A DNA stretch of 64,000 bases from an uncultured Alphaproteobacteria bacterium (GCA_902826695.1 CADEFU010000003.1:1-64000), one strand, 5' to 3'; shown: positions 1 through 64,000, counted from the stretch's first letter. Program-made: numbers and translations. Notes: generated by a model from the sequence alone, not told the origin.

Positions 1-310
<310 letters not shown>

Positions 311-390
311 TGCCTTTGGTTTGAAATTTTTATCCATGCCTAGTGATGGCATCAGTTAGTCAGTTGATTGTTGGACCCGTCTGTCGCCCG

Positions 391-515
391 CCGGTCTGGT
401 GGCTCAAGTGCGGAGTGCAAACACCCGATCCCATCCCGAACTCGGCCGTGAAACGCTCCAGCGCCCATGATACTCAGGCTCAAGCCTCGGGAAAGTAGGC
501 CGCTGCCAGACCTGC
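391..515 (+). rRNA. rrf: 5S ribosomal RNA
   Basis: This has the typical bacterial 5S core (CCCGATCCCATCCCGAACTC near 424-443, and a GGGAAAGTAGG-type segment near 489-499). The ends GGTCTGG (393-399) and CCAGACC (506-512) pair as helix I. An outer perfect pair, CTGTCGCC (381-388) with GGCGACAG (517-524), extends this stem and is the likely processing helix of the precursor. It lies about 80 nt downstream of the 23S end. No tRNA sits between 5S and the terminator; the initiator tRNA lies 5.7 kb away. Confidence 0.95.
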
Positions 516-567
516 CGGCGACAGACTTCAAATCCAGTGCGAAATCCTCTTACACAAACGAACCCGA

Positions 568-602
568 AAAACGCCCCGACCTTAACGGTCGGGGCGTTTT
601 CG
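568..602 (+). terminator. rRNA operon terminator
   Basis: A strong hairpin has CCCCGACC (574-581) paired with GGTCGGGG (587-594) across a 5-nt loop. The flanking AAAACG/CGTTTT extends the stem, and a T-rich stretch follows. The position right after 5S on the same strand makes it the rrn terminator. The A/T-flanked stem is nearly symmetric, so it could also stop transcription from the right. Confidence 0.9.
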
Positions 603-614
603 TTTGCAGGCGCT

Positions 615-908
615 CTAAAGAACTACCGAGACAAGTGGCACCGCCACAAAGAGAAACGAAATAGCTCGGATGACGCGGACCAACAGCGTAACGCACTTGT
701 CCTGAAGTGTCAGATAGGTCCGGGAGGCGTACAAGAAACGCGCCATCATCAACGAAGTGGCGATGGTCGGTCCGCCGTCGCTAGGTCTGCCGAGGCTGGA
801 CCAGGTAGCAAAATGATGCGTGCGCAAGCGATCGTCCAGCATCCGCCCGACGTTGAACAACATGAAGAGCAGAACACAAAGTGCCGCGAACTCGGCGAAG
901 CGATCCAT
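615..908 (-). CDS. Small putative membrane protein, unknown function
   Basis: This is a 97-residue product with no family I recognise. The start at 908 is chosen because AAAGGACG precedes that ATG; a TTG five codons upstream is the alternative. Residues ~5-20 (FAALCVLLFMLFNV) and ~79-97 (VIRAISFLFVAVPLVSVVL) are hydrophobic and could be membrane segments flanking a basic central part. The reading frame lies between the rRNA terminator and a repeat-rich intergenic stretch. Existence is supported by the ribosome-binding site and by hydrophobic pattern only, so a spurious ORF is possible. Confidence 0.45.
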   Translation of the reverse strand: MDRFAEFAALCVLLFMLFNVGRMLDDRLRTHHFATWSSLGRPSDGGPTIATSLMMARFLYASRTYLTLQDKCVTLLVRVIRAISFLFVAVPLVSVVL

Positions 909-964
909 CGTCCTTTCCTGCACAATGCGTATCGAACGATACTAAGCCCGCGCCAGCCAAACCT

Positions 965-994
965 AAAGTCGTCATGGCTGGCCATGACGACTTT
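965..994. repeat. Perfect 14-bp inverted repeat
   Basis: AAAGTCGTCATGGC (965-978) is followed by TG and then its exact reverse complement (981-994). It lies 57 bp upstream of the small membrane-protein gene and downstream of the 1161-1631 gene. It could be a bidirectional terminator (A-rich start, T-rich end) or a protein-binding palindrome. Confidence 0.7.
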
Positions 995-1016
995 GCTTAT
1001 CCCATCGCTTCAATGC

Positions 1017-1069
1017 CCTTCTCCCGCGCAAGCGGGAGAAGGTGGCGCGGCATGCCATCCGGCATGCCG
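1017..1069. repeat. REP-like intergenic palindromic element
   Basis: CCTTCTCCCGC (1017-1027), a 4-nt loop and GCGGGAGAAGG (1032-1042) form a perfect hairpin. A second palindromic block follows at once, two copies of GGCATGCC at 1049-1056 and 1061-1068. The combination of a CTCCCGC hairpin with a GGCATGCC unit next to a GACGGATGAGGG stretch resembles the interspersed intergenic repeats common in alphaproteobacterial genomes. Only one copy is seen in this window. Confidence 0.6.
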
Positions 1070-1160
1070 TGACGGATGAGGGCCCGTTGACTCGGCCATG
1101 CCGTCAGTCACATGCCTCCGGAATTCCCTGGCGCGAGCCAAGAGGATGAACAGGAGGTGC

Positions 1161-1631
1161 TCACTCATTCGGAACAGCAGCAGTTTCACTGTCGCCGCGA
1201 TGACGTACAGCAGACAGAACGCGTTCCAAAACGAGAGTTCCGACTGGTGGTTTTGTCCCTTGCGGGGTTGTGAACTTACTCTTGGAGACAACCCCATCAA
1301 ACCTCACTGCAAAAACGCGCAATGACAGGTCAAGCATGTCCGCGTTCATCTCTGAAAAGAACGATGTGACACTCGGGTCGGCAGGTTCTTGATGAGTGAA
1401 GTTCAAATAAGCTCCAGGGCAACGCTTGTCGACTAGAGGCGCGCCGTGCCGCCGATCCGTCACTAAGACTGCCCGCAACACAACGCGGCGACCTTCGTAA
1501 CGCGGGAAATCAGCCGCTAGATCGCAGACTGTGACGGATGGTGGTTTCGGTTCCTGTGTCGTCGCGGCGGCGAGATCGCCGCTCAGCGCGAGTATCGCTA
1601 TCGCAACCACATTACACAGCCGTCCACCCAT
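1161..1631 (-). CDS. Small exported protein, unknown function
   Basis: A 156-residue protein with a probable signal peptide (VVAIAILALSGDLAAA, residues ~8-23) and then a soluble domain. Two cysteines are visible, in VTVCDLAADFPRYEGRRV and DKRCPGAYLNF. I do not recognise the family. The ATG at 1631 overlaps the stop of the upstream DUF885 gene (TGATG), and GGGGAGGGGATCGG lies just before it, so the two genes are very likely co-transcribed and translationally coupled. A GTG one codon earlier is the alternative start. Confidence 0.65.
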   Translation of the reverse strand: MGGRLCNVVAIAILALSGDLAAATTQEPKPPSVTVCDLAADFPRYEGRRVVLRAVLVTDRRHGAPLVDKRCPGAYLNFTHQEPADPSVTSFFSEMNADMLDLSLRVFAVRFDGVVSKSKFTTPQGTKPPVGTLVLERVLSAVRHRGDSETAAVPNE

Positions 1632-3418
1632 CACCCGATCCCCTCCCCGAACATCAGCGCTCGTGCATACCGCATCGGCGGCGAGCCATAGCTCAGCACC
1701 TTGTCGTGGTACGCCTTGAGTTTGAACCCTGCGCCATCACGCTTCTCCGCCGCAGCCCGCGTCTCCACGTGCTCCGCATACCCCACGAAATACGTCGACA
1801 GCTGCGTCACCGAAAGCTGCGCGCGGCGCCACTTGCCGGCGGCTTCGCGTTCTTCCTGGAACGCGCCCTCGGTCAGGAACTTCATCATCTCGGCCTCGGT
1901 CATGCCGTCGACGTGAATCGCCTGATCGATGATCGCGTTCGTGATCGAGCGCAGCAGCATTTTCAGTTGCTGCAGCTTGTACAACGGATCGCCGGCCATA
2001 AAGCCCTCGTCGACCATCATCGCCTGCGAATAGACCGCCCAACCTTCGACGAACGATCCCGACGACAGAACAGCGCGCAGCACCGACGGGTACGAGTTCG
2101 AGTGGAAGATCTGCACATAGTGCCCCGGCATCGCCTCGTGCACGCCGAGGTCGATGATGCCGCGCGTGTTGTACTCGCGCAGGAACGAAATCGTCTGCGC
2201 CTCCGTCCAATCGTCCGGGATCGGGGATACCGCGTAGAACGTGTCCAATGCCTTGTCGAGCGGCCCCGGCGAGTCGCAATAGGCGACCGAGAACCCGCGC
2301 TGAAATTCCGGCATCAAGATCACCGTCACGGGCCCGTCGGGCAGGGTGATGAGATCGCGCTCGCGCACGAACGTCCGTGCCTGTTCGACCGCCGCGGTCG
2401 CAACCTCCACCAATTTCTCGCGCGCCGGCCGATCCGCGGCCGAAAGGTCGAGCGCCGCTTTGATCGCCCTCTGCTGCTGCTCGGGTGAGGGCTTGTCGGG
2501 TATCTCCGGCGCATCCGCGCGACCGGCGAGCGCTTGGCGCGCCACCGCATACATTTCCGCCCGGCATGTGGCCATCATGCTCTCAGCGAGCCCCCGCACG
2601 TGCGCGCGCGTGAGCGTCGACTGCAACGTGAAGCCAAGCTGCGTGTCGAACCGTTCGGCCCCGGCGCGAAAATCGGCCTTTGCCGCCGGCACCAGCGTGC
2701 CGTCGATCCACGCCTGATGCTCGTCGCACGCCGCGTTGTACGCCGAGATCGCCGCATCGAGCCGCGTGCGCGCCGCGCCCGAGAGCTTTTCCTTATGCGG
2801 GTCGATCATCTCGCCAATGATGCTTTTGAGCCCCTTGTGCTGCGCCGAATAGGTCGCCGCATGCGGCACCGGCACGCGCGCCGGCACGAGCTCGCCCCGC
2901 GTCTGCTTCAAGAACGCCGGGATCGCCTCCAAGCGCTGCGTCGCGGCGACGAGCCGCTGCTCCACCGGGGCGAACTCGCGCGCCATCAGCGTATAGACCG
3001 CGCCACCCGAGATGCTCTGGTAGCCGAGGGGATTCCACGCCCACTCCTGTACGCTTTCCGTCGTCCAAATCTGCGACTTCAGCGCATTGGCAAGCAGAGC
3101 CGCATCCACCTGATTGGCCCGCGAGAGCTTCTTGGCGTCGATGCGTTCGAGCGCCGCCAAGGTCTGCTTGTTGAAGAGGAGCCCGGCATTGCGCCCAGCC
3201 GCGCTGACGTCGTCGAGCATCCCATCGAAGCGGTGGTCGCCGATCTGCGTTGCCGACACGGGCGAGAACTTCATGGACTGATCGAGCCAATTCGCGGCGA
3301 GTTTCGCGAACGCCTTGTCGGCCGCACTCTGCGGGGCCCCAAAGGCCGCCCCCGCCACGATCGGCATCAGCATCGTGGACCCAAGTGCCGCCATTGCATG
3401 GCGCCGTGACATCAGCAT
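1631..3418 (-). CDS. DUF885 family exported metallopeptidase-like protein
   Basis: The product is 595 residues, the usual length of the DUF885 family. The start at 3418 is preferred because GGGA lies about 8 nt upstream and the protein then begins with a twin-arginine-like signal (SRRHAMAALGS...AGAAFG). Residues ~427-433 read HEAMPGH, the HExxPGH signature of this family, which resembles a zinc-hydrolase site. A few members are described as peptidases, but most are uncharacterised, so a periplasmic peptide or ester hydrolase is an inference. It is the first gene of a two-gene operon with the small exported protein at 1161-1631. Confidence 0.85.
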   Translation of the reverse strand: MLMSRRHAMAALGSTMLMPIVAGAAFGAPQSAADKAFAKLAANWLDQSMKFSPVSATQIGDHRFDGMLDDVSAAGRNAGLLFNKQTLAALERIDAKKLSRANQVDAALLANALKSQIWTTESVQEWAWNPLGYQSISGGAVYTLMAREFAPVEQRLVAATQRLEAIPAFLKQTRGELVPARVPVPHAATYSAQHKGLKSIIGEMIDPHKEKLSGAARTRLDAAISAYNAACDEHQAWIDGTLVPAAKADFRAGAERFDTQLGFTLQSTLTRAHVRGLAESMMATCRAEMYAVARQALAGRADAPEIPDKPSPEQQQRAIKAALDLSAADRPAREKLVEVATAAVEQARTFVRERDLITLPDGPVTVILMPEFQRGFSVAYCDSPGPLDKALDTFYAVSPIPDDWTEAQTISFLREYNTRGIIDLGVHEAMPGHYVQIFHSNSYPSVLRAVLSSGSFVEGWAVYSQAMMVDEGFMAGDPLYKLQQLKMLLRSITNAIIDQAIHVDGMTEAEMMKFLTEGAFQEEREAAGKWRRAQLSVTQLSTYFVGYAEHVETRAAAEKRDGAGFKLKAYHDKVLSYGSPPMRYARALMFGEGIG

Positions 3419-3499
3419 CCGCTCATCCCTTTGTTCTGTAAGAGCGGAGTATGGTGAGCCCGCGCAGTCCACGCAACGCGGGGGTGCGAATGCCAATAA

Positions 3500-3527
3500 A
3501 AAGCCCCGGCCTTTCGGCCGGGGCTTT
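3500..3527 (-). terminator. Terminator of the outer-membrane barrel gene
   Basis: AAAGCCCCGGCC (3500-3511), a TTTC loop and GGCCGGGGCTTT (3516-3527) form a 12-bp stem. On the minus strand it is followed by a T run (CTTTTTATTGG). It sits about 40 nt after the stop of the minus-strand gene at 3566-4567 and upstream of the DUF885 gene. Confidence 0.85.
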
Positions 3528-3565
3528 GGGATTCAAGCCGGTTGGCGTCGTCCTCCAGCGGGTCT

Positions 3566-4567
3566 CTAAAATCCGTATTCGAGTCCCATGCTGACAACGT
3601 TCTTGTTGTAGTCGGCGGTGTCGAGGTTCGAGCCGCGGTCCGAGAAGCGGTAGTCCGCGTAGAGCTTCAGATTGTCCGCGACCTCGACATCGGCAAGCGC
3701 GCGCAGCGTCTGCCGGTCGTCTTGGCGTGTGGGCAAGCCCGCGGCCGGCGGCAAAGCCGGGAACAGGCTGGTCGGGTCGTCGTAATCGCGCATCTGGTAA
3801 GAATAGCTGAGCTTGACCCGGCCTGGCAGACCGAACGGATCGATCGGCACCTGCACGGCCGCGCGGGCGGTAAAGCCGGAATAGTCATAAGGATCGGTTG
3901 GCACCAGCACCGGCCCCGGTAGCACGGACACAACCTCGCCCCGCGTTTCTTCATCCGTATAGCCGGCACCGAACTGGACGAAGCCCTTCTTGTTCTCGCT
4001 GAAATAGACGTAGAGGTCCGCATTCACCTGGTTTCCGGTCGCGTCGCGCGCGTCCTCTGGAAACTCGTAGTCCTTGTCGTAGTACCGGTAAGACAGAATG
4101 AGCTGCATGTCGTCCGAGAGATACGCGGCCAACGACGGCGTCACGGCATGCTGCCCATAATAGTGTGAGCCGCCCAAACTTGCATACGTATAGGAGTAGG
4201 TCGCGCCGAGCTTTACGCCGCCCAGCGCCTTCGTCCACGCAGTGATCGACGGGCTATGTTCCTGCCAGTTGAAGTCGCTCATATCCGAATAAAGCGACTG
4301 ATAGAAGTCGTAGCCGATTTCAACGCGAGCATCGCTTTCATTGACGAGCCTGTATGAGGCGTCGATATCGAACACCGCCGCAACGTCGCTCGCCGCGCTC
4401 GCATCGGCTTCGTCAACCGTCACGCGATCGTCGAACATCACGCCGGCCTTTAGGTCGAGCGACCAGTCCTTAGACTTCGAACCGTCGGCAAGGGTGGCCG
4501 GCGCCGCGCCGATCATTCCCGCAGCCAAACAGAACCCAGCGACTCGCCCCGGTTTTAGGTGCCTCAT
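3566..4567 (-). CDS. Outer-membrane beta-barrel protein
   Basis: The product is 333 residues with an N-terminal signal peptide (VAGFCLAAGMIGAAPATLA) and a mature part of alternating hydrophobic/polar, aromatic-rich strands (for example VEIGYDFYQSLY, LILSYRYYDKDYEF, KLYADYRFSDRG). It ends in MGLEYGF, with the C-terminal phenylalanine expected for BAM-dependent insertion. The ATG at 4567 is chosen for its GGCGGGGA ribosome-binding site and signal peptide, rather than the GTG at 4624. Barrels of this kind serve as porins or assembly factors; the substrate cannot be told. It has its own terminator downstream. Confidence 0.8.
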   Translation of the reverse strand: MRHLKPGRVAGFCLAAGMIGAAPATLADGSKSKDWSLDLKAGVMFDDRVTVDEADASAASDVAAVFDIDASYRLVNESDARVEIGYDFYQSLYSDMSDFNWQEHSPSITAWTKALGGVKLGATYSYTYASLGGSHYYGQHAVTPSLAAYLSDDMQLILSYRYYDKDYEFPEDARDATGNQVNADLYVYFSENKKGFVQFGAGYTDEETRGEVVSVLPGPVLVPTDPYDYSGFTARAAVQVPIDPFGLPGRVKLSYSYQMRDYDDPTSLFPALPPAAGLPTRQDDRQTLRALADVEVADNLKLYADYRFSDRGSNLDTADYNKNVVSMGLEYGF

Positions 4568-4660
4568 TGAAATCCCCGCCTTACCTTTACAAACACGCAT
4601 CCGCCGGATGAGAGCGAATCCCACCCGGCGGAATGATCATATCCCTTATTTTACAGGGGT

Positions 4661-5260
4661 CTAGCCGCCGCCTTCGCCGCCACTTTCCCCGCCTTCGCCG
4701 CCGCTTTCGCCGCCGTCATCCGGCCCATCGGGGGCATCCGGCTCGTCGTCGGCGCCTTCACCACCTTCGCCACCGTGCTCGCCGCCGTCTTCGTCAGTGT
4801 CCGGCTCGTCGTCGGCGCCTTCACCACCGTCCTCGCCACCGTCTTCGTCGGTGTCCGGCTCATCGTCGGCGCCTTCACCACCTTCGCCACCGTCCTCGCC
4901 GCCGTCTTCGTCGGTGTCCGGCTCATCGTCGGCGCCTTCACCACCTTCGCCGCCGTGCTCGCCGCCGTCGTCGTCGCTTTCGCCGCCGTCGCTTTCGCCG
5001 CCGTCGCTTTCGCCACCGTCGCCACTGCTCTCACCGCCGTCGCCACTTTCACCGCCGTCGTCATCATCGCCGCCACGGCCGCGCCCGCGGCCCTGTCCGC
5101 GACCCTGTCCGCTCGACGACCCGCTGGTGCTCTCGCCGCCGTCGTCGCTCGTGGTGGCCGTGTCGTCGCTGTCTGCATGCGCCACGCTGATAGTGCCTGC
5201 GCTTAGCGCAAGCACGATGGCGAGTGCAGAAGCGCCCGCAAGTAACGTCGTCCGTTTCAT
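4661..5260 (-). CDS. Exported acidic Gly/Asp/Glu repeat protein
   Basis: A 199-residue protein with a clear signal peptide (MKRTTLLAGASALAIVLALS...VAHA), then Ser/Thr/Asp and Gln-Gly-Arg-rich segments, then a long low-complexity tail made almost only of G, E and D. GADDEPD occurs four times. Full units are 18-21 residues (GADDEPDTDEDGGEDGGE, with or without GGE), the product of a 54/63-bp tandem repeat. The start at 5260 follows GGAGAAAGTA. The mature protein would be strongly negatively charged, so cation binding or an unfolded surface role is plausible. No domain is recognised. Long ORFs on the opposite strand here are by-products of the biased composition. Confidence 0.75.
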   Translation of the reverse strand: MKRTTLLAGASALAIVLALSAGTISVAHADSDDTATTSDDGGESTSGSSSGQGRGQGRGRGRGGDDDDGGESGDGGESSGDGGESDGGESDGGESDDDGGEHGGEGGEGADDEPDTDEDGGEDGGEGGEGADDEPDTDEDGGEDGGEGADDEPDTDEDGGEHGGEGGEGADDEPDAPDGPDDGGESGGEGGESGGEGGG

Positions 5261-5472
5261 TACTTTCTCCGATTGTAAAAACTTCGCCCATACCGTCCAC
5301 AACACGCCGCAAAGGCGGTTAATGGCGCACAGGATTCGCAAGCAGGATAACCCCATTTTTGTCGGTTCGAGGAGGGGTCATATTTTTTCTGCGCGTGGGA
5401 ATAAGTTCGTCATTCGGCCGCCGGCCCTGTGTGATTTGTCAGGCGGAGAACTTCACTTAACGTTACGTGCCG

Positions 5473-6132
5473 TTATCTAGCCCGCCGCAGGTAGTCGACG
5501 CCCCCGGCGAGCAGCGTCAGGACGACATAGCCGGCCAATGCAAGGGCTGCGAAGCCGCTGGAGGAGGCGGGATGTTCCGCAAGGAATGTGTTGTGAATTT
5601 GCAGCCCAGCCATCGCGAAGCCAAAGAGCCAAAGGGCTACGGTTCCGGACCTCCGGGGTGACGGCGCGACGCGGTCGTAGAACCACAACCCTAGGAACAT
5701 AAGCCCGATCTCCAGCGGCACGCTAACGTAGGGGTTTGCCCACAGCCCCATCCCAACCTTCATCTGGTCGAAGATGAGCGGCAGGTCCGGCGCGTGCACG
5801 ACCAAGTCGAGCAGCCAATGCGAGAACGCCGTCGCCGCCACGGCGAGTACGATCGCGACCCGATCCGCCTTGAACGCAAGGCTCACAACCGCGCCGATGA
5901 AGAGCGACAGCAGCGCCGCACTCGGTAGCCCATGCGTAAACGGCATGTAGTAGAGGTCGAGTGGGCTCAAGCCCAAGAAATTCTCGACGATGCGCGCTTT
6001 TTCGATGCCCGCGATAACAAAGGCGGTCCACAAGAAATCAACCCACTGCGCCGCGACAAAAAGAACCCACAGCGGTACGGTTTTGACCACGGCCTTGGCC
6101 GCAAATGCAGGCCCGTAGTGCCCGATGAACAT
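5473..6132 (-). CDS. DUF457/YdjM-like inner-membrane putative hydrolase
   Basis: A 219-residue polytopic protein starting MFIGHYGPAFAAK, which is the characteristic N-terminus of membrane-bound YdjM/DUF457-type putative metal-dependent hydrolases. PFTHGLP and FSHWLLDLVVHAPDLPL supply the conserved His/Asp residues within predicted membrane helices. The start at 6132 is preferred over 6147 because GAGGAAA precedes it at normal spacing and homologues begin at MFIGHYG. Substrate and role are unknown. The 212 bp upstream to the acidic repeat protein carry no recognisable gene. Confidence 0.75.
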   Translation of the reverse strand: MFIGHYGPAFAAKAVVKTVPLWVLFVAAQWVDFLWTAFVIAGIEKARIVENFLGLSPLDLYYMPFTHGLPSAALLSLFIGAVVSLAFKADRVAIVLAVAATAFSHWLLDLVVHAPDLPLIFDQMKVGMGLWANPYVSVPLEIGLMFLGLWFYDRVAPSPRRSGTVALWLFGFAMAGLQIHNTFLAEHPASSSGFAALALAGYVVLTLLAGGVDYLRRAR

Positions 6133-6229
6133 GGCCGTTTTCCTCATAGACAGGGCTGAGCTTTGCGTCTACAACCCGCGCGCAGTTTGACGGGGCTTCG
6201 TATGTCCGGTCAACGCCGCAAGGATGTGA

Positions 6230-6306
<77 letters not shown>

Positions 6307-6310
6307 TCCC

Positions 6311-7507
6311 TTGGCCCCTAAAACCCACATCGCCCGCACGAACACGCTCTCAGTTGCCGAGGCCCGAAGACTCGCGATCTCGGCCCAAGGATTCGGCAAC
6401 AAAGGCCCGTTGTTGCGCACGATCAAGCAGATCGGTCTGCTGCAGCTCGACAGCGTCAACGTTGTCGTCCGCTCGCACTACCTGCCGTTGTTCTCGCGGA
6501 TGGGTCCCTACGACACAGCAGCCCTCGACCGCCTCTCGCAGAAGGCGCCGCGCACCCTGTTCGAATATTGGGGCCACGAAGCCTCGCTCATCCCCATGGA
6601 GTACTATCCGCTGTTCCGCTGGCGCATGGAGCAAGCCAGGGCCGGTCGGGGAGGGTGGCAAGGCCCCGCGCGGCTCGCCCGCGAACGGCCCGATTTCATC
6701 AAAGCCGTCATGCAAGAAATCGCCGACCGCGGGCCGATCGGCGCCGGTGAACTCTCCAGTGCCGGCAAATCGACCGGCAACTGGTGGGGCTGGAGCGACG
6801 GCAAGCGCGCCGTCGAATACCTTTTCTGGACCGGGCAGCTTACCTCAGCGGGCCGGCGCGGCTTCGAGCGCCTCTACGCGCTTCCCGAACGCGTCATCCC
6901 GGAGGCCATACGCAACGCGCCCACGCCTTCGCCCGAAGACGCGCAGCGCGAACTCCTCCGCATTGCCGCCCGCGCGCATGGCGTTGCCACCGAGTTCGAC
7001 CTGCGCGACTACTTCCGCCTCGGCGTCGCCGAAACCAAAGCGCGCCTCAGCGAGCTGCTCGACGCTGGCGAACTCACCGAAGTGGCGGTCGAAGGTTGGA
7101 AACACAAGGCTTACATCGCGCGCGGCACGAAAGTCCCACGCAGCCTCGAAGCCAGCGCGCTGCTCTCACCATTCGATTCACTGATCTGGATGCGCCCGCG
7201 CACCGAGCGCCTGTTCGGCTTCCACTACCGCCTCGCGTTCTACACGCCCAAAGCGAAACGCACGCAAGGCTACTACGTGATGCCGTTCTTGTTGGGCGAC
7301 CGCCTCGTTGCCCGCGTAGACCTCAAAGCCGATCGAAAAAAGAGCCGTCTCCTCGTGCTCGGGGGCCATGCCGAAGCCGGCATCGGCGAAAGCGAAATCG
7401 CCCCATCGCTCAAAGCAATGCTGGCCAGCCTGGCAACATGGCTGGGCCTAGACGGCGTGACCTTGAAAAGCCGCACGGAACTTGCAGCCGCCCTACGCCG
7501 CGTTTAA
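6311..7507 (+). CDS. YcaQ/AlkX-family winged-helix DNA glycosylase
   Basis: The 398-residue product matches the HTH_42 (YcaQ/AlkZ) superfamily. The N-terminal part carries LLQLDSVNVV, the Gln-x-Asp catalytic motif of the YcaQ/AlkX branch, followed by RSHYLPLFSRMGPYD, and later LFEYWGHEASLIP. Family members excise alkylated bases and can unhook interstrand crosslinks, so a DNA-repair role is inferred. The first possible start is a TTG at 6311, only 4 nt after the tRNA CCA, and no in-frame ATG or GTG lies nearby. The ribosome-binding site would therefore have to lie inside the tRNA T arm, or translation is leaderless after tRNA processing. The start is uncertain; the frame is not. Confidence 0.88.
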   Translation: MAPKTHIARTNTLSVAEARRLAISAQGFGNKGPLLRTIKQIGLLQLDSVNVVVRSHYLPLFSRMGPYDTAALDRLSQKAPRTLFEYWGHEASLIPMEYYPLFRWRMEQARAGRGGWQGPARLARERPDFIKAVMQEIADRGPIGAGELSSAGKSTGNWWGWSDGKRAVEYLFWTGQLTSAGRRGFERLYALPERVIPEAIRNAPTPSPEDAQRELLRIAARAHGVATEFDLRDYFRLGVAETKARLSELLDAGELTEVAVEGWKHKAYIARGTKVPRSLEASALLSPFDSLIWMRPRTERLFGFHYRLAFYTPKAKRTQGYYVMPFLLGDRLVARVDLKADRKKSRLLVLGGHAEAGIGESEIAPSLKAMLASLATWLGLDGVTLKSRTELAAALRRV

Positions 7508-7529
7508 CGCCCGCGCCATCGTCGGGCGT
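7507..7529. terminator. Possible weak terminator between convergent genes
   Basis: ACGCCCG (7507-7513) pairs with CGGGCGT (7523-7529) around a 9-nt loop, in the 45-bp space between two convergent stop codons. No clear T run follows, so it is only a candidate. Confidence 0.35.
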
Positions 7530-7552
7530 GCCTTGCGAAACGATCGACCGCG

Positions 7553-8344
7553 TCAGTGCGCCAACAGATCCTGCGTGAGCGCTTTGTCGCTGAACTTGAA
7601 CACCACCGCCGGATCTACCTTCAGCAGCTTCTCGTCCTTTCCCTTGTAGTCGAACTGACTGAGCAGGTGGCGGATCACGTTGAGCCGCGCGATCTTCTTC
7701 CGGTTCGCCTTCACAACGAACCACGGCGCCGCCGCATGGCTCGTATGCATGAACATCGCGTTGCGCGCCTCGGTATAGGCAGACCACTTCTTGACCGCCT
7801 GCGCGTCGATTGGGCTGATCTTCCACTGCTTCAGCGGATTGTTCCGCCGGTCGGCGAGCCGCTCTTTTTGCTCTTCCTTGGAGATATCGAGGTAGTACTT
7901 GATCAGCCTGACGCCATCTCGCGTCAGCATCGTCTCGAAATGCGGCGCCTCGCTCAAAAAGCTCTTGTGCTGGGCCTCGTCGCAAAATCCCATCACCGGC
8001 TCGACGCCCGCGCGGTTGTACCAAGAACGGTTGAACAGCACGACTTCGCCGCCCGCCGGCAGATGCGGCACGAACCGCTGGAAATACCACGACGCCCGAT
8101 CGCGATCCGTAGGCTTGCTGAGCGCCACCACCCTCGTTTCACGAGGGCTCATGTGTTCGACAATCCGCTTGATCGTGCCGTCCTTGCCGGCGCCATCGCG
8201 CCCCTCGATGACGACGCAAACCTTGGTGCCGTCCGCAATTACGTCGCGCTGAAACTTCACAAGCTCCATCTGCAGCTGCTCAAGCTGTTTCTCGTAGTCT
8301 TTGTCGGAGAGCTTATCCGCAGCCTTCGGCTTTTCTTTCGCCAT
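7553..8344 (-). CDS. ppk2: Polyphosphate kinase 2 family protein
   Basis: The product is 263 residues, the size of single-domain PPK2 enzymes, which transfer phosphate between polyphosphate and nucleotides. It has the Walker A loop GRDGAGKDG (residues ~48-56), the lid-type segment LSKPTDRDRASWYFQRFV and the FNRSWYNRAGVEPVMGF block typical of the family. The C-terminal PWFVVKANRKKIARLNVIRHLL also fits. The start at 8344 gives MAKEKPKAADKL. PPK2 subclass and nucleotide preference cannot be read from sequence alone. It converges with the YcaQ-like gene and is apparently monocistronic. Confidence 0.92.
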   Translation of the reverse strand: MAKEKPKAADKLSDKDYEKQLEQLQMELVKFQRDVIADGTKVCVVIEGRDGAGKDGTIKRIVEHMSPRETRVVALSKPTDRDRASWYFQRFVPHLPAGGEVVLFNRSWYNRAGVEPVMGFCDEAQHKSFLSEAPHFETMLTRDGVRLIKYYLDISKEEQKERLADRRNNPLKQWKISPIDAQAVKKWSAYTEARNAMFMHTSHAAAPWFVVKANRKKIARLNVIRHLLSQFDYKGKDEKLLKVDPAVVFKFSDKALTQDLLAH

Positions 8345-8399
8345 CCCTAAGGGTCCTCTGTAAGCGGGTCACTTGACCGGATTTTGCGCAAAAGAAAAA

Positions 8400-8420
8400 G
8401 GGGCCGCTTGCGGCGGCCCC
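8400..8420 (-). terminator. Terminator of the padR/sensor operon
   Basis: GGGGCCGC (8400-8407) pairs with GCGGCCCC (8413-8420). On the minus strand the stem is followed by TTTTTCTTTTG. It lies 25 nt after the stop of the 8445 gene. Confidence 0.85.
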
Positions 8421-8444
8421 TCAAAATCGTCTGGGTAGGAAGTC

Positions 8445-9365
8445 CTAGGCGCGAACGAGCAGTGCCTCGGCGATCTTGCCGTGGATGAAGCCGATCACGC
8501 GCGCCAGGTGCAGCGTGAAGAGGACGCCGATCATGCCCACGACAACCGCGAGCACAAGCCCGTGCGGCGTGTTGAGCAGCGCGTCGAGTTCGGGGAAGCC
8601 GTCGACACGCGCCACGTTCTGGCCGGTGCCGAGTTCGTAGAACGAGCTCGCAATAACGCCGCCGGACGCCGCGCCCAGAGTCACCGCCAGTACGAAATAG
8701 ATGATCCCGAGCGGCAGCTGCAGCAGCATGTAGATCAGTGATCCCCACGTGCGCCCGTCGGCAAGCACGCGCTTGATCCGCTGCCCGATAGTGCCGCCTT
8801 CTTCCTGTGTCGGCTGCCGGCGCGGCATGCGCACCCCAAGCAAGGCTTCGACGACGCGGCCTTCCACCCAACTGATCACGCGCACCGAGTAAACGAAAGC
8901 CAGAGCCAGCGGGATGCCGAAAATGAAGATGGAGAGCACGAGCGAGAGGGTCGAGCCTGTAACGGCCCAAGTGAAATAGAAAACGCCCGTTGCCAGCGAC
9001 AGCAGCATGTAGATCAGCGCGCCATAGGCTTGCGGATCGACAAGCACGCCGAACACGCCCGGCCAAGAGCTGCGCGCCGGCGCTTCGTCGTCGCGCGAGG
9101 GGAAGGGACCAACCGCCTGTTCCATTGCGATATACTCCTGCGCCACTTCCTGTGGCGATCCATAGGTTTCGACCACGCGCGCCAGCAATTGCGCTTCGCC
9201 TTCCTCCGGCGACTGCGCATGCTCTGCACGCAAATACTCTTCCGCGTCGGCCAACGCGTCTAAGATCAACGCAGGCGGCTGGCCCTTCAAACAGACTTTC
9301 AGCGCATCGAGATACGCTTGGATGCTCGCCGGAGCCGTCGTGCCGTTGGCATTCGTGTTAGCCAT
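8445..9365 (-). CDS. HAAS/putative sensor-domain membrane protein, PadR partner
   Basis: A 306-residue protein. Residues ~12-85 form a soluble alpha-helical segment (IQAYLDALKVCLKGQP...YGSPQEVAQEYIAMEQAVG) like the HAAS/DUF1700 domain that accompanies PadR regulators. It is followed by two homologous membrane units (YGALIYMLLSLATGVFYFTWAVTG and WGSLIYMLLQLPLGIIYFVLAVTL, each with a second hydrophobic pair), as in the Pfam 'putative sensor' domain. Its ATG overlaps the end of padR by 8 bp, so the two are coupled. By analogy it may signal envelope stress to the regulator or act as its target. Function is inferred from family and context. Confidence 0.75.
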   Translation of the reverse strand: MANTNANGTTAPASIQAYLDALKVCLKGQPPALILDALADAEEYLRAEHAQSPEEGEAQLLARVVETYGSPQEVAQEYIAMEQAVGPFPSRDDEAPARSSWPGVFGVLVDPQAYGALIYMLLSLATGVFYFTWAVTGSTLSLVLSIFIFGIPLALAFVYSVRVISWVEGRVVEALLGVRMPRRQPTQEEGGTIGQRIKRVLADGRTWGSLIYMLLQLPLGIIYFVLAVTLGAASGGVIASSFYELGTGQNVARVDGFPELDALLNTPHGLVLAVVVGMIGVLFTLHLARVIGFIHGKIAEALLVRA

Positions 9366-9729
9366 TGGCGCCTCCAGGTCCGGTCAGTGAATCGACGAAG
9401 CCGCGCAAGTCGGACCACACTTCTTTCCACGCTTCGAGCGCTTCGCGCCCCTCCGCAGAGATCGCGTAGTATCGCCGGGGCGGCCCCGACACGGATACTT
9501 CCACACGGCTGGAGAGCAGCCCCGCTGCATGCAGCGAGCGGAGCACCGGATAGATCGCGCCTTGCTTCAAGAACGAAGCGCCGCCGGCTTTTTCGCCGAT
9601 CTCTTTGGCGATCTGATAGCCGTACATTTCTTCCCCCGTGCGCTCCAGCAACGCCAAAAGCACCATGGCGGCGATGCCGCTATGCAGCTCCTTGCGGAAC
9701 TTCTTCAGGTGCAGTTCGGCCGACGTCAC
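9358..9729 (-). CDS. PadR family transcriptional regulator
   Basis: A 123-residue protein with the PadR winged helix: LLALLERTGEEMYGYQIAKEI, then FLKQGAIYPVLRSLHAAGLLSSRVE, and the wing RRYYAISAEGREALEAW. The GTG at 9729 is used because GGGAGGGCGAA stands right before it. It is the first gene of a two-gene operon with the membrane protein at 8445-9365. Such regulators usually repress their own operon. A promoter is proposed at 9798-9825. Confidence 0.9.
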   Translation of the reverse strand: MTSAELHLKKFRKELHSGIAAMVLLALLERTGEEMYGYQIAKEIGEKAGGASFLKQGAIYPVLRSLHAAGLLSSRVEVSVSGPPRRYYAISAEGREALEAWKEVWSDLRGFVDSLTGPGGANG

Positions 9730-9797
9730 TTCGCCCTCCCGCTGGGTCGCATTGGTGAGGTGACCCTCCGCGGCTGTGTTTCAGTATCATGGAGAGG

Positions 9798-9825
9798 CAT
9801 ATAGTACGAAGCTCACACTAGTCAA
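9798..9825 (-). promoter_or_regulatory. Candidate sigma70-type promoter of padR operon
   Basis: Read on the minus strand, TTGACT (9825-9820) stands 16 bp before TATATG (9803-9798), about 70 bp upstream of the padR GTG. The match is 5/6 and 4/6 to the sigma70 consensus. No perfect PadR palindrome was identified beside it. Confidence 0.4.
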
Positions 9826-9993
9826 CGGTACACAGCAGACGATAATCCGCAGAAACCTGCCAAGTCACGAAATCGTGGCCCGTTCGCCACCTGGCGGAAC
9901 AGAATCGCTGGGGAATTCCTGTCCGGATTGACCCTGACTGCCCGCCAGCTAGCTTTGGTGGCAGTCTGGGCGAGCAGATCTGGGGGGATACGC

Positions 9994-11808
9994 GTGCGCC
10001 ACTTACTGAACTCGGCCTTGGCCGGGATGACCGCGCTATGCCTTGGCCTGGCGCCGGTCGCCGCGCAGGGTTTAGGGCCGCCACCCGTTATCACCACGAC
10101 ACCGCCTCCGCAGCCCGCCGCGCCCCCACCGCCTCAACCCAACACGCAAGCGACACCAGCGCCGGCACCCGCCGCACCGCCCGCAGGCCCGGCGCTCCTC
10201 GTCAACACCACATCGACCTTTCGCGTTTTTCGAGAATCGTGGAGCGACGCGGACGAGCGCGGTTATTCGGAGTTCATCGAAGCGATAGGCAATGCTAACT
10301 GCCGCACGGTCGATCAGTGCATGAAGAACCCGGCGAACCCATTCGCGCGCACAGATCGACCGGGCGTGTTCTTCAGAGCCGACTGCGCGGACCTTCCGTA
10401 CTTTTTGCGCGCGTACTACGCGTGGAAGCGCGGTCTCCCGTTCTCGTACATTTCGGCGGTAAGTCCGCGCGGCAGCACGCGCGACATCCGCTACACCGCA
10501 AGCGGCAACAGCATAGCGGGGCGCCGCGATGTGTTGACGAACTCGACGAACGGGCTCGACCTGCTCGTCAATTTGCGCAACGGCATCTCCTCGGCCATGT
10601 ACCGGCTTCATCCGGACATGGAAGAAACAGATCTCTATCCCGTCCGTATCGACCGCAAAGCGCTGCGCGCAGGCTCCGTTCTCTATGATCCGAACGGACA
10701 CCTTGCCGTTGTGTACAAGGTCGAAGACGACGGGCGCATCCTCTACATCGACGCTCACCCCGACAACTCGTTGACGCGCGGTACTTACGGCCGCAAGTTC
10801 GTGCGCGCATCGCCTGGTATGGGATCGGGCTTCAAGAACTGGCGCCCAGCGCGCCTCGAAGGTGCCGTGAAGACGGCGGACGGAGTGCTCGTCGGCGGCC
10901 GCGTTGTCTTCGCAAAGAACGCTGAGATTCCCGATTACTCGACTGAGCAATACTTCGGCAACGTCGCGCGTCCTGAAAGCGACCGCCAATGGGCGTCGGG
11001 CGCATTTATGCTCGAGGGTCAGCAGGCCGATTATTATGACTTCCTACGGGCCAAGATGGGCGGCGGCTCTCTCGCTTACGAGCCCGTGCAGGAACTGCGT
11101 AACATGATACGCGCGAACTGCGAGGACATTAAATATCGCGCCGAGGCCGTCGATCTCGCGATCGCGCGGGGCATTCACTTGAAAGGTCAGCCGGCGCGCC
11201 TGCCGCCCAACATCTACGGCACCGAAGGCGAATGGGAGGACTTCTCCTCGCCCTCGCGCGACGCGCGCCTGAAAACGTCGTTCAAGGAATTGCGCGACCA
11301 AGTGCAGCGCTTCGTCGAGTGGCACGCCGCCAACGACCGGCGCATTCAATACGCGGGCTTCAACCTCTTGGCCGACCTGCTGAGCGCCTATGACCAAGAA
11401 GCGAACGCCTGCACGATCACTTACGTGCGCTCGAACGGCGCGCCCATGCAGCTTGGTTACGAAGAAATCCGCCGCCGCATGTTCCTGCTCTCGTTCGACC
11501 CGTACCATTGCATCGAGCGGCGCTGGGGCGCGAGCGACCAGGCTGAACTCAACACCTGCCGCGACGACGCTTACAAAGCTGAGTGGTATGCGGCCGAGCA
11601 ATATCTGCGCAACCAGATCGATCGGACCTATGACGCCCGCATGGACTTCGGCCTTGCCGAACTGAAGCAAGGACCAGGCCCAGGCAAGGGCGTAGCCACG
11701 CCGCCCGACATCGACGCACGCGGGTACATCGCAGGCCTGATCGCGAGCCGCCCGGCGCAAGCTGGTCCTGACGGCTACCCCGGCCTGCCAGCAGCGGGGA
11801 CGCGATAA
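9994..11808 (+). CDS. Exported protein with papain/NlpC-like Cys-His-Asp motif
   Basis: The product is 604 residues. The GTG at 9994 is chosen because GGGGGGAT precedes it and yields a signal peptide (RHLLNSALAGMTALCLGLAPVAAQ), followed by a Pro/Ala-rich linker. In the mature domain, Cys131 (RADCADLPYFLRAYYAW), His236 (NGHLAVVYKV) and Asp253 (YIDAHPD) are spaced as in papain-fold NlpC/P60 or transglutaminase-like proteins, so a periplasmic cysteine peptidase or amidase is plausible. The C-terminal ~300 residues have no recognised domain and contain several further cysteines. No named family is known to me, so function is inferred from the motif only. It converges with the 11813 gene (4 bp between stops). 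Confidence 0.75.
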   Translation: MRHLLNSALAGMTALCLGLAPVAAQGLGPPPVITTTPPPQPAAPPPPQPNTQATPAPAPAAPPAGPALLVNTTSTFRVFRESWSDADERGYSEFIEAIGNANCRTVDQCMKNPANPFARTDRPGVFFRADCADLPYFLRAYYAWKRGLPFSYISAVSPRGSTRDIRYTASGNSIAGRRDVLTNSTNGLDLLVNLRNGISSAMYRLHPDMEETDLYPVRIDRKALRAGSVLYDPNGHLAVVYKVEDDGRILYIDAHPDNSLTRGTYGRKFVRASPGMGSGFKNWRPARLEGAVKTADGVLVGGRVVFAKNAEIPDYSTEQYFGNVARPESDRQWASGAFMLEGQQADYYDFLRAKMGGGSLAYEPVQELRNMIRANCEDIKYRAEAVDLAIARGIHLKGQPARLPPNIYGTEGEWEDFSSPSRDARLKTSFKELRDQVQRFVEWHAANDRRIQYAGFNLLADLLSAYDQEANACTITYVRSNGAPMQLGYEEIRRRMFLLSFDPYHCIERRWGASDQAELNTCRDDAYKAEWYAAEQYLRNQIDRTYDARMDFGLAELKQGPGPGKGVATPPDIDARGYIAGLIASRPAQAGPDGYPGLPAAGTR

Positions 11809-11812
11809 GAGC

Positions 11813-12415
11813 CTAGGGTACCAAGTCGCCCAAGAACGCGAATCTGATGCGCTTGCCCTCGACGGTCAGCGTCCAGCGTTTGAAGTTCGGCGCCGCCGAG
11901 CACGAATTGCCGTCGCCGTGCAGGACCAGCGTCGCCATAGCGGTATTTCCGGCGCCCGCCGCGATACCGCTGAGCTGTGCCGCCCCGCTCAAGCGCCATT
12001 CCTTGTAGAGCTCTGGGCCGTTTGGCGGCGCCGATCCAAGCGTCGTCCTCGGATCGACCTCAAAACGCTCCATCGTGCGCGGCAGAACAAACTGAACCCG
12101 CCCGGGCTTGCCCGATGGATCGACGAAGTCGAAGCGAACCACGCCGCGGATCGCGGCCCGAACGCGATAAGGCCTGTCCGCCGGGTTCACGATGCCTTCG
12201 ACATTGTCCGGAAAACCTGCATTCGCGTAGAGCATCGCCGACGGCGCAAACCGCATCAGCACAAGCTCGCCCCGCAACGTGTCCAACGGGTCGTTGCTGT
12301 CCATCCGCTGCCCAGGCTCACTGCAGCAGGCGCAGGCCTGCGCCGCCTGCGTTTGCAAGAGAAGCGCAGCCGAAAGCACAAGCGCCGAGGTGGTCGCGCG
12401 CAGCATGGAAGTCAT
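11813..12415 (-). CDS. Exported Cys-rich-N-terminus protein, unknown function
   Basis: A 200-residue protein with a signal peptide (TTSALVLSAALLLQTQAAQA). The mature protein starts near a CACCSEPGQR cluster of three cysteines, which could bind metal or be modified. The rest is a soluble beta-rich-looking domain (FDFVDPSGKPGRVQFVLPRTMERFEV) with one more Cys (GNSCSAAPNFKRW). It is not a typical lipobox. I do not recognise the family. It lies 26 nt downstream of the polysaccharide deacetylase on the same strand and is likely in its operon. Confidence 0.7.
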   Translation of the reverse strand: MTSMLRATTSALVLSAALLLQTQAAQACACCSEPGQRMDSNDPLDTLRGELVLMRFAPSAMLYANAGFPDNVEGIVNPADRPYRVRAAIRGVVRFDFVDPSGKPGRVQFVLPRTMERFEVDPRTTLGSAPPNGPELYKEWRLSGAAQLSGIAAGAGNTAMATLVLHGDGNSCSAAPNFKRWTLTVEGKRIRFAFLGDLVP

Positions 12416-12441
12416 TTCGATGTTCCCTAATCGTGAGTGGC

Positions 12442-13317
12442 TTACCGCGCGGTTGCGCCGTACGGCACAGTACCTTCGCCCTGCGCGACCGGCACATCCT
12501 CTGGCGTGACCGGAGCCTTATATTTGTCGAACTCGCGGACCTCGTCGAGCGTCACGAACGTGTAACCCTCGGCGATTAACTCCGGCAGCATGGCTTGCAC
12601 CATCCACACCGACCGCTCGCGGATGTCGTGCATCAGCACGACGCCACCTTGCTTGCGGCGAATCTCGCGCATGTAGCCGCGCCCGCATTGGTTTGCCGAC
12701 AGATCGTGCGCCCAGCAATCCCAGTCGGCCGCCCCGCGCAAATTGCCCTCATCGTCGTACGAAATGTTGCCGCCGATGTCCCAATAGATCGGTCCGACAT
12801 AGTGCTTGAGCTCGGCATCGTTATTCAGAAAATCCGCATGCGCGCTGCGCCAAACGCCGTAGGGCGCGCGGAAATAGAGCCCTTGCCCCGGCCGCACATA
12901 GGGCGAGATCGCTGCATTGGTATTGCCGATCTGCGTCATCAAGAGTTGTGGGCTCTGCGCGTAACGCTTGCCCAACTGCGCATGCGAGAACGAGTGGTTC
13001 GCAATCACGTGCCCGTCGCGCATCATCCGGTCCATCGTCGCCGGATGCTGCCGAACGCGGGCACCCACGACAAAGAACGTGGCGCGAATCTTGTGCTGTC
13101 CCAGCGTCTCCAGCAAATCGTCGGTAAATGCCGACGGCCCGTCGTCGAACGTCAAGGCCAGCGTCTTCGTACCCACGAGGCCGGAACGATAGATGTTGGT
13201 GGGTTGGAAGTAGGCGTTCGCGGTTTCGATCTGCGATGGCGGAAGCGTTACGAACGCGAGCACCAGCACGACCGCGCAGACGATCGTGGCGACAAACGAC
13301 AATGCTCTTGCCAGCAT
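12442..13317 (-). CDS. Polysaccharide deacetylase (NodB/CE4) family protein
   Basis: The product is 291 residues. An N-terminal hydrophobic segment (ALSFVATIVCAVVLVLAFVT) gives a membrane anchor or signal. CE4 motifs are complete: TFDDGP (motif 1), HVIANHSFSH (metal-binding HxxxH), YFRAPYG (motif 3) and GGVVLMHDI (motif 5). The enzyme should remove acetyl groups from an envelope sugar polymer or peptidoglycan in the periplasm. The ATG at 13317 is preceded by GGGGGAG, so the longer 309-residue reading is rejected. It is probably the first gene of an operon with the 11813 gene, and divergent from the zincin. Confidence 0.9.
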   Translation of the reverse strand: MLARALSFVATIVCAVVLVLAFVTLPPSQIETANAYFQPTNIYRSGLVGTKTLALTFDDGPSAFTDDLLETLGQHKIRATFFVVGARVRQHPATMDRMMRDGHVIANHSFSHAQLGKRYAQSPQLLMTQIGNTNAAISPYVRPGQGLYFRAPYGVWRSAHADFLNNDAELKHYVGPIYWDIGGNISYDDEGNLRGAADWDCWAHDLSANQCGRGYMREIRRKQGGVVLMHDIRERSVWMVQAMLPELIAEGYTFVTLDEVREFDKYKAPVTPEDVPVAQGEGTVPYGATAR

Positions 13318-13485
13318 TGCTACTCCCCCAGTCCCAGAATGGGCAGTTCGCCAGAAGGTCCCGCCACACACAAGCGGAAGTTAATTTGGCCGTACATCCT
13401 CCGCGCGAACTCTTTGATTTTCGGCCGAAAACTGCCAAGGTAAATTTACAAGGACACACAGCCGCACGAACCAAAGGGTTGCGCC

Positions 13486-14355
13486 ATGAAGACTGAAGGC
13501 CGTCGTCAAAGCGAAAACATCGAAGACCGCCGCGGCAAGGGCGGCGGCGCGCCGATGGGACGTGCCGGCGTGGGAGGTTTGGGCCTCATCATCATCGTGG
13601 TTTTGGCGTTGGTTTTCGGCGTCGACCCTCGTCAATTCTTGGGCCAGATGGAGCAAGGCGGCGCGGACACCGGCGCCCCGGGACCAGCGCAGCCCTATCA
13701 AGAAAGCGGCGAAGAAGCGCAGCGCAGCGCGTTTATCAAAGTCGTCCTCGCCGACACCGAAGACGTCTGGAATCAGATCTTCAAGAACTCCGGCAAAGCC
13801 TACGAAGAACCAACGCTGGTTCTCTTTAGCGGCACCGTTCAATCCGCGTGCGGTTTCGCGCAAAGCGCAGCTGGCCCGTTCTACTGCCCGCGCGACAAGA
13901 AGGTTTATCTCGACCTGAGCTTCTATGACGAAATGGCGGGCAAGCTTGGTGCCAAGGGTGACTTCGCGTTTGCCTATGTCATCGCGCACGAAGTGGGCCA
14001 CCACATCCAAACGCTGCTTGGTACTTCAGGCCAAGTACAAGCCAAGCGCCAGCAGGTCAGCGAGGCGGAAGGCAACGAACTCTCGGTTCGCCTAGAACTT
14101 CAGGCCGACTGCTATGCCGGCGTCTGGGCGCACCACACCGAGAAGCAGAAACAAGTGCTCGAGCAAGGCGACATCGAAGAGGCGATGAACGCCGCCGCCG
14201 CCGTCGGTGACGACCGCTTGCAGAAGTCGGCGCAAGGCTACGTCGTGCCCGAAAGCTTCACCCACGGCACCTCGGAACAGCGCGCCAAGTGGTTCCGTCT
14301 CGGACTGCAATCCGGCAACGCGAACCAATGCAACACCTTCGCGGGCGACCTCTGA
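13486..14355 (+). CDS. ypfJ: YpfJ-type neutral zinc metallopeptidase (zincin)
   Basis: A 289-residue protein of the YpfJ/KPN_02809 zincin family. The N-terminus RRQSENIEDRRGKGGG is the usual conserved start, followed by one transmembrane helix (GLGLIIIVVLALVFG). The active-site helix is H168-E-V-G-H172-H (IAHEVGHHIQTLLG), then QADCYAGVWAHH with the likely third zinc-side acidic region. The ribosome-binding site is AAAGGG 10 nt before the ATG. Physiological substrates of this family are not known. It is divergent from the deacetylase across a 168-bp intergenic region. Confidence 0.9.
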   Translation: MKTEGRRQSENIEDRRGKGGGAPMGRAGVGGLGLIIIVVLALVFGVDPRQFLGQMEQGGADTGAPGPAQPYQESGEEAQRSAFIKVVLADTEDVWNQIFKNSGKAYEEPTLVLFSGTVQSACGFAQSAAGPFYCPRDKKVYLDLSFYDEMAGKLGAKGDFAFAYVIAHEVGHHIQTLLGTSGQVQAKRQQVSEAEGNELSVRLELQADCYAGVWAHHTEKQKQVLEQGDIEEAMNAAAAVGDDRLQKSAQGYVVPESFTHGTSEQRAKWFRLGLQSGNANQCNTFAGDL

Positions 14356-14459
14356 TTCCCGGGAAGTATTCGGGATCACACAATTGTCAGGCGAATCCGG
14401 CAGAGTTCTGCGGCGGATTCCGCAAGAAATCTTGATCCGTGATTAAGCGGTGGCCTTGT

Positions 14460-14482
14460 ATGGTGCCGCCCGCTGGCACCAT
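14460..14482. repeat. Inverted repeat between zincin and sppA
   Basis: ATGGTGCC (14460-14467) and GGCACCAT (14475-14482) form an 8-bp perfect stem with a 7-nt loop, about 105 nt after the zincin stop and 45 nt before the sppA start. No T run follows, so it may be an mRNA structure or binding site rather than a terminator. Confidence 0.4.
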
Positions 14483-14527
14483 CTATGTTGGTGTCATCCA
14501 ACGAAGTTTTCCAAGGGGCGTAATCAC

Positions 14528-16300
14528 ATGTGGTCATGGTTCCTGGCGAGATTGAAGGGCATCTTCAATCGCATCGCCTCGATCATCATTTTTCTAGTTC
14601 TGCTACTCGTCGTGTTCGGTGTGGTCGGGACGTTTACGCAGCCGACCCTGCCGGGCGACATGGTCTTGACGCTCGACATGCGCGATGGACTGCCCGACGC
14701 GCGGCCGAACAATCCGTTCGCCGAGCCGGGCAAGGTCACCTCAGTCATCGACGCGGTGACGGCACTCGCCAAGGCTGAAAGCGATGATCGTGTGAAGGGC
14801 CTCTACCTCCGCGTTGGCGGCAGCGGCATTTCGGGCGCGCAAGCGCAAGAAATCCGAGCGGCCCTGAAGGCCTTCAAAGCCAAAGGTAAGTTCGTCGTTG
14901 CGCACGCGCAGTCGTTCTACTCAAGCGGCATGGGCGACTACTTCCTCGCGACGGCTGCCGACGAGATCTGGCTGCAGCCGGTAAGTTCGATGAACGCGAC
15001 CGGCGTATCCACGACGTCGGCATTCTTGCGCAGCATGCTCGACAAGATCCAAGCGAAGCCCGAGTTCGCGCAGCGTTATGAATACAAGAACGCCGCGAAC
15101 ATGTTCATGGAGAAGGACTTCACCGTCGCGCACCGCGAAGCGAGCTACCGCTTGCTTGAGTCGATCTTCGAAACCTCGACGGCGGGCATCGCCGGCGACC
15201 GCAAGAAGACGCGCGACGAAGTCGTGGCGCTCATCAACGCGGCGCCCTACCTGACCCAAGAAGCGATCGACAAGAAGCTGATCGACAAGCAAGGCTACGA
15301 CGACGAAGCTGAGTCCGCCGCCAAGGCGCGCGCGGGCGGCAAAGCCGAAGTGAAGACTCTGTCGGAGTACTTCCAACTCGCGGGCAGCCCGTGGGAAGGC
15401 ATGGGCCGTCCGACGATTGCGCTGATCCAAGGCGAAGGCCAGATCAACGACGGCAAGTCGGAATCGAGCTGGGGTGGCGACACGTCGATGGGCGGTGACA
15501 CGATCGCGAAAGCGTTCCGTGACGCGACCGAAGACGACGACATCAAGGCGATCCTGTTCCGCGTGAACTCGCCGGGCGGCTCGGCCCTTGCCTCCGACCA
15601 AATTCTCGACGCCGTGAAAAAGGCGCAGAAGGCGGGCAAGAAGGTCGTCGTCAGCATGGGCGATGTCGCGGCCTCGGGCGGCTACTACGTGTCGCTCTCG
15701 GCCGACAAGATCTTCGCTCACGAAACGACGATCACCGGTTCGATCGGCGTTCTGTCGGGCAAGATCGTGACCTCGGGCTCGTTCTCGCTGATCGGCGTCG
15801 ACTTGAAGTCGCTCGGCGTCGGCACGAACGCGCTGATGGACTCGGCGACCCAATCGTTCACACCCGAACAATGGGCGCTGTTCAACAAGGGCATCGATCA
15901 GATCTACGAAGACTTCACCGCAAAGGTGGCCAAGGGCCGCAAGATGGACGTCGCCAAGGTGCGTGAAGTCGCCAAGGGCCGCGTCTGGACCGGCGCCGAC
16001 GCCAAGGCGCGCGGTTTGGTCGACGAGTTCGGCGGCTTCCGCGCCGCGCTCGAGGCAACGAAGGCGCTCGCAGGTATCCCGGCCGACTCCGAGATCAACC
16101 TGACGCGCGTCCCGCAGCGCCGCTCGCCGTTCGAGGAACTTGCTGAAATGTTCGGCACCTCCGCCGAAGTGGTTCGCACGCTCGCGATCCTGGGCAAGGT
16201 GGTGGAGAACGAATCGGTCGCCCACTTCTTCGGCCTGATCGACGACGAAAAAGGCGCGAAGGGCCATCAGCTCCTCCTGCCCACGCAGAAGACGCGGTAA
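14528..16300 (+). CDS. sppA: Signal peptide peptidase SppA, long (67K) type
   Basis: The product is 590 residues, close to E. coli SppA, with one N-terminal membrane helix (IASIIIFLVLLLVVFGVVG). It has the duplicated protease-IV architecture: the catalytic lysine is probably Lys187 (YEYKNAANMFME), and the nucleophile Ser383 lies in GDVAASGGYYVS of the C-terminal half. SFTPEQW, MDVAKVREVAKGRVWTG and ARGLVDEFGG are typical C-terminal blocks. It would digest cleaved signal peptides in the inner membrane. The ATG at 14528 is preceded by AAGGGGCG; the upstream 26 codons are not coding-like. A terminator follows at 16327. Confidence 0.95.
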   Translation: MWSWFLARLKGIFNRIASIIIFLVLLLVVFGVVGTFTQPTLPGDMVLTLDMRDGLPDARPNNPFAEPGKVTSVIDAVTALAKAESDDRVKGLYLRVGGSGISGAQAQEIRAALKAFKAKGKFVVAHAQSFYSSGMGDYFLATAADEIWLQPVSSMNATGVSTTSAFLRSMLDKIQAKPEFAQRYEYKNAANMFMEKDFTVAHREASYRLLESIFETSTAGIAGDRKKTRDEVVALINAAPYLTQEAIDKKLIDKQGYDDEAESAAKARAGGKAEVKTLSEYFQLAGSPWEGMGRPTIALIQGEGQINDGKSESSWGGDTSMGGDTIAKAFRDATEDDDIKAILFRVNSPGGSALASDQILDAVKKAQKAGKKVVVSMGDVAASGGYYVSLSADKIFAHETTITGSIGVLSGKIVTSGSFSLIGVDLKSLGVGTNALMDSATQSFTPEQWALFNKGIDQIYEDFTAKVAKGRKMDVAKVREVAKGRVWTGADAKARGLVDEFGGFRAALEATKALAGIPADSEINLTRVPQRRSPFEELAEMFGTSAEVVRTLAILGKVVENESVAHFFGLIDDEKGAKGHQLLLPTQKTR

Positions 16301-16326
16301 AGCGCCAGAAGCGCACGCAGAAATTG

Positions 16327-16360
16327 GGGCGCGGACCGCAAAGTCCGCGCCCTTCTTCTT
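16327..16360 (+). terminator. Terminator of sppA
   Basis: GGGCGCGGA (16327-16335) pairs with TCCGCGCCC (16344-16352), followed by TTCTTCTTT. It lies 27 nt after the sppA stop. Confidence 0.85.
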
Positions 16361-16394
16361 TGCGCCCACGCGCGGAGCCGATAGAAGTTCGCGT

Positions 16395-17738
16395 ATGGAC
16401 GAAGCAGAACGCCGCAAACAGGTCATCGGCGCGGGCGAAAGCGACATCACGCGCTGGTCCGACCCGACGCAACTCGAACCGGCGTGGGACGCGCGTGCCG
16501 CCGTTGCCGCAAACCTGATCCCCGCCGGCACCCGCGTGCTCGACATCGGCTGCGGCGCGATGGCACTCGAGCGCTACCTGCCTTACGCCTGCACCTACCA
16601 ACCGTCGGACATTGTCGCCCGCGACGCCCGCACGGTCGTTGCCGACTTGAACGCTGGTGGCCCACCATTGGAAGCCGTCGGCCGAGCCGACCTGATCGTG
16701 ATGCTGGGGGTTTGGGAATACATCTACAAACCCGAAGCTCTATTCGCCGCCTTTGCCGCCACCGGTAAGCCGATCCTGTGCAGCTACTGCGACGCGACGC
16801 TCACGCCGGACGCCGCCCGCCGCCGCAGCCTCGGATGGGTCAACGACTTCAAGCTGCCTGAGCTCCTCGCGCTGGCGCGCGCGAGCGGCTACTTCCCAAC
16901 AGTCGTCAAGCAGATCGACGCGCTGCAATTCTTGATCCGCTTTGACCGCCGTCCGTTGCCGCCGCGCCCCGCATCGAAGCGCGTGCACGTTATCTCGTAC
17001 TACAACGCCGGCAATTTCGGTGACCGGCTCGGCTATCACCTCGTGAACGAGATACTGCCGCCGCACGCCGAGGTCACCTGGGGGACGCTCCGCCCGGCGG
17101 CACCGGTACCGTCGGACACCGATCTGCTGATCCTCGGTATCGGCAACAGCCTTTTCGGTGAGTTGATCGACGACCATTTGCTGGCCGCAGTCGCAAAATC
17201 AAAGGCCGCGATTGGCATCTTCGGCACCCAGTACCGCGAACATTTACCGGCAGACAAGCTGCACAAGCTAATCGCCTCGCTCACACGCTGGTACGCGCGC
17301 TACGAGGAAGACGTCCTGCTCTATGGCCGCGGCGCTGACAACGTGACCCACCTAGGCGATTGGTTGATCAACGCGTTCCCCATGACCCCCGCGGACACCG
17401 ACCAACTTCTGCGCATCGATGGCACTGTCCTGCAAAACCTGCCGATCGACCGCACGATCCAACAGATTCAGCGTCACAAGCGCGTCCTGTCAGAACGCCT
17501 CCACCCGCTACTCTGCGCTCTCACCAGCGCCGAGCGGGTCGCCTACGTCGAGCAGCGTGAGGTAGACGGCAAGATCGTTTCCGGCAAATTCCGCTCGATG
17601 CTCATCGATGTCTTCGGCCAAACCTACCCCGAAAACACGCCTTGGATCGTCGATCGCGGCCGCGTCGCGCTTTACAAGGCAAAGGTGCGCGCCAACACCG
17701 ACGCGCTGAAATCACACATCGCCGCGCTTCTGACGTAA
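16395..17738 (+). CDS. Methyltransferase-polysaccharide pyruvyl transferase fusion protein
   Basis: The product is 447 residues with two apparent domains. Residues ~20-185 look like a SAM-dependent methyltransferase: motif I RVLDIGCGAMALERYLP (~47-63), acidic SDIVARD, then RADLIVMLGVWEYI. Residues ~196-447 resemble polysaccharide pyruvyl transferase-like enzymes: HVISYYNAGNFGDRLGYHL (N204..GD210), LLILGIGNS, FGTQYRE, DVLLYGRGADN. This suggests a glycan-modifying enzyme with two activities or a degenerate first domain. The 3' end overlaps the convergent TPR-glycosyltransferase gene by 27 bp. Domain calls come from motif recognition, so the exact acceptor is unknown. Confidence 0.75.
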   Translation: MDEAERRKQVIGAGESDITRWSDPTQLEPAWDARAAVAANLIPAGTRVLDIGCGAMALERYLPYACTYQPSDIVARDARTVVADLNAGGPPLEAVGRADLIVMLGVWEYIYKPEALFAAFAATGKPILCSYCDATLTPDAARRRSLGWVNDFKLPELLALARASGYFPTVVKQIDALQFLIRFDRRPLPPRPASKRVHVISYYNAGNFGDRLGYHLVNEILPPHAEVTWGTLRPAAPVPSDTDLLILGIGNSLFGELIDDHLLAAVAKSKAAIGIFGTQYREHLPADKLHKLIASLTRWYARYEEDVLLYGRGADNVTHLGDWLINAFPMTPADTDQLLRIDGTVLQNLPIDRTIQQIQRHKRVLSERLHPLLCALTSAERVAYVEQREVDGKIVSGKFRSMLIDVFGQTYPENTPWIVDRGRVALYKAKVRANTDALKSHIAALLT

Positions 17739-19916
17739 CGCCGAAAGCGCGTCCCGCACCTCATCAAGCACGTCATCCCATTCGCCGTGCTCGCGCTGCC
17801 GGAACAACCGCGCTGTCGGATACCACGCGGACCTATCGCCGGCGGTCAACCACCGCCAATCGACCCGCGTGGCCAACATGATCCACACCGGCACGCCGAG
17901 CGCTCCGGCCAAATGCGCGACCGATGTATCCACTGTGATCACGAGATCAAGCGCCGCCATCATCGCCGCCGTCTCGCTAAAGTCCGTGAGCAGCGCCCGA
18001 TGGTCGATGACCCCGCTATCGGCCAGCGCCGCTTCATCCGCCGCCCGCACATCCTTCTGCACGGAAAAGTAAGTGACGCCCTCAACACCCAACACGCGCC
18101 GCGTCTTCTCGAAAGGAATCGACCGCGCCCAATCCGCCTGATGCTGCGGATTGCCCGACCAGGCGATGCCGACCCGCAAGCCTCGCCCGGGCGCCAAACG
18201 TGCACGCCACGTCTCGACCAACGCGTCATCCGCGCGCAAATACGGAACCTGCGCCGGCACCGTCTGAAGCGTTGTCGCTGCAAGCAGCGGCGCCGACATG
18301 AGCGGAAACGCGTAGTCCACCGATGGCACGGCACCATCCGACACGATTTCGATGTCCTCGCCCAAGCTCGCAAGCAGTCGCGCAAGGGCAGGGTAGGTCA
18401 GCACCGAAACCTTCACTCCCTGGTCCGCAAACACCCGCGCATAGCGCGCAAACTGAATGATGTCGCCAAGCCCCTGCTCGCGATAAAGCATCAACCGCTT
18501 GCCCTTCACGTCATCCAGCGACGAAGGTTCAGGCAAATCGAAATTCGGCACCTTTACAAATGGCTCGTCGCCCCGCCGCCGCCACTCATACGCGGCAAAG
18601 CCTTCTGGAAGGCGCCCCTCGGTGAGCAGCGCGAGCGCTCGATGGAAGTGCACGCCCGTCAAGTCCGGTTGCTCGACGATTGCCCGGTCAAAAGCCGCAA
18701 CCGCCTCGTTGAAGCGATGCAGCGCGTACAAAACCGCCCCTTTCGTCAGCCACAGATCGGCATTGTGCGGCGCATCACGCAAACTCGCGTCGCACGTCGC
18801 GATGGCTTCATCGCCGCGCTTCAGCCGCACCAACGCCGCGCCCAGATTCTGCAGCACGATCCAATTGCGCGGATCGATCTTGAGCGCCTTCTCGAAACAC
18901 GCCAACGCCTCGGCTGTACGCCCTAACTCATCGAGCAGCACGCCGCGCGCATTGTGCAGGCTCAGATCGTCGCCTGTGAGCGCGAGCGCGCGATCGCAAT
19001 CGGACAGCGCCTCTTCGCGCCGCCCAAGCTCTCGCCGTACCCCGACACGAAAGCTCAACGCCACCGCGTTGCCCGGCTCGATCGTCAACACGCGGTCAAG
19101 ATCGAACGCCGCCGCTGGCAAGTTCCCAAGCCCTTTCGCTGCCCGCGCACGACCCAGGTGAGCGCTCGCTTCGCCGGGACGCACCGTTAGCGCCTGGTTG
19201 AAAGCCGCGATAGCCGCGTCGAACCTCTCCCGCTCGAGTTGGACGGTACCGAGCCCCGCCCAAGCCCCCCAATGCCGCGCATCGCGCGCGATAGCCTTCT
19301 CAAAGCTCTCGACAGCTTCTGCCGCTCGGCCGAGTGCCCGCAGAGCCTCGCCGCGCAACGCCAAGGTCGCAGCTAGCCCGTCTTTTTCTGTTCGAGCGCC
19401 AACCCCGGCATCGGTCGCAAGCGCGGCGTCGAAATCGGCCAGTGCTTCCTCGGCACGCTGAAGCGCCAACAGCGCAACACCCCGGTCGTTCAGCGCTACC
19501 GCGTCATTGGGCTCGAGCGCCAGCACGCGCGCATAACAAGCAACCGCCTCCTCATGCCGCTTCAACTCGATCAGCACGCCGCCAAGCTGCTTCAGCGCGC
19601 CGAGCGGAGCCTCCGGACGCAAAGCCACCGCACGTTCGAAACTCGCGGCCGCGTCCGTAAGCTGTCCGAGTTGCCGGAGCACGCGTCCGTAGTTCAGTTG
19701 AGCCCCTGCATGTTGAGGCGCGGCAAGCGTCGCGCGCCGCAATGCATCGGCGGCCGCCGCAAACTCCTTTGCCTGCGCCAACGCAATGCCGAGTAGGTTG
19801 AGCGCGTCCACATTGCCGGGTTCGCGCCTCACAATCTCGTGCAACGCGGTGCGCGCCTCGCGAAGTGCCCCGCGCTGGAGCAATTGCGCAGCCTGGGCGA
19901 TCGCCTGTTGCGTCAC
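17712..19916 (-). CDS. TPR protein with C-terminal GT9/heptosyltransferase-like domain
   Basis: A 734-residue protein. About the first 430 residues are serial 34-residue tetratricopeptide repeats (for example NVDALNLLGIALAQAKEFAAA, NWIVLQNLGAALVRLKRGDEA). The C-terminal ~300 residues (RLMLYREQGLGDIIQFARYARVF...GLRVGIAWSGNPQHQADWARS...DLVITVDTSVAHLAGALGVPVWIML) carry the glycosyltransferase family 9/ADP-heptosyltransferase-type signature. A TPR-guided glycosyltransferase acting on a protein or surface glycan is inferred. Its ATG overlaps the stop of the upstream cyclase-RDD gene (ATGA), so they form an operon. The 3' end overlaps the convergent fusion gene at 16395-17738. Confidence 0.85.
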   Translation of the reverse strand: MTQQAIAQAAQLLQRGALREARTALHEIVRREPGNVDALNLLGIALAQAKEFAAAADALRRATLAAPQHAGAQLNYGRVLRQLGQLTDAAASFERAVALRPEAPLGALKQLGGVLIELKRHEEAVACYARVLALEPNDAVALNDRGVALLALQRAEEALADFDAALATDAGVGARTEKDGLAATLALRGEALRALGRAAEAVESFEKAIARDARHWGAWAGLGTVQLERERFDAAIAAFNQALTVRPGEASAHLGRARAAKGLGNLPAAAFDLDRVLTIEPGNAVALSFRVGVRRELGRREEALSDCDRALALTGDDLSLHNARGVLLDELGRTAEALACFEKALKIDPRNWIVLQNLGAALVRLKRGDEAIATCDASLRDAPHNADLWLTKGAVLYALHRFNEAVAAFDRAIVEQPDLTGVHFHRALALLTEGRLPEGFAAYEWRRRGDEPFVKVPNFDLPEPSSLDDVKGKRLMLYREQGLGDIIQFARYARVFADQGVKVSVLTYPALARLLASLGEDIEIVSDGAVPSVDYAFPLMSAPLLAATTLQTVPAQVPYLRADDALVETWRARLAPGRGLRVGIAWSGNPQHQADWARSIPFEKTRRVLGVEGVTYFSVQKDVRAADEAALADSGVIDHRALLTDFSETAAMMAALDLVITVDTSVAHLAGALGVPVWIMLATRVDWRWLTAGDRSAWYPTARLFRQREHGEWDDVLDEVRDALSALRQKRGDV

Positions 19917-21139
19917 TTCGCGTCGTGCACGTAGCTGCCGGAGAACACGTCGTGCAGCATCTGCCGCCTCTTCGAGGCCAGCGCCATAAGGATACCCAGC
20001 AACGCCGGCGCGACCGACACGATCTTGCTGAAGTTGCGCACGGCAGCCTGAACCAGGCCAACCGGCGCGCCGTCAGTCCCCGACACCCGCAAACCCATGA
20101 CGAGCTTGCCTGGCGACGCCCCGCGCGTCAGCAACCCCTCGGTCAGAATGAGCAGCAGCATGTAAATCGCAAGCGCCGCCGCATACAGCGGCGGCCGTGT
20201 AATCTCGTTCTTGCGTCCACCGTCGAGCAGCGCCTCGCGGCTCGTCTGTTCGCCAGCGCCATTGCGCTTCGTTTCCACCACAGTCCGGCGATAGCTTTGC
20301 CGCACGAAGCCAAGGAAATTTCGCTCCACCGTCGAACGCACCGTCGTACGCGACGTCGTCCCACCATCGGCGATCTCGAACGTGGGCAGATCAGTCGCAA
20401 TCGTCCGCTCGCTCGCGAGCCATGTGAATGGCGCGCCGATCGTGAACAGCGGCCCCGCCTGAGTCGCCACCGCAAGCCCGAAAGCCAAAGCGCAAGCGAG
20501 AAACGCATCGATAATCCCAGCCCCAAGCCGAAGCGGCAGCAACGCTGGCGCTTTCAGCTTCACGGGGGCCTCGCCACGCCCGACCGTCGTCACCCCGATC
20601 GGCAGCGAAGGTGCTGCATCGTGCGCGACGACGAAGACCGGAACCTGCTCGGCGATATTCTTGACCTGCTGATTTCCCATGAAGCTGAAGCCGAGCGACA
20701 GCTTGTTCTTCACCTGATCGTGTACCGAGCCTGAAATCAGAATCCCGCCCGGCGTCGCCAGCCCCTGCAGGCGCGACGCGATGTTCACGCCCTCGCCGAA
20801 GATGTCGTGATCGTCGAGCATCACGTCGCCAAGATTTATGCCGATGCGGAAATCCATCCGCTCGCGCTCTGGCAGGCTCTCGTTCTGAGCTTTGAGCTCG
20901 CGCTGAATCTCGACCGCGCATTGCACGGACTCAACCACGCTGGCGAAGTCGGCAAGCACCGCGTCGCCCGACCAGCTGACCACGCGCCCATGGTGACGTT
21001 CGATAAACGCCTGCATGAGCTCGCGGTACTCCTTCAGCCGCTTCAAGGTGCCGTGCTCGTCCGCACCCATAAGGCGGCTATAGCCGACGACATCGGCGCA
21101 GAAGATGGTCGTGAGCTTACGCTTGACGGAATGAACCAA
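19913..21139 (-). CDS. Class III adenylate/guanylate cyclase fused to RDD membrane domain
   Basis: About 408 residues. Residues ~5-165 form a class III cyclase catalytic domain: KRKLTTIFCADVVGYSRLM (first metal Asp), VVSWSGDAVLADF (second acidic site), RIGINLGDVMLDDHDIFGEGVNIASRLQ (transition-state Asn and Arg). After a linker comes an RDD-type domain: LPLRLGAGIIDAFLACALAFG, a ~95-residue loop, YAAALAIYMLLLILTEGLL, and GASPGKLVMGLRVSGTDGAPVG. RDD proteins are membrane proteins of varied role. The start is uncertain: TTG 21139 fits homologues beginning just before the cyclase fold, while TTG 21199 is the longest reading. It is the first gene of an operon with the TPR-glycosyltransferase. Confidence 0.85.
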   Translation of the reverse strand: MVHSVKRKLTTIFCADVVGYSRLMGADEHGTLKRLKEYRELMQAFIERHHGRVVSWSGDAVLADFASVVESVQCAVEIQRELKAQNESLPERERMDFRIGINLGDVMLDDHDIFGEGVNIASRLQGLATPGGILISGSVHDQVKNKLSLGFSFMGNQQVKNIAEQVPVFVVAHDAAPSLPIGVTTVGRGEAPVKLKAPALLPLRLGAGIIDAFLACALAFGLAVATQAGPLFTIGAPFTWLASERTIATDLPTFEIADGGTTSRTTVRSTVERNFLGFVRQSYRRTVVETKRNGAGEQTSREALLDGGRKNEITRPPLYAAALAIYMLLLILTEGLLTRGASPGKLVMGLRVSGTDGAPVGLVQAAVRNFSKIVSVAPALLGILMALASKRRQMLHDVFSGSYVHDAK

Positions 21140-21259
21140 GAGGGGACCGCATCGAAAACTGGCGTGAGACCGCGCCCTTATAGCGGTGCCGCGAACCAAT
21201 GTGCAGCCTGCCCATAGCGCGCCGCGGCAGGCAGCCCAGAAAATCGCCCTTTTTCAACA

Positions 21260-21287
21260 AAAACGGCGGCCCGAAGACCGCCGTTTT
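21260..21287 (-). terminator. Terminator of the TonB receptor gene
   Basis: AAAACGGCGG (21260-21269) pairs with CCGCCGTTTT (21278-21287). On the minus strand the stem ends in a T run (GTTTTTGTTGAAAAAGG). It lies 23 nt after the receptor stop codon. Confidence 0.85.
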
Positions 21288-21309
21288 CATGTTGCGAAGT
21301 CAGCGATAG

Positions 21310-24300
21310 CTAGAAGCGCGTCGTCATGCTGACGAACACTTGGCGTCCCATTGAGTCGTAGACCACCGGATAGGTGTTCGCGTTCCCGAACGGCGGGCTG
21401 GAAATGCCGTGGAACTGCGAGTCGATCAGCGGCGGATCCTCGTCAACGACGTTGTTGATGCCGCCAAGCAGGCGAACGTTGTCCGTGATGTTCCAATCTA
21501 CACCAAGGTCAAAGTAGTCGTACGCAGGGATCGAAGCGTCGCTCAAATCGCCCAATGGTCCACCGGCCGGGAAGTCGAACACCGAACTCGCGCCGCTGTT
21601 CGCATCCAATTCGACGCCGCTGATGTGCCGCCAGGCGACCGTAAAGTTGACATCGAACGGCGCGCTCCACGTCACCCGCGCCTTGTGCTTCCACTCTGGT
21701 ACCGGGTTTCCGCAAACAAGGCCGAAGAAGCCCACGCAGTCAAACGACTCGAACCCGAGACCGTAGTTCGTCTCGGCCTTGTCCACGTAGGTACCTGAAA
21801 AGCCGAGCGTCATCGTGCCTGCTTCGGCGTCCCCAAGATCGAAGCGGTAGTTCGCTTCGACATCGACGCCGCGCGTGTTGACCGTGCCCGAGTTGACCAC
21901 GAGGCTGTCAACGCCCACGCCCAACGTCGTGCTGTTGCTGAGCACGCCCGTGACTGGATCGCGATTGATCAGGGCACACGTCAACGGGTTGTTGTTGACG
22001 GCACAGTCGCCGACGATCGCCGTCTGCGAAATCACCGTAATCTGATCTTCAATTTCGATGTCGTAGTAGTCGATCGTCGCATTGAAGCCTTTGAGGAACG
22101 TCGGCGTGAACACCAAGCCGAACGACTTCGTGTCCGAAGACTCAGGCTTTAGGCTGGCGTTGCCGCCGAACTGGCCAGAACACTGTGCGGCCGGACATTG
22201 GAAGGCGCCGCCGCCGTTCGGATCGGTGAACGCGTTGAACTGCGCCAGCGACAAGCCGGTGTTCGCACACTGCGCTGCAGTGTAGAAGTTCGTGCCTGGG
22301 CTGCTGCTGCTGGTCAGTGCGCACGGATCGGTGCCGCCCCACAAACCCTGGAACGAAGGTGTGAACAGCTCGATCACGTTTGGCGCGCGCACGGCATGCT
22401 GGAACGAACCGCGCAACCTCACGTCGTCGACGGGCATCCATGAGCCCGCATACTTGTAAGTGTGCGTGAGGCCCGAGAGGTCGTAATCGGATATACGATA
22501 GCCGCCGGTGACTTCGACGAGCTTGGCAAACGGCTGATCCTGCAAGATCGGGATCTGCACCTCGCCGAACGCTTCCCAAACGTCGAAGTGACCATCGACG
22601 TTCGGTGTCGCGCCACCTTGGCCCAGCAAGTCGCCGGAGCTGAACACGTCGTCCGAAATGTGCTTCAGGGCATTGAAGCGATACTCCGCACCCAAGGCCA
22701 TCTGGATCGGATCGGCGGCCCACGGACTGGTGGCGCCGATATCGCCGTTCAACGACGCACTGACGATCTGCTCTTCCGTTGTCGTCTTCTGAATGCCGGT
22801 GCCGCTCATATACGCAATGGCTTCGCGCGAGAGTTCACCAAAGCTGAAGATGTTGGCTGGGATACAATTGGCATCCGAGCCGTCGAGCACGGAGGTACAA
22901 ACAGGCTGACCAAGCGTCGGCGAACCGACCCGGTTGTCGATCGCGACCAAAATTGCCCGCTGCGCACGGGTGCGCGACACGTCATTCAAGTAGGCGCGCG
23001 GCGTCGACGTCGTGCCGTACTGGGCATAAACGTCATAGTCCCAATCTTCGATCTGGCCGCGTATGCCGCCGACCAAACGATATGATGTCGACTGGAAATC
23101 GTCCTGGCGGCCGAGGTTCGTCTCGATAAACCGGCGGCCGATATTGACGGTCGCCGTCCCGGTCGTACCGAGATCGACGGGCGCTTGTGACCCGCAAAGT
23201 GCGTTGAGCGGAGTGAACACGTTCAGAACGTTCGTTCCGATCGTGGTCGTGCCTTCGGCAGCGCCCGTGTCGAGAAGTGGGTTGTCGCAGTTTACGAGGA
23301 AGTTGCCGCCGACCGGACCCGAGTTCGCAAAGAAGCCCGAAGCGGCGATCTGAGCGACTGTGCGGTCGTCCATGAAAGAAACGTCGGTGTAGAAATCGAC
23401 ATTGTCGTCGATCTGATAGTGCCCGCTGAAACCGAGCAGGTAACGGTCGTCGGGTCGCTGCAAGAAGTTCGTTGGGTTGAAGTTGAATGTATCCACCGAC
23501 GGCAAGAACTCGCGCAGCGTTCCGGGCGTGCCGGCGTTTGCAGTGAACCGTACGCCGGCATCCGTCGGGGTGATCGCGGTGAATCGACCGGTCGGACCAT
23601 TCGACGAACCCAAGCAGAAGAATCCGCCGGCATCGTCGCTGGCGATCGCGCAGGCCGAGTAGTCGCGCTCCGACTGCAGCAGCGCTTCGGCGTTCCGGTA
23701 CTGGATGTACGCCGTCATGTTGCCTTTGCCATCGGCGCTGTTCGAGCCCATGACGCCAAAGGCCGTGAAGACGCGTCCGTCGTTTACGTGCTTTTCCGGC
23801 ACGCGGAAGTTGGCGCCGGTGACGATGGCGCGCGTAACGGCGTCATCGTTATCGTGATCGTTGATCTGGTACGACGTTCCGACTTCCACGCCTTCGAAGT
23901 TCTTGCGGAAGATGAAGTTCACGACGCCGGCAACCGCGTCCGCGCCGTAGACGGCCGATGCGCCACCCGTCAGCACTTCGACGCGATCGATCATCGCAAC
24001 AGGAATATTGTTCAAGTCGGCGACAGGTGCGGCGATGTTCGCCGGATGCAACCGTTTGCCGTTGATCAGCACGAGCGTGCGGTTCGCGCCCAGACCGCGC
24101 AGGTCGACCGTTGCCGTGCCCGACGAGCCGTTCGAGACTTCCGCACCTTGGGTCGGGTTGACCTGCGGCAAGTCGTTCAGCAGCGTTTCAACCGAGGTTG
24201 TGCCGCTGATCTTCGCTTCGTTGCCGGTGATCGTCGAAACCGGCGACACCGATTTCAGGCCCTTTTGCGGGATGCGCGTACCGGTGACGGTCACCTTTTC

Positions 24301-24399
24301 CACGCTTGGCTCGTCGGCTCGCGCGACACCGGCGCTGAGTACCGTCGCGACCGCAGCCCCGGCCATCAACGTCGATTTGAAAGCTTTTGTTTTCAACAC
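21310..24399 (-). CDS. TonB-dependent outer-membrane receptor
   Basis: The product is 1029 residues with a signal peptide (TLMAGAAVATVLSAGVARA), a TonB-box-like start (EKVTVTGTRIP), a plug domain (SVETLLNDLPQVNP...VDLRGLGANRTLVLINGKRL...IDRVEVLTGGASAVYGADAVAGVVNFI) and a long barrel ending in VFVSMTTRF with the C-terminal Phe. The GTG at 24399 follows AGAAGGGGC, so it is preferred over the TTG at 24420. Receptors of this size in alphaproteobacteria often import glycans or peptides, but the ligand is unknown. It sits between the cyclase/TPR-glycosyltransferase operon and the TPR-hydroxylase operon, divergent from the latter. It has its own terminator. Confidence 0.95.
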   Translation of the reverse strand: MLKTKAFKSTLMAGAAVATVLSAGVARADEPSVEKVTVTGTRIPQKGLKSVSPVSTITGNEAKISGTTSVETLLNDLPQVNPTQGAEVSNGSSGTATVDLRGLGANRTLVLINGKRLHPANIAAPVADLNNIPVAMIDRVEVLTGGASAVYGADAVAGVVNFIFRKNFEGVEVGTSYQINDHDNDDAVTRAIVTGANFRVPEKHVNDGRVFTAFGVMGSNSADGKGNMTAYIQYRNAEALLQSERDYSACAIASDDAGGFFCLGSSNGPTGRFTAITPTDAGVRFTANAGTPGTLREFLPSVDTFNFNPTNFLQRPDDRYLLGFSGHYQIDDNVDFYTDVSFMDDRTVAQIAASGFFANSGPVGGNFLVNCDNPLLDTGAAEGTTTIGTNVLNVFTPLNALCGSQAPVDLGTTGTATVNIGRRFIETNLGRQDDFQSTSYRLVGGIRGQIEDWDYDVYAQYGTTSTPRAYLNDVSRTRAQRAILVAIDNRVGSPTLGQPVCTSVLDGSDANCIPANIFSFGELSREAIAYMSGTGIQKTTTEEQIVSASLNGDIGATSPWAADPIQMALGAEYRFNALKHISDDVFSSGDLLGQGGATPNVDGHFDVWEAFGEVQIPILQDQPFAKLVEVTGGYRISDYDLSGLTHTYKYAGSWMPVDDVRLRGSFQHAVRAPNVIELFTPSFQGLWGGTDPCALTSSSSPGTNFYTAAQCANTGLSLAQFNAFTDPNGGGAFQCPAAQCSGQFGGNASLKPESSDTKSFGLVFTPTFLKGFNATIDYYDIEIEDQITVISQTAIVGDCAVNNNPLTCALINRDPVTGVLSNSTTLGVGVDSLVVNSGTVNTRGVDVEANYRFDLGDAEAGTMTLGFSGTYVDKAETNYGLGFESFDCVGFFGLVCGNPVPEWKHKARVTWSAPFDVNFTVAWRHISGVELDANSGASSVFDFPAGGPLGDLSDASIPAYDYFDLGVDWNITDNVRLLGGINNVVDEDPPLIDSQFHGISSPPFGNANTYPVVYDSMGRQVFVSMTTRF

Positions 24400-24772
24400 G
24401 GCTTCGCCCCTTCTGCGCAAAAGCGCCTAGAATCCCAGAGACGCACATGGCGCCCACATCCGATTCGCTCACTGCTTTGGGCCGTATCATTCTTTTTACG
24501 AATGAGCGGCTGTTCCCCAGAGAATCGAATCATCCCTCTTGAGTGCGATTAGAGCGCGATTGAAAGTGACGTCCACGCTTTCACGGTTCGCGCGGTGTAG
24601 AAGGCAATCGCTTGTGTCGCGTTTGCATCAAGAGTCGCGCTGCAACCTGATCAACACGTCAGTCAAGAAATGTTTGTGTGCGGATCGTTTCCAAATAGAG
24701 TGCTCGCAATGATGCGTAAAAGCGTACCGCGGCGTGCATCGCAAGCTCAGCAACAGGGCGAGGTGTAGATCG
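24400..24772. other. 373-bp divergent intergenic region, no gene
   Basis: This lies between the start codons of the TonB receptor (minus) and the TPR-hydroxylase (plus). It is more A/T-rich than its surroundings (for example ATCATTCTTTTTACGAATGAG near 24487-24507) and has no convincing ORF, tRNA or hairpin. It should hold both divergent promoters. I see no clear consensus promoter. Confidence 0.6.
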
Positions 24773-26044
24773 ATGAGTGCACTGAACAATCTGATCGACT
24801 CAGCCCGCCGCGCCTCGCGTGCAGGCCGTCCTGACGAGGCTGCGCGCGCTTGGGAGAGAGTGCGCGAAACGGCCCCCGACAACGCCGAAGCAAACGCCTT
24901 CTTCGGCCACCTCGCACTGCGCCAGGGCGATCCGCGCAGCGCGATCGAGTGGCTTGAGCGAGCTGCGCGCGCCGCGCCGCGGGACGCGCTGATACCCTTA
25001 GGGTTGGCGAATGCGCATCGCATGCTTGGCGATGGCGCGGGCGAATTGGCGGCCTTCGACGCTGCGTTGAAGGCTGACGCTTACTGCTACCCAGCGTTAC
25101 TCGGAAAGGGTGCTCTGCTCGAGCGCCTCGGCCAGAGACGCCAGGCCGCCAGAGCCTTCACCGATGCCCTAAAGATAACGCCGGCCGAGGAACGCCTCTC
25201 GCCAGACCTGCGCGCGCTCGTGCAACGCGCCCGCGCTGCGGCCAGCGAAAACACCGCCTCACTCAACGGCTTTATCGAACAAAGACTCGGCAGACTGCGC
25301 GAGCTGCACACGGGCCAGCGCCTCGACCGGTTCGACGAATGCAAAGATGCGATGACCGGTGCCAAGAAGATCTACACGCAACAGCCCGTGATGCTGCACT
25401 TCCCACGCTTGCCCGCAATCCAGTTCTGCGACGACGCGGCCTTCCCCTGGCTAGCCGATCTTGAGGGCCACACGGCGACGATCGAAAACGAACTGAGCGC
25501 ACTACTCGATGCACGCGCGCCAGGCTTCCGCCCCTACATGAACCACCCGGACGGCGTACCGCTGAACGAGTCGGCCGCGCTGAACCGTTCGCCCGATTGG
25601 AGCGCCTACTTCTTCTGGGACGACGGCGCACGCGTTGACGCTAACTGCAGCCGATGCCCTAAGACCGCGGCCATCCTCGACGAGATGCCGCTGGCCGAGG
25701 TACCGGGATTCACGCCCGCGGCGTTTTTCTCATCGCTCACCCCCGGCGCTCGCATCCCGCCACACACGGGCGTCACCAACACGCGCCTGATCGTGCACCT
25801 GGGCCTGACTGTGCCGGACGGCTGCACGTTTCGTGTTGGCAACGACACGCGCGCCTGGCAACGGGGGAAAGCGTGGGTTTTCGACGACACGATCGAGCAC
25901 GAGGCGCACAACGCGAGCGCCCAAACCCGGGTCATCCTTATCTTCGACATCTGGAACCCGTACCTCTCACAAGCAGAGCGCGAACTTGTCTGCGCGCTTC
26001 TCGCGGCCCAGCGCGAGTACTATGCAACTGATTCCGCCCCCTAA
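24773..26044 (+). CDS. TPR protein with aspartyl/asparaginyl beta-hydroxylase domain
   Basis: A 423-residue protein. Residues ~1-150 are TPR-like helices (SARRASRAGRPDEAARAWERV, NAFFGHLALRQGDPRSAIEWL, YPALLGKGALLERLGQRRQAA). Residues ~210-410 match the AspH-type 2-oxoglutarate/Fe(II) hydroxylase. His331 (PPHTGVTNTRLIVHLGL) and His376 (DDTIEHEAHN) correspond to the two iron histidines, and the conserved end RVILIFDIWNPYLS is present. The role would be hydroxylation of Asp/Asn in a protein or peptide target selected by the TPRs. The ATG at 24773 is chosen over 24734 because AGGGCGAGG precedes it. It is the first gene of an operon with the sulfotransferase and PKHD oxygenase. Confidence 0.88.
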   Translation: MSALNNLIDSARRASRAGRPDEAARAWERVRETAPDNAEANAFFGHLALRQGDPRSAIEWLERAARAAPRDALIPLGLANAHRMLGDGAGELAAFDAALKADAYCYPALLGKGALLERLGQRRQAARAFTDALKITPAEERLSPDLRALVQRARAAASENTASLNGFIEQRLGRLRELHTGQRLDRFDECKDAMTGAKKIYTQQPVMLHFPRLPAIQFCDDAAFPWLADLEGHTATIENELSALLDARAPGFRPYMNHPDGVPLNESAALNRSPDWSAYFFWDDGARVDANCSRCPKTAAILDEMPLAEVPGFTPAAFFSSLTPGARIPPHTGVTNTRLIVHLGLTVPDGCTFRVGNDTRAWQRGKAWVFDDTIEHEAHNASAQTRVILIFDIWNPYLSQAERELVCALLAAQREYYATDSAP

Positions 26045-26062
26045 CGCGGACGAGCGAGTTCG

Positions 26063-27604
26063 ATGTCGGCCCCCTTATCGCCCCAAGCCTTCAACGCCAG
26101 TTTCACCGAGGCCAAGCGTCTGCATTTCGAGGGTCACTTCGACCGCGCGCGCCACATCTATCAGGACATCGCGGCACGAAACCCCGCGGAGCCCGCCCCA
26201 CACATGATGCTGGCCGAACTCGACATGCGTGATGGGCGACTCGTAACAGCGCGCAAACGGCTTGAAGCCGTCATAGAGCAACATCCGCACCTGAAGGCGC
26301 CTCGCACCGCGCTCGCGGGCCTCGCCGAAGAACTGGCCGACGCGCCGGTCGCCCTCGCGCTCTATCGCCAGGAGGTGGACGAAGCTCCAGGCGACCCCGG
26401 TGCGCAAGCCAGGCTAGCGACGGTGCTGCGCCTTTACGGCCGGCTCGACGAAGCCAAGGCGATGTTTGAACGTCTGGCGAAGGACTGGCCCGAGGCATCT
26501 GGCGGCTATCTCGGTCTGGCCGCCATCGACGAGGCCGCACTTACCGAAGAGCACATCGCCAAAATGAAGACGATGGCGGAGGCTCCGAAGACAAGCCTGC
26601 CCGAGCGCGTACAACTCTACTTCGCACTCGGCGACGTTTGGGATCGCCAGAAAGAATACGACAAGGCGTTCGCCGCCTACGACACGGCCAACCGCCTGCG
26701 TCGCGAGAACCTGCACGAGCCCTTCGACGATCCCGTCGCAAGAAGCCTGATGCCCAAGACACCGGACACCCCCACGACCGTCGCGCAAGCCGAAGCGGAG
26801 CTCAAAGCCTTTTTGGGCGGCATGCGTGAGATGTTCACCAAAGAGTACATCGCGCACTTCTCGGGCGGCGGACTTACCACGGACGCGCCGATCTTCATCG
26901 TCGGCATGCCGCGCTCAGGCTCGACCCTGCTTGAGCAAATCCTCTCAAGCCATCCGCAAGTCACCGGCCTCGGCGAAACGAAAGCGCTGAGCCATTCGTT
27001 CCGCAAACTCATGCCGGTCTCGCGCGCCCAAATCACCGAGGACTTCAAGCGCACGTTCTACCGCCGCGTCGGCGAGACCTATCTCGAAGCTATGCGCGAG
27101 CGGGGCTGGAACGGCCAGGGCAGGGTCATCGACAAAATGCTCGGCAACTTCGCGAACGTCGGCATTATTCACCTCGCGTTCCCGAATGCCGTCATCATCA
27201 ACAGCATGCGCGATCCCGTAGACACGTGCTTCTCCTGCTTCCGCCAGACGTTCAAAGACCGCAACGAAACCACATACGATCTGGGCGCCGTGGGCCGCCA
27301 GTATGTGATGTATCGCCAGACTCTGGATCACTGGCAGAAGGTGCTCCCAGGCCGCGTTCACAACGTCCAGCACGAAGCTTTGCTCGCCGATCCTGAGGCC
27401 GAAATCCGAAAGCTCCTGGTCGCCTGCCGCCTCGAGTGGAACGACGCCTGCCTGCGCTTCTACGAGACCGACCGGCCCGTGCGCACGGCCAGCGCATCGC
27501 AAGTGCGCCATCCCTTGTTTAAAACCTCGGTGGCGCGTTGGAAGCCGTATGTGCAATATTTGACCCCGCTCATCGAGGCCTTGGGCCCCTACGGACCGCA
27601 CTAA
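26063..27604 (+). CDS. TPR-sulfotransferase fusion protein
   Basis: The product is 513 residues. The N-terminal ~250 residues are TPR repeats (AKRLHFEGHFDRARHIYQDIA, PHMMLAELDMRDGRLVTARKR, LFRLG-type pairs). The C-terminal half is a sulfotransferase-fold P-loop: IFIVGMPRSGSTLLEQILSS (residues ~276-295, the PAPS 5'-phosphosulfate loop), then RVIDKMLGNFANVG, NSMRDPVDTCFSCF (3'-phosphate region) and HNVQHEALLADPEAEIRKLL. It would transfer sulfate from PAPS to a sugar or tyrosine-type acceptor; the acceptor is unknown. It starts 18 nt after the hydroxylase gene and ends 17 nt before the PKHD oxygenase GTG, all on one strand. Confidence 0.9.
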   Translation: MSAPLSPQAFNASFTEAKRLHFEGHFDRARHIYQDIAARNPAEPAPHMMLAELDMRDGRLVTARKRLEAVIEQHPHLKAPRTALAGLAEELADAPVALALYRQEVDEAPGDPGAQARLATVLRLYGRLDEAKAMFERLAKDWPEASGGYLGLAAIDEAALTEEHIAKMKTMAEAPKTSLPERVQLYFALGDVWDRQKEYDKAFAAYDTANRLRRENLHEPFDDPVARSLMPKTPDTPTTVAQAEAELKAFLGGMREMFTKEYIAHFSGGGLTTDAPIFIVGMPRSGSTLLEQILSSHPQVTGLGETKALSHSFRKLMPVSRAQITEDFKRTFYRRVGETYLEAMRERGWNGQGRVIDKMLGNFANVGIIHLAFPNAVIINSMRDPVDTCFSCFRQTFKDRNETTYDLGAVGRQYVMYRQTLDHWQKVLPGRVHNVQHEALLADPEAEIRKLLVACRLEWNDACLRFYETDRPVRTASASQVRHPLFKTSVARWKPYVQYLTPLIEALGPYGPH

Positions 27605-27621
27605 GCAACGGAAATCGTCTC

Positions 27622-28287
27622 GTGTTTCTTCAAATCAAAGACCTGCTTACGCCCGCAGAAGTCGCGCGCCTGACCGCGCTTAGCAAAGAGCTGCGCTTCG
27701 TCGACGGACGTGTATCGAACCCGGCCAACCATACGAAGGAAAATCTGCAGGCCGATCGCGGCGATCCGAAGTACGCAGAGTCCGTACAAATCGTGCAAGC
27801 GGCGATGGGCAGGTCGCAGCCCTTCATTGACTTCGCCATGCCACGGCGCCTCGCCCCACCGCTACTATGCCGTTATGAGCCGGGCATGAAGTACGGCATT
27901 CACGGTGACTCGGCCACGATCGCGACGCAGAACGCGCGCATGCGCTCGGACGTATCCGTCACGATCTTCATATCGCCGCCGTCGACCTACACGGGTGGCG
28001 AGCTTTCGATATCGGTCGGCGACCGCACGCTCGAGTTCAAGGGTGAGCCCGGCAGTGCGATCGTCTACGCTTCGACGACGCTTCACGAGGTAAAGCCGGT
28101 AACGGCCGGACAGCGTTTGGTCTCGATCACCTTCATCGAGAGCCTCATCGCCGACCAGCACAAGCGGATGCAGGTCTATGAGCTCGGCGAAATTGGCGCG
28201 CTCGAAGGCTTCAACATCGGGTGGGAAAACCGCGTGCGCCTCGACATCGTGCGCCAAAACCTCATCCGAATGTGGGCGACCTACTAG
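27622..28287 (+). CDS. PKHD-type Fe(II)/2-oxoglutarate hydroxylase
   Basis: A 221-residue protein matching the PiuC/Sbp-like PKHD hydroxylases (about 225 residues). The iron triad is His94-x-Asp96 (YGIHGDSAT) and His155 (STTLHEVKPV), with Arg165 (GQRLVSITFIES) for 2-oxoglutarate. SDVSVTIFISPPSTYTGGELSI is the typical core. The GTG at 27622 is used, because homologues start at FLQIKDLLTPAEV and CGGAAA lies upstream; the longer 249-residue reading overlaps the sulfotransferase. Last gene of the plus-strand operon. Its TAG shares the palindrome CTAG with the stop of the convergent gene. Confidence 0.9.
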   Translation: MFLQIKDLLTPAEVARLTALSKELRFVDGRVSNPANHTKENLQADRGDPKYAESVQIVQAAMGRSQPFIDFAMPRRLAPPLLCRYEPGMKYGIHGDSATIATQNARMRSDVSVTIFISPPSTYTGGELSISVGDRTLEFKGEPGSAIVYASTTLHEVKPVTAGQRLVSITFIESLIADQHKRMQVYELGEIGALEGFNIGWENRVRLDIVRQNLIRMWATY

Positions 28288-29354
28288 GACTGGGATCCAA
28301 ACCGTTCGACGACGCGCGCTACGGATGGGTTAGCGGCCGCGATCCCGTCAAGCCAAGTCAACCCGGCGCGGATCTCTTCGCCGTTCTGCGCCCGTGACTG
28401 CGCCAGGACTTGCGCGCGCAATTGCGGCGAGTACGCGTGCTCCGGCCCCTTCGCATAGCGCGATAGAACAGGGCTCTGCCCGATCCCCGCCAGATAGGCC
28501 GCGTCATGCGCAACACCCAAATGCCGCACAATCCGCGCCATAACACCTGCGACATCGCCCAACAGCGCATCGAAGTCGATCGCCAGAACACGCTCGCCGC
28601 CCGCCTCGCGCGCGTTCTGTTGCGACCACGTCTCCGCAAGCCAACTCATCGCCGCCAGCTTGCCGGGCGAAAGCTGATGCAGGGCCGGCATCTCAGGCGC
28701 GCCGAAACGAACCAACCGCCGGATACGCTCGCCTGCGTGCCCGCGCAGGTCGGCCACGCTGTTGGGTCCGCCCAGAAGCGTCGCCAGATAAGGCGCGGCG
28801 CGGACATTCAAGTATACCGCCCGCGCCGCCGTTTGACGCGCGAGCAGCAGCGGCGCAAGGCGCCCAGCCGAACTTGTAGCTTTAAGAACGACCGTGCGTG
28901 CCTCGGGAAATCCCCGTCCCCAAACCCGCAGCAGCGTTGTCAGCAAAACGTCGAAGTCTTCCTGGCTTAAGAGCGACTCCGGCAACCCTAGCGCGTCGTG
29001 CGCGTCGGCGACCTGGCGCAACGTCATCGGTTCGCGCAGACCTAGCACGCCGCCCGCTTCATCGATCAGCCGGCTGACCAGCGTCGATCCGACATGGCCG
29101 GTGTGAAAGATGAAGTGCAGAGCGGGGTTCACGGGGACGGTCCGCGCCGCGTCGATCAATCGCCGCAAGCCAACCCATACCCCTTCGCTCACGGATGATA
29201 GGATCCGGTCGTCGAGAAAGCTCGCATTCCGATGGGCTTGCGCGTCGAACCCGACTAGCAGCGCCCGTCCGCGCACCACGTCGATGCTCTGAACGAGAAC
29301 GCCGGCCGACGCGCCGAGGCGTTGGATGAGAGCGTTCGCGGTGTCTTGGTTCAT
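28284..29354 (-). CDS. P-loop, sulfotransferase-like protein
   Basis: The product is 356 residues. The clearest feature is FIFHTGHVGSTLVSRLID (residues ~81-98), a phosphosulfate-binding-like P-loop of the kind seen in divergent sulfotransferases, followed by LGLREPMTLRQVADAHDAL. VVLKATSSAGRLAPLLL and VLAIDFDALLGDVAGVMARIVRHLG also fit that fold. No Walker B or other NTPase motif is evident. The acceptor is unknown. The ATG at 29354 lies 4 nt after the stop of the TPR-oxygenase gene, so they are one operon. The C-terminus overlaps the convergent PKHD gene by 4 bp. Confidence 0.65.
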   Translation of the reverse strand: MNQDTANALIQRLGASAGVLVQSIDVVRGRALLVGFDAQAHRNASFLDDRILSSVSEGVWVGLRRLIDAARTVPVNPALHFIFHTGHVGSTLVSRLIDEAGGVLGLREPMTLRQVADAHDALGLPESLLSQEDFDVLLTTLLRVWGRGFPEARTVVLKATSSAGRLAPLLLARQTAARAVYLNVRAAPYLATLLGGPNSVADLRGHAGERIRRLVRFGAPEMPALHQLSPGKLAAMSWLAETWSQQNAREAGGERVLAIDFDALLGDVAGVMARIVRHLGVAHDAAYLAGIGQSPVLSRYAKGPEHAYSPQLRAQVLAQSRAQNGEEIRAGLTWLDGIAAANPSVARVVERFGSQS

Positions 29355-29358
29355 CGCG

Positions 29359-31203
29359 TCAATACGCCATCGCAGCCAACGTGAGCGGCTCGGTATCGCC
29401 GGGCACGACATCGAACGCAATAGTCAGCCGGTCATCCTGCGACTCGAACGGCACCGTCCCGTGCCAGAAGTACGAGGGAAACAGCACCAGCTGTCCGACC
29501 ACCGGCTGCACGAAATGCTCCGGCTGGTCATGCCCGCCAAGCTCAAGATGAGATTGCCCGAACTTGAGCCAGCCCTGCTGCTGCTCCAATTGCGGCACGC
29601 TGACATAGTAGGCCGAACTGATCCACCCCATCGGATGGACGTGGTTCGAATGAAACCCGCTTGAGCGCAGTTTGCACGACCACGAGTGTGTGAAAGTCCA
29701 CGTGTCCTCTTTGCGCGACAGCAGCGGATGGTCCGTCCGCACCTCCATCGCGCGAACATATTCATCGACAGCCGCCGCGATCTGTTCGCGCACCTGCGCG
29801 ATCGCGCGCGTCTTGCGGTTGAACAACAATCCTTCCGTCTGCGTTCCGCCATGCAACGTCTGGTCCAGCGGTTCGGCTTTGGTCGTGTGCAGTGCGGCGA
29901 GTTCCTCGGCGACTGCGCGATTGAATGAAGCCGCATCCGCATAACCCTGCGGCACGCGCAACGGGTAGGAGCGCACAAACGCCTCAGGATCGACGAGCTT
30001 TTGGTACCGGCTGTCGCCAAGCGCGCGATAGGCAAGACAAAGACCGCCCAGCGCAAGTTGATCGACCGGGTTGGTCCGCCGCGCCGCTTCGAACTGGATC
30101 AGCGCCTGCCGCGCCTCGCCGCCCTGCAGCAGCGCATAGCCGAACTCGTTGCGAAAGGCGCCGAAGTTCGGCTCCGCCCGAACCGCCTGTGAGAAAACCT
30201 CGAAGCACTCGTCGAACCGCTTACGCCGCGCAAGGACGCGTCCGAGCAGCGCGCTCGTATCCGCGCGTCCCGGCGTCAATTCCAATGCGCGCCGCAACAG
30301 CGGCTCAGCCCCCGCCTGATCGTTGCGCTGCATGCGAAGCTGCGCCTCCGATGTCAGCAGCAGCGCGTCTTCCACGCCGCGATCGCGCGCAAACGCAAAA
30401 GACCGTAAGAACAGATCTTTCCGCCCCGCCATCCACGCAAGCCGGTTGACCGCTTCGTGCGCAGACACATCGGAGGGCCTCAACTCCACGAGCTGCCAAT
30501 GCACGCCAAGCGCGTCGTCCAGCTTGCCCGCACCGCGAAGGCCGTTCGCAAGCGCAGTGAGTGCTTCCGTGCTTTCCGGCCGCAACGCGGCCGCCGCGCG
30601 CAAGGTCTCGACCGCCTCGTCGAACTGCTCCAGTTGCGCGAGCGCGAGACCCCGATAGTAGTGCGCCTCGAAACTCGCCGCCGTCCTGAGTGCCGCGTCT
30701 AGCGCATCGAGCGCTTCCGCTGCCCGCTCCAAGCCGATCAGAAGCGCGCCAATCCGCACTTGAGCCGCCGGGTTGGGATAGCCGCGCGCGACGGCGCCGC
30801 GATACGCGGCAAGTGCCTCGTCGCCGCGGCCGGCATCTTCAAGCACGACACCAAGATTGTACGATGCCTCGCCGAAGGACGGGTTGAGCGTCAGCGCCTT
30901 GCGATAGCTCGCCTCGGCATCCGCAAGCCGTTCGAGATTGCGCAACACGTTCCCGAGATTGCTGTGCAACGCAGCCTCTTGCGGTGCCGCAGCGATCGCT
31001 CGGCGCAGCAATCCTTCAGCCTCGCTGAACGCGCCGCGTTCCTTTCGCACGAGCGCAAGCCGCGCGAGCAGGGCAGGCTGCCCAGGATGCGCCGCCAGCA
31101 ATTGCCGGTACGCAGCCTCTGCCGCGTCCAGCTCACCACGTTCTTCGAAGGCCTGCGCCTCCGCGAATTGTTCCTGCGCCCGCAGGGTTGCACCGCTGCT
31201 CAT
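29359..31203 (-). CDS. TPR protein with C-terminal 2OG-Fe(II) oxygenase domain
   Basis: A 614-residue protein. Roughly residues 1-400 are TPR repeats (LRRAIAAAPQEAALHSNLGNVLRNLERLADA and similar). The C-terminal ~170 residues match the TIGR02466-type putative 2-oxoglutarate oxygenases: SNHVHPMGWISSAYYVSVP supplies an H-x-H pair (~521-523), YFWHGTVPF the distal His (~581), and DDRLTIAFDVVPG the Arg (~592). It is the first gene of a minus-strand operon with the sulfotransferase-like protein. Together with the AspH- and PKHD-type enzymes this gives three Fe(II) hydroxylases within 7 kb. Target unknown. Confidence 0.85.
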   Translation of the reverse strand: MSSGATLRAQEQFAEAQAFEERGELDAAEAAYRQLLAAHPGQPALLARLALVRKERGAFSEAEGLLRRAIAAAPQEAALHSNLGNVLRNLERLADAEASYRKALTLNPSFGEASYNLGVVLEDAGRGDEALAAYRGAVARGYPNPAAQVRIGALLIGLERAAEALDALDAALRTAASFEAHYYRGLALAQLEQFDEAVETLRAAAALRPESTEALTALANGLRGAGKLDDALGVHWQLVELRPSDVSAHEAVNRLAWMAGRKDLFLRSFAFARDRGVEDALLLTSEAQLRMQRNDQAGAEPLLRRALELTPGRADTSALLGRVLARRKRFDECFEVFSQAVRAEPNFGAFRNEFGYALLQGGEARQALIQFEAARRTNPVDQLALGGLCLAYRALGDSRYQKLVDPEAFVRSYPLRVPQGYADAASFNRAVAEELAALHTTKAEPLDQTLHGGTQTEGLLFNRKTRAIAQVREQIAAAVDEYVRAMEVRTDHPLLSRKEDTWTFTHSWSCKLRSSGFHSNHVHPMGWISSAYYVSVPQLEQQQGWLKFGQSHLELGGHDQPEHFVQPVVGQLVLFPSYFWHGTVPFESQDDRLTIAFDVVPGDTEPLTLAAMAY

Positions 31204-31338
31204 TGTGGAATTCTTACAAGGCGAGTCGCCATGTTTGAAGCTGCGCTGTTCGTCTGCTCACAGTTACGAAAGGTTGCGGTTTTCGTCCGCGCAATCTTGG
31301 GGTACCCTACGCTCGCGATTTTCGACCAGGAGGCCAAG

Positions 31339-31686
31339 ATGCGCTTAGCTGTTGTATTGGTATCGGTACTCGCGTTGGGCGGCACCGCCACGCTAGGTTG
31401 GGTCAGCCCGCAAGCGGAAGCGTCGCCAAAGGTTTGCTTGAAGTTCCGCGATCTTCAGGGGCTAAAGCGCGTGGGCGAGCGTACATTCATCGCCAACACG
31501 AGATACAGCAAAGGCAAGTATCTCGTGACGATGCGCGACGCCTGCCGCAGCCTCGAGGACCTGGACAACTTCTACACGGTACGCCTGTACAGCGACCGGG
31601 AGTGCTTTGACGGGGACGACGTGCTCGTTTTCCGATGGGGTGGCTCGTGCTCCGTCGAAAGCGTCGTACCGGCGCCCGCCAACTAA
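31339..31686 (+). CDS. Small exported DUF6491-like protein
   Basis: A 115-residue protein starting at 31339 after a strong AGGAGG. It has a signal peptide (LAVVLVSVLALGGTATLGW...AEA). The mature part has four cysteines in a pattern (VCLKFRDLQG, MRDACRSLEDL, SDRECFDGDD, GGSCSVESV) typical of small secreted proteins classed as DUF6491 in Caulobacterales-type genomes. Function is not known. A strong terminator follows at 31706. Longer upstream extensions of the frame cover the antisense of the TPR gene and are not coding. Confidence 0.8.
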   Translation: MRLAVVLVSVLALGGTATLGWVSPQAEASPKVCLKFRDLQGLKRVGERTFIANTRYSKGKYLVTMRDACRSLEDLDNFYTVRLYSDRECFDGDDVLVFRWGGSCSVESVVPAPAN

Positions 31687-31705
31687 GCGGGTCCAAGACC
31701 CCAAG

Positions 31706-31738
31706 ACGCCGGAGCGAGCGCCGCTCCGGCGTTTTTTC
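31706..31738 (+). terminator. Terminator of the DUF6491-like gene
   Basis: ACGCCGGAGCG (31706-31716) pairs with CGCTCCGGCGT (31722-31732), followed by TTTTTTCTT. It lies about 20 nt after the plus-strand stop and just before the convergent binding-protein gene ends. Confidence 0.9.
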
Positions 31739-31744
31739 TTGGCC

Positions 31745-33457
31745 TTACGAGTTCCACCACTTCTGCCAGGCCTCGTAGCTGAACCACGAGCCGAGCCAGG
31801 ACCAGAACCCACCCTCCGACGCCTGCGCGCCTGAATCGCTGCCGCTGTTCGCGGCGGTGTCGGCTGGCTTTTCGCCGATGTCGAGCCAACGCGTGCGGTT
31901 GACCCCGCGCGCCGTCTCTTCCCAGTTCAGCACATGCGACTTCACCAACGGCCGGATGAATTGGAAGAACGTCGGTGACACCGCGACATCGTTGATGAGA
32001 AGGCCCGCCGCTTGCCCCAGCAGCTTGCCGCGCGCCGCCGCATCCTTTTCGTTGTCCGACTGGTTCATCAACGCGTCGAAAGCGGGGTTGTTGTAGCCGG
32101 GGTAGTTCAGCTGTTGCGTGGTACTCTGAAACAGAAACAAGACGCTCTGCGCATCGTTGTAGTCGAACACCCAGCCCGCTTCGCCGATTTCAAAGTTCGC
32201 CGTTTTGAGCCCGTCGTAGTGGATCGCAAAGTCCTTCGCTTGCAGCTCGATCTTGACGCCCACGTCCTTCCACATCGCCTGCATCGCAATCGCAGCACGC
32301 TTCGTGTCGGGCCGGTTGATGAAATTGTAGCTCAGCCGCAACGGGTTCTCCGGCCCAAAGCCTGCAGCCTTCAGCAAAGCGCGGGCCTCCGCCTTGCGCT
32401 CGTCCATCGTCTTGCCCGACCACGGAACTTTCGCCGACCGGTCCACATTCGCCATGCCGGGCGGCAGAACGGTCTCGGCGACGAGGCCATGCACGCCGAA
32501 ATAGACCTCGCGCTGGATCGCTTCGCGGTCGAGCGCCATGGCAAGCGCGAGCCGCACCCGTTTGTCGTTTAGCGGCGCCTTGCGCATGTTGAACACGGTG
32601 TAGAGGACACGCAGACCCGGATACTTCCGCGTCTCGTTCGGCACGTTTGCAAGCAGCCATTTGTGCTCGGCGAGCGGCCAGCGATCCGCGGTATCCAACT
32701 CGCCCGCGCGATAACGCTTCAGTGACGATTGCTCATCCGTCGACGGGTAGAAGAACACCTCGTCGATCTTCACGTTCGCCGCGTCGAAGAAGTGCGGGTT
32801 GCGTACCAGCTTGATCCGGTCGTGCGCCCGCCGCTCGGTGAGCATGTAGGGCCCATTCGAGACCATGTTGCCGGCCTTCGTCCAGTCCTTCTTCCACTTC
32901 TCGATCGTGTGCTTAGGCAAAGGGAACGTCGAGTAGTGCGTCATCATTTCCGGCAGATAGGGGGCTGGATGCTCCAACTGGATGACGAACGTTTTCGCAT
33001 TCGGTGCACTGACCCCGAGCGCGGTCGTCGGCATCTTGCCGGTGTTGACGCTCTCGGCATTCTTGATCGGGTAGAGAATGCTTGCGTACTCCGATGCCGT
33101 CGCCGGATCGAGAATGCGCCGGTATGAGAAAACAAAATCTTCCGCCGTCACAGGTTTGCCGTCGGACCATTTGTGATCGCGGATCGTGAAGGTCCACGTC
33201 AAACCGTCGGCTGACGCCTCGGCTTTCTCGGCGGAGCCCAAGATCGGGTTGCCCTTCACGTCTTCTGTGTAGAGCCCGACGAACATGTCGCCCAAGATTT
33301 GGTTCTCGGGGTCGCCCGACGCCTCGTGCGGATCGAGCCCCTTGGGCTCCGCGCCGTTCCCGCGATTGAGAACCTTCGCCGCCGACGCCGGCAACGCGAT
33401 CGCCGCGCACAGCACCAGCGCAGTTACCAGTCGAAGCAACCGGTGACGCAACAACAT
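31745..33457 (-). CDS. Peptide ABC transporter substrate-binding protein (copy 1 of 3)
   Basis: The product is 570 residues of the SBP_bac_5/OppA family. It has a signal peptide (LVTALVLCAAIALPASA), the start AKVLNRGNGAEPKGLDPHEASG, and the family core WTFTIRDHKWSDGKPVTAEDFVFSYRRILDP. It binds peptides or similar solutes in the periplasm. The ATG at 33457 follows GGGAGGTCTAAG. An unusual linker (SGSDSGAQASEGG) leads to an aromatic C-terminal tail WLGSWFSYEAWQKWWNS, shared with the other two copies. It is the last of three tandem paralogues and probably serves oppBCDF at 37.7-41.7 kb. Confidence 0.92.
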   Translation of the reverse strand: MLLRHRLLRLVTALVLCAAIALPASAAKVLNRGNGAEPKGLDPHEASGDPENQILGDMFVGLYTEDVKGNPILGSAEKAEASADGLTWTFTIRDHKWSDGKPVTAEDFVFSYRRILDPATASEYASILYPIKNAESVNTGKMPTTALGVSAPNAKTFVIQLEHPAPYLPEMMTHYSTFPLPKHTIEKWKKDWTKAGNMVSNGPYMLTERRAHDRIKLVRNPHFFDAANVKIDEVFFYPSTDEQSSLKRYRAGELDTADRWPLAEHKWLLANVPNETRKYPGLRVLYTVFNMRKAPLNDKRVRLALAMALDREAIQREVYFGVHGLVAETVLPPGMANVDRSAKVPWSGKTMDERKAEARALLKAAGFGPENPLRLSYNFINRPDTKRAAIAMQAMWKDVGVKIELQAKDFAIHYDGLKTANFEIGEAGWVFDYNDAQSVLFLFQSTTQQLNYPGYNNPAFDALMNQSDNEKDAAARGKLLGQAAGLLINDVAVSPTFFQFIRPLVKSHVLNWEETARGVNRTRWLDIGEKPADTAANSGSDSGAQASEGGFWSWLGSWFSYEAWQKWWNS

Positions 33458-33487
33458 CTTAGACCTCCCACCGCTAAACCGCGGCTC

Positions 33488-35167
33488 TTACGAATTCCAC
33501 CACTTGGACCAGGCGTCTGCACTGAACCAAGACGAAAGCCAGTCCCAAAACCCGCCGCCTGATGCTTGCGGCGCCGCATCCTTGCGCGGCGCAATGTCCA
33601 TCCAACGGATACGATTGACCGCGTTTGCGTTCTCAACCCAATTCAACACATGCCCTTTCACGAGATGGCGCGCATACGGAAAGGTAAGCGGCGCCACCGG
33701 CACGTCGTTTAGCAGCGTCGCGTGAGCTTGGCCCAAAAGCTGCGCGCGCTTTGCGCCGTCCGGCTCCTTGTCGGCCGCCGCCAGAAAGCCTTCGAACACG
33801 GGGCTGTCATAGGACGAGTTGTTCATCTGCACGGCCGCCGCTTGGAACTGGAAGAACATGTTCTTCGCGTCGTTGTAGTCCATGCTCCACGTGTTGTAGG
33901 TCACTTCGAAGTCGCGCTGCTCCAGCAGTTTCCAGTGCACCTTCGCCTCGGCGCTGGCGAGTTCGACCTGAACGCCGACCTCTTTCCACATCGCCTGCAA
34001 CGCAATCGCCGACCGCTTGATATCGGGGTTGCCGATATAGCGATACGTGAGCCGAAGGGGTTTGGCTTCTGTAAAACCGGCCTGCGCGAGCAGCTTGCGC
34101 GCCTCGGCCCGCCGCGCGTCGATCGCCATTCCCGCCCACGGCACTTTCGCGGCGAGATCGACATTCGCCGTCCCGGGCGGCAATAGCGCGTCGGCCGGAT
34201 CGCCATAGACGCCTTGATAGATGTCCCGCGTCAACGAGACGTTGTCGATCGCCATCCCAAGCGCCTTGCGCACGCGCAAATCGTCGAACGGCTTCTTCAA
34301 CATGTTGAACGAGACGAAATTGGTCGAGAGCTGCGTCGTTCGTTTCGCCTCGTCGGCAATGTTTTGGCTGAGCCACCTGTATTCCGAAACCGGCCAGCGT
34401 TCCTGCGAGTCGAGTTCGCCCGCGCGATAGCGCTTCAGCGCGGCGCTATCGTCGGACGTCGGAAAGAAATTGACCTCATCGATCTTCACATTTGCCGCAT
34501 CGTAGAAGCGCGGGTTCTTCACCAGCTTGATGTGGTCGTGCGGCCGCCACTCGGCGAGCTTGTAAGCCCCGTTGACGACCATGTGCTGCGCGCGCGTCCA
34601 GTCGTCCTTATGCTTTTCGATCACGTGACGGGGCAACGGATAGGTCGTGTAGTGGTTCAAGAGTTGCGGCAAGAACGCGGCCGGGTGCTCAAGTTCGATG
34701 ACAAGTGTCCGTTCGTCCGGCGCTTGTACGCCGAGCTTGTCGACCGCAACCTGGCCCTTGTTCACCTTCTGCGCGTTCTTCAGCGGATAAAGCACCGACG
34801 CATACTCGGCCGCCATCTTCGGGTCGAGCACGCGTCTCAGCGCGAAGACAAAGTCGCCGGCCGTGACGGCAACGCCATCCGACCAAGTATGCGGCCGGAT
34901 TTTGAAGGTCCACGTAAGGCCGTCCTTCGACGTGTCTACGCTTTCGGCGGCACCAAGAATCGCATCCCCGGCCGCATCCTCCGTGTAGAGACCAAGGAAC
35001 ATCTCGCCGAGAATGTGGTTCTCCGCGGTAGACACCGCCCGGTGCGGGTCGAGGCTATGAGGCTCCGCCCCGTTGCCGCGGTTCAAAACCTTCGCGGCAA
35101 ACGCGGGGCCCGCCAGCACGACACTGGCGAGCACCAAAACAACCCAAGCAAAGAAACCGCGGCGCAC
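33488..35167 (-). CDS. Peptide ABC transporter substrate-binding protein (copy 2 of 3)
   Basis: A 559-residue SBP_bac_5 paralogue: signal peptide (AWVVLVLASVVLAGPAFA), AKVLNRGNGAEPHSLDPHRAVS, then WTFKIRPHTWSDGVAVTAGDFVFALRRVLDP. The GTG at 35167 lies 2 nt after the stop of copy 3; a GTG at 35185 would overlap copy 3 and add six residues before the signal, so the shorter form is chosen. Its tail, WLSSWFSADAWSKWWNS, is recognisably homologous but more diverged than those of copies 1 and 3. It is in one transcription unit with the neighbours. Confidence 0.92.
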   Translation of the reverse strand: MRRGFFAWVVLVLASVVLAGPAFAAKVLNRGNGAEPHSLDPHRAVSTAENHILGEMFLGLYTEDAAGDAILGAAESVDTSKDGLTWTFKIRPHTWSDGVAVTAGDFVFALRRVLDPKMAAEYASVLYPLKNAQKVNKGQVAVDKLGVQAPDERTLVIELEHPAAFLPQLLNHYTTYPLPRHVIEKHKDDWTRAQHMVVNGAYKLAEWRPHDHIKLVKNPRFYDAANVKIDEVNFFPTSDDSAALKRYRAGELDSQERWPVSEYRWLSQNIADEAKRTTQLSTNFVSFNMLKKPFDDLRVRKALGMAIDNVSLTRDIYQGVYGDPADALLPPGTANVDLAAKVPWAGMAIDARRAEARKLLAQAGFTEAKPLRLTYRYIGNPDIKRSAIALQAMWKEVGVQVELASAEAKVHWKLLEQRDFEVTYNTWSMDYNDAKNMFFQFQAAAVQMNNSSYDSPVFEGFLAAADKEPDGAKRAQLLGQAHATLLNDVPVAPLTFPYARHLVKGHVLNWVENANAVNRIRWMDIAPRKDAAPQASGGGFWDWLSSWFSADAWSKWWNS

Positions 35168-35169
35168 TC

Positions 35170-36930
35170 TTACGAGTTCCACCACTTCTGCCAGGCTTCA
35201 TAGCTGAACCACGAGCCCAACCATGACCAGAAGCCGCCCTCCGACGCCTGCGCGCCGCCGCCAGGCCCGCTTGCAGTCCCCGCAGGTCCGGTCTTCTCGC
35301 CCAAGTCCATCCAGCGCGACCGGAAGATCGAGCGCGGGTTCTCGACATAGTTCAACACATAGGGCTTCACCAGCGTCCGCTCGAACGGATGGAACACTGG
35401 CGCCACCGGCAAGTCGCGCATCATGAGCGCGTGCGCTTGACCGAGCAATTGCCCGCGCTTCGTGCCATCGGGCTCCATGTCGGCGCGTTCCATCAACGAG
35501 TCGAACTCAGGGTTCTTGTACCCTGGATAGTTCTGCTGATCCGTCGAGCTTTGGAACAGGTAGAGCATGTTCTTCGCGTCACTGTAGTCATAGACCCACG
35601 CCGCGTTGGCGGCCTGGTAGTTCTTCGTCTTCAGCGTCGTGTAGTGAACCTGCGCCTCGGTCGGAATGAGTTCGATCGATGCGCCGATTTGCTTCATCAT
35701 CGACTGAATAGCAACCGCCGAGCGCTTGGCATCGGGGTTGTTGACGTAGTTATACGTGAAGCGAAGCGGGTTGCTGGGTCCATACCCCGCGGCCGCGAGA
35801 AGTTGCTTCGCCTCCGCCCGTCGCGCGTCCATCGTCATGTCGGCATAAGGCACTTTCGACGACGCATCGACGCCATCCAGCCCCGGCGGCAACAGCCCGA
35901 CGGCCTCTTTGCCGTAGGCGTTGAAGAACACGTCGCGTGCGATCGACTGACGGTCGATCCCCATGGCGACCGCTTTGCGCACGCGAATGTCGTTGAACGG
36001 CTTCGTCGTCATGTTGAACGTCGTGTACGAGACCGACAGATACGTGAAGCTGCGTGCTTCGTTCGGGATGTTCTCGCGCAGCCACTTCATCTCGGTCAGC
36101 GGCCAGCGATCCTGCATGTCCATCTCACCGGCGCGATAACGCTTCAGCGCCGCCAAGTCGTCCGGCATCGGCAGGAACTGCACGCGGTCGAGCTTCACGT
36201 TTGCCGCGTCATAGAACTTCGGATTCTTGACAAGCGTAATGTGATCGTGCGGCCGCCACTCCAGCAGCATGAACGGTCCGTTCGACACCATGCGCCCAGG
36301 CTTGATCCAGTCGCTCTGATGCTTCTCGACGACGTGCTGCGGAATCGGGAATGAGGTGTAGTGGGTCAGCAATTGCGGCAAGAACGGCGCGGGATGCTCA
36401 AGGTCGATGATCAGCGTATCCGCGCTGGGCGCGGTTACGCCCAGTTGTTCTACCGGAACCTCGCCCTTGTTCACCTTCCGGGCGTTCTTGATCGGGTATA
36501 GAACTTCGCTGTACTCAGCCGCGAACTTCGGATCGAGGATCCGCCGCAACGCAAACACGAAATCGCCGGCAACGACCGGCTTACCGTCCGACCACCTGTG
36601 CGGCCGGATGTGGAAGGTCCAGCGCAGTCCGTCAGCCGACGTCTTCGCATCGTCGGCAGCGCCCAAGATCGGTTGAGCGTCCGCTGCCTCTGTGTAGAGG
36701 CCCATGATCATGTCGCCGATGATGTTGTTCTCCCACGTGCCGCTGGCACGGTGCGGGTCGAGGCTCTTCGGCTCGCCGAAGTTGCCGCGAATGAGTTCCT
36801 TCTCGGCGCGCGCCGGCGCGGCGAACGCGAGGGCTGCAAGAACGATCAAAAAGCTGAGCCAGGCGAGAACTGTCCACCCATCGTTGTGCGCGGCGCGAGC
36901 GCGGGCCTGCGCACGTTTCGGTCTGCTCAT
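35170..36930 (-). CDS. Peptide ABC transporter substrate-binding protein (copy 3 of 3)
   Basis: A 586-residue SBP_bac_5 paralogue and the first gene of the tandem array. The N-terminus is basic and long (MSRPKRAQARARAAHND) before the hydrophobic segment LSFLIVLAALAFAAPARA, then ELIRGNFGEPKSLDPHRASG. The core WTFHIRPHRWSDGKPVVAGDFVFALRRILDP is intact. The last ~28 residues (GAQASEGG plus the aromatic tail) are identical to those of copy 1, though the bodies differ. The ribosome-binding site is GGGAGA before the ATG at 36930. Confidence 0.92.
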   Translation of the reverse strand: MSRPKRAQARARAAHNDGWTVLAWLSFLIVLAALAFAAPARAEKELIRGNFGEPKSLDPHRASGTWENNIIGDMIMGLYTEAADAQPILGAADDAKTSADGLRWTFHIRPHRWSDGKPVVAGDFVFALRRILDPKFAAEYSEVLYPIKNARKVNKGEVPVEQLGVTAPSADTLIIDLEHPAPFLPQLLTHYTSFPIPQHVVEKHQSDWIKPGRMVSNGPFMLLEWRPHDHITLVKNPKFYDAANVKLDRVQFLPMPDDLAALKRYRAGEMDMQDRWPLTEMKWLRENIPNEARSFTYLSVSYTTFNMTTKPFNDIRVRKAVAMGIDRQSIARDVFFNAYGKEAVGLLPPGLDGVDASSKVPYADMTMDARRAEAKQLLAAAGYGPSNPLRFTYNYVNNPDAKRSAVAIQSMMKQIGASIELIPTEAQVHYTTLKTKNYQAANAAWVYDYSDAKNMLYLFQSSTDQQNYPGYKNPEFDSLMERADMEPDGTKRGQLLGQAHALMMRDLPVAPVFHPFERTLVKPYVLNYVENPRSIFRSRWMDLGEKTGPAGTASGPGGGAQASEGGFWSWLGSWFSYEAWQKWWNS

Positions 36931-37156
36931 TCGATGATCTCCCTAAAGTCTACCCATGTGAGGCGAAAGCCTGGGTTTGTGTCTCTGAACGTTTCCTGAA
37001 CCGGCCGCAACGGCAGAATCAGCGGGGGTTCCCCGAGCTAAATTGCAGTTGGGCCATGCCGCCAAGTCATGTAGCTATATAGCCTGAGGATAGGGCAGGG
37101 CGAGCGGGTGGGGCACCCGTGACCTCATGTCCCTGTTATGTTCTGGGTGAGGTACC

Positions 37157-37714
37157 ATGCGCGCCATTCTGCTTCTTTCCGCTGCCGTCCTAGTCGCCAT
37201 TCCCGTGCAGGCTGATCCCGCGCGCGACGCACTCGCCGAGGTCGCAAAGTGCGCCGACATTGCTGCGGCGACTGAGCGGCTGGCCTGCTATGACAAGGCC
37301 GCCGGCACCGCCAAGACTGCGATGGCCGCCGCCCCCGTCCAGCAAGCCGCCGTGGAGCCGGAAAGCGAGGGCGGCGTGCTCGAATGGTTCGGCCTCTCCG
37401 AACGCAAGCCCGTTGTGAAGGCTGAGGATTTCGGCAAACCGCCGGCTCCTGTGGAGGCCAAGCAAGATGGCCCCAAGGAAATCACCGAAATTTCCTCGAC
37501 TGTCATCGAGTTTGCGAAGAACGCGTACGGCAAATCGCTGTTCGTTCTTGAGAACGGCCAAATCTGGAAGCAGGTCGAGGGCGATACGGTGGACGTGCGT
37601 CCGCCGCGGCCGGACGAACCCATGAAGGTGAAGATCGAAAAGGCATTCATGGGCAGCTTCTCGCTGTCCGTCGACGGTCGCAACGGCATCGTCAAAGTCC
37701 GCCGGGTAAAATAG
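37157..37714 (+). CDS. Exported protein, unknown function (C-x15-C-Y-D N-terminus)
   Basis: A 185-residue protein with a signal peptide (AILLLSAAVLVAIPVQA). The mature N-terminus ALAEVAKCADIAAATERLACYDKAAG carries the Cys...RLxCYD pattern found at the start of many small exported proteobacterial proteins (for example the TagO/VasI type). The C-terminal ~90 residues (ITEISSTVIEFAKNAYGKSLFVLENGQIWKQV...FSLSVDGRNGIVKVRRV) look like a small beta-barrel. Specific function is unknown. It interrupts the minus-strand opp/SBP region and ends 1 nt before the oppF stop. Confidence 0.75.
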   Translation: MRAILLLSAAVLVAIPVQADPARDALAEVAKCADIAAATERLACYDKAAGTAKTAMAAAPVQQAAVEPESEGGVLEWFGLSERKPVVKAEDFGKPPAPVEAKQDGPKEITEISSTVIEFAKNAYGKSLFVLENGQIWKQVEGDTVDVRPPRPDEPMKVKIEKAFMGSFSLSVDGRNGIVKVRRVK

Positions 37715-37715
37715 C

Positions 37716-38699
37716 TCAGCTCGGGAAGTGGCAGGCCACAATCTGGCCTGGGGCGCCGCCTCGTGAATCGAGCCCCGGCACTTCGCGCGCGCACTTGGCC
37801 TGCGCGATAGGGCAGCGTGTCCGGAACACGCAACCCGACGGCGGGTTCATCGGTGAAGGCAAATCGCCCTCAAGCAGAATGCGCTTCTTCGCCCGCTCGA
37901 CCGCTGGATCGGGAACCGGCGCCGCCGACAGCAGCGCCTGCGTATAGGGATGACGCGGCTTCGTGAGCAGCGTTTGCCCATCGGCGAGCTCCATCACTTT
38001 TCCGAGATAAAGCACAAGCACGCGATGGCTGACGTGCCGCACGACCGCAAGGTCGTGGCTGATGAAGATCAAAGCAACGCCTGTCTCCCGCTGGAGGTCC
38101 GCCAGCAGGTTGATGATCTGCGCCCGGATCGACACGTCCAGCGACGAAACCGGCTCGTCCGCCACGATCAGCTTCGGCCGCAAAATCATCGCTCGCGCAA
38201 TGCCGATGCGCTGGTTCTGTCCGCCCGAGAACTCGTGCGGATAGCGGTTGATCATTTCCGGCAGCAGCCCGACCTGCCGCATGATCTCCTGAACGCGTCG
38301 CTTGCGCACTTCTTTCGCCAAGCCCGGCTCGAACGTATCGAGCGGCTCGGCGATGATGTCGCCCGCCGTCATGCGCGGGTTCAAACTGGCGAGCGGATCT
38401 TGAAACACGATCTGCATTTCGCGCCGATGGCCCTTCATCTGCGCGCGCGAGTGCCCGGCGATATTCTTACCCAGCCACGCAACGCGCCCGGCCGTTGGCT
38501 TGATCAGTTGCAACACCGCCCGCCCGATCGTCGATTTGCCCGAACCGGACTCACCCACGATACCCAGCGTCTCGCCCGCGAACACGTCGAACGAAACGCC
38601 GTCCACGGCTTTGAGCGCGCGCTTGGGTTTGAACAGGCCGCCGCCCACCGGGAAGTGGACCTTCAAATCCTTGACCGAAAGAATGGGCTCGCCGCTCAT
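37716..38699 (-). CDS. oppF: Oligopeptide/dipeptide ABC transporter ATP-binding protein OppF
   Basis: The product is 327 residues with Walker A GESGSGKST, Q-loop VFQDPLASLNPRMT, signature FSGGQNQRIGIARAM, Walker B LIVADEPVSSLD and H-loop ISHDLAVVRHVSHRVLVLYLGKVMEL. The C-terminal PPSGCVFRTRCPIAQAKCA is the cysteine-containing OppD/F tail. The ATG overlaps the stop of oppD (ATGA). Last gene of oppBCDF. It energises peptide uptake at the inner membrane. Confidence 0.95.
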   Translation of the reverse strand: MSGEPILSVKDLKVHFPVGGGLFKPKRALKAVDGVSFDVFAGETLGIVGESGSGKSTIGRAVLQLIKPTAGRVAWLGKNIAGHSRAQMKGHRREMQIVFQDPLASLNPRMTAGDIIAEPLDTFEPGLAKEVRKRRVQEIMRQVGLLPEMINRYPHEFSGGQNQRIGIARAMILRPKLIVADEPVSSLDVSIRAQIINLLADLQRETGVALIFISHDLAVVRHVSHRVLVLYLGKVMELADGQTLLTKPRHPYTQALLSAAPVPDPAVERAKKRILLEGDLPSPMNPPSGCVFRTRCPIAQAKCAREVPGLDSRGGAPGQIVACHFPS

Positions 38700-39685
38700 C
38701 GGACGGCCTCACCATTGGCGTCGAAACCCTTCAAGTGGCACGACTTCGCGCGCCCGGGCGCGAACGCGACAAGTTTCGGCCGCTCGATGATGCACCGATC
38801 GAACACGTGCCCGCATCGCTCCTGAAACGTGCAGCCCGTCGGCAGTTGCTGCAGGTTCGGCGGCTGTCCCGGGATGGCAGTCAGCCGGTCTTCTTCCGGC
38901 CGGTCGAGCCGCGGGATCGAAGCCACAAGCCCGCGCGAATAAGGATGCTGCGGTTCGTGGAAGATCTCATCGACCGATCCCTTTTCGCAGAACTCGCCCG
39001 CGTACATCACCATCACGCGGTTACACAGCCCCGCGACCACGCCAAGATCGTGCGTGATCATGATGACCGACATGTTCCCTTGTGCACGCAACTCCTGCAG
39101 CAACTCCAGAATCTGGGCCTGCACCGTCACGTCGAGAGCGGTGGAAGGTTCGTCAGCAATCAAAAGCTCCGGCTCGCAAACGAGCGCCATGGCAATCATC
39201 ACGCGCTGGCGCATGCCGCCTGAGAACTCGTGCGGAAACTGATCGAGCCTGCGCTTGGCATCGGGAATCTTCACCCGGTCCAGCATCTGAAGGGCACGCG
39301 CCCGCGCGTCGCGCTCGCTCATTCCCTTGTGCAGCACCAGCACTTCTGTGAGCTGCCGGCTGATTCGCAAATGCGGCGTGAGCGACGTCATCGGGTCTTG
39401 GAAGATCATTGTCATCTTCGACCCGCGGATCTTATTGAGCTTATCGGTCTTCATGCCGAGCAGTTCGTCGCCCTTGAACTTCACGCTGCCCGTGGCTTTG
39501 CCGTTCGACGCAAGCAGGCCCATCACCGCCATGAACGTCTGGCTCTTGCCGGAGCCGGATTCGCCCACGATCCCGACGCATTCGCCCTTTTCGATTTCGA
39601 AGTTCACACCGTTGACGGCCGCCACCGCGCCCTCAGGCGTCGCAAAACGAACGCTCAAATCTTTGACCGAAAGGATCGAGCTCAT
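38696..39685 (-). CDS. oppD: Oligopeptide/dipeptide ABC transporter ATP-binding protein OppD
   Basis: The product is 329 residues with Walker A GESGSGKSQ, Q-loop IFQDPMTSLTPHLRISRQL, signature FSGGMRQRVMIAMAL, Walker B LLIADEPSTALD and ITHDLGVVAGLCNRVMVMYAGEFCE. The C-terminal tail PTGCTFQERCGHVFDRC fits OppD. One detail differs from the common Walker A: Gln follows the catalytic Lys where Ser/Thr is usual (GKSQTFMAVMGL keeps Ser just after Lys, so nucleotide binding should be intact). The gene starts directly at the stop of oppC and overlaps oppF by 4 bp. Confidence 0.95.
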   Translation of the reverse strand: MSSILSVKDLSVRFATPEGAVAAVNGVNFEIEKGECVGIVGESGSGKSQTFMAVMGLLASNGKATGSVKFKGDELLGMKTDKLNKIRGSKMTMIFQDPMTSLTPHLRISRQLTEVLVLHKGMSERDARARALQMLDRVKIPDAKRRLDQFPHEFSGGMRQRVMIAMALVCEPELLIADEPSTALDVTVQAQILELLQELRAQGNMSVIMITHDLGVVAGLCNRVMVMYAGEFCEKGSVDEIFHEPQHPYSRGLVASIPRLDRPEEDRLTAIPGQPPNLQQLPTGCTFQERCGHVFDRCIIERPKLVAFAPGRAKSCHLKGFDANGEAVR

Positions 39686-40672
39686 CTAACGATCCTTCGG
39701 GTCGAGCGCGTCGCGCAGACCATCGCCGATAAAGTTGAAGCAAAACAGCGTCACCGCCATGAAGAACGCCGGAAACAGCAGCATCCACGGATAGGATTCC
39801 ATCTGGTCCTTACCGTCCGAAATCAGCACGCCCCACGACGTGTACGGCTCCTGAACGCCAAGCCCCAAGAAGCTCAGGAAGCTCTCGACGAGAATGACCG
39901 CGGGCACAGTCAACGTCACGTACACGATCACCGGCCCGATCACGTTCGGCAGAATGTGCCGCCGGATGATCGCTGAGGTGGGCACGCCCGACGCCTCTGC
40001 CGCCTCGATATACTCTTTGCGTTTGATCGACAGTGTCTGCCCGCGCACGATCCGCGCCATGGTCAGCCACTCGACGGCCCCGATGGCGACGAACATCAAG
40101 ATGAAGTTCCGCCCGAACATCACGACCAGAATGATCACGAAGAAGATGAACGGCAGCGCATACATGATGTCCACAAACCGCATCATGTAATTGTCCCAGC
40201 GCCCGCCGAGGAACCCTGCGGTCGCGCCGTAAAGCACGCCGATCAGAAGAGCGACCATCGTCGCCACAAACCCGATCGCAAGCGACACCTGCCCGCCAAG
40301 CATCACGCGCACGAAGAGATCGCGCCCGTTCGCATCGGTGCCGAACAAATGCCCTTTCCCCACCGCCGTCGGACAAATCTCAGCCTGACTGCCGAACAAC
40401 CCCGTCATCCCGAGGTAGTCGGGCGGCGGACACGAAACGCGATCGATATAGGTCTTGTCGTACTCGTGCTGCCAAAGCGGGGGCAGAATCTGCACTTTGT
40501 TCATGCCGTCGTCGTAGGCAATGCCCGGGAACAAAATCGAAATCGCCGCGACGATGGCCAGGACGAACATCGACGTCACCGCGGCCTTGTTCGCAAACAG
40601 CCGCCGCCGTGCGTCATCCCAAAGCGAACGCCCTTGAATCTCGTGTCCAGAAGGTACGCTGAGCCCCGCCAT
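39686..40672 (-). CDS. oppC: Oligopeptide ABC transporter permease OppC
   Basis: A 328-residue inner-membrane permease. It has N-terminal helix 1 (AAVTSMFVLAIVAAISILFPG), then an enlarged periplasmic loop of about 70 residues with two cysteines (DRVSCPPPDYLG, AEICPTAVG), then HLFGTDANGRDLFVRVMLGGQVSLAIGFVATMVALLIGVLYGATAG. The coupling EAA-like region is YIEAAEASGVPTSAIIRRHILPNVIGP. The end FNFIGDGLRDALDPKDR is the canonical OppC/DppC C-terminus. It overlaps oppB by 1 bp. Confidence 0.95.
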   Translation of the reverse strand: MAGLSVPSGHEIQGRSLWDDARRRLFANKAAVTSMFVLAIVAAISILFPGIAYDDGMNKVQILPPLWQHEYDKTYIDRVSCPPPDYLGMTGLFGSQAEICPTAVGKGHLFGTDANGRDLFVRVMLGGQVSLAIGFVATMVALLIGVLYGATAGFLGGRWDNYMMRFVDIMYALPFIFFVIILVVMFGRNFILMFVAIGAVEWLTMARIVRGQTLSIKRKEYIEAAEASGVPTSAIIRRHILPNVIGPVIVYVTLTVPAVILVESFLSFLGLGVQEPYTSWGVLISDGKDQMESYPWMLLFPAFFMAVTLFCFNFIGDGLRDALDPKDR

Positions 40673-41727
40673 CAGTCGTACCTCACCTTCGGGTCAAGCA
40701 GTCCGTAAAGCACGTCCGCGACAAGGTTGAGCACGATCACCAAGGACGCATAGAGAATGACCACCCCCATCACCAGCGTATAGTCGCGCTGCAATGCGCC
40801 GTTGATGAAGTGCTTGCCGATCCCCGGCAGCTGGAAAATCTGCTCGACCACGAGAGAGCCCGTCACGATCCCGGCTGTTGCCGGCCCCAAGTAGCTGACC
40901 AGCGGCAGCAACGCCGCCCGCATGGCATGCCTTTGAATGACGAGCCGCTCCGGCAGGCCCTTCGCGCGCGCCGTGCGCACATAGTTCGACCGCAACACCT
41001 CGATCATGCCGCCACGCGTCAGGCGCGAAATGATTGCGATCTGCGGCAGCGCGAGCGCGATAACGGGCAGGATCAAGTTCGGGAACGCGCCGTCGTTCCA
41101 CCCGCCGACCGGCAGCCATCCCAAGTGAACACCGAGGATCAGCGTCAAGATCGGTGCCATGACGAACACGGGGATCGTGATACCGACCATCGCCATCGTC
41201 ATCACGCCATAGTCGGCGAGCTTGTTCTGCCGAAGCGCCGCCGTCGTGCCGAGAAACATGCCCACGATCGTCGCGATGAAGATCGCCGCAACGCCGATAA
41301 GCGCGCTCACTGGCGCACCGTCGGCGATCAATTCCGCGACCGTCCAATCCTTGTATTTGAAAGACGGTCCAAAATCGCCGCCCAACAGTTTGCCGAAATA
41401 CCCGCCAAGGCAGCGCACCCGACGGTCGCCCTTGTCGAAGTAGTTGCCGTCCCTGAACGTCAATTCCTTGGCCGCCAGCGCCGCTGCGTCCGGCGTACCC
41501 GAAAACTGCGCGCTACAGACAAACGTGTTCACATCCAAGAACTGCTGGAGCAACGGCTTGTCGAGATCGTACGCGGCCAGAACGTTCTTTTCGATTTCCG
41601 GGGGCAGCTTGCGCTCTTGGTCGAACGGACCACCCGGCGCGACGCGCATCATGAAGAACGCCATCGCGATGATGATAATGAGAGTCGGGATAGCGCCGAT
41701 CAGCCGCCGAACGATGAACCGCAACAT
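40672..41727 (-). CDS. oppB: Oligopeptide ABC transporter permease OppB
   Basis: A 351-residue permease, longer than typical OppB (~306). The N-terminus MLRFIVRRLIGAIPTLIIIIAMAFFMMRVAPGGPFD is canonical. An insertion of about 50 residues in the first periplasmic loop carries two cysteines (NTFVCSAQF, RRVRCLGGYFG). The rest is typical: LGTTAALRQNKLADYGVMTMAMVGITIPVFVMAPIL, the EAA-like YVRTARAKGLPERLVIQRHAMRAALLP, and the end YGLLDPKVRYD. First gene of oppBCDF, which has no binding-protein gene of its own; the three paralogues at 31.7-36.9 kb are the likely partners. Confidence 0.95.
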   Translation of the reverse strand: MLRFIVRRLIGAIPTLIIIIAMAFFMMRVAPGGPFDQERKLPPEIEKNVLAAYDLDKPLLQQFLDVNTFVCSAQFSGTPDAAALAAKELTFRDGNYFDKGDRRVRCLGGYFGKLLGGDFGPSFKYKDWTVAELIADGAPVSALIGVAAIFIATIVGMFLGTTAALRQNKLADYGVMTMAMVGITIPVFVMAPILTLILGVHLGWLPVGGWNDGAFPNLILPVIALALPQIAIISRLTRGGMIEVLRSNYVRTARAKGLPERLVIQRHAMRAALLPLVSYLGPATAGIVTGSLVVEQIFQLPGIGKHFINGALQRDYTLVMGVVILYASLVIVLNLVADVLYGLLDPKVRYD

Positions 41728-41863
41728 TCTGGACGCCGAATCCCCGTCGAGAGAAGACGCACCCTATCGGCCCCGAACCGAAAGCGCGCGGCTGAAACTC
41801 GAACGGCTTCAAGCCAAAGTCAATGTGGCTCTTACGCCAGTAACGTTGATTTTATGAGTAAGA

Positions 41864-42256
41864 TCAACGCTTTGCTCGCTCGCTTTGAGGGCGCTTTGCG
41901 CGCGCGTTGGGAGCCGTGGCGCTGTCTACCTTTACAGCCTCAAAGTGACTAAACGCCTTGCCGGCCTCTTTCACGGCTGACAACGGTACAAAGTCGGCAA
42001 CCGCCGCGAGCCTCTTCCACACCGTGCGGATCGCTTCGTGCTGATGTGCTTCGTCGGCCGCACGCGCCGACACCCACTCGAATATCTCGAGCAGCGTCCC
42101 ATCGGAGCGTGCCCGAAGCAGGATCGTTGGCGTCGAGGTGATCAGTTGGGCCGCGTGCAGTGTCGCCTGGTGCTCGCGCACAAGCTTGCGCAGCGCGTGC
42201 GCTTGTCCGGGCTTGGGCCGGTACGCGGCTATGACGGTCTCGCTGCGAAGGGGCAT
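41864..42256 (-). CDS. ABM-like (dimeric alpha/beta barrel) small protein
   Basis: About 130 residues. SETVIAAYRPKPGQAHALRKLVREHQATLHAAQLI...PTILLRARSDGTLLEIFEWVS...HEAIRTVWKRLAAVADFVPL resembles an antibiotic-biosynthesis-monooxygenase-type ferredoxin-like fold, with a basic C-terminal tail. No catalytic residues can be named. The start is uncertain: ATG 42256 fits where the fold begins, while GTG 42316, with AGAGAG upstream, would add 20 residues of low coding quality. No operon partner. Confidence 0.5.
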   Translation of the reverse strand: MPLRSETVIAAYRPKPGQAHALRKLVREHQATLHAAQLITSTPTILLRARSDGTLLEIFEWVSARAADEAHQHEAIRTVWKRLAAVADFVPLSAVKEAGKAFSHFEAVKVDSATAPNARAKRPQSERAKR

Positions 42257-42519
42257 TCGTGAACTCGTAGGTGCACTGGGTACGCGACCTAACCATCGCA
42301 GGCGCATGGGTGCCACATGCTCTCTGTTGTGAGACAGGTGCTGCGCCCACGTTCGGTTGCGATCTCATGCGAAAGGCTTACCCCTTACGCAATGTGGTGA
42401 CAGTTTAGACAGGGTGCGCGCCCAGGCAGCGCCTCACGCATCGACCGTGCAAGGCCGGCTCGCCCCACGTCTTCCGGAACATGAAATACGTGTAATCCGG
42501 TGCCCGCAGGAATCCAACG
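42257..42519. other. 263-bp intergenic region, no supported gene
   Basis: This lies between the ABM-like gene and the stop of the Gfo/Idh/MocA gene. Short frames are open here on both strands but lack ribosome-binding sites. No hairpin terminator or RNA gene is evident. Confidence 0.5.
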
Positions 42520-43632
42520 TCACGATCCGAGTTCGCTGATCGCTACGGCACGCTTCTCTTTCGCGGAGATCTCCGCGGCCATGCCCATGATCACGGCCCA
42601 GTAGCCGTCCTCTGCGGTAACATCGACCGGTCCACCATGAAGCACCGCGCGCAGGAACGCCTGGTGCTGATAGTAGCTCGCCCCATGATGTGTGCCCGCA
42701 CGCAGCGCCGTGTCATCGACCGCGACATGCGTCGTGACGGGATTCTTGGGCGAGCGCGGCGAGAACACCAAATTGCCGTCCGGAATGAGCACCTCGAGCT
42801 TGCCTGTGTCGCCGACGGCCGCGATCTCTTCCTGGTTCTTCGATCCCTCCGCGAACATGCAAAGGTCCAACATAGCCCGCACGCCGTTGTCGAAATCGAC
42901 GATCGTGTACGAGTTGTCGATGATATCAGGCTTCTTGCCGTCATAGCGCTCGTCCAGATGGTTCACATCCATCGCACCCGAGCAGTAAACCCGCACTGGC
43001 TTCGCCTTCACGATCAACCGCATAAGGTCGAAGAAGTGGCAGCACTTCTCGACCATCGTGCCGCCGGTATTCTTCGAAAACCGGTTCCAGTCGCCGACCT
43101 TCTTCAGGAACGGAAACCGATGCTCGCGAATGGCTAGCATCGTCAGTCGCCCGATCTTGCCCGCCGCTATCTCCTCGATGAACCGCGCCGCTGGCGGCAT
43201 GTAGCGGTACTCCATCCCGACCCAAAACACGCCCTTGTGTTTCTTGGCCAGCGCATGGATCTCGCGCACGTCCTCGATCGTCGTGGCGAGCGGCTTCTCG
43301 CACAGCACATGCTTGCCCGAAGCAATCACATCGCGCAGAACCTCGGCATGCGTAAAGTTCGGCGACGAAATCAAAACCGCATCGATCGCGGGATCGCCCA
43401 GCATCGCGGCCCGGTCCGGATAGACCTTCACCTGGTCCTTAAGCCCATCTCCCAAGAACGCTTGCGCCACTTGAATGGACTGCGGCACCGGGTCGGTGAT
43501 CCCTGCAATCTCGGCTTCCGGCATCAGCTTCAAGTTATTGATGTGCTCATAGCCCATCATCCCCGTCCCGATGAGCCCGTACCGAAGCTTCGCCACGTCG
43601 CGTCCTCTTGCTGCCGAAGGCACCATTGCCAC
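42520..43632 (-). CDS. Gfo/Idh/MocA family oxidoreductase
   Basis: The product is 370 residues. The N-terminal Rossmann fold has LRYGLIGTGMMGYEHINNL (NAD(P) loop), and the family motif CEKPLATTIEDV supplies the EKP lysine. WVGMEYRYMPPAARFIEEI and GGTMVEKCCHFFDLMRLI are characteristic of the substrate side, with the HFFD His/Asp region. It would oxidise or reduce a sugar or inositol-type substrate. The GTG at 43632 is well placed after GGGGGC; an ATG two codons later is the alternative. Its start is 50 bp from the divergent aldo-keto reductase gene, suggesting shared control. Confidence 0.9.
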   Translation of the reverse strand: MAMVPSAARGRDVAKLRYGLIGTGMMGYEHINNLKLMPEAEIAGITDPVPQSIQVAQAFLGDGLKDQVKVYPDRAAMLGDPAIDAVLISSPNFTHAEVLRDVIASGKHVLCEKPLATTIEDVREIHALAKKHKGVFWVGMEYRYMPPAARFIEEIAAGKIGRLTMLAIREHRFPFLKKVGDWNRFSKNTGGTMVEKCCHFFDLMRLIVKAKPVRVYCSGAMDVNHLDERYDGKKPDIIDNSYTIVDFDNGVRAMLDLCMFAEGSKNQEEIAAVGDTGKLEVLIPDGNLVFSPRSPKNPVTTHVAVDDTALRAGTHHGASYYQHQAFLRAVLHGGPVDVTAEDGYWAVIMGMAAEISAKEKRAVAISELGS

Positions 43633-43682
43633 GCGTCAGCCCCCTTGTGAAGCACGATGATGTTGCCTCAAATGCGCCGATC

Positions 43683-44588
43683 ATGAGCAAGAGCACCGGC
43701 CGCCTCGGCCAAACCACCCTCGACGTCGGCCCCATCGCCTACGGCCTCTGGCGCTTCGTCGGCAACGATGTGAAGGCCGCCCGCACCCGCATCGAAACGG
43801 CCCTCGACGCCGGCCTCACGTTGATCGATGTCGCTGCCGTCTATGGCCTCGATTGGGGCGGCAGCGAGTTCGGCGAGTCTGAAACGCTGCTCGGCAAAGT
43901 CTTTGCCGACGCGCCGTCCTTGCGCAAACGAACCGTGCTCGCGACGAAGTTCGGCATTATCCCGGGCGTGCCCTATGATTCAGGCGCAGCCGCGGTTGTT
44001 GGCTCCTGCGAGGACTCACTCAAACGCCTCGCGACCGAGACGATCGACCTCTTCCAGGTCCACCGCCCCGACGTACTCACGCACCCCGCTGAGCTCGCCG
44101 AAGCGCTGACCAAGCTCCGCACGCAAGGCAAGATCCGCGAAGTCGGTGTCTCGAACTACAACGCCCGCCAAGCGCTGCTGCTGCAGCAGTTCCTAAGCTT
44201 CCCGCTCGCAACGCTGCAGCCCGAGTTCTCGGCGCTCAACGTCGAAGCCGCTTTCGACGGCGTCCTCGATGCCGCGATCTCGCGCAACATGACACCGCTC
44301 GCCTGGTCGCCGCTGGCCGGCGGGAAACTGGCTGACGGCGTCTCATCTGCCGATCCCACCGCGAACCGCGTTGCCGGCAAGCTCGACGACTTGGCAAAGC
44401 AGTACGGCACGACACGCGCTGCCGTCGCGCTCGCGTTCGTCATGCGCCACCCATCGAGCCCAATTCCGATCGTCGGGACGCAGAACCCCGCTCGCATCGC
44501 CGCGACGACCGACGCGCTGCGCGTGAACCTCAGCCGTACGGATTGGTACGCGCTCGTCGTCGCCGCCCAGGGAAAACCGCTGCCATGA
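43683..44588 (+). CDS. Aldo/keto reductase
   Basis: A 301-residue (beta/alpha)8 reductase. Catalytic tetrad candidates are Asp (LIDVAAVYGLD), Tyr (VYG), Lys (VLATKFGI) and His (FQVHRPD). The C-terminal NADPH region is SPIPIVGTQNPARIAATTDAL. It reduces a carbonyl on a sugar-like substrate using NADPH. The ATG at 43683 is used; the ribosome-binding site is weak. Its stop overlaps the start of the SsuD-like monooxygenase (ATGA), so the pair is translationally coupled. Divergent from the Gfo/Idh/MocA gene. Confidence 0.92.
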   Translation: MSKSTGRLGQTTLDVGPIAYGLWRFVGNDVKAARTRIETALDAGLTLIDVAAVYGLDWGGSEFGESETLLGKVFADAPSLRKRTVLATKFGIIPGVPYDSGAAAVVGSCEDSLKRLATETIDLFQVHRPDVLTHPAELAEALTKLRTQGKIREVGVSNYNARQALLLQQFLSFPLATLQPEFSALNVEAAFDGVLDAAISRNMTPLAWSPLAGGKLADGVSSADPTANRVAGKLDDLAKQYGTTRAAVALAFVMRHPSSPIPIVGTQNPARIAATTDALRVNLSRTDWYALVVAAQGKPLP

Positions 44589-45646
44589 AACCGTGCGAAG
44601 TCTCCTGGTTCTCAGCCCTTTGCGATGACGACTACGAATTCTTAGGCGTTCCCGACGCGAAACTACGTTCAAGCTACGACCATTGCCGCAACATCGCGCT
44701 CACGGCGGAGCAGGGCGGCTTTGACAACATCCTCTTGCCGTCCGGCTACGCACTGGGCATCGACACGGTCGCCTTCGCCGCCGCCATCGCCCCTCAGCTG
44801 AAGCGCATGCGCCTGCTCGTCGCCGTCCGTTGTGGCGAGGTCTGGCCGCCGCAGCTCGCCCGTCAGCTTGCCACGCTCGACCAAATCTTGGGCGGCCGCC
44901 TCACCATCAATATCATCTCCAGCGAAATGCCCGGCGAAACGCTGGCGAGCGCACCGCGCTACGGCCGCACCGTCGAAATCATGAAGACGCTGAAGAGCGC
45001 GCTGAACGGCGAGCGCGTGAAGCTCGAAGGCCAGCACTACAGCTTCGACCTCGATCCGCCCGGCGCCCGCACCGTGTCGGGCAAGTGCCCGCCGCTATAC
45101 TTCGGTGGCCTTTCCGAAGACGCGCGCGAAGCCGCAGCCGAGGCCGCCGACGTCTACCTCATGTGGCCCGACCGCATAGGCGAGGTGAAAAGCATAGTCG
45201 CCGACATGGCCGCCCGCGCCGCCAAGCGCGGCCGCAAACTCAAGTTCGGCTACCGCGTCCACGTCATCGTCCGCGAAACGGAGGCCGAAGCTCGTGCCTA
45301 CGCGCGCCGCCTTCTCTCGCGCCTCGATGCAGGCGCAGGCGATGCAATCCGCAAACGCTCGCTCGACCACGCCAGCGTCGGCGTCCGCCGCCAAGCCGAA
45401 ATCCGCGAGGCCGCCGACGACGAAGGCTTCACCGAAGAAAATCTCTGGACCGGCATCGGCCGCGCCCGCTCCGGCTGCGGCGCCGCCATCGTCGGTGACC
45501 CGGATCAGGTGCTGAAGAAATTGAACGCCTACCGCGCGCTCGGCATCGAAGCCTTCATCCTCTCCGGCTACCCGCATGCGGCAGAGTGCGATCTGTTCGC
45601 GAGACACGTGCTGCCCAAACTCGACCACGGACCGTTGGCTCTCTAA
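44585..45646 (+). CDS. LLM-class flavin-dependent monooxygenase, SsuD-like
   Basis: The product is 353 residues. It aligns by eye with alkanesulfonate monooxygenase: FDNILLPSGYALG, RLLVAVRCGEVWPPQLARQLATLDQI, RLTINIISSEMPGE, CPPLYFGGLSEDAREAAAEAADVYLMW, KLKFGYRVHVIVRETEAEA and LGIEAFILSGYPH. SsuD-type enzymes use FMNH2 and O2 to cleave a C-S bond of sulfonates. No flavin reductase gene is in the window. The start at 44585 overlaps the aldo-keto reductase stop. Its stop overlaps the stop of the convergent M48 gene by 4 bp. Confidence 0.88.
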   Translation: MKPCEVSWFSALCDDDYEFLGVPDAKLRSSYDHCRNIALTAEQGGFDNILLPSGYALGIDTVAFAAAIAPQLKRMRLLVAVRCGEVWPPQLARQLATLDQILGGRLTINIISSEMPGETLASAPRYGRTVEIMKTLKSALNGERVKLEGQHYSFDLDPPGARTVSGKCPPLYFGGLSEDAREAAAEAADVYLMWPDRIGEVKSIVADMAARAAKRGRKLKFGYRVHVIVRETEAEARAYARRLLSRLDAGAGDAIRKRSLDHASVGVRRQAEIREAADDEGFTEENLWTGIGRARSGCGAAIVGDPDQVLKKLNAYRALGIEAFILSGYPHAAECDLFARHVLPKLDHGPLAL

Positions 45647-47010
45647 TGCCTGTTCTTGCCGTTGTGGCACTTTCCGTCGGGATAGCTTGGCCCCGTACAG
45701 AAGGTGCCCACGCTCATGTCCTCGGCCATGTTGACCAACGCCATCGGTCCCACCTTTTGTCCGAACTTCGTCAGATCGCCGTCGGCCGGCCAATAGAGTA
45801 TCGCCACGAACACGCTGACCGCCGCAGTCGGTAACACCAGGTTCGGCGTAAGCCCGAACATGTTCCGCTTATCGTCCTCGCGCCATTCGCTAGCGTCAAC
45901 GTCCTGCTTCTGCAGTTTATTGAACCGCTCGCGATCCGTGAAGAAAAGCAGCAGCAACTTCTTGCGCTCGGCTTCGCTGATCCGCTGTGGCCGCTCTGTC
46001 TTCGCGGGCCGCGGCGCCGAAGCCCTGTACGTGCGGGCTTGCCCCTTGACGCGCGTATCCCGGCGCGATCGCGTTTCAAGCATCATGTCGCCGGAGAGCT
46101 CGCCGATCGCAACCGCACGGTCAGCCGCCGACGGGTGGCTGCCGCCTTGGCGGTCAGTTTGTCCGTCGAACAGCATCGCCTCGACGTCATCGCTGCCCGG
46201 GAAGGAGCCGCGCCCACTGACCTTCTGCAGCGCACTGACCAAAGCTTCCGGAAACTGCGTTACGCGCACAGCCTCGCCGTCGGCGATATGGTCGCGCGCA
46301 AGCTTCAGCCCGCGCCGCGCATAACGCGCGATTCTCATCGACGCCATAGTGACCATCCCGCTGACCAGCATGAGCGGCAACATCGGCGGTATGACGAGAG
46401 GGATGATGAGCTGCCGCCAGTCCTCGACCCTGAGGATGTTATGCGTTTGTAGCAACACAGCTGTACGCATGAGCGCGTGGTTCGCCGCCATCACCTTGGT
46501 GTCGCCTTGGCGGATGTGCGAAGCCTCATGCGCCAAAACGCCCGCCAGCTCGTCGTCGTCGAGCTGATCCAAAAGCCCCCGCGTCACCGCGATGAGCCCG
46601 CGGGCCGGCCCTTCGCCGACGGTCAGCGCATTCGGCTCCGCCACTTCGATCACGCCAAACCGCGGACGCCGCACGCCTAAGGCGCTGCACTGGTTCTCAG
46701 CAATGCCGACAAAGCGCGCCTCATCCCGCTTATCAACGAGCTTGACGTCGACCGCCTTCACAACGCTCTCCGCGTGACCGCGATAGGCCGACCAAAACAG
46801 CAGCGCCGTCGCTAATGCAACCGGCAGCGCATATCTGAGCGCATACCCAGCGGGGTTCGAAAGCACCGTGTTCTGGTGATCGAACATCAAGAGGAACCAC
46901 GTCAGCACGAACACGGCAATCAGCTGAAACGCCACCATGTAGGCGGCGAACATCAGCATGGTCAGCCGACGGTTTTGGTCGGCGTGCGTGATGTAACCGT
47001 GGACCGCCAT
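45643..47010 (-). CDS. M48 family membrane metalloprotease
   Basis: A 455-residue protein with two N-terminal membrane helices (MFAAYMVAFQLIAVFVLTWFLL; YALPVALATALLFWS), then the zincin core. The zinc helix is H161-EASH (LAGVLAHEASHIRQGD), and the downstream helix pair includes ADGEAVRVTQFPEALVSALQKV. SHPSAADRAVAIGEL is the typical M48 end of the catalytic domain. About 150 extra C-terminal residues follow, with a helix (LVLPTAAVSVFVAILYW) and a Cys-containing tail. It forms an operon with lemA 26 nt upstream, a pairing common in bacteria; a role in envelope protein quality control is likely. Confidence 0.92.
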   Translation of the reverse strand: MAVHGYITHADQNRRLTMLMFAAYMVAFQLIAVFVLTWFLLMFDHQNTVLSNPAGYALRYALPVALATALLFWSAYRGHAESVVKAVDVKLVDKRDEARFVGIAENQCSALGVRRPRFGVIEVAEPNALTVGEGPARGLIAVTRGLLDQLDDDELAGVLAHEASHIRQGDTKVMAANHALMRTAVLLQTHNILRVEDWRQLIIPLVIPPMLPLMLVSGMVTMASMRIARYARRGLKLARDHIADGEAVRVTQFPEALVSALQKVSGRGSFPGSDDVEAMLFDGQTDRQGGSHPSAADRAVAIGELSGDMMLETRSRRDTRVKGQARTYRASAPRPAKTERPQRISEAERKKLLLLFFTDRERFNKLQKQDVDASEWREDDKRNMFGLTPNLVLPTAAVSVFVAILYWPADGDLTKFGQKVGPMALVNMAEDMSVGTFCTGPSYPDGKCHNGKNRH

Positions 47011-47036
47011 CGGGGCGCCCTTATGAGCTTTAGAGG

Positions 47037-47666
47037 TTAGAGCTCGACTTCCGCCGGCATCACAAAGGCGTCGCGCTTCTCGCCCAGCGAGAACTTCTCG
47101 CGCACGGGCGCCCCATGCGAGATCAGATTTGCCGGGAACGAACGGCAGACGGCATTCGATTCCTCGACCGCCAGATTGTAGAACTTGCGCGCGGCCGTGA
47201 TGCGCTCCTCGATGCGGATCAGGTCGCCCCGCAGCGATGCGTAGTGTCCCTCGGCAGCAATGTCCGGAAACTTATCGACGACCTGAAAGAGGTTGTTCAG
47301 CGAGGCCGCAAACTGCGCGTCCGCGTGCAGCGAAACCTTTTCGCCGAGCGCCTCAAGCGCCTTGACCCGGCCCTCAAGTACGGTGCCGATGAGCGCCTTT
47401 TCGTGATCGGCAAAGCCGCGAACAACCTTCACGAGATTGCGCACCAGCGCCTGACGCTCCGCCAGCAACACGTCGACATCGCCGAACGCAGCAGCCGCAC
47501 GCTCGTCCAGCTTGCCGATCAACTCATGCAGCGAACGGATCTTGAGCGCAAACCAAACCAAAGCGCCGAGCGCCACCCAGACCCACCAATAATCCAACGC
47601 AAAGTTGGCGGCCCGAGTCATCCGGCCGAATAGATCGATCGCTTCGACGAAATTCTGCCCTTGCAT
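47037..47666 (-). CDS. lemA: LemA family protein
   Basis: The product is 209 residues. An N-terminal membrane helix (YWWVWVALGALVWFALKI) is followed by the LemA helical domain: SLHELIGKLDERAAAAFGDVDVLLAERQALVRNLVKVV, and the signature RIEERITAARKFYNLAVEESNAVCRSFPANLI. The N-terminus faces out and the helical bundle the other side, as in the family. Exact function is unknown. It is first in a two-gene operon with the M48 protease. Confidence 0.93.
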   Translation of the reverse strand: MQGQNFVEAIDLFGRMTRAANFALDYWWVWVALGALVWFALKIRSLHELIGKLDERAAAAFGDVDVLLAERQALVRNLVKVVRGFADHEKALIGTVLEGRVKALEALGEKVSLHADAQFAASLNNLFQVVDKFPDIAAEGHYASLRGDLIRIEERITAARKFYNLAVEESNAVCRSFPANLISHGAPVREKFSLGEKRDAFVMPAEVEL

Positions 47667-47824
47667 GGCCCGCCCCGTTACATGAATTGGCGGCGAGTCT
47701 ACCTACCGGGCGCTAACATTCCTTTGCTCGGAGCGCGGGGCGCAAAGCGCCCCGCTGTACCACTTTGAAGCAACTCGCCATCCGTGACAGGATGGACGAA
47801 GCAGCAATTCATCGACGGAACACC

Positions 47825-49006
47825 ATGACCCTCCCCCTCGAAGGCGTCCGCATCCTTGACCTCTCGGCCGTGATCTCCGGCCCGATGGCGACGCAGATCC
47901 TCGCCGATCAGGGCGCCGATGTGATCAAGGTCGAAGCGCCCGGGCCCGGCGACATCGTTCGCTACCTGGGCCCCACGAAGAACGGCGTGAACGCGATGTT
48001 TACAGCCGTGAACCGCAACAAGCGCGGCATCGTTTTGAACCTGAAGTCGCCCGAAGGCCGCCAAGTCCTGATCGACCTCGTGAAGTCGGCGGACGTGATC
48101 GTCGAGAATTTTCGCCCCGGCACGCTCGAACGCCTTGGTCTCGGCTACCACCAATTGAAGGCCGTCAACGCCGGGCTGATCTACGTTGCAATGTCGGGCT
48201 TCGGCGACACCGGCCCTTACGCGAAGCGCCGCGTCTACGATCCCGTCATCCAGGCGACCTCGGGCTTCTCCGACGCGCAGGCGAGCGCCGCAACGGGCGA
48301 GCCGCAACTCATCCAAACGCTCGCCTGCGATAAGACGATGGCGATCACGGCGGCCCAGGCGATCACCGCCGCGCTCTACGCGAAAGCGCGCGGCCGGGGA
48401 GGGCGCCTCGTCGAAATCAACATGCTGGACTCGGCGATCGCGTTCCTCTGGCCGGACGCGTACTACAACCTCGTCTTCGAAGAAGGCGCGAACCGCTCGC
48501 CCGACTTCTCGAGCTTCTACTCGATCCGCAAGACGAAAGACGGTTACATCACGATGCTCGCGATCTCGGACGATGAGTTCCGCGCCACCTGCCGCGCGAT
48601 CGGCCGCCCCGACCTGATCGACGATCCGCGCTTCAAGTCGGTCTTCGACCGCATGCAGAACGCCAAGCCCATGACGGATCTGATCTCGGGCGTGGTGGTC
48701 CAATTTGCGACCGCCGAACTCATGGCCCGCCTCGAAGCCGAAGACGTCCCCCACGCCCGCGTTCTCAAGCGGGAAGCGGTGCTCACGAACGACCAAGTGG
48801 TCGCCAACGGCAGCGTCACGACATTCGAAGACCCCCGCGCCGGCAAGATGCGCCTCGCCCGCAATCCCGCAAGGTTCGACAGCGAACCGCTGCCGATCCG
48901 CCGTCATGCACCGGCAATTGGCGAACACACAGACGAGGTGCTGCGCGAGCTTGGCCGCAGCACCGAAGAGGTCGCCAAACTCCGAGCAGCCAACGCCGTC
49001 GCCTAA
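47825..49006 (+). CDS. CaiB/BaiF (class III) CoA-transferase family protein
   Basis: The product is 393 residues, the normal size. The start reads LPLEGVRILDLSAVISGPMATQILADQGADVIKVEAP, followed by NRNKRGIVLNLKSPEGRQVLIDLVKSADVIVENFRPG and YDPVIQATSGFSDAQ, with the likely catalytic Asp just before PVIQA. It transfers CoA between carboxylic acids. The substrate is not evident from neighbours. The ATG at 47825 is chosen over two upstream in-frame ATGs because the family begins a few residues before LEGVRILDL. Confidence 0.93.
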   Translation: MTLPLEGVRILDLSAVISGPMATQILADQGADVIKVEAPGPGDIVRYLGPTKNGVNAMFTAVNRNKRGIVLNLKSPEGRQVLIDLVKSADVIVENFRPGTLERLGLGYHQLKAVNAGLIYVAMSGFGDTGPYAKRRVYDPVIQATSGFSDAQASAATGEPQLIQTLACDKTMAITAAQAITAALYAKARGRGGRLVEINMLDSAIAFLWPDAYYNLVFEEGANRSPDFSSFYSIRKTKDGYITMLAISDDEFRATCRAIGRPDLIDDPRFKSVFDRMQNAKPMTDLISGVVVQFATAELMARLEAEDVPHARVLKREAVLTNDQVVANGSVTTFEDPRAGKMRLARNPARFDSEPLPIRRHAPAIGEHTDEVLRELGRSTEEVAKLRAANAVA

Positions 49007-49020
49007 CGGCAACGACTGCG

Positions 49021-49566
49021 CTACGCCGGGGCGTAGATCAGCCGAACAGCGCTCTCGCCAATCCGATCGCAGCTCACGAAGCGGAGCGGCGGTCGCGCGG
49101 CCGCGAAGAAGGGGTTCCCGCGGCCAAGCACGACCGGATGCATGTAGAGCTGATACTCGTCGATCAGGCCAAGCTCGGTCAGCGTTCGCGCGAGGACCGG
49201 ACCGCCAACCTCAATCTCGCCCGCGACGTCATTCTTCAGCCTGCGCACCGCGGCTTCCAGGTCGCCCTCGATAAGGCTGGCGTTCGGGCCGACGGACGTC
49301 AACGTGCTGGACACCACCCACTTTCGCTGATGCCGCCACGCAGCCGCGAACTCTCGTAGCTCCGGGGTTCGCGATGAGTCATGTTGGTCCCATTCGTCTC
49401 CATCCCAATAGCGCATGATTTCGTAAAGGCGCCGGCCGTAGATGCTGCCGGTTAGCCCCCGCGCTTGCTCAATGAAGTGACGAAAGAGCGTGGCATCGGG
49501 CCCAAACGCCTCGTGATCGACATAGCCGTCCAAGGAAACGTTCATTCCGAAAATGATCTTGGCCAC
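49021..49566 (-). CDS. RibD C-terminal/dihydrofolate reductase-like protein
   Basis: A 181-residue protein of the RibD-C/DHFR-like fold: KIIFGMNVSLDGYVDHEAF, FGPDA..FRHFIEQARGLTGSIYGRRLYEIM, EIEVGGPVLARTLTELGLIDEYQLYMHPVVLGRGNPFF. These NADPH-binding proteins are usually of unknown substrate. The GTG at 49566 follows GGAGAGTTTCAG. It may be transcribed with the SIMPL gene upstream, but a strong hairpin lies between them. Confidence 0.88.
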   Translation of the reverse strand: MAKIIFGMNVSLDGYVDHEAFGPDATLFRHFIEQARGLTGSIYGRRLYEIMRYWDGDEWDQHDSSRTPELREFAAAWRHQRKWVVSSTLTSVGPNASLIEGDLEAAVRRLKNDVAGEIEVGGPVLARTLTELGLIDEYQLYMHPVVLGRGNPFFAAARPPLRFVSCDRIGESAVRLIYAPA

Positions 49567-49604
49567 CTGAAACTCTCCATCACGCGTGTCTCCCCCAACT
49601 TGGA

Positions 49605-49628
49605 CTCCCCCGAGCAAGCTCGGGGGAG
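49605..49628. terminator. Perfect 11-bp hairpin between SIMPL and RibD-like genes
   Basis: CTCCCCCGAGC (49605-49615), AA, then GCTCGGGGGAG (49618-49628). It lies 19 nt after the SIMPL stop on the minus strand. Neither strand shows a T run after it, so it could be a repeat element or an mRNA-stabilising structure instead of a terminator. Confidence 0.5.
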
Positions 49629-49647
49629 ACAATCGGAGGAGCCCTTT

Positions 49648-50400
49648 TTACCGCTCGATATTGTAATCGATCGTCACGACAACGCGCGCTTGCTTGTTGA
49701 TCGTCGTCTTGTCGTAGGTGCCGCCGTAGTCGGTGGCTTCTTCGCTGGCACCTTCCGGCAAGATGTAGAACGACCCTTGGCTGGCAGACCGCATTGCGCC
49801 GACGCGGATGTTGCCGTTCTTCGCGAACTCTTCCGCGCGCTTCTGGGCGTTCTGGGTCGCCGCACCGATCAGCGACATCTTCACGTCTTCAAGATTGGTC
49901 ACGATGTAGAGCGGATCGGAGTGGCTGACGCCATGCCCCTCACCCTCAAGCTGCAGGATGCCTTTGTTCGCGGCGGCGATCCGCGTCAGGTCGGTCGACC
50001 GCACGACCAAGTCCTGCGCTGCGTTGAAGCCGCGTTGCACCGACCGCGTTGTGCCGTTCGGTCCGGGTTCGTCCACCATATTCGGCGTGACGTTCTCGTT
50101 GCCCTCGGTGATGGCCGCCTTGTCGAAGCCTTGGCTGCTCAAGAACGTGTCGAGCGCCGGCCGCTTCTGGCGCAACTTCGCCAGCGCATCGGCAAACGTC
50201 GCGCCTTGAACCCGCAGGCCCACGCTCCACTCGGCTGCATCCGCCTTGATCGGCTTCTCTGCCAGACCTTTCACCGTGATCGTCTGCCGCCCGGCACCGA
50301 TCTGCTTTGCGTGAATACCGAAGATCAGCGCCGCCAGCGACATACCGATCGCCAACAAGACGCCCAAAATCACAACAGCCTTCGAATTGTCCAAGGTCAC
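49648..50400 (-). CDS. SIMPL domain (DUF541) protein
   Basis: A 250-residue protein with an N-terminal membrane anchor (AVVILGVLLAIGMSLAALIFG). The SIMPL/DUF541 domain starts ITVKGLAEKPIKADAAEWSVGLRVQG, then RSTDLTRIAAANKGILQL, ATQNAQKRAEEFA and VGAMRSASQGSF, ending in VVVTIDYNIE. Members form periplasmic oligomers of unclear role, often linked to envelope or oxidative stress. The GTG at 50400 is preceded by CGGGAG at about 11 nt. Confidence 0.9.
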   Translation of the reverse strand: MTLDNSKAVVILGVLLAIGMSLAALIFGIHAKQIGAGRQTITVKGLAEKPIKADAAEWSVGLRVQGATFADALAKLRQKRPALDTFLSSQGFDKAAITEGNENVTPNMVDEPGPNGTTRSVQRGFNAAQDLVVRSTDLTRIAAANKGILQLEGEGHGVSHSDPLYIVTNLEDVKMSLIGAATQNAQKRAEEFAKNGNIRVGAMRSASQGSFYILPEGASEEATDYGGTYDKTTINKQARVVVTIDYNIER

Positions 50401-50492
50401 TAAACATCGCTCCCGCGTTGAGGTCTGATTCGATCATCCTGCAACATCGCGGGCGAATTGTGCGCGCTTTGTGGCTAAATCGCGGTTTGGGC

Positions 50493-51053
50493 TTACCCGA
50501 TCACCCGGTCGATCATCGCCTCCGCGGCCTTGCGGTCCACTTGCTCGTCGAGGATGAGCATCGCAAGCCCATGCACCAGCGACCACGCGCGCAGCGCCGC
50601 CGCGAACACTTGTTCGTCGCTTGCCTTCGCCCCAAGGCCGAGGGTGACATAGTCCTTCAGCAAGCTCGCAGGCAGCCCTTCGGCGCTTCCTTTGCCAGGT
50701 CGAAGCCGCGCAGGCGTGTGGATGAAGACGAGGCGGAAGAGATTGGGGTGCGCAAGGGCAAACCGCACGTAAGCCCGCCCAGTTTGCGCGAACGCCGTCC
50801 GCCCCTCCGCCCTCGCGGCCGCTCGTTGCTGCTGCTCGCCAAGCATCGCAAGCCCCCGCTCGGCCAGCGCCTTCAACAGGTCGTCCTTGCTCGGAAAGTG
50901 CCGGTAGACGGCGGTTGCACTCACCCCCACGTTGCGCGCGACCTCGCGTAGGCTTAGCTGCTCCAAGTCCCGTTTTTCGAGTAGGCTCAAGGCCTCGGCC
51001 ACGAGCGCCGCCCGCAAATCCCCGTGATGATAGGCGTCCTTGGCTTTTTTCAT
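50493..51053 (-). CDS. TetR family transcriptional regulator
   Basis: A 186-residue regulator. AYHHGDLRAALVAEALSLLEK, then the helix-turn-helix LSLREVARNVGVSATAVYRHFPSKDDLLKALAERG, and a variable ligand-binding domain. Start choice: ATG 51053 lies just after a putative operator at 51054-51068, while ATG 51080 lies between two operator-like sites. The shorter form fits both the operators and typical TetR N-termini, although neither ATG has a clear ribosome-binding site. It is divergent from the carotenoid oxygenase gene, which it probably represses together with itself. Confidence 0.92.
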   Translation of the reverse strand: MKKAKDAYHHGDLRAALVAEALSLLEKRDLEQLSLREVARNVGVSATAVYRHFPSKDDLLKALAERGLAMLGEQQQRAAARAEGRTAFAQTGRAYVRFALAHPNLFRLVFIHTPARLRPGKGSAEGLPASLLKDYVTLGLGAKASDEQVFAAALRAWSLVHGLAMLILDEQVDRKAAEAMIDRVIG

Positions 51054-51068
51054 GTTGACACTGTTAGC
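51054..51068. promoter_or_regulatory. Putative TetR operator, site 1
   Basis: GTTGACACTGTTAGC is a near-palindromic 15-mer (GTTnACAnTGTTnnC). It abuts the tetR start. It pairs in sequence with site 2 (51081-51095), and the two 18-bp flanking blocks are inverted copies differing at about three positions. Confidence 0.6.
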
Positions 51069-51080
51069 ATTGCGCGGCAT

Positions 51081-51095
51081 GTTAGCAGTGTAAAC
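51081..51095. promoter_or_regulatory. Putative TetR operator, site 2
   Basis: GTTAGCAGTGTAAAC is a near-palindromic 15-mer whose reverse complement resembles site 1. Centres of the two sites are 27 bp apart, about 2.5 helical turns. It lies 36 bp upstream of the carotenoid oxygenase ATG. Confidence 0.6.
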
Positions 51096-51131
51096 ATTGA
51101 CGAACGGTTTGCAAGCAGGAGCGAGCACCCC

Positions 51132-52565
51132 ATGGCCAGCCAAGTCGAATCCATCATCCGCTCGACCGTCACGAAAGCGGTCGGCGCCGTCGCGAGCGTC
51201 AATCGCGCGCTGATGAAAGGGGACGATCAGCACCCGTTCCTGACCGGCATTCACACGCCGATGCGCGAAGAGCGCACGATCACGGATCTAAAGGTGACGG
51301 GCTCGATCCCAACGGACCTCGATGGTCGCTATGTCCGCATCGGACCGAACCCCGCGACGCCGCCGAACGCAGCCGCTTATCACTGGTTTCTCGGCGACGG
51401 CATGATCCACGGCGTGCGCCTGAAGGGCGGCAAGGCCGAATGGTACCGCAACCGCTGGATCAGAAGCCGTGCGGTCAGCAAAGCGCTCGGCGAGCCGGAG
51501 GCCCCAGGCCCGCGCAACCCTGCATTCGACACGGTCAACACGAACATCGTACCCCACGCTGGTCAAACTTGGGCGGTCGTGGAAGCGGGCGGCAACCCAG
51601 TTCGCGTCGGCCCCGATCTGGAGACGATCGCGCACGACCCGTTCGGCGGCTCGTTGAAGGGAAGCTTCAGCGCCCATCCGCACCTCGACCCCGACACCGG
51701 TGAAATGCATGCGATCTGTTACGAAGGCCCGAACCTCGACACGATCCGACACGTCGTTGTGGACAAGGCGGGCAGGGTGCGCCGCGAAGAACCAATCAAG
51801 GTTCAACACGGTCCCATGATCCACGACTGCATGATCACGAAGAACTACGTGATCATCCTCGACATGCCCGTAACATTCTCGATGAAGCGACTGCTGTCGG
51901 GCTACGGCTTCCCCTACGCTTGGAACCCGGAACACCAAGCACGCGTCGGCCTGCTGCCGCGTGAAGGCAAAAGCGATGACGTCATCTGGTGCACGGTCGA
52001 TCCTTGCTATGTGTTTCACCCAGCGAACGGCTTCGAAACGGCCGACGGCAAAGTCATCCTCGACGTCTGCGCCCACGACAGCATGTTCGCCGAGAGCACG
52101 AAGGGTCCCGACTCACATAGCGTGCCCTTCGAACGCTGGACGATCGACCCAAAGGCGAAGACCGTCACCCGCAAAGTCATCGATGAAGACGCGCAGGAAT
52201 TCCCGCGTCCGAACGAAGCGCTGCTCGGCAAGCCCTATCGCTACGCCTACACCGTCTCGCTTGCGCACGAAAACGCGTTCGTTGGCGCATCAACGCGCGT
52301 GTTCAAACACGACCTCAACACGGGCAAGCGCCAAGTTCACGATTTCGGTCCAGGCCGCGTCCCGGGCGAATTCGTCTTCGTCGCCAAGGCCAATGCCCGC
52401 GCTGAAGACGACGGCTGGCTCATGGGCTACGTCATCGATACGACGAACGAAACAACGGACCTGGTCATCCTCGACGCCGCGAACTTCGAAGGCGCCCCGC
52501 AAGCCACGATCACGATCCCGCACCGCATCCCGCCGGGCTTCCACGGCAACTGGATGCCGGCATGA
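51132..52565 (+). CDS. Carotenoid (stilbene) cleavage oxygenase family protein
   Basis: The product is 477 residues of the carotenoid/lignostilbene dioxygenase family. All four iron-binding histidines of the beta-propeller are visible: His182 (FSAHPHLDPDTGEM), His231 (MIHDCMITKNYVIIL), His296 (VFHPANGFE) and His471 (PPGFHGNW). The N-terminal GRYVRIGPNPATPP and HWFLGDGMIHGVRL are typical. It cleaves a conjugated double bond of an apocarotenoid or stilbene with O2. The ATG at 51132 follows AGGAGCG. It is divergent from tetR across 78 bp holding two operator-like sites. Confidence 0.93.
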   Translation: MASQVESIIRSTVTKAVGAVASVNRALMKGDDQHPFLTGIHTPMREERTITDLKVTGSIPTDLDGRYVRIGPNPATPPNAAAYHWFLGDGMIHGVRLKGGKAEWYRNRWIRSRAVSKALGEPEAPGPRNPAFDTVNTNIVPHAGQTWAVVEAGGNPVRVGPDLETIAHDPFGGSLKGSFSAHPHLDPDTGEMHAICYEGPNLDTIRHVVVDKAGRVRREEPIKVQHGPMIHDCMITKNYVIILDMPVTFSMKRLLSGYGFPYAWNPEHQARVGLLPREGKSDDVIWCTVDPCYVFHPANGFETADGKVILDVCAHDSMFAESTKGPDSHSVPFERWTIDPKAKTVTRKVIDEDAQEFPRPNEALLGKPYRYAYTVSLAHENAFVGASTRVFKHDLNTGKRQVHDFGPGRVPGEFVFVAKANARAEDDGWLMGYVIDTTNETTDLVILDAANFEGAPQATITIPHRIPPGFHGNWMPA

Positions 52566-52650
52566 TAAAGTAGGCGCGCTCTGCCGGTGCTTGAGAAAGT
52601 CGCAATCGTCTTGGGCGGGGCGCTATACTGCTTTGCGAACGGAGAGATCG

Positions 52651-53370
52651 ATGATCACGAACAAGGACACCGGCACGAACATCAACGAAGTCGCCGCCGG
52701 GATATTCCGCATCAACACGCCGCTGAAGGAGGTGCTGGGCGGCTTTTCGTTCAACCAATATTTGGTCGTCGATGACGAGCCGCTGCTGTTCCACACCGGC
52801 CCGCGCCGTCTGTTCCCGTTCGTCCGCGAGGCCGTGCAATCCGCGATCCCGCTCGCGAAACTGAAATACGTGGCCTTCTCGCACTTCGAGGCCGACGAGT
52901 GCGGCGCGCTCAACGAATGGCTCGAGGCGGCACCCGTTGCGGTGCCCGTCTGCAGCACGGTGGGCGCCATGGTCTCGGTCAACGACGTAGCCGATCGCGC
53001 GGCGAAACCCATGGCGGACGGCGAACGCCTCGTCCTTGGCAAGAAAACGATGCGCTGGCTCGACGCGCCGCACCTGCCGCACGGCTGGGACTGCGGCTAC
53101 ATGTTTGAAGAGACGACGAAGACGCTGTTCTGCGGCGACCTTTTCACGCAAGGCGGCGCCGAGTCCCCGGCCCTCACCGAAGCCGACATCCTGGGGCCCA
53201 GCGAAGCGTTCCGCAAACCGCTCGACTATTACGCCCATACCCCGAACGCGCACGAGCAGTTCGAGCGCCTGGCCGCGACCGCACCCCGCACGCTCGCCTG
53301 CATGCACGGCTCGGCCTGGGCCGGCGACGGCGCCGCACTCCTGCGCGCCCTAGCGTCAGCCGTCGCCTGA
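52651..53370 (+). CDS. Metallo-beta-lactamase-fold (flavodiiron-like ODP) protein
   Basis: A 239-residue protein resembling the oxygen-binding di-iron domain of flavodiiron proteins. GGFSFNQYLVVDDEPLLFHTGPRRLFPFVREAV leads into H78-F-E80-A-D82 (the HxExD motif), LDAPHLPHGWDCGYMFEETTKTLFCGDLF gives a later His and the bridging Asp, and LACMHGSAW the last His. No flavodoxin domain is attached. It may be an O2/NO-related or hydrolytic enzyme. The ATG at 52651 follows GGAGAGATCG. It lies 85 bp after the carotenoid oxygenase gene. Confidence 0.85.
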   Translation: MITNKDTGTNINEVAAGIFRINTPLKEVLGGFSFNQYLVVDDEPLLFHTGPRRLFPFVREAVQSAIPLAKLKYVAFSHFEADECGALNEWLEAAPVAVPVCSTVGAMVSVNDVADRAAKPMADGERLVLGKKTMRWLDAPHLPHGWDCGYMFEETTKTLFCGDLFTQGGAESPALTEADILGPSEAFRKPLDYYAHTPNAHEQFERLAATAPRTLACMHGSAWAGDGAALLRALASAVA

Positions 53371-53401
53371 GCTTGCCAAAGCGCAAGCCGCACCGCTAAG
53401 C

Positions 53402-53435
53402 GTTGATCCGACAGCCATTCAAGCATCGGATCAAC
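53402..53435. promoter_or_regulatory. Perfect 10-bp inverted repeat before nitronate monooxygenase
   Basis: GTTGATCCGA (53402-53411) and TCGGATCAAC (53426-53435) are exact reverse complements, separated by 14 nt. The right arm ends 3 nt before the ATG at 53439. It could be an operator or an mRNA hairpin masking the start region, where no good ribosome-binding site is seen. Confidence 0.6.
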
Positions 53436-53438
53436 GAC

Positions 53439-54398
53439 ATGTCTCTGCCGCCCGTCCTTCAAAATCGTCTCTCGATCCCCGTCGTGGGCTCGCCGCTGTT
53501 CATCGTCTCCGGTCCCGAACTTGTCATCGCGCAGTGCAAGGCCGGCATCGTGGGATCATTCCCGGCGCTGAACGCGCGGCCCGCGGAGCTGCTCGACAAA
53601 TGGCTTGAGCGCATCAAGAACGAGCTCGACGATCATGAGCAGAAGACAGGCAAGAAGACGGCGCCCTTTGCCGTCAATCAAATCGTGCACCACTCGAACG
53701 ATCGCGTGATGCAAGACATGGCCATGTGCGTGAAGCACAAGGTGCCGATCATCATCACCAGCTTGCGCGCGCCCGCCGAAATCGTAAAGGCAGCGCACGG
53801 CTATGGCGGTGTCGTCTTCCACGACGTCATCAACATCCGCCACGCCAAGAAGGCGGCGGAGGAGGGCGTCGACGGCTTGATCCTGGTCTGCGCCGGCGCC
53901 GGCGGCCATGCGGGCACGCTCTCGCCGTTCGCGCTCGTACCCGAAGTACGCGCATGGTTCGACAAGACGATCCTGGTCTCAGGCTCGATCGCCAACGGCG
54001 CCAGCGTGCTGGCCGTGCAAGCGATGGGCGCGGACCTCGCCTATATCGGCACCCGCTTCATCGCGACGACCGAGGCAAATGCCGATCCGCGCTACAAGCA
54101 GATGCTCATCGACACGGCCGCGCACGACATCGTGTACTCGAACCTCTTCACCGGCGTGCACGGCAACTACCTGGCGCCTTCGATCACGGCGGCCGGCCTC
54201 GACCCGGCTAACCTCCCCGAAGCCGACAAGTCGAAAATGAACTTCGGCTCCGGCGGCAACATGGAAAAGAAAGCCTGGAAAGACATCTGGGGCGCAGGGC
54301 AGGGCGTGGGCCAGATCCAAGACATCGTGCCCGTGGCCGACGTGGTCGCGAAGCTGAAGCGCGAATACGAAGAGGCCAAGCGCAGACTTGCTGCCTAG
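53439..54398 (+). CDS. Nitronate monooxygenase (2-nitropropane dioxygenase-like)
   Basis: The product is 319 residues of the FMN-binding TIM-barrel nitronate monooxygenase family: IPVVGSPLFIVSGPELVIAQCKAGIVGSFPALN, the phosphate-binding VDGLILVCAGAGGHAGTLSPFALV, and ILVSGSIANGASVLAVQAMGADLAYIGTRF. It oxidises nitronates or related substrates with O2. The ATG at 53439 is used; the ORF could extend to 53403 but that part lies inside an inverted repeat. Plausibly in the TetR-controlled group, 68 bp after the MBL-fold gene. Confidence 0.93.
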   Translation: MSLPPVLQNRLSIPVVGSPLFIVSGPELVIAQCKAGIVGSFPALNARPAELLDKWLERIKNELDDHEQKTGKKTAPFAVNQIVHHSNDRVMQDMAMCVKHKVPIIITSLRAPAEIVKAAHGYGGVVFHDVINIRHAKKAAEEGVDGLILVCAGAGGHAGTLSPFALVPEVRAWFDKTILVSGSIANGASVLAVQAMGADLAYIGTRFIATTEANADPRYKQMLIDTAAHDIVYSNLFTGVHGNYLAPSITAAGLDPANLPEADKSKMNFGSGGNMEKKAWKDIWGAGQGVGQIQDIVPVADVVAKLKREYEEAKRRLAA

Positions 54399-54408
54399 CT
54401 GTCCGACC

Positions 54409-55254
54409 CTACCGCTGCGCCTGTCCAAGCGGCAGGTTCCGCCGCCTGAGTAACTCGACCGCGAGCAACAGCAGCGACGAGAAGATGATAAGCAGCGTCG
54501 CGACCGCAAGGATCGTCGGGCTGATCTGTTCGCGGATGCCGGACCACATCTGCTTCGGGATCGTGCGCTGCTCCGGCCCGCCGATGAAGAGCACGGTCAC
54601 GACCTCGTCGAACGACGCGGCGAACGCAAAGAGCGCGCCCGAAATCATCCCCGGCGCAACCAGCGGCAGCGTCACGCGGAAGAACGCGGTCATCGGATCG
54701 GCGCCCAAACTCAACGCCGCCTTGATCAAGTTCCGGTCAAATCCCGACAGCGTCGCGGTCATCGTGATCACGACGAACGGCACGCCCAACGTCGTGTGCG
54801 CCAGGATCAACCCCAAATGCGTCTGCGCCAGCCCGACGCTTGAGTAGAAGAAATACATCCCCGCCGCCGCGATCACGATCGGCACGACCAGCGGCGAGAT
54901 CAAAAGCGCCATGATGAGATCGCGGAACGGCAGGTTCGACCGTGCAAGCCCGACTGCCGCAAGCGTCCCCAAAATCGTCGCGAGCGCCGTAGACGCGATC
55001 GCGATGATCAGGCTGTTTACGATCGCCTCGCCCCACTGCGGGTTGTTGATGATGTCCTGATACCACCGCAGCGAATAGCCATCTGGGTTTAGCGACAACA
55101 TCTTCGGCGTGAACGTGAAGTAGGGCTCCGCGTTGAACGACAGCGGCACGATAATGAGCAGCGGCGCGAGCAGAAACGCGAGCACGAGATAGGCGTACCC
55201 GCGCGAAAAAACCTTCTCGAACTTCTCTTGCGGCGTGGGCTTGAGCGCGGTCAT
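54409..55254 (-). CDS. Polyamine-type ABC transporter permease (PotC-like)
   Basis: A 281-residue permease. Helix 1 is YLVLAFLLAPLLIIVPLSF, then SLRWYQDIINNPQWGEAIVNSLIIAIASTALATILGTLAAVGLAR, and the EAA loop SLGADPMTAFFRVTLPLVAPGMISGALFAFAASFDEVVTVLFIGGPEQRTIPKQMW, all typical of PotC. Last gene of a four-gene minus-strand operon. It starts 1 nt after the PotB-like gene stop. Confidence 0.92.
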   Translation of the reverse strand: MTALKPTPQEKFEKVFSRGYAYLVLAFLLAPLLIIVPLSFNAEPYFTFTPKMLSLNPDGYSLRWYQDIINNPQWGEAIVNSLIIAIASTALATILGTLAAVGLARSNLPFRDLIMALLISPLVVPIVIAAAGMYFFYSSVGLAQTHLGLILAHTTLGVPFVVITMTATLSGFDRNLIKAALSLGADPMTAFFRVTLPLVAPGMISGALFAFAASFDEVVTVLFIGGPEQRTIPKQMWSGIREQISPTILAVATLLIIFSSLLLLAVELLRRRNLPLGQAQR

Positions 55255-55255
55255 G

Positions 55256-56470
55256 TCAGCCGAGCCTCAACCGGTTGAGTCCGATCGCGCGCGCATAGAT
55301 GATGTAGAGCACCGTCACACAGGCGAGCAGTATCCCGCCAAGCGCGGCAGCCAGCCCCCAGTTCAACGATGTCTGCATATGGAACTGGATCATGTTCGAG
55401 ATCAGCTGCCCCGTCCGCCCGCCGACCAAGGCCGGCGTGATGTAATATCCAAGCGCCAGAATGAACACGAGCAACCCGCCGGCCGCCGCACCCGGCAACG
55501 TCATCGGAAAATACACCCGCCAAAACGCCGTCCAAGGCGTGGCGCCCAGCGACACGGCGGCTCGCGTCAACGCCGGCGGCACGGAGAGCATCACGCTGTA
55601 CGTCGGCAAAATCATAAACGGCAGCAGGATGTGCGTCATCGCAATCAGCGTGCCCGTCATATTGTGGATGAGCTCAAGCCGCGCCCCGTCGCCGCCCACA
55701 AACGCAAGGGCGTCGTTCACGATCCCGTTCGTTTGCAAGAGCGCAATCCACGATGTCGTCCGCACGAGCAGCGATGTCCAGAAAGGCAACAGCACAAGGA
55801 TCAACAGCAAATTCCGCGTGCGATCGCTTTGCTGCGAGATGAAGTAGGCGAGCGGATAACCCAGCACGAAACAAAGCACCGTCACCAGCAGCGCCACCCA
55901 CAGCGTGCGCTGAAGCATGAGGATGTAGACCTGCTCTTCTTCCGCGCGTGGGACCATCGTGCCGTCTGCTTTGCGCGTCTGATCCATCGCCGCTATGTAG
56001 TAGCTCGACGTCCGCGTCGCGCTCGCATGACGAATGACCCCCCACACCTCGGGATCGCTCCATTGCAAATCGACGGCGTTGAAAGCCTGCGCGTACGGCG
56101 GCGCGAACGTCTTGGCTTCGCGCGCCGTTTTCATGATCAGCGACCGCATGCCGGCGCGCTCGAAATTGAGCCGCGTGGCGATCTGGCCGACCGTACCAAG
56201 GCTTTGCGCTCGCGCCAGGTCGTCGGCAAGCGCCGCGATTGCCCCGAATGGCGGCCGGCCCTTGCCGTTCCAAGCCCGCAACGACTCCGCTGCGCGCGGA
56301 AGAAGTCGGTCGATCGTGGGATCGTCAATGCTGCGGTTCAGCATGTTGAAGATCGGCAGGAAGAACGTGATGGTCAAAAACGCCAGCAGCGGCAACACCA
56401 GCAAGAACGCCGCGCGCCGCCCGCTCTTGCCGGAGCGCTTGTACTGCTCGCTTAACGTCTCAGCCGCCAC
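55256..56470 (-). CDS. Polyamine-type ABC transporter permease (PotB-like), enlarged loop
   Basis: The product is 404 residues, well above E. coli PotB (~275). After helix 1 (AAFLLVLPLLAFLTITFFLPIFNML) comes an extra periplasmic stretch of about 150 residues (from SIDDPTIDRLLP to EEEQVYILML). Then come TLWVALLVTVLCFVLGYPLAYFIS, LLLILVLLPFWTSLLVRTTSWIALLQ and the coupling SLGATPWTAFWRVYFPMTLPGAAAG. It transports the ligand delivered by the neighbouring binding protein. The enlarged loop is also seen in some alphaproteobacterial homologues. Confidence 0.9.
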   Translation of the reverse strand: MAAETLSEQYKRSGKSGRRAAFLLVLPLLAFLTITFFLPIFNMLNRSIDDPTIDRLLPRAAESLRAWNGKGRPPFGAIAALADDLARAQSLGTVGQIATRLNFERAGMRSLIMKTAREAKTFAPPYAQAFNAVDLQWSDPEVWGVIRHASATRTSSYYIAAMDQTRKADGTMVPRAEEEQVYILMLQRTLWVALLVTVLCFVLGYPLAYFISQQSDRTRNLLLILVLLPFWTSLLVRTTSWIALLQTNGIVNDALAFVGGDGARLELIHNMTGTLIAMTHILLPFMILPTYSVMLSVPPALTRAAVSLGATPWTAFWRVYFPMTLPGAAAGGLLVFILALGYYITPALVGGRTGQLISNMIQFHMQTSLNWGLAAALGGILLACVTVLYIIYARAIGLNRLRLG

Positions 56471-56506
56471 AACGCTTAACCCCTCAATGTCCCCCGAACG
56501 CGCCCG

Positions 56507-57730
56507 CTACTTGGCGAGCCACGCGTTCCACCGCTGGTTCAGCTCTTCCTGATGGTCGGCCCACCACAAGAAGTCGATCTGCAACGCATTCGCGGAGTTT
56601 TCCGCCGCGTTCGGCATATGCGCCTTCATATCGACCTCAGGCTTTGCGCTGTACGTGCCGACAAGCGGCAACGATGAGCGGCGCGCCGGCCCATACGCAA
56701 TGTACTGCGCTTGATCGGCAAGGCGCTGCGTATCCGTCGCAAAGGCGATGAACTGCAAAGCCGCTTCGAGGTTCTTCGTGCCCTTGACGACAGAAAGCAC
56801 GTCAAGTTCCTGCAACTGCCCATCCCAAATGATCTTGAACGGCTTACCTTCGCCGATCTGCGCGTCAAAGATGCGCCCGTTATACGCCGTCGTCATCGTT
56901 ACCTGACCGTCGGCGAGCAGTTGCGGCGGTTGCGATCCCGGCGTCCACCAAATGACGTCGTTCTTGATCGTGTCGAGCTTCCTAAACGCCCGATCGACAC
57001 CTTCCTTCGTCGAAAGCGTCTCGTAGACCTTCTCGGCCGGCACGCCGTCCGCACGCAGCGCCATTTCAAGGTTGATCTTCGGGCTCGTCTTGCGAAGGCC
57101 GCGCTTGCCCGGGAAGTCCTTCACATTGAAGAAGTCCGCAAGCTTCGTCGGCTTCTTTAGTTCGAACTTCGTGTCGTCATAGGCGACGATGTGGCTGAAC
57201 ACGATCGTCGTCACCGCGCACGGCGTAATGCCGTTCGGGATGAAGTCCTGCACCGCGGGCGTTCCGTCCGGCGCCGCAGGAAGCATTCCCGCATCGATCT
57301 TCTCGAGAAGCCCCTCGTCGCAGGCGCGCTGCGCGTCGGCGAGTTCCATGTCCACAACGTCCCAGGTGACGTTCTTGGCGAGCACCATCGCTTTGATTTC
57401 CGCTACGCCGCCGCTGTAATCCTCGGATGTGATCTTCGCGCCCGTCTTCGCCGTGAACGGCTTGTGATAGGCCTCGATCTGGCTCTTCGTGTAGGCGCCG
57501 CCCCACGACACGACGACAAGCGACTTGCCGGCAAGCGAAGCGCCGCCTGCGGCTGGTGTGGGCGCTGGCGGCGTCGAACCGTCCGCGCTCGGCAACTGCA
57601 GATCCGACATCTCTTTGTCGAGATCGTTGACGGCGGTCTCTGAGCCCCGCCCGAGCATGAATAGCAGAACACCCGCCAAGATCACGATGGCGGCGGCGGC
57701 GGCGATGATGATTCCGGTCGTACGGCCCAT
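56507..57730 (-). CDS. Polyamine-type ABC substrate-binding protein, membrane-tethered
   Basis: A 407-residue PotD/DUF-type binding protein. The N-terminus (GIIIAAAAAIVILAGVLLFML, then GRGSE) lacks a clear signal-peptidase site and looks like an uncleaved anchor, followed by a ~40-residue Pro/Ala-rich linker. The binding domain starts LAGKSLVVVSWGGAYTKSQIEAYHKPFTAKTGAKI, with WDVVDMELADAQRACDEGLLEKID, and ends in FLWWADHQEELNQRWNAWLAK. The likely ligand is spermidine/putrescine or a related amine. The ATG at 57730 has GGTAGAGACCC before it. Confidence 0.9.
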   Translation of the reverse strand: MGRTTGIIIAAAAAIVILAGVLLFMLGRGSETAVNDLDKEMSDLQLPSADGSTPPAPTPAAGGASLAGKSLVVVSWGGAYTKSQIEAYHKPFTAKTGAKITSEDYSGGVAEIKAMVLAKNVTWDVVDMELADAQRACDEGLLEKIDAGMLPAAPDGTPAVQDFIPNGITPCAVTTIVFSHIVAYDDTKFELKKPTKLADFFNVKDFPGKRGLRKTSPKINLEMALRADGVPAEKVYETLSTKEGVDRAFRKLDTIKNDVIWWTPGSQPPQLLADGQVTMTTAYNGRIFDAQIGEGKPFKIIWDGQLQELDVLSVVKGTKNLEAALQFIAFATDTQRLADQAQYIAYGPARRSSLPLVGTYSAKPEVDMKAHMPNAAENSANALQIDFLWWADHQEELNQRWNAWLAK

Positions 57731-57824
57731 GGGTCTCTACCTTCGTCTCTCTATCTAGTTTCTTCTGCGTCTCCGGACGCGGCGATTGCCGGGCCCATCC
57801 ACATTCATTCGAATTTCGGCAAAC

Positions 57825-59429
57825 TCAGGACACAAATGCGCGTGCTGCGTTGGGTTCCCAAGACAGCGTCACCGCAACACCTTTCGACGGGAAGTTGGCG
57901 CCGCGCGCCGGCGCCTTGACGATGATCTCGTGCATCCCAGGTGCCGACAGTTTCACGCGCAGGTGGTCGCCGTGGAAGATGAAGTCCTCGATCATCGCTG
58001 GAATATGGTTGGCCCCCAGCGGCGCTTCCGACGCGATCGTCAAATGCTCCGGGCGCACGCACACGACGCCCGATTGGCCGACCGCATGACAGTTCCCGTT
58101 CGTGGCTTTGACCCGCGTGCCGCCGATCAGCTCCATCAAGCAACCGCCTTTGCCGTCGAAGTTCAAAACCTTGCCGGGCAGCGCATTGTTCTCGCCGATA
58201 AAGCCGGCCACAAACGCGTTCCCCGGATGGTCGTAGATATTCGTCGGCGTATCGAGTTGCTGGATGATCCCCTCATGGAACACCGCAATGCGATCCGACA
58301 GGGTCAGCGCCTCGCCTTGATCGTGGGTCACATAGACGACCGTCACACCAAGCTCGCGATGTAGCCGCTTCAGCTCGTACTGCATCTGCTCGCGCAAATG
58401 CTTGTCGAGCGCGCCAAGCGGCTCGTCCATCAGCACCAGCTCCGGATCGAACACCAATGCGCGCGCGACCGCGATCCGCTGTTGCTGCCCACCTGAAAGC
58501 TGCGCAGGTTTGCGCTTATCGAAGCCCGAGAGCTCGACCATGGCGAGCGCCTTCGCCACGCGCTCCTTGATCTCGGCGCGCGGCGTCTTGCGCACTTCGA
58601 GCGGGAACGCCAGGTTCTCCGCCACCGACATGTGCGGGAAGAGCGCGTAATTCTGAAACACGAAGCCGAGCCCACGCTTGTGCGGGGGTAGCGTCGTCAG
58701 CGACTGCCCGTTCAGCTGGATGTCGCCCGCCGTCGGCGTCTCAAAGCCGGCAAGCATCATGAGCGTCGTCGTCTTGCCTGACCCGGAGGGTCCAAGCAGC
58801 GTCAAGAACTCACCCTTCGCAATCTCGAGGTTCAAGTCCTTCACGACGAGCTGCACGCCGTCATACGTCTTCTTCACGCCGTGGAAGCGCACAAACGGAA
58901 CGGGCCCCGCGGCGGCCTCTTCGGCCGGCGGAAATTGCTCATCCTCAAGTGCCTGAACGGGCGCTGGCTCCGTCACCGTCTCAGGCGCCTTGTCGCGCGC
59001 CAGCGGCACGATCACCGGCCCACGGTCGGGCTCAGGGATATCGACACGCGCGACTTCCGCTTCGGGTTCCGCCACCGGAACCACCTCGCCCGCAATCTCG
59101 TTGTCGCTGTTCGCAACTTCCGGCTCGGGCGCCTTGGGCGCGTCAGCCTTCTTGCCGCCGAATCCAAATGCGGTGCCAAGCAGCGACGTACGCCGCGGCG
59201 CTAGCGCCACGCCGACGCGCGGCGGCTCTGCCTCTTCTTCGTCTTCAGCTTGTGGTTTCGGCGCTTCGGCGCTTGCCGGCGCATCGGCGTTTTCAGCCGC
59301 ATTCGTCACGTCAGCGTTCGTGCCCTCTTCGGACGGAGAATCACCGTCGGAAAGGCCGAGGAGGCGCGATCGAAGCGAAGAACCCTTCGTGGGGGCCTTC
59401 GGAGGCACATCTTTTGTGTCAGCTGCCAT
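57825..59429 (-). CDS. Polyamine-type ABC ATPase (PotA-like) with long N-terminal extension
   Basis: The product is 534 residues. Residues ~1-178 are a low-complexity acidic Ala/Pro/Glu-rich extension with no recognised domain. The ATPase follows: VRFHGVKKTYDGVQLVVKDLN, Walker A GPSGSGKTT (~213-221), Q-loop FVFQNYALFPHMSVAENLAF, signature LSGGQQQRIAVARAL, Walker B LVLMDEPLGALD and the H-loop VTHDQGEALTLSDRIAV. The C-terminal TOBE-like domain (GTRVKATNGNCHAVGQ, VCVRPEHLTI) is intact. First gene of the operon; the shorter ~350-residue form would be the usual PotA. The ATG at 59429 has no strong ribosome-binding site, so a later start inside the extension cannot be excluded. Confidence 0.88.
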   Translation of the reverse strand: MAADTKDVPPKAPTKGSSLRSRLLGLSDGDSPSEEGTNADVTNAAENADAPASAEAPKPQAEDEEEAEPPRVGVALAPRRTSLLGTAFGFGGKKADAPKAPEPEVANSDNEIAGEVVPVAEPEAEVARVDIPEPDRGPVIVPLARDKAPETVTEPAPVQALEDEQFPPAEEAAAGPVPFVRFHGVKKTYDGVQLVVKDLNLEIAKGEFLTLLGPSGSGKTTTLMMLAGFETPTAGDIQLNGQSLTTLPPHKRGLGFVFQNYALFPHMSVAENLAFPLEVRKTPRAEIKERVAKALAMVELSGFDKRKPAQLSGGQQQRIAVARALVFDPELVLMDEPLGALDKHLREQMQYELKRLHRELGVTVVYVTHDQGEALTLSDRIAVFHEGIIQQLDTPTNIYDHPGNAFVAGFIGENNALPGKVLNFDGKGGCLMELIGGTRVKATNGNCHAVGQSGVVCVRPEHLTIASEAPLGANHIPAMIEDFIFHGDHLRVKLSAPGMHEIIVKAPARGANFPSKGVAVTLSWEPNAARAFVS

Positions 59430-59536
59430 GGATACGACGGACGATTGCCTCGTTTCCCCCTACCTTTTTTCCCTACAGGCAGGTGCCGATCCTAGGGAAG
59501 CCGGGGGTTAATTGAAAGTGCCATCCTAATGGGCCC

Positions 59537-62500
59537 TCACTGGCCGAAAAGCCCCTTCAACACATCCTCAGGCTGGACTTTCCGCTTTGGCGCAGGCTTT
59601 TGCGGCTGCGCTGCACCCTCTTGTTGTGGGTTTGGTGGCACACCCTGTTCGTCTTGCGCGGCCGGAGGCGCCGGCGCGTCCTGCGGTTGAGGCTCCGCCG
59701 GCGGCGATTGCGGCTGAGGTGCCGGTGTCGGCTCTTGTGGTGCCGGTTGCGACGGCTGCGGCTGACCCTGCTGCGGCGTCTCCGGCTGTGGCACCGGCGG
59801 CTTCTTCTTCTTGCCGAACAACTCGTCTAGCCCGGTCTGGGTCTTCAAATCCTCCAGCGGATCACGCCCTTGCACGATCGAATCGATCACGCCGGTGGTG
59901 ACGCCCGTGAGGTCCGGCGAATAAGAGAGCTTGCTCCAGGGCCCCTTGATCTTGAACGGAATCCCGACCCCGCGCAGATCGCTCTTGCCGCCTTGCCCCT
60001 CCAGCGACCGAACCGCCCGCGGCTCAACCCGATAATTCAGCGCCTGGTTCCCGACATCCACGACCCCCGCCCCGGAAAGCCGCACAAACGGATTGAGCAG
60101 CTTCAAGTCCTCGTTCCGTCCAACCCCGTTTTGCACGATCAGCGAACCCGACAACTCGGCAAAGTCGGTCTTCGCCGCCGCCCCTGTCGCCGCCCCGGTT
60201 AGCACCGACTGAATCGTGCGCGCAATCTCGGCAAGGTTTGCGCCCTTGATCGCGCCGTCCTCGAACTTGATCTGCACCGTGCCATCGAGCGAACGCATCA
60301 TCGCTTGCTGCGACCGCCCCGCCGCAGCGAGCTTCAACGTGATGTTCCCGATCCCGCTCAGCCGGTTGAAGCCCGCCGCATCTGTCAGAAGCGGTTCTGC
60401 CCGAATGCCGGACAGCGCCAGATCGATCCCGACGTCCGGCGTGGCGCCCGCACCGTTGAGCGTGATCGTGCCCGTGCCGTTCCCGCCATAGAGCGCCATC
60501 TGCTTCAGAGCCGCGCGCAGCTTGCCCGCGCGCAGGTCGAAGTCGAGTGCACTACGTCCAATGCGCAAGCCACCCGCACTCAACGCATCAACCACGAACG
60601 CGAGATCGGCATCGACCGCACGCAGCGGCGCGAAGTCGATCGCGCTCTCGCTCCACGGCGGGATCGTACCGCCCGATCCGCGCGGTCCACCGCCACCCGT
60701 GTACTGATTGAGATCCAACCGGTCGAGCGCGAGGTTCGCCTTCGCATAAGTCCGCGCGCCGGTCGTCAGCGTTAGATCGCCCGACCCATTCATCCCGTCG
60801 AGCGATATCCGCGCGTTGTCGAACGCAATGCGCTGAGGTGTTGAATTCAATGCGCCGCTAATCGCCAGCGCCCCAAACCCTTGGCCCTCAGGAAGCTCGA
60901 TACCTGCGCGCGCCGCCAACTGCCGCGCCGAACTCGACCGAAGCGCGACCTTGCCTGCAACCTTGGCGCCGGCCGTCTCGAATACGCCTGTGAAGTTCGC
61001 GTTGAGCACGTCGCCATCAACCGTGAGCCGCGCGTCGTTGAACGCAATCCGTCCCGGCGTTGCGCTGAGCGCGCCTGTTACGGTCAGCGGCCCGAGCCCA
61101 CGCACGCCCGGCAACGCAAATCCAGTGCGTGCCGCCAACTCGCGCGCCGAACTCGACCGCAAATCGACGATCCCGGAAATCTTGCCGGTGCTGGTCTCAA
61201 GAATGCCGGTGAATCCCGTTCGCAAGACGTCGCCGTCGACGGCAAGGCGCGCATCCTTGAATGCGACGCGGCCCGTCGAGGTGCTGATCGTCCCGCTCAG
61301 CGTCATCGGCCCGAAGCCGCGCGTACCGGGCAGTGCCGCCCCAACGCGTCCCGCAAGCTGCCGCGCCGAATCCGACCGTGCGTCGATCGTGCCCGCAAGC
61401 CCGCCCGTCGCGGTATTCAAGGCGCCGGTGAACGTGGCTTCGAACCCTTTGCCGTCGACCGAGAACTTTGCCTTGTTGAAGGCAAGGCGTCCGGCCACAA
61501 AGCTGAACGGCCCGCTTACTGTAGCCGGCCCAAAGCCGTTGCTGCCCGGCAGCGCCGCGCCCGCCAGCTTCGCAAGTTCGCGCACCGACGCCGTGCGGCC
61601 CTCGACGACGCCGGCAATCCTGTTGTTCGTGGTATCGACGGTTCCCGTGAACGTCGCCTGCACCAATTCGCCACCGGCGGAGAACTTCGCGTCTTTGAGC
61701 GCGATCACGTCGGGCCGCACCGTGACCGAGCCCGAAACTTTGATCGCCCCGAACCGGTCGGCGTCGCCCGCGCTCGCACCGACCCAGGCCGCGAGCCGCT
61801 TCACCGACGAAGTGCCGAAATCCACCGTACCCGCCGCGACATTGCCCGCCGCGTCGAACGTGCCGTCGAACGCCGCCGTCATGACATCGCCGCCAGCTTT
61901 GAACTTAAGATCGCTCCTGCCCCCCGACGAAAGCGAGCGCGGATCGGCGATCGACGCGTCAATGTCGATCGCCTCCTTGTTCCATGTCAGTCCGCCGTCG
62001 ATCGTCATCGGCTCATCGAGACTCGGCAGCCGCACCACCACGTCGATCGCGTCGATCCGCTGCACGGTCCCCGACCGTGCGTCGCGATAGGTCAAGACGC
62101 CGTCGTCAATCCGGGCGTCCGCAAAGCTAATCTCGCCACCCGCCGCCGTCTTATCCGCGGGCGCCGCCGCCGCGGCTGTTCCCGTGTCGAACAGCCAGTT
62201 CCCGCGACCTGCTTTATCGATCTCAAGATTGATCACGGGCTTGACGAACCGAACTTCCGTCACGCGCAGCGACCCGGACAGCAGCGGCAACAACTCCGCC
62301 CCGATGATCATCGTGTCCATCGTCGCCATCTGCGGCTCGACCGCGCCGGCCGCATTCGCGAAGCTCACCTTCTCGACCCGAACCCCGAACGACGGCCAAA
62401 ACGAAAGCCGCAAGTCCCCGTCGATCTTGAGTTCACGCCCGGTCGCCGATCGCGCTTGGGCGATGATCTGCTCCTTGTAGACGCTGACCGGGATCAAGAA

Positions 62501-62659
62501 CGGCAGTAGGATCAAGATGGCGATCAGGACGACGGGCACCAGCAACGCCCACCGCAATACGCGCCACGTCACCCAGGGCCGCAGGCGCGCGCCGACCGGC
62601 GCCAACGCATCCGCCAGCGCCTTCCAATTTCCCCACTTAGCGAGCAGCTCTTGAATCAT
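59537..62659 (-). CDS. Large AsmA family protein
   Basis: The product is 1040 residues. After an N-terminal membrane helix (ALLVPVVLIAILILLPFLIPV) the canonical AsmA start follows: YKEQIIAQARSATGRELKIDGDLRLSFWPSFGVRVEKVSFANA. The middle contains at least three tandem copies of a ~73-residue unit (core LPGTRGFGPMTLSGTISTS, then FKDARLAVDGDVL). The C-terminal AsmA part is LSGIRAEPLLTDAAGFNRLSGIGNITLKLAAAG, then DGAIKGANLAEIARTIQSVL. A Pro/Gln-rich tail ends in VQPEDVLKGLFGQ. AsmA-like proteins act in phospholipid transport and outer-membrane homeostasis at the inner membrane. The start follows the usual hydrophobic helix. Confidence 0.9.
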   Translation of the reverse strand: MIQELLAKWGNWKALADALAPVGARLRPWVTWRVLRWALLVPVVLIAILILLPFLIPVSVYKEQIIAQARSATGRELKIDGDLRLSFWPSFGVRVEKVSFANAAGAVEPQMATMDTMIIGAELLPLLSGSLRVTEVRFVKPVINLEIDKAGRGNWLFDTGTAAAAAPADKTAAGGEISFADARIDDGVLTYRDARSGTVQRIDAIDVVVRLPSLDEPMTIDGGLTWNKEAIDIDASIADPRSLSSGGRSDLKFKAGGDVMTAAFDGTFDAAGNVAAGTVDFGTSSVKRLAAWVGASAGDADRFGAIKVSGSVTVRPDVIALKDAKFSAGGELVQATFTGTVDTTNNRIAGVVEGRTASVRELAKLAGAALPGSNGFGPATVSGPFSFVAGRLAFNKAKFSVDGKGFEATFTGALNTATGGLAGTIDARSDSARQLAGRVGAALPGTRGFGPMTLSGTISTSTGRVAFKDARLAVDGDVLRTGFTGILETSTGKISGIVDLRSSSARELAARTGFALPGVRGLGPLTVTGALSATPGRIAFNDARLTVDGDVLNANFTGVFETAGAKVAGKVALRSSSARQLAARAGIELPEGQGFGALAISGALNSTPQRIAFDNARISLDGMNGSGDLTLTTGARTYAKANLALDRLDLNQYTGGGGPRGSGGTIPPWSESAIDFAPLRAVDADLAFVVDALSAGGLRIGRSALDFDLRAGKLRAALKQMALYGGNGTGTITLNGAGATPDVGIDLALSGIRAEPLLTDAAGFNRLSGIGNITLKLAAAGRSQQAMMRSLDGTVQIKFEDGAIKGANLAEIARTIQSVLTGAATGAAAKTDFAELSGSLIVQNGVGRNEDLKLLNPFVRLSGAGVVDVGNQALNYRVEPRAVRSLEGQGGKSDLRGVGIPFKIKGPWSKLSYSPDLTGVTTGVIDSIVQGRDPLEDLKTQTGLDELFGKKKKPPVPQPETPQQGQPQPSQPAPQEPTPAPQPQSPPAEPQPQDAPAPPAAQDEQGVPPNPQQEGAAQPQKPAPKRKVQPEDVLKGLFGQ

Positions 62660-62805
62660 TGCGGTAACTTAGGCGCACCGCGTGGCAGAATCACGGCCCC
62701 GATGCGCGCAATTTGCGGCGCATTGCCTCGGTGGTGATAAAACCTGTGAGCGGACGTTCCCAAATCCGGCCCAACGCGAAGGGTCAAGTGGCTCGGACCT
62801 TCGCC

Positions 62806-64000
62806 TTAAGCGACGCTCAACACGGGCCGCGACCGACCGGTGCTGCGCAAATTTTGCTGTGATGCCCTCAAAGTCTCGACCAGCGCCCGGGCATCGCTGC
62901 TGGTGAGGTCGCGGATGCGCAAGCCACCCGCCGGTGCGCCAGCGCTATCGATGGCGACGGTCGCGAGATCGAGCCGCCGCTGTACGGGGCCGGTGTTGAG
63001 CGAGATTGATTGAATGTTGGCGACAGGCAGCAGCCAGTGATCTTGCGAGAACCAGCCTTCGCGGACATGAAGGACATCGCCCTCCAATCGCCAACCATGC
63101 GGCCTCGCCGCGATCAATTGCACGACTCCGATCACGACGGGGAGCGGCAACCCCCACCACGCCGGCGGATAGATGAAGCCTGCCGCCAACAAAATCAGCG
63201 CCAGCGGCAGCGCCTCGGTCAGCGCCTCTCGCCATCGATGAAGTGGTGCAACCGGCGCGAAACGCTCCGGCGCAATCCGTTCAAAGCGCCCGGCAAGCGC
63301 AAGGACCCTCTCCGTCTCGCTAGCGTTCGCGAGTGGCGCCAGATCCTGCATGCCGCCGATCGCGCTTCCGCCCATGGTCTGCACGTCCACACCGCACAAG
63401 CCATAACGGCGTTTCAGCCAATGGGCGCCGGTCCGCGCGGCTTGGATACGCCGGAGCGGGATGGCGACCTCGCTGCGTGTCAGCAACCCGCGCACCCGCC
63501 GCAGGGTTCGGCCGTCGACCGACAAGGTGAAGCCGTAGTTGCGCACGAACATCTCGATCACGCCCGCGACGGTCCCCAGCAATAGGAACAGCACGAGCGC
63601 CAGCACGACCGTCACGGGACTGACAAAGCCCAAGATCTCTTGCTGATGCAGCCCGATCCATTCTTCGATGTCGTCCATCGACCAAGGCAGCAGCTCGTCA
63701 AAATACTGGATCGCGCCGACGATAACGACGAGCCAGATCACCGAGAAATTGAACAGCCCAGCCTGAAGAATACGCGGGACCGTCATCTGGAACACCGGCG
63801 GCAGCTCGGCCGCCTCGTCATCGAGAGATGTCGCCGCCACCATGCCCCGCCGCGCCCTGATCTCGTCGCGCAAGGCGAGAGCGTCCGCGAGCGCGATCGA
63901 GTCGAGCAGCCCCTCGTCGCTGCCCGAGGCCCCCGTCTCCAACTTGACTTTCGCGAGCCCCAAAGCGCGGGCGAGCGGACCACGCTCGATGTCGACGTCT
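62806..64000 (-). CDS. PH-domain (YdbT-like, DUF304) membrane protein, 5' part beyond window
   Basis: The frame stays open to the window end, and its first visible residues (DVDIERGPLARALGLAKVKLETGASG) are an internal part of YdbT-type proteins. The N-terminus is therefore missing and the TTG at 63963 is not the start. Visible features are paired membrane helices (ILQAGLFNFSVIWLVVIVGAI; VTVVLALVLFLLLGTVAG), then a bPH_2 domain (YGFTLSVDGRTLRRVRGLLTRSEVAIPLRRIQAAR), a second helix pair and a last bPH_2 domain (WRLEGDVLHVREGWFSQDHWLLPVANIQSISL). Function is unknown in most bacteria. It lies 147 bp from the AsmA gene. Confidence 0.9.
   Translation of the reverse strand, partial: DVDIERGPLARALGLAKVKLETGASGSDEGLLDSIALADALALRDEIRARRGMVAATSLDDEAAELPPVFQMTVPRILQAGLFNFSVIWLVVIVGAIQYFDELLPWSMDDIEEWIGLHQQEILGFVSPVTVVLALVLFLLLGTVAGVIEMFVRNYGFTLSVDGRTLRRVRGLLTRSEVAIPLRRIQAARTGAHWLKRRYGLCGVDVQTMGGSAIGGMQDLAPLANASETERVLALAGRFERIAPERFAPVAPLHRWREALTEALPLALILLAAGFIYPPAWWGLPLPVVIGVVQLIAARPHGWRLEGDVLHVREGWFSQDHWLLPVANIQSISLNTGPVQRRLDLATVAIDSAGAPAGGLRIRDLTSSDARALVETLRASQQNLRSTGRSRPVLSVA

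Follow-up and report, generated by a model that had tools for sequence, protein, structure and literature searches.

A TonB-dependent receptor gene accompanied by an optional, shuffled cassette of putative protein-modifying enzymes in proteobacteria

Introduction

The eukaryotic secretory pathway is regarded as the main setting for the hydroxylation and tyrosine sulfation of exported proteins, with RaxX as the well-studied bacterial case of sulfation. The genes of the bacterial PKHD hydroxylases PiuC and YbiX are neighbours of TonB siderophore receptors. In human AspH, substrate hydroxylation requires the TPR domain of the enzyme, and Lys666 and Arg688 form salt bridges to the side-chain carboxylate of the target Asp (PMC6817910).

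The locus described here lies in a window of 64,000 nucleotides (the whole stretch of DNA analysed) from an uncultured alphaproteobacterium, and resembles each of these systems in part. Its P1 product shares with human AspH (6yyu, 5apa, 5jtc) a TPR superhelix and a DSBH oxygenase in one chain, a two-His iron site and the Arg, Ser and His that bind 2OG. Unlike AspH, P1 has no evident membrane anchor, its gene adjoins that of a TonB receptor, it comes without a recognised EGF-like substrate, and bacterial enzymes of its type mostly carry Phe/Met/Leu and Ile/Val/Leu/Thr in place of Lys666 and Arg688. P4, by predicted fold, and P2, by sequence, resemble TPST1/2 (5wrj, 3ap1); however, P2 is fused to TPRs and P4 has a His for the PAPS-binding Arg. 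In contrast to RaxST, P2 and P4 are encoded at a locus lacking a RaxX-like substrate or RaxAB exporter, and their genes are tied to a TonB receptor. P3 is a relative of PiuC and YbiX, but its gene is convergent with a sulfotransferase-fold gene, also at loci without the receptor (L023, L027).

Public records hold pairs of genes annotated "tetratricopeptide repeat-containing sulfotransferase family protein" and "aspartyl/asparaginyl beta-hydroxylase domain-containing protein" beside TonB receptors, that is, the same families in the same neighbourhood. In the open literature (most subscription journals lay outside the search) we found no description of a function or system for a TonB receptor with TPR-sulfotransferase, AspH or SapC/halogenase clusters. 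The results below suggest that the pairing of receptor and enzymes in alpha-, beta- and gammaproteobacteria is an undescribed way to decorate surface proteins. If so, it would be a bacterial counterpart, at the cell surface, of the decoration of secreted proteins in animals.

Organization of the locus

The relevant genes are listed with their coordinates in the window.

14450..16300, plus strand: SppA (Peptidase_S49) signal-peptide peptidase (PF01343, E 7e-63)
17712..19916, minus strand: TPR-glycosyltransferase-like protein, accessory (TPRs and a weak Glyco_transf_9 match)
19913..21199, minus strand: adenylate/guanylate cyclase and RDD membrane protein (PF00211, PF06271)
21310..24420, minus strand: TonB-dependent receptor of about 1030 aa (PF00593, E 8e-31; PF07715, E 4e-21)
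24773..26044, plus strand: P1, TPR-AspH-like Fe(II)/2OG oxygenase, 423 aa (TPRs; PF05118, E 3e-44)
26063..27604, plus strand: P2, TPR-sulfotransferase, 513 aa (TPRs; PF13469, Sulfotransfer_3, E 9e-44)
27538..28287, plus strand: P3, PKHD-type Fe(II)/2OG oxygenase, PiuC/YbiX/Sbal_3634-like (PF13640, NF003974)
28284..29354, minus strand: P4, sulfotransferase-fold protein (STL) by predicted fold, ATG at 29354
29359..31203, minus strand: P5, TPR-2OG-Fe(II) oxygenase, 614 aa (long TPR array; PF13759, E 3e-22)
37157..37714, plus strand: K1, small exported protein (C..RLACYD motif and NGQVWRQ domain)

The stop codons of P3 and P4 share 4 nt and only 4 nt separate P5 from P4, so that the five genes form two convergent operons. 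This arrangement and the five families had been proposed in a first-pass annotation, and both are borne out by the ORFs, by Pfam and NCBIfam matches and, for P4, by the predicted fold. The same annotation had placed a TonB receptor and a TPR-glycosyltransferase near P1. The receptor gene is indeed divergent from P1 and likely starts with a GTG at 24399; downstream on its strand come the cyclase/RDD gene and then the glycosyltransferase. The cyclase/RDD gene is a genus-level neighbour, kept in the window's genus and in one additional genome (G008). The start of P3 is uncertain and probably lies after 27580. Inspection by eye revealed no evident signal peptide at the N-termini of P1 to P5, which are therefore most likely cytoplasmic. 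A search of Rfam found no known RNA element around the receptor gene.

P1, an AspH-like oxygenase

The P1 protein has the AspH architecture, a TPR domain fused to a PF05118 oxygenase, and a sequence search of the PDB identified human AspH as the closest solved structure to its catalytic domain (E 4e-31). The AlphaFold model of P1 (pLDDT 95.4) aligned with the TPR-plus-oxygenase chain of human AspH over 334 residues, spanning P1 positions 1-410, with a Z score of 24.3. The rmsd of this full-length alignment, 13.7 Å, would fit a different hinge angle; the catalytic domain alone superimposed with an rmsd of 2.1 Å over 189 residues (31% identity). With the human equivalents taken from PMC6817910, the Fe-binding residues H331 and H376 and the 2OG-binding residues S320, H342 and R386 proved invariant in 42 of 42 P1 homologues, as did the residues corresponding to Arg686 and Asp721 of the human enzyme. 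None of the 111 bacterial homologues readable at the positions of human Lys666 and Arg688 had a Lys or Arg there, the first being mostly M/F/L/V and the second mostly I/V/L/T. Since these positions are uncharged, beta-hydroxy-Asp is unlikely to be the product of P1. As judged from its sequence and model, P1 is AspH-like in fold and chemistry but probably does not target aspartate.

The top NCBIfam matches for P1 were OlsC (95 of 450 bits) and LpxO (71.5 of 500), both far under cut-off, and the hydrophobic P1 pocket could take an acyl chain. These features would accord with a small-molecule or lipid substrate for the enzymes (such as lipid A or ornithine lipid, the targets of LpxO and OlsC) and with the import of an unrelated nutrient by the receptor. 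We regard this explanation as quite unlikely, because the nearest solved relative of P1, in sequence and in full-length fold, is human AspH inclusive of its TPR domain, and because three of the enzymes carry arrays of TPRs, which are usually peptide-binding.

Sulfotransferases and other oxygenases

P2 matched protein-tyrosine sulfotransferase by sequence in the PDB search (E 1e-5). Its residues R284, E305 and K358 are spaced much like the PAPS-binding Arg, the catalytic Glu and the Lys of TPST2 (R78, E99 and K158). P4 had no match in Pfam, NCBIfam or PDB sequences. The fold nearest to its AlphaFold model (pLDDT 86.5) was that of human TPST1, with a Z score of 17.7 against 14.5 for the next other family; as modelled, P4 is a sulfotransferase fold closest to tyrosylprotein sulfotransferase. 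His95 replaces the PAPS-binding Arg in P4, whereas E116 and K166 are invariant across the P4 family, and both P2 and P4 have, like TPST, a Glu at +21 from the position of the PAPS-loop Arg. Glycans are often substrates of sulfotransferases, as a lipid or small-molecule target would allow; against this stands the resemblance of the P4 fold to an enzyme that sulfates protein tyrosines.

The window genome encodes an APS kinase, so a supply of PAPS is probably possible. It also contains two further TPR-sulfotransferase genes, one adjoining a different TonB receptor and one close to an autotransporter.

P3 scored 180.3 bits against NF003974 (PKHD Fe2+-dependent dioxygenase; cut-off 143), matched the solved structures of Sbal_3634 (3dkq, E 6e-30) and PiuC (9qn1), and contains the residues of the HxD...H motif.

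Linkage to a TonB receptor

An alignment of TPR-AspH proteins was scanned against 84,980 species genomes. At least 536 relatives resulted, and the 80 best loci, which come from alpha-, beta- and gammaproteobacteria, were examined. A receptor gene lies within 10 kb in 53 of them, a TPR-sulfotransferase gene is present in 30, a P5-type TPR-2OG gene in 29 and a TPR-glycosyltransferase gene in 14. The last figure speaks against glycosylation as a core step, which the first-pass annotation had envisaged. That annotation had also called for a search for co-occurrence in other genomes. With loci pooled, a TonB receptor of about 1000 aa was found within 8 kb of TPR-AspH in 73 of 103 decidable genes, compared with a chance rate of 5-20% for genomes having 10-40 receptors. 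As this linkage extends over three proteobacterial classes, the homologues are not scattered genes devoid of a conserved neighbourhood.

In a tree of TPR-AspH proteins, linkage to the receptor was seen in most deep branches. Most of the linked receptors belong to a single, well supported clade with 65 members, which was sampled via TPR-AspH matches, so that the tight linkage within it is partly ascertainment; the other receptors of about 1000 aa in the window genome (L244, L245) lie outside. The closest solved structures match the receptor over the plug only (BtuB). Among genomes of the family that have a strong TPR-AspH gene, the receptor is found in 26 of 27, versus 47 of 96 overall (phylogeny ignored), and in the single exception a fragment of the receptor lies where a contig ends. 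Three genomes were tested singly for the proximity of TPR-sulfotransferase genes to TonB receptors; it exceeded the chance level in two of them (P 0.007 and P 0.002), with P 0.08 for the remaining one. Annotated records display the run TonB-ST2-AspH-TPR-ST-ST in Asticcacaulis and the order TonB-TPR-ST-TonB in Novosphingobium, while the order in Polymorphobacter is TonB-K1-AspH. Some instances of the receptor pairing are plasmid-borne, and some involve an AspH domain that stands alone and is very different. The TPR-AspH genes of one distinct group, found in Caulobacterales, lack a TonB neighbour.

A constant receptor with variable neighbours

The order of the five-gene block is kept in most block-bearing genomes of the window's genus and reshuffled in the other genera of the family. 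To offset the ascertainment, a search starting from the receptor covered 96 genomes of the family, and the 38 receptor loci without TPR-AspH were then examined: about a quarter had a TPR-sulfotransferase gene and the others were mostly without modification genes. A slot with the structure tlyA-dxs-xseB-(HDAC-like)-TonB-[variable]-sppA often houses the receptor in the sister genus. The variable portion is empty of enzymes in four genomes (G064, G016, G052, G026) and holds one or two TPR-sulfotransferase genes in three (G017, G041, G029); in other instances it holds TPR-sulfotransferase and TPR-AspH genes, with or without those for TPR-2OG, STL and PKHD proteins. Thus, the receptor is constant and the modifier genes are an optional, shuffled cassette. 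Because the contents of the slot range from none to several enzymes, the modification steps look optional. The first-pass annotation had proposed a multi-step modification system; a recurrent set of putative enzymes tied to a TonB receptor is upheld, whereas a fixed multi-step pathway does not agree with the variation in slot content.

The sppA gene forms one border of the receptor/cassette slot and lies close to the cassette in 32 loci. The sppA-side slot is kept across genera of the family while its enzyme content varies, and the STL gene is also found alone beside nusG, as would be expected if sppA adjoined an insertion hot spot at which independent genes had accumulated, their neighbourhood being vertically inherited and implying no shared function. 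This possibility appears very unlikely, given that the pairing recurs beyond the order and class of the window, in different flanking contexts, on plasmids and with the stand-alone AspH domain, that all but one of the TPR-AspH genomes of the family have the receptor, and that the majority of deep branches in the tree display linkage. The modifier appears to need the receptor and the receptor not to need the modifier, as would be expected if the enzymes' target were the receptor or something associated with it.

A possible role in surface modification

Our preferred interpretation, to which we would give a little less than an even chance, is that the optional, shuffled genes beside the TonB receptor encode cytoplasmic enzymes that modify an exported surface protein before its export. 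The cassette would comprise two TPR-guided oxygenases and one TPR-guided sulfotransferase, plus a PKHD oxygenase and a second sulfotransferase of the TPST fold. Prior to Sec export, the TPR arrays would grip an unfolded stretch or peptide segment of an envelope protein while it is still in the cytoplasm, and the catalytic domains would add hydroxyl (2OG/Fe) and sulfate (PAPS), altering surface loops in steps that are independent rather than sequential. The most likely target would be the receptor or a partner of it at the surface, for instance a K1-type protein. By gaining and losing enzymes while the receptor stays constant, lineages could then diversify the exposed surface, for evasion of phages or bacteriocins or for ligand tuning, and the variability of the slot suggests such diversification. 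A more specific version, in which TPR oxygenases and TPST-like enzymes hydroxylate residues other than Asp and sulfate loops of the receptor or its partner, and are swapped between species so as to alter recognition by phages, bacteriocins or ligands, seems to us somewhat unlikely. Counting against the preferred interpretation are the frequent presence of the receptor without the enzymes, the Caulobacterales TPR-AspH genes with no receptor nearby and the lack of a discriminating receptor residue (below).

Were the preferred interpretation correct, many genes annotated as "TPR-sulfotransferase" or "aspartyl hydroxylase domain" would acquire a testable role, and modified outer-membrane proteins would be predicted in culturable Luteimonas, Duganella, Phenylobacterium, Sphingomonas and Asticcacaulis.

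Search for a substrate

We infer the receptor to be a substrate from linkage. When enzyme-linked and enzyme-free receptors were compared, no residue separated the two groups; two weak columns were seen and no convincing target. The EGF-type AspH consensus C-x-[DN]-x4-[YF]-x-C was not enriched either (5 of 67 linked receptors versus 1 of 19). Since no receptor residue is discriminating, any modification would have to target either the variable loops or a partner.

Two small exported families, K1 and one with the motif VCK..TGSR..C.T..EW, recur in subsets of the loci only. The K1 cluster is represented in 28 loci, mostly beside TonB/AspH genes; in the window, K1 lies 6 kb away from the locus. 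A DUF6491-like neighbour and a small C.TGSR protein were considered as one conserved substrate family and discarded, as their sequences differ.

The recurrence of such small exported proteins, together with the co-occurrence of TonB receptor, sulfotransferases and oxygenases, would also suit a ribosomal peptide (such as a metallophore or signal) that is hydroxylated, sulfated, exported and re-imported through the receptor in the manner of methanobactin. A scan for short ORFs, however, detected no precursor-like ORF common to most module loci, K1 and the second family each being confined to a subset. This result speaks against a RiPP or RaxX-like precursor, and the loci likewise have no recurrent linked exporter such as a RaxX-RaxST type of system would require. 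SppA, which itself borders enzyme-free slots, is the only linked candidate for a dedicated exporter or peptidase, the window contains no E. coli-type Fur box, and the loss of the Asp-gripping Lys and Arg of human AspH disfavours beta-hydroxy-Asp as an iron ligand. Overall, we judge such a peptide to be an unlikely substrate.

The first-pass annotation had envisaged TPR arrays that select a common scaffold. The arrays belong to a peptide-binding type, and human AspH needs its TPR domain (PMC6817910), but they do not point to shared recognition surfaces: the P1 repeats have no special similarity to those of P2 or P5, and a common TPR signature was abandoned. The arrays of P5 and of the TPR-glycosyltransferase are clearly alike, the only such pair.

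Small exported proteins and tandem oligopeptide-binding proteins

31339-31686, +, DUF6491-like small exported protein
31745-33457, -, oligopeptide-binding protein, first of a tandem three, Trp-rich C-terminal tail
33488-35185, -, the second, same type of tail
35170-36930, -, the third, same type of tail
37157-37714, +, small exported protein K1, motifs C..RLACYD and NGQVWRQ; weak VasI match

Within the window's genus, several genomes encode the DUF6491-like protein next to the cassette. The tail common to all three oligopeptide-binding proteins reads GGFW.WL.SWFS..AW.KWWNS. In alpha-, beta- and gammaproteobacteria, members of the K1 family are repeatedly encoded next to TonB/TPR-AspH genes, and a second small exported family (motif VCK..TGSR..R.C.T..EW; L025:8781-9188, L174:13649-14014, L215:15291-15638) was repeatedly found within TonB/TPR-AspH modules.

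Related genes at other loci

Many sister-genus genomes (loci L028-L037) carry the gene for STL, the P4-type sulfotransferase-fold protein, without the cassette and adjoining an apparent nusG/rplK/rpoB region. On a plasmid of Asticcacaulis sp. DW145 (L289, 4117-11985), phosphonate genes adjoin a run encoding a TonB receptor, sulfotransferase-2, a stand-alone AspH, a TPR-sulfotransferase and a further sulfotransferase. An autotransporter gene lies close to a TPR-sulfotransferase elsewhere in the window's own genome (L238, G000:C10, 3224-10267). At L234 (G045:C13, 1135-15310), three TPR-sulfotransferases are found close to an apparent type II secretion gene set and near two exported proteins, one of which has a kelch motif.
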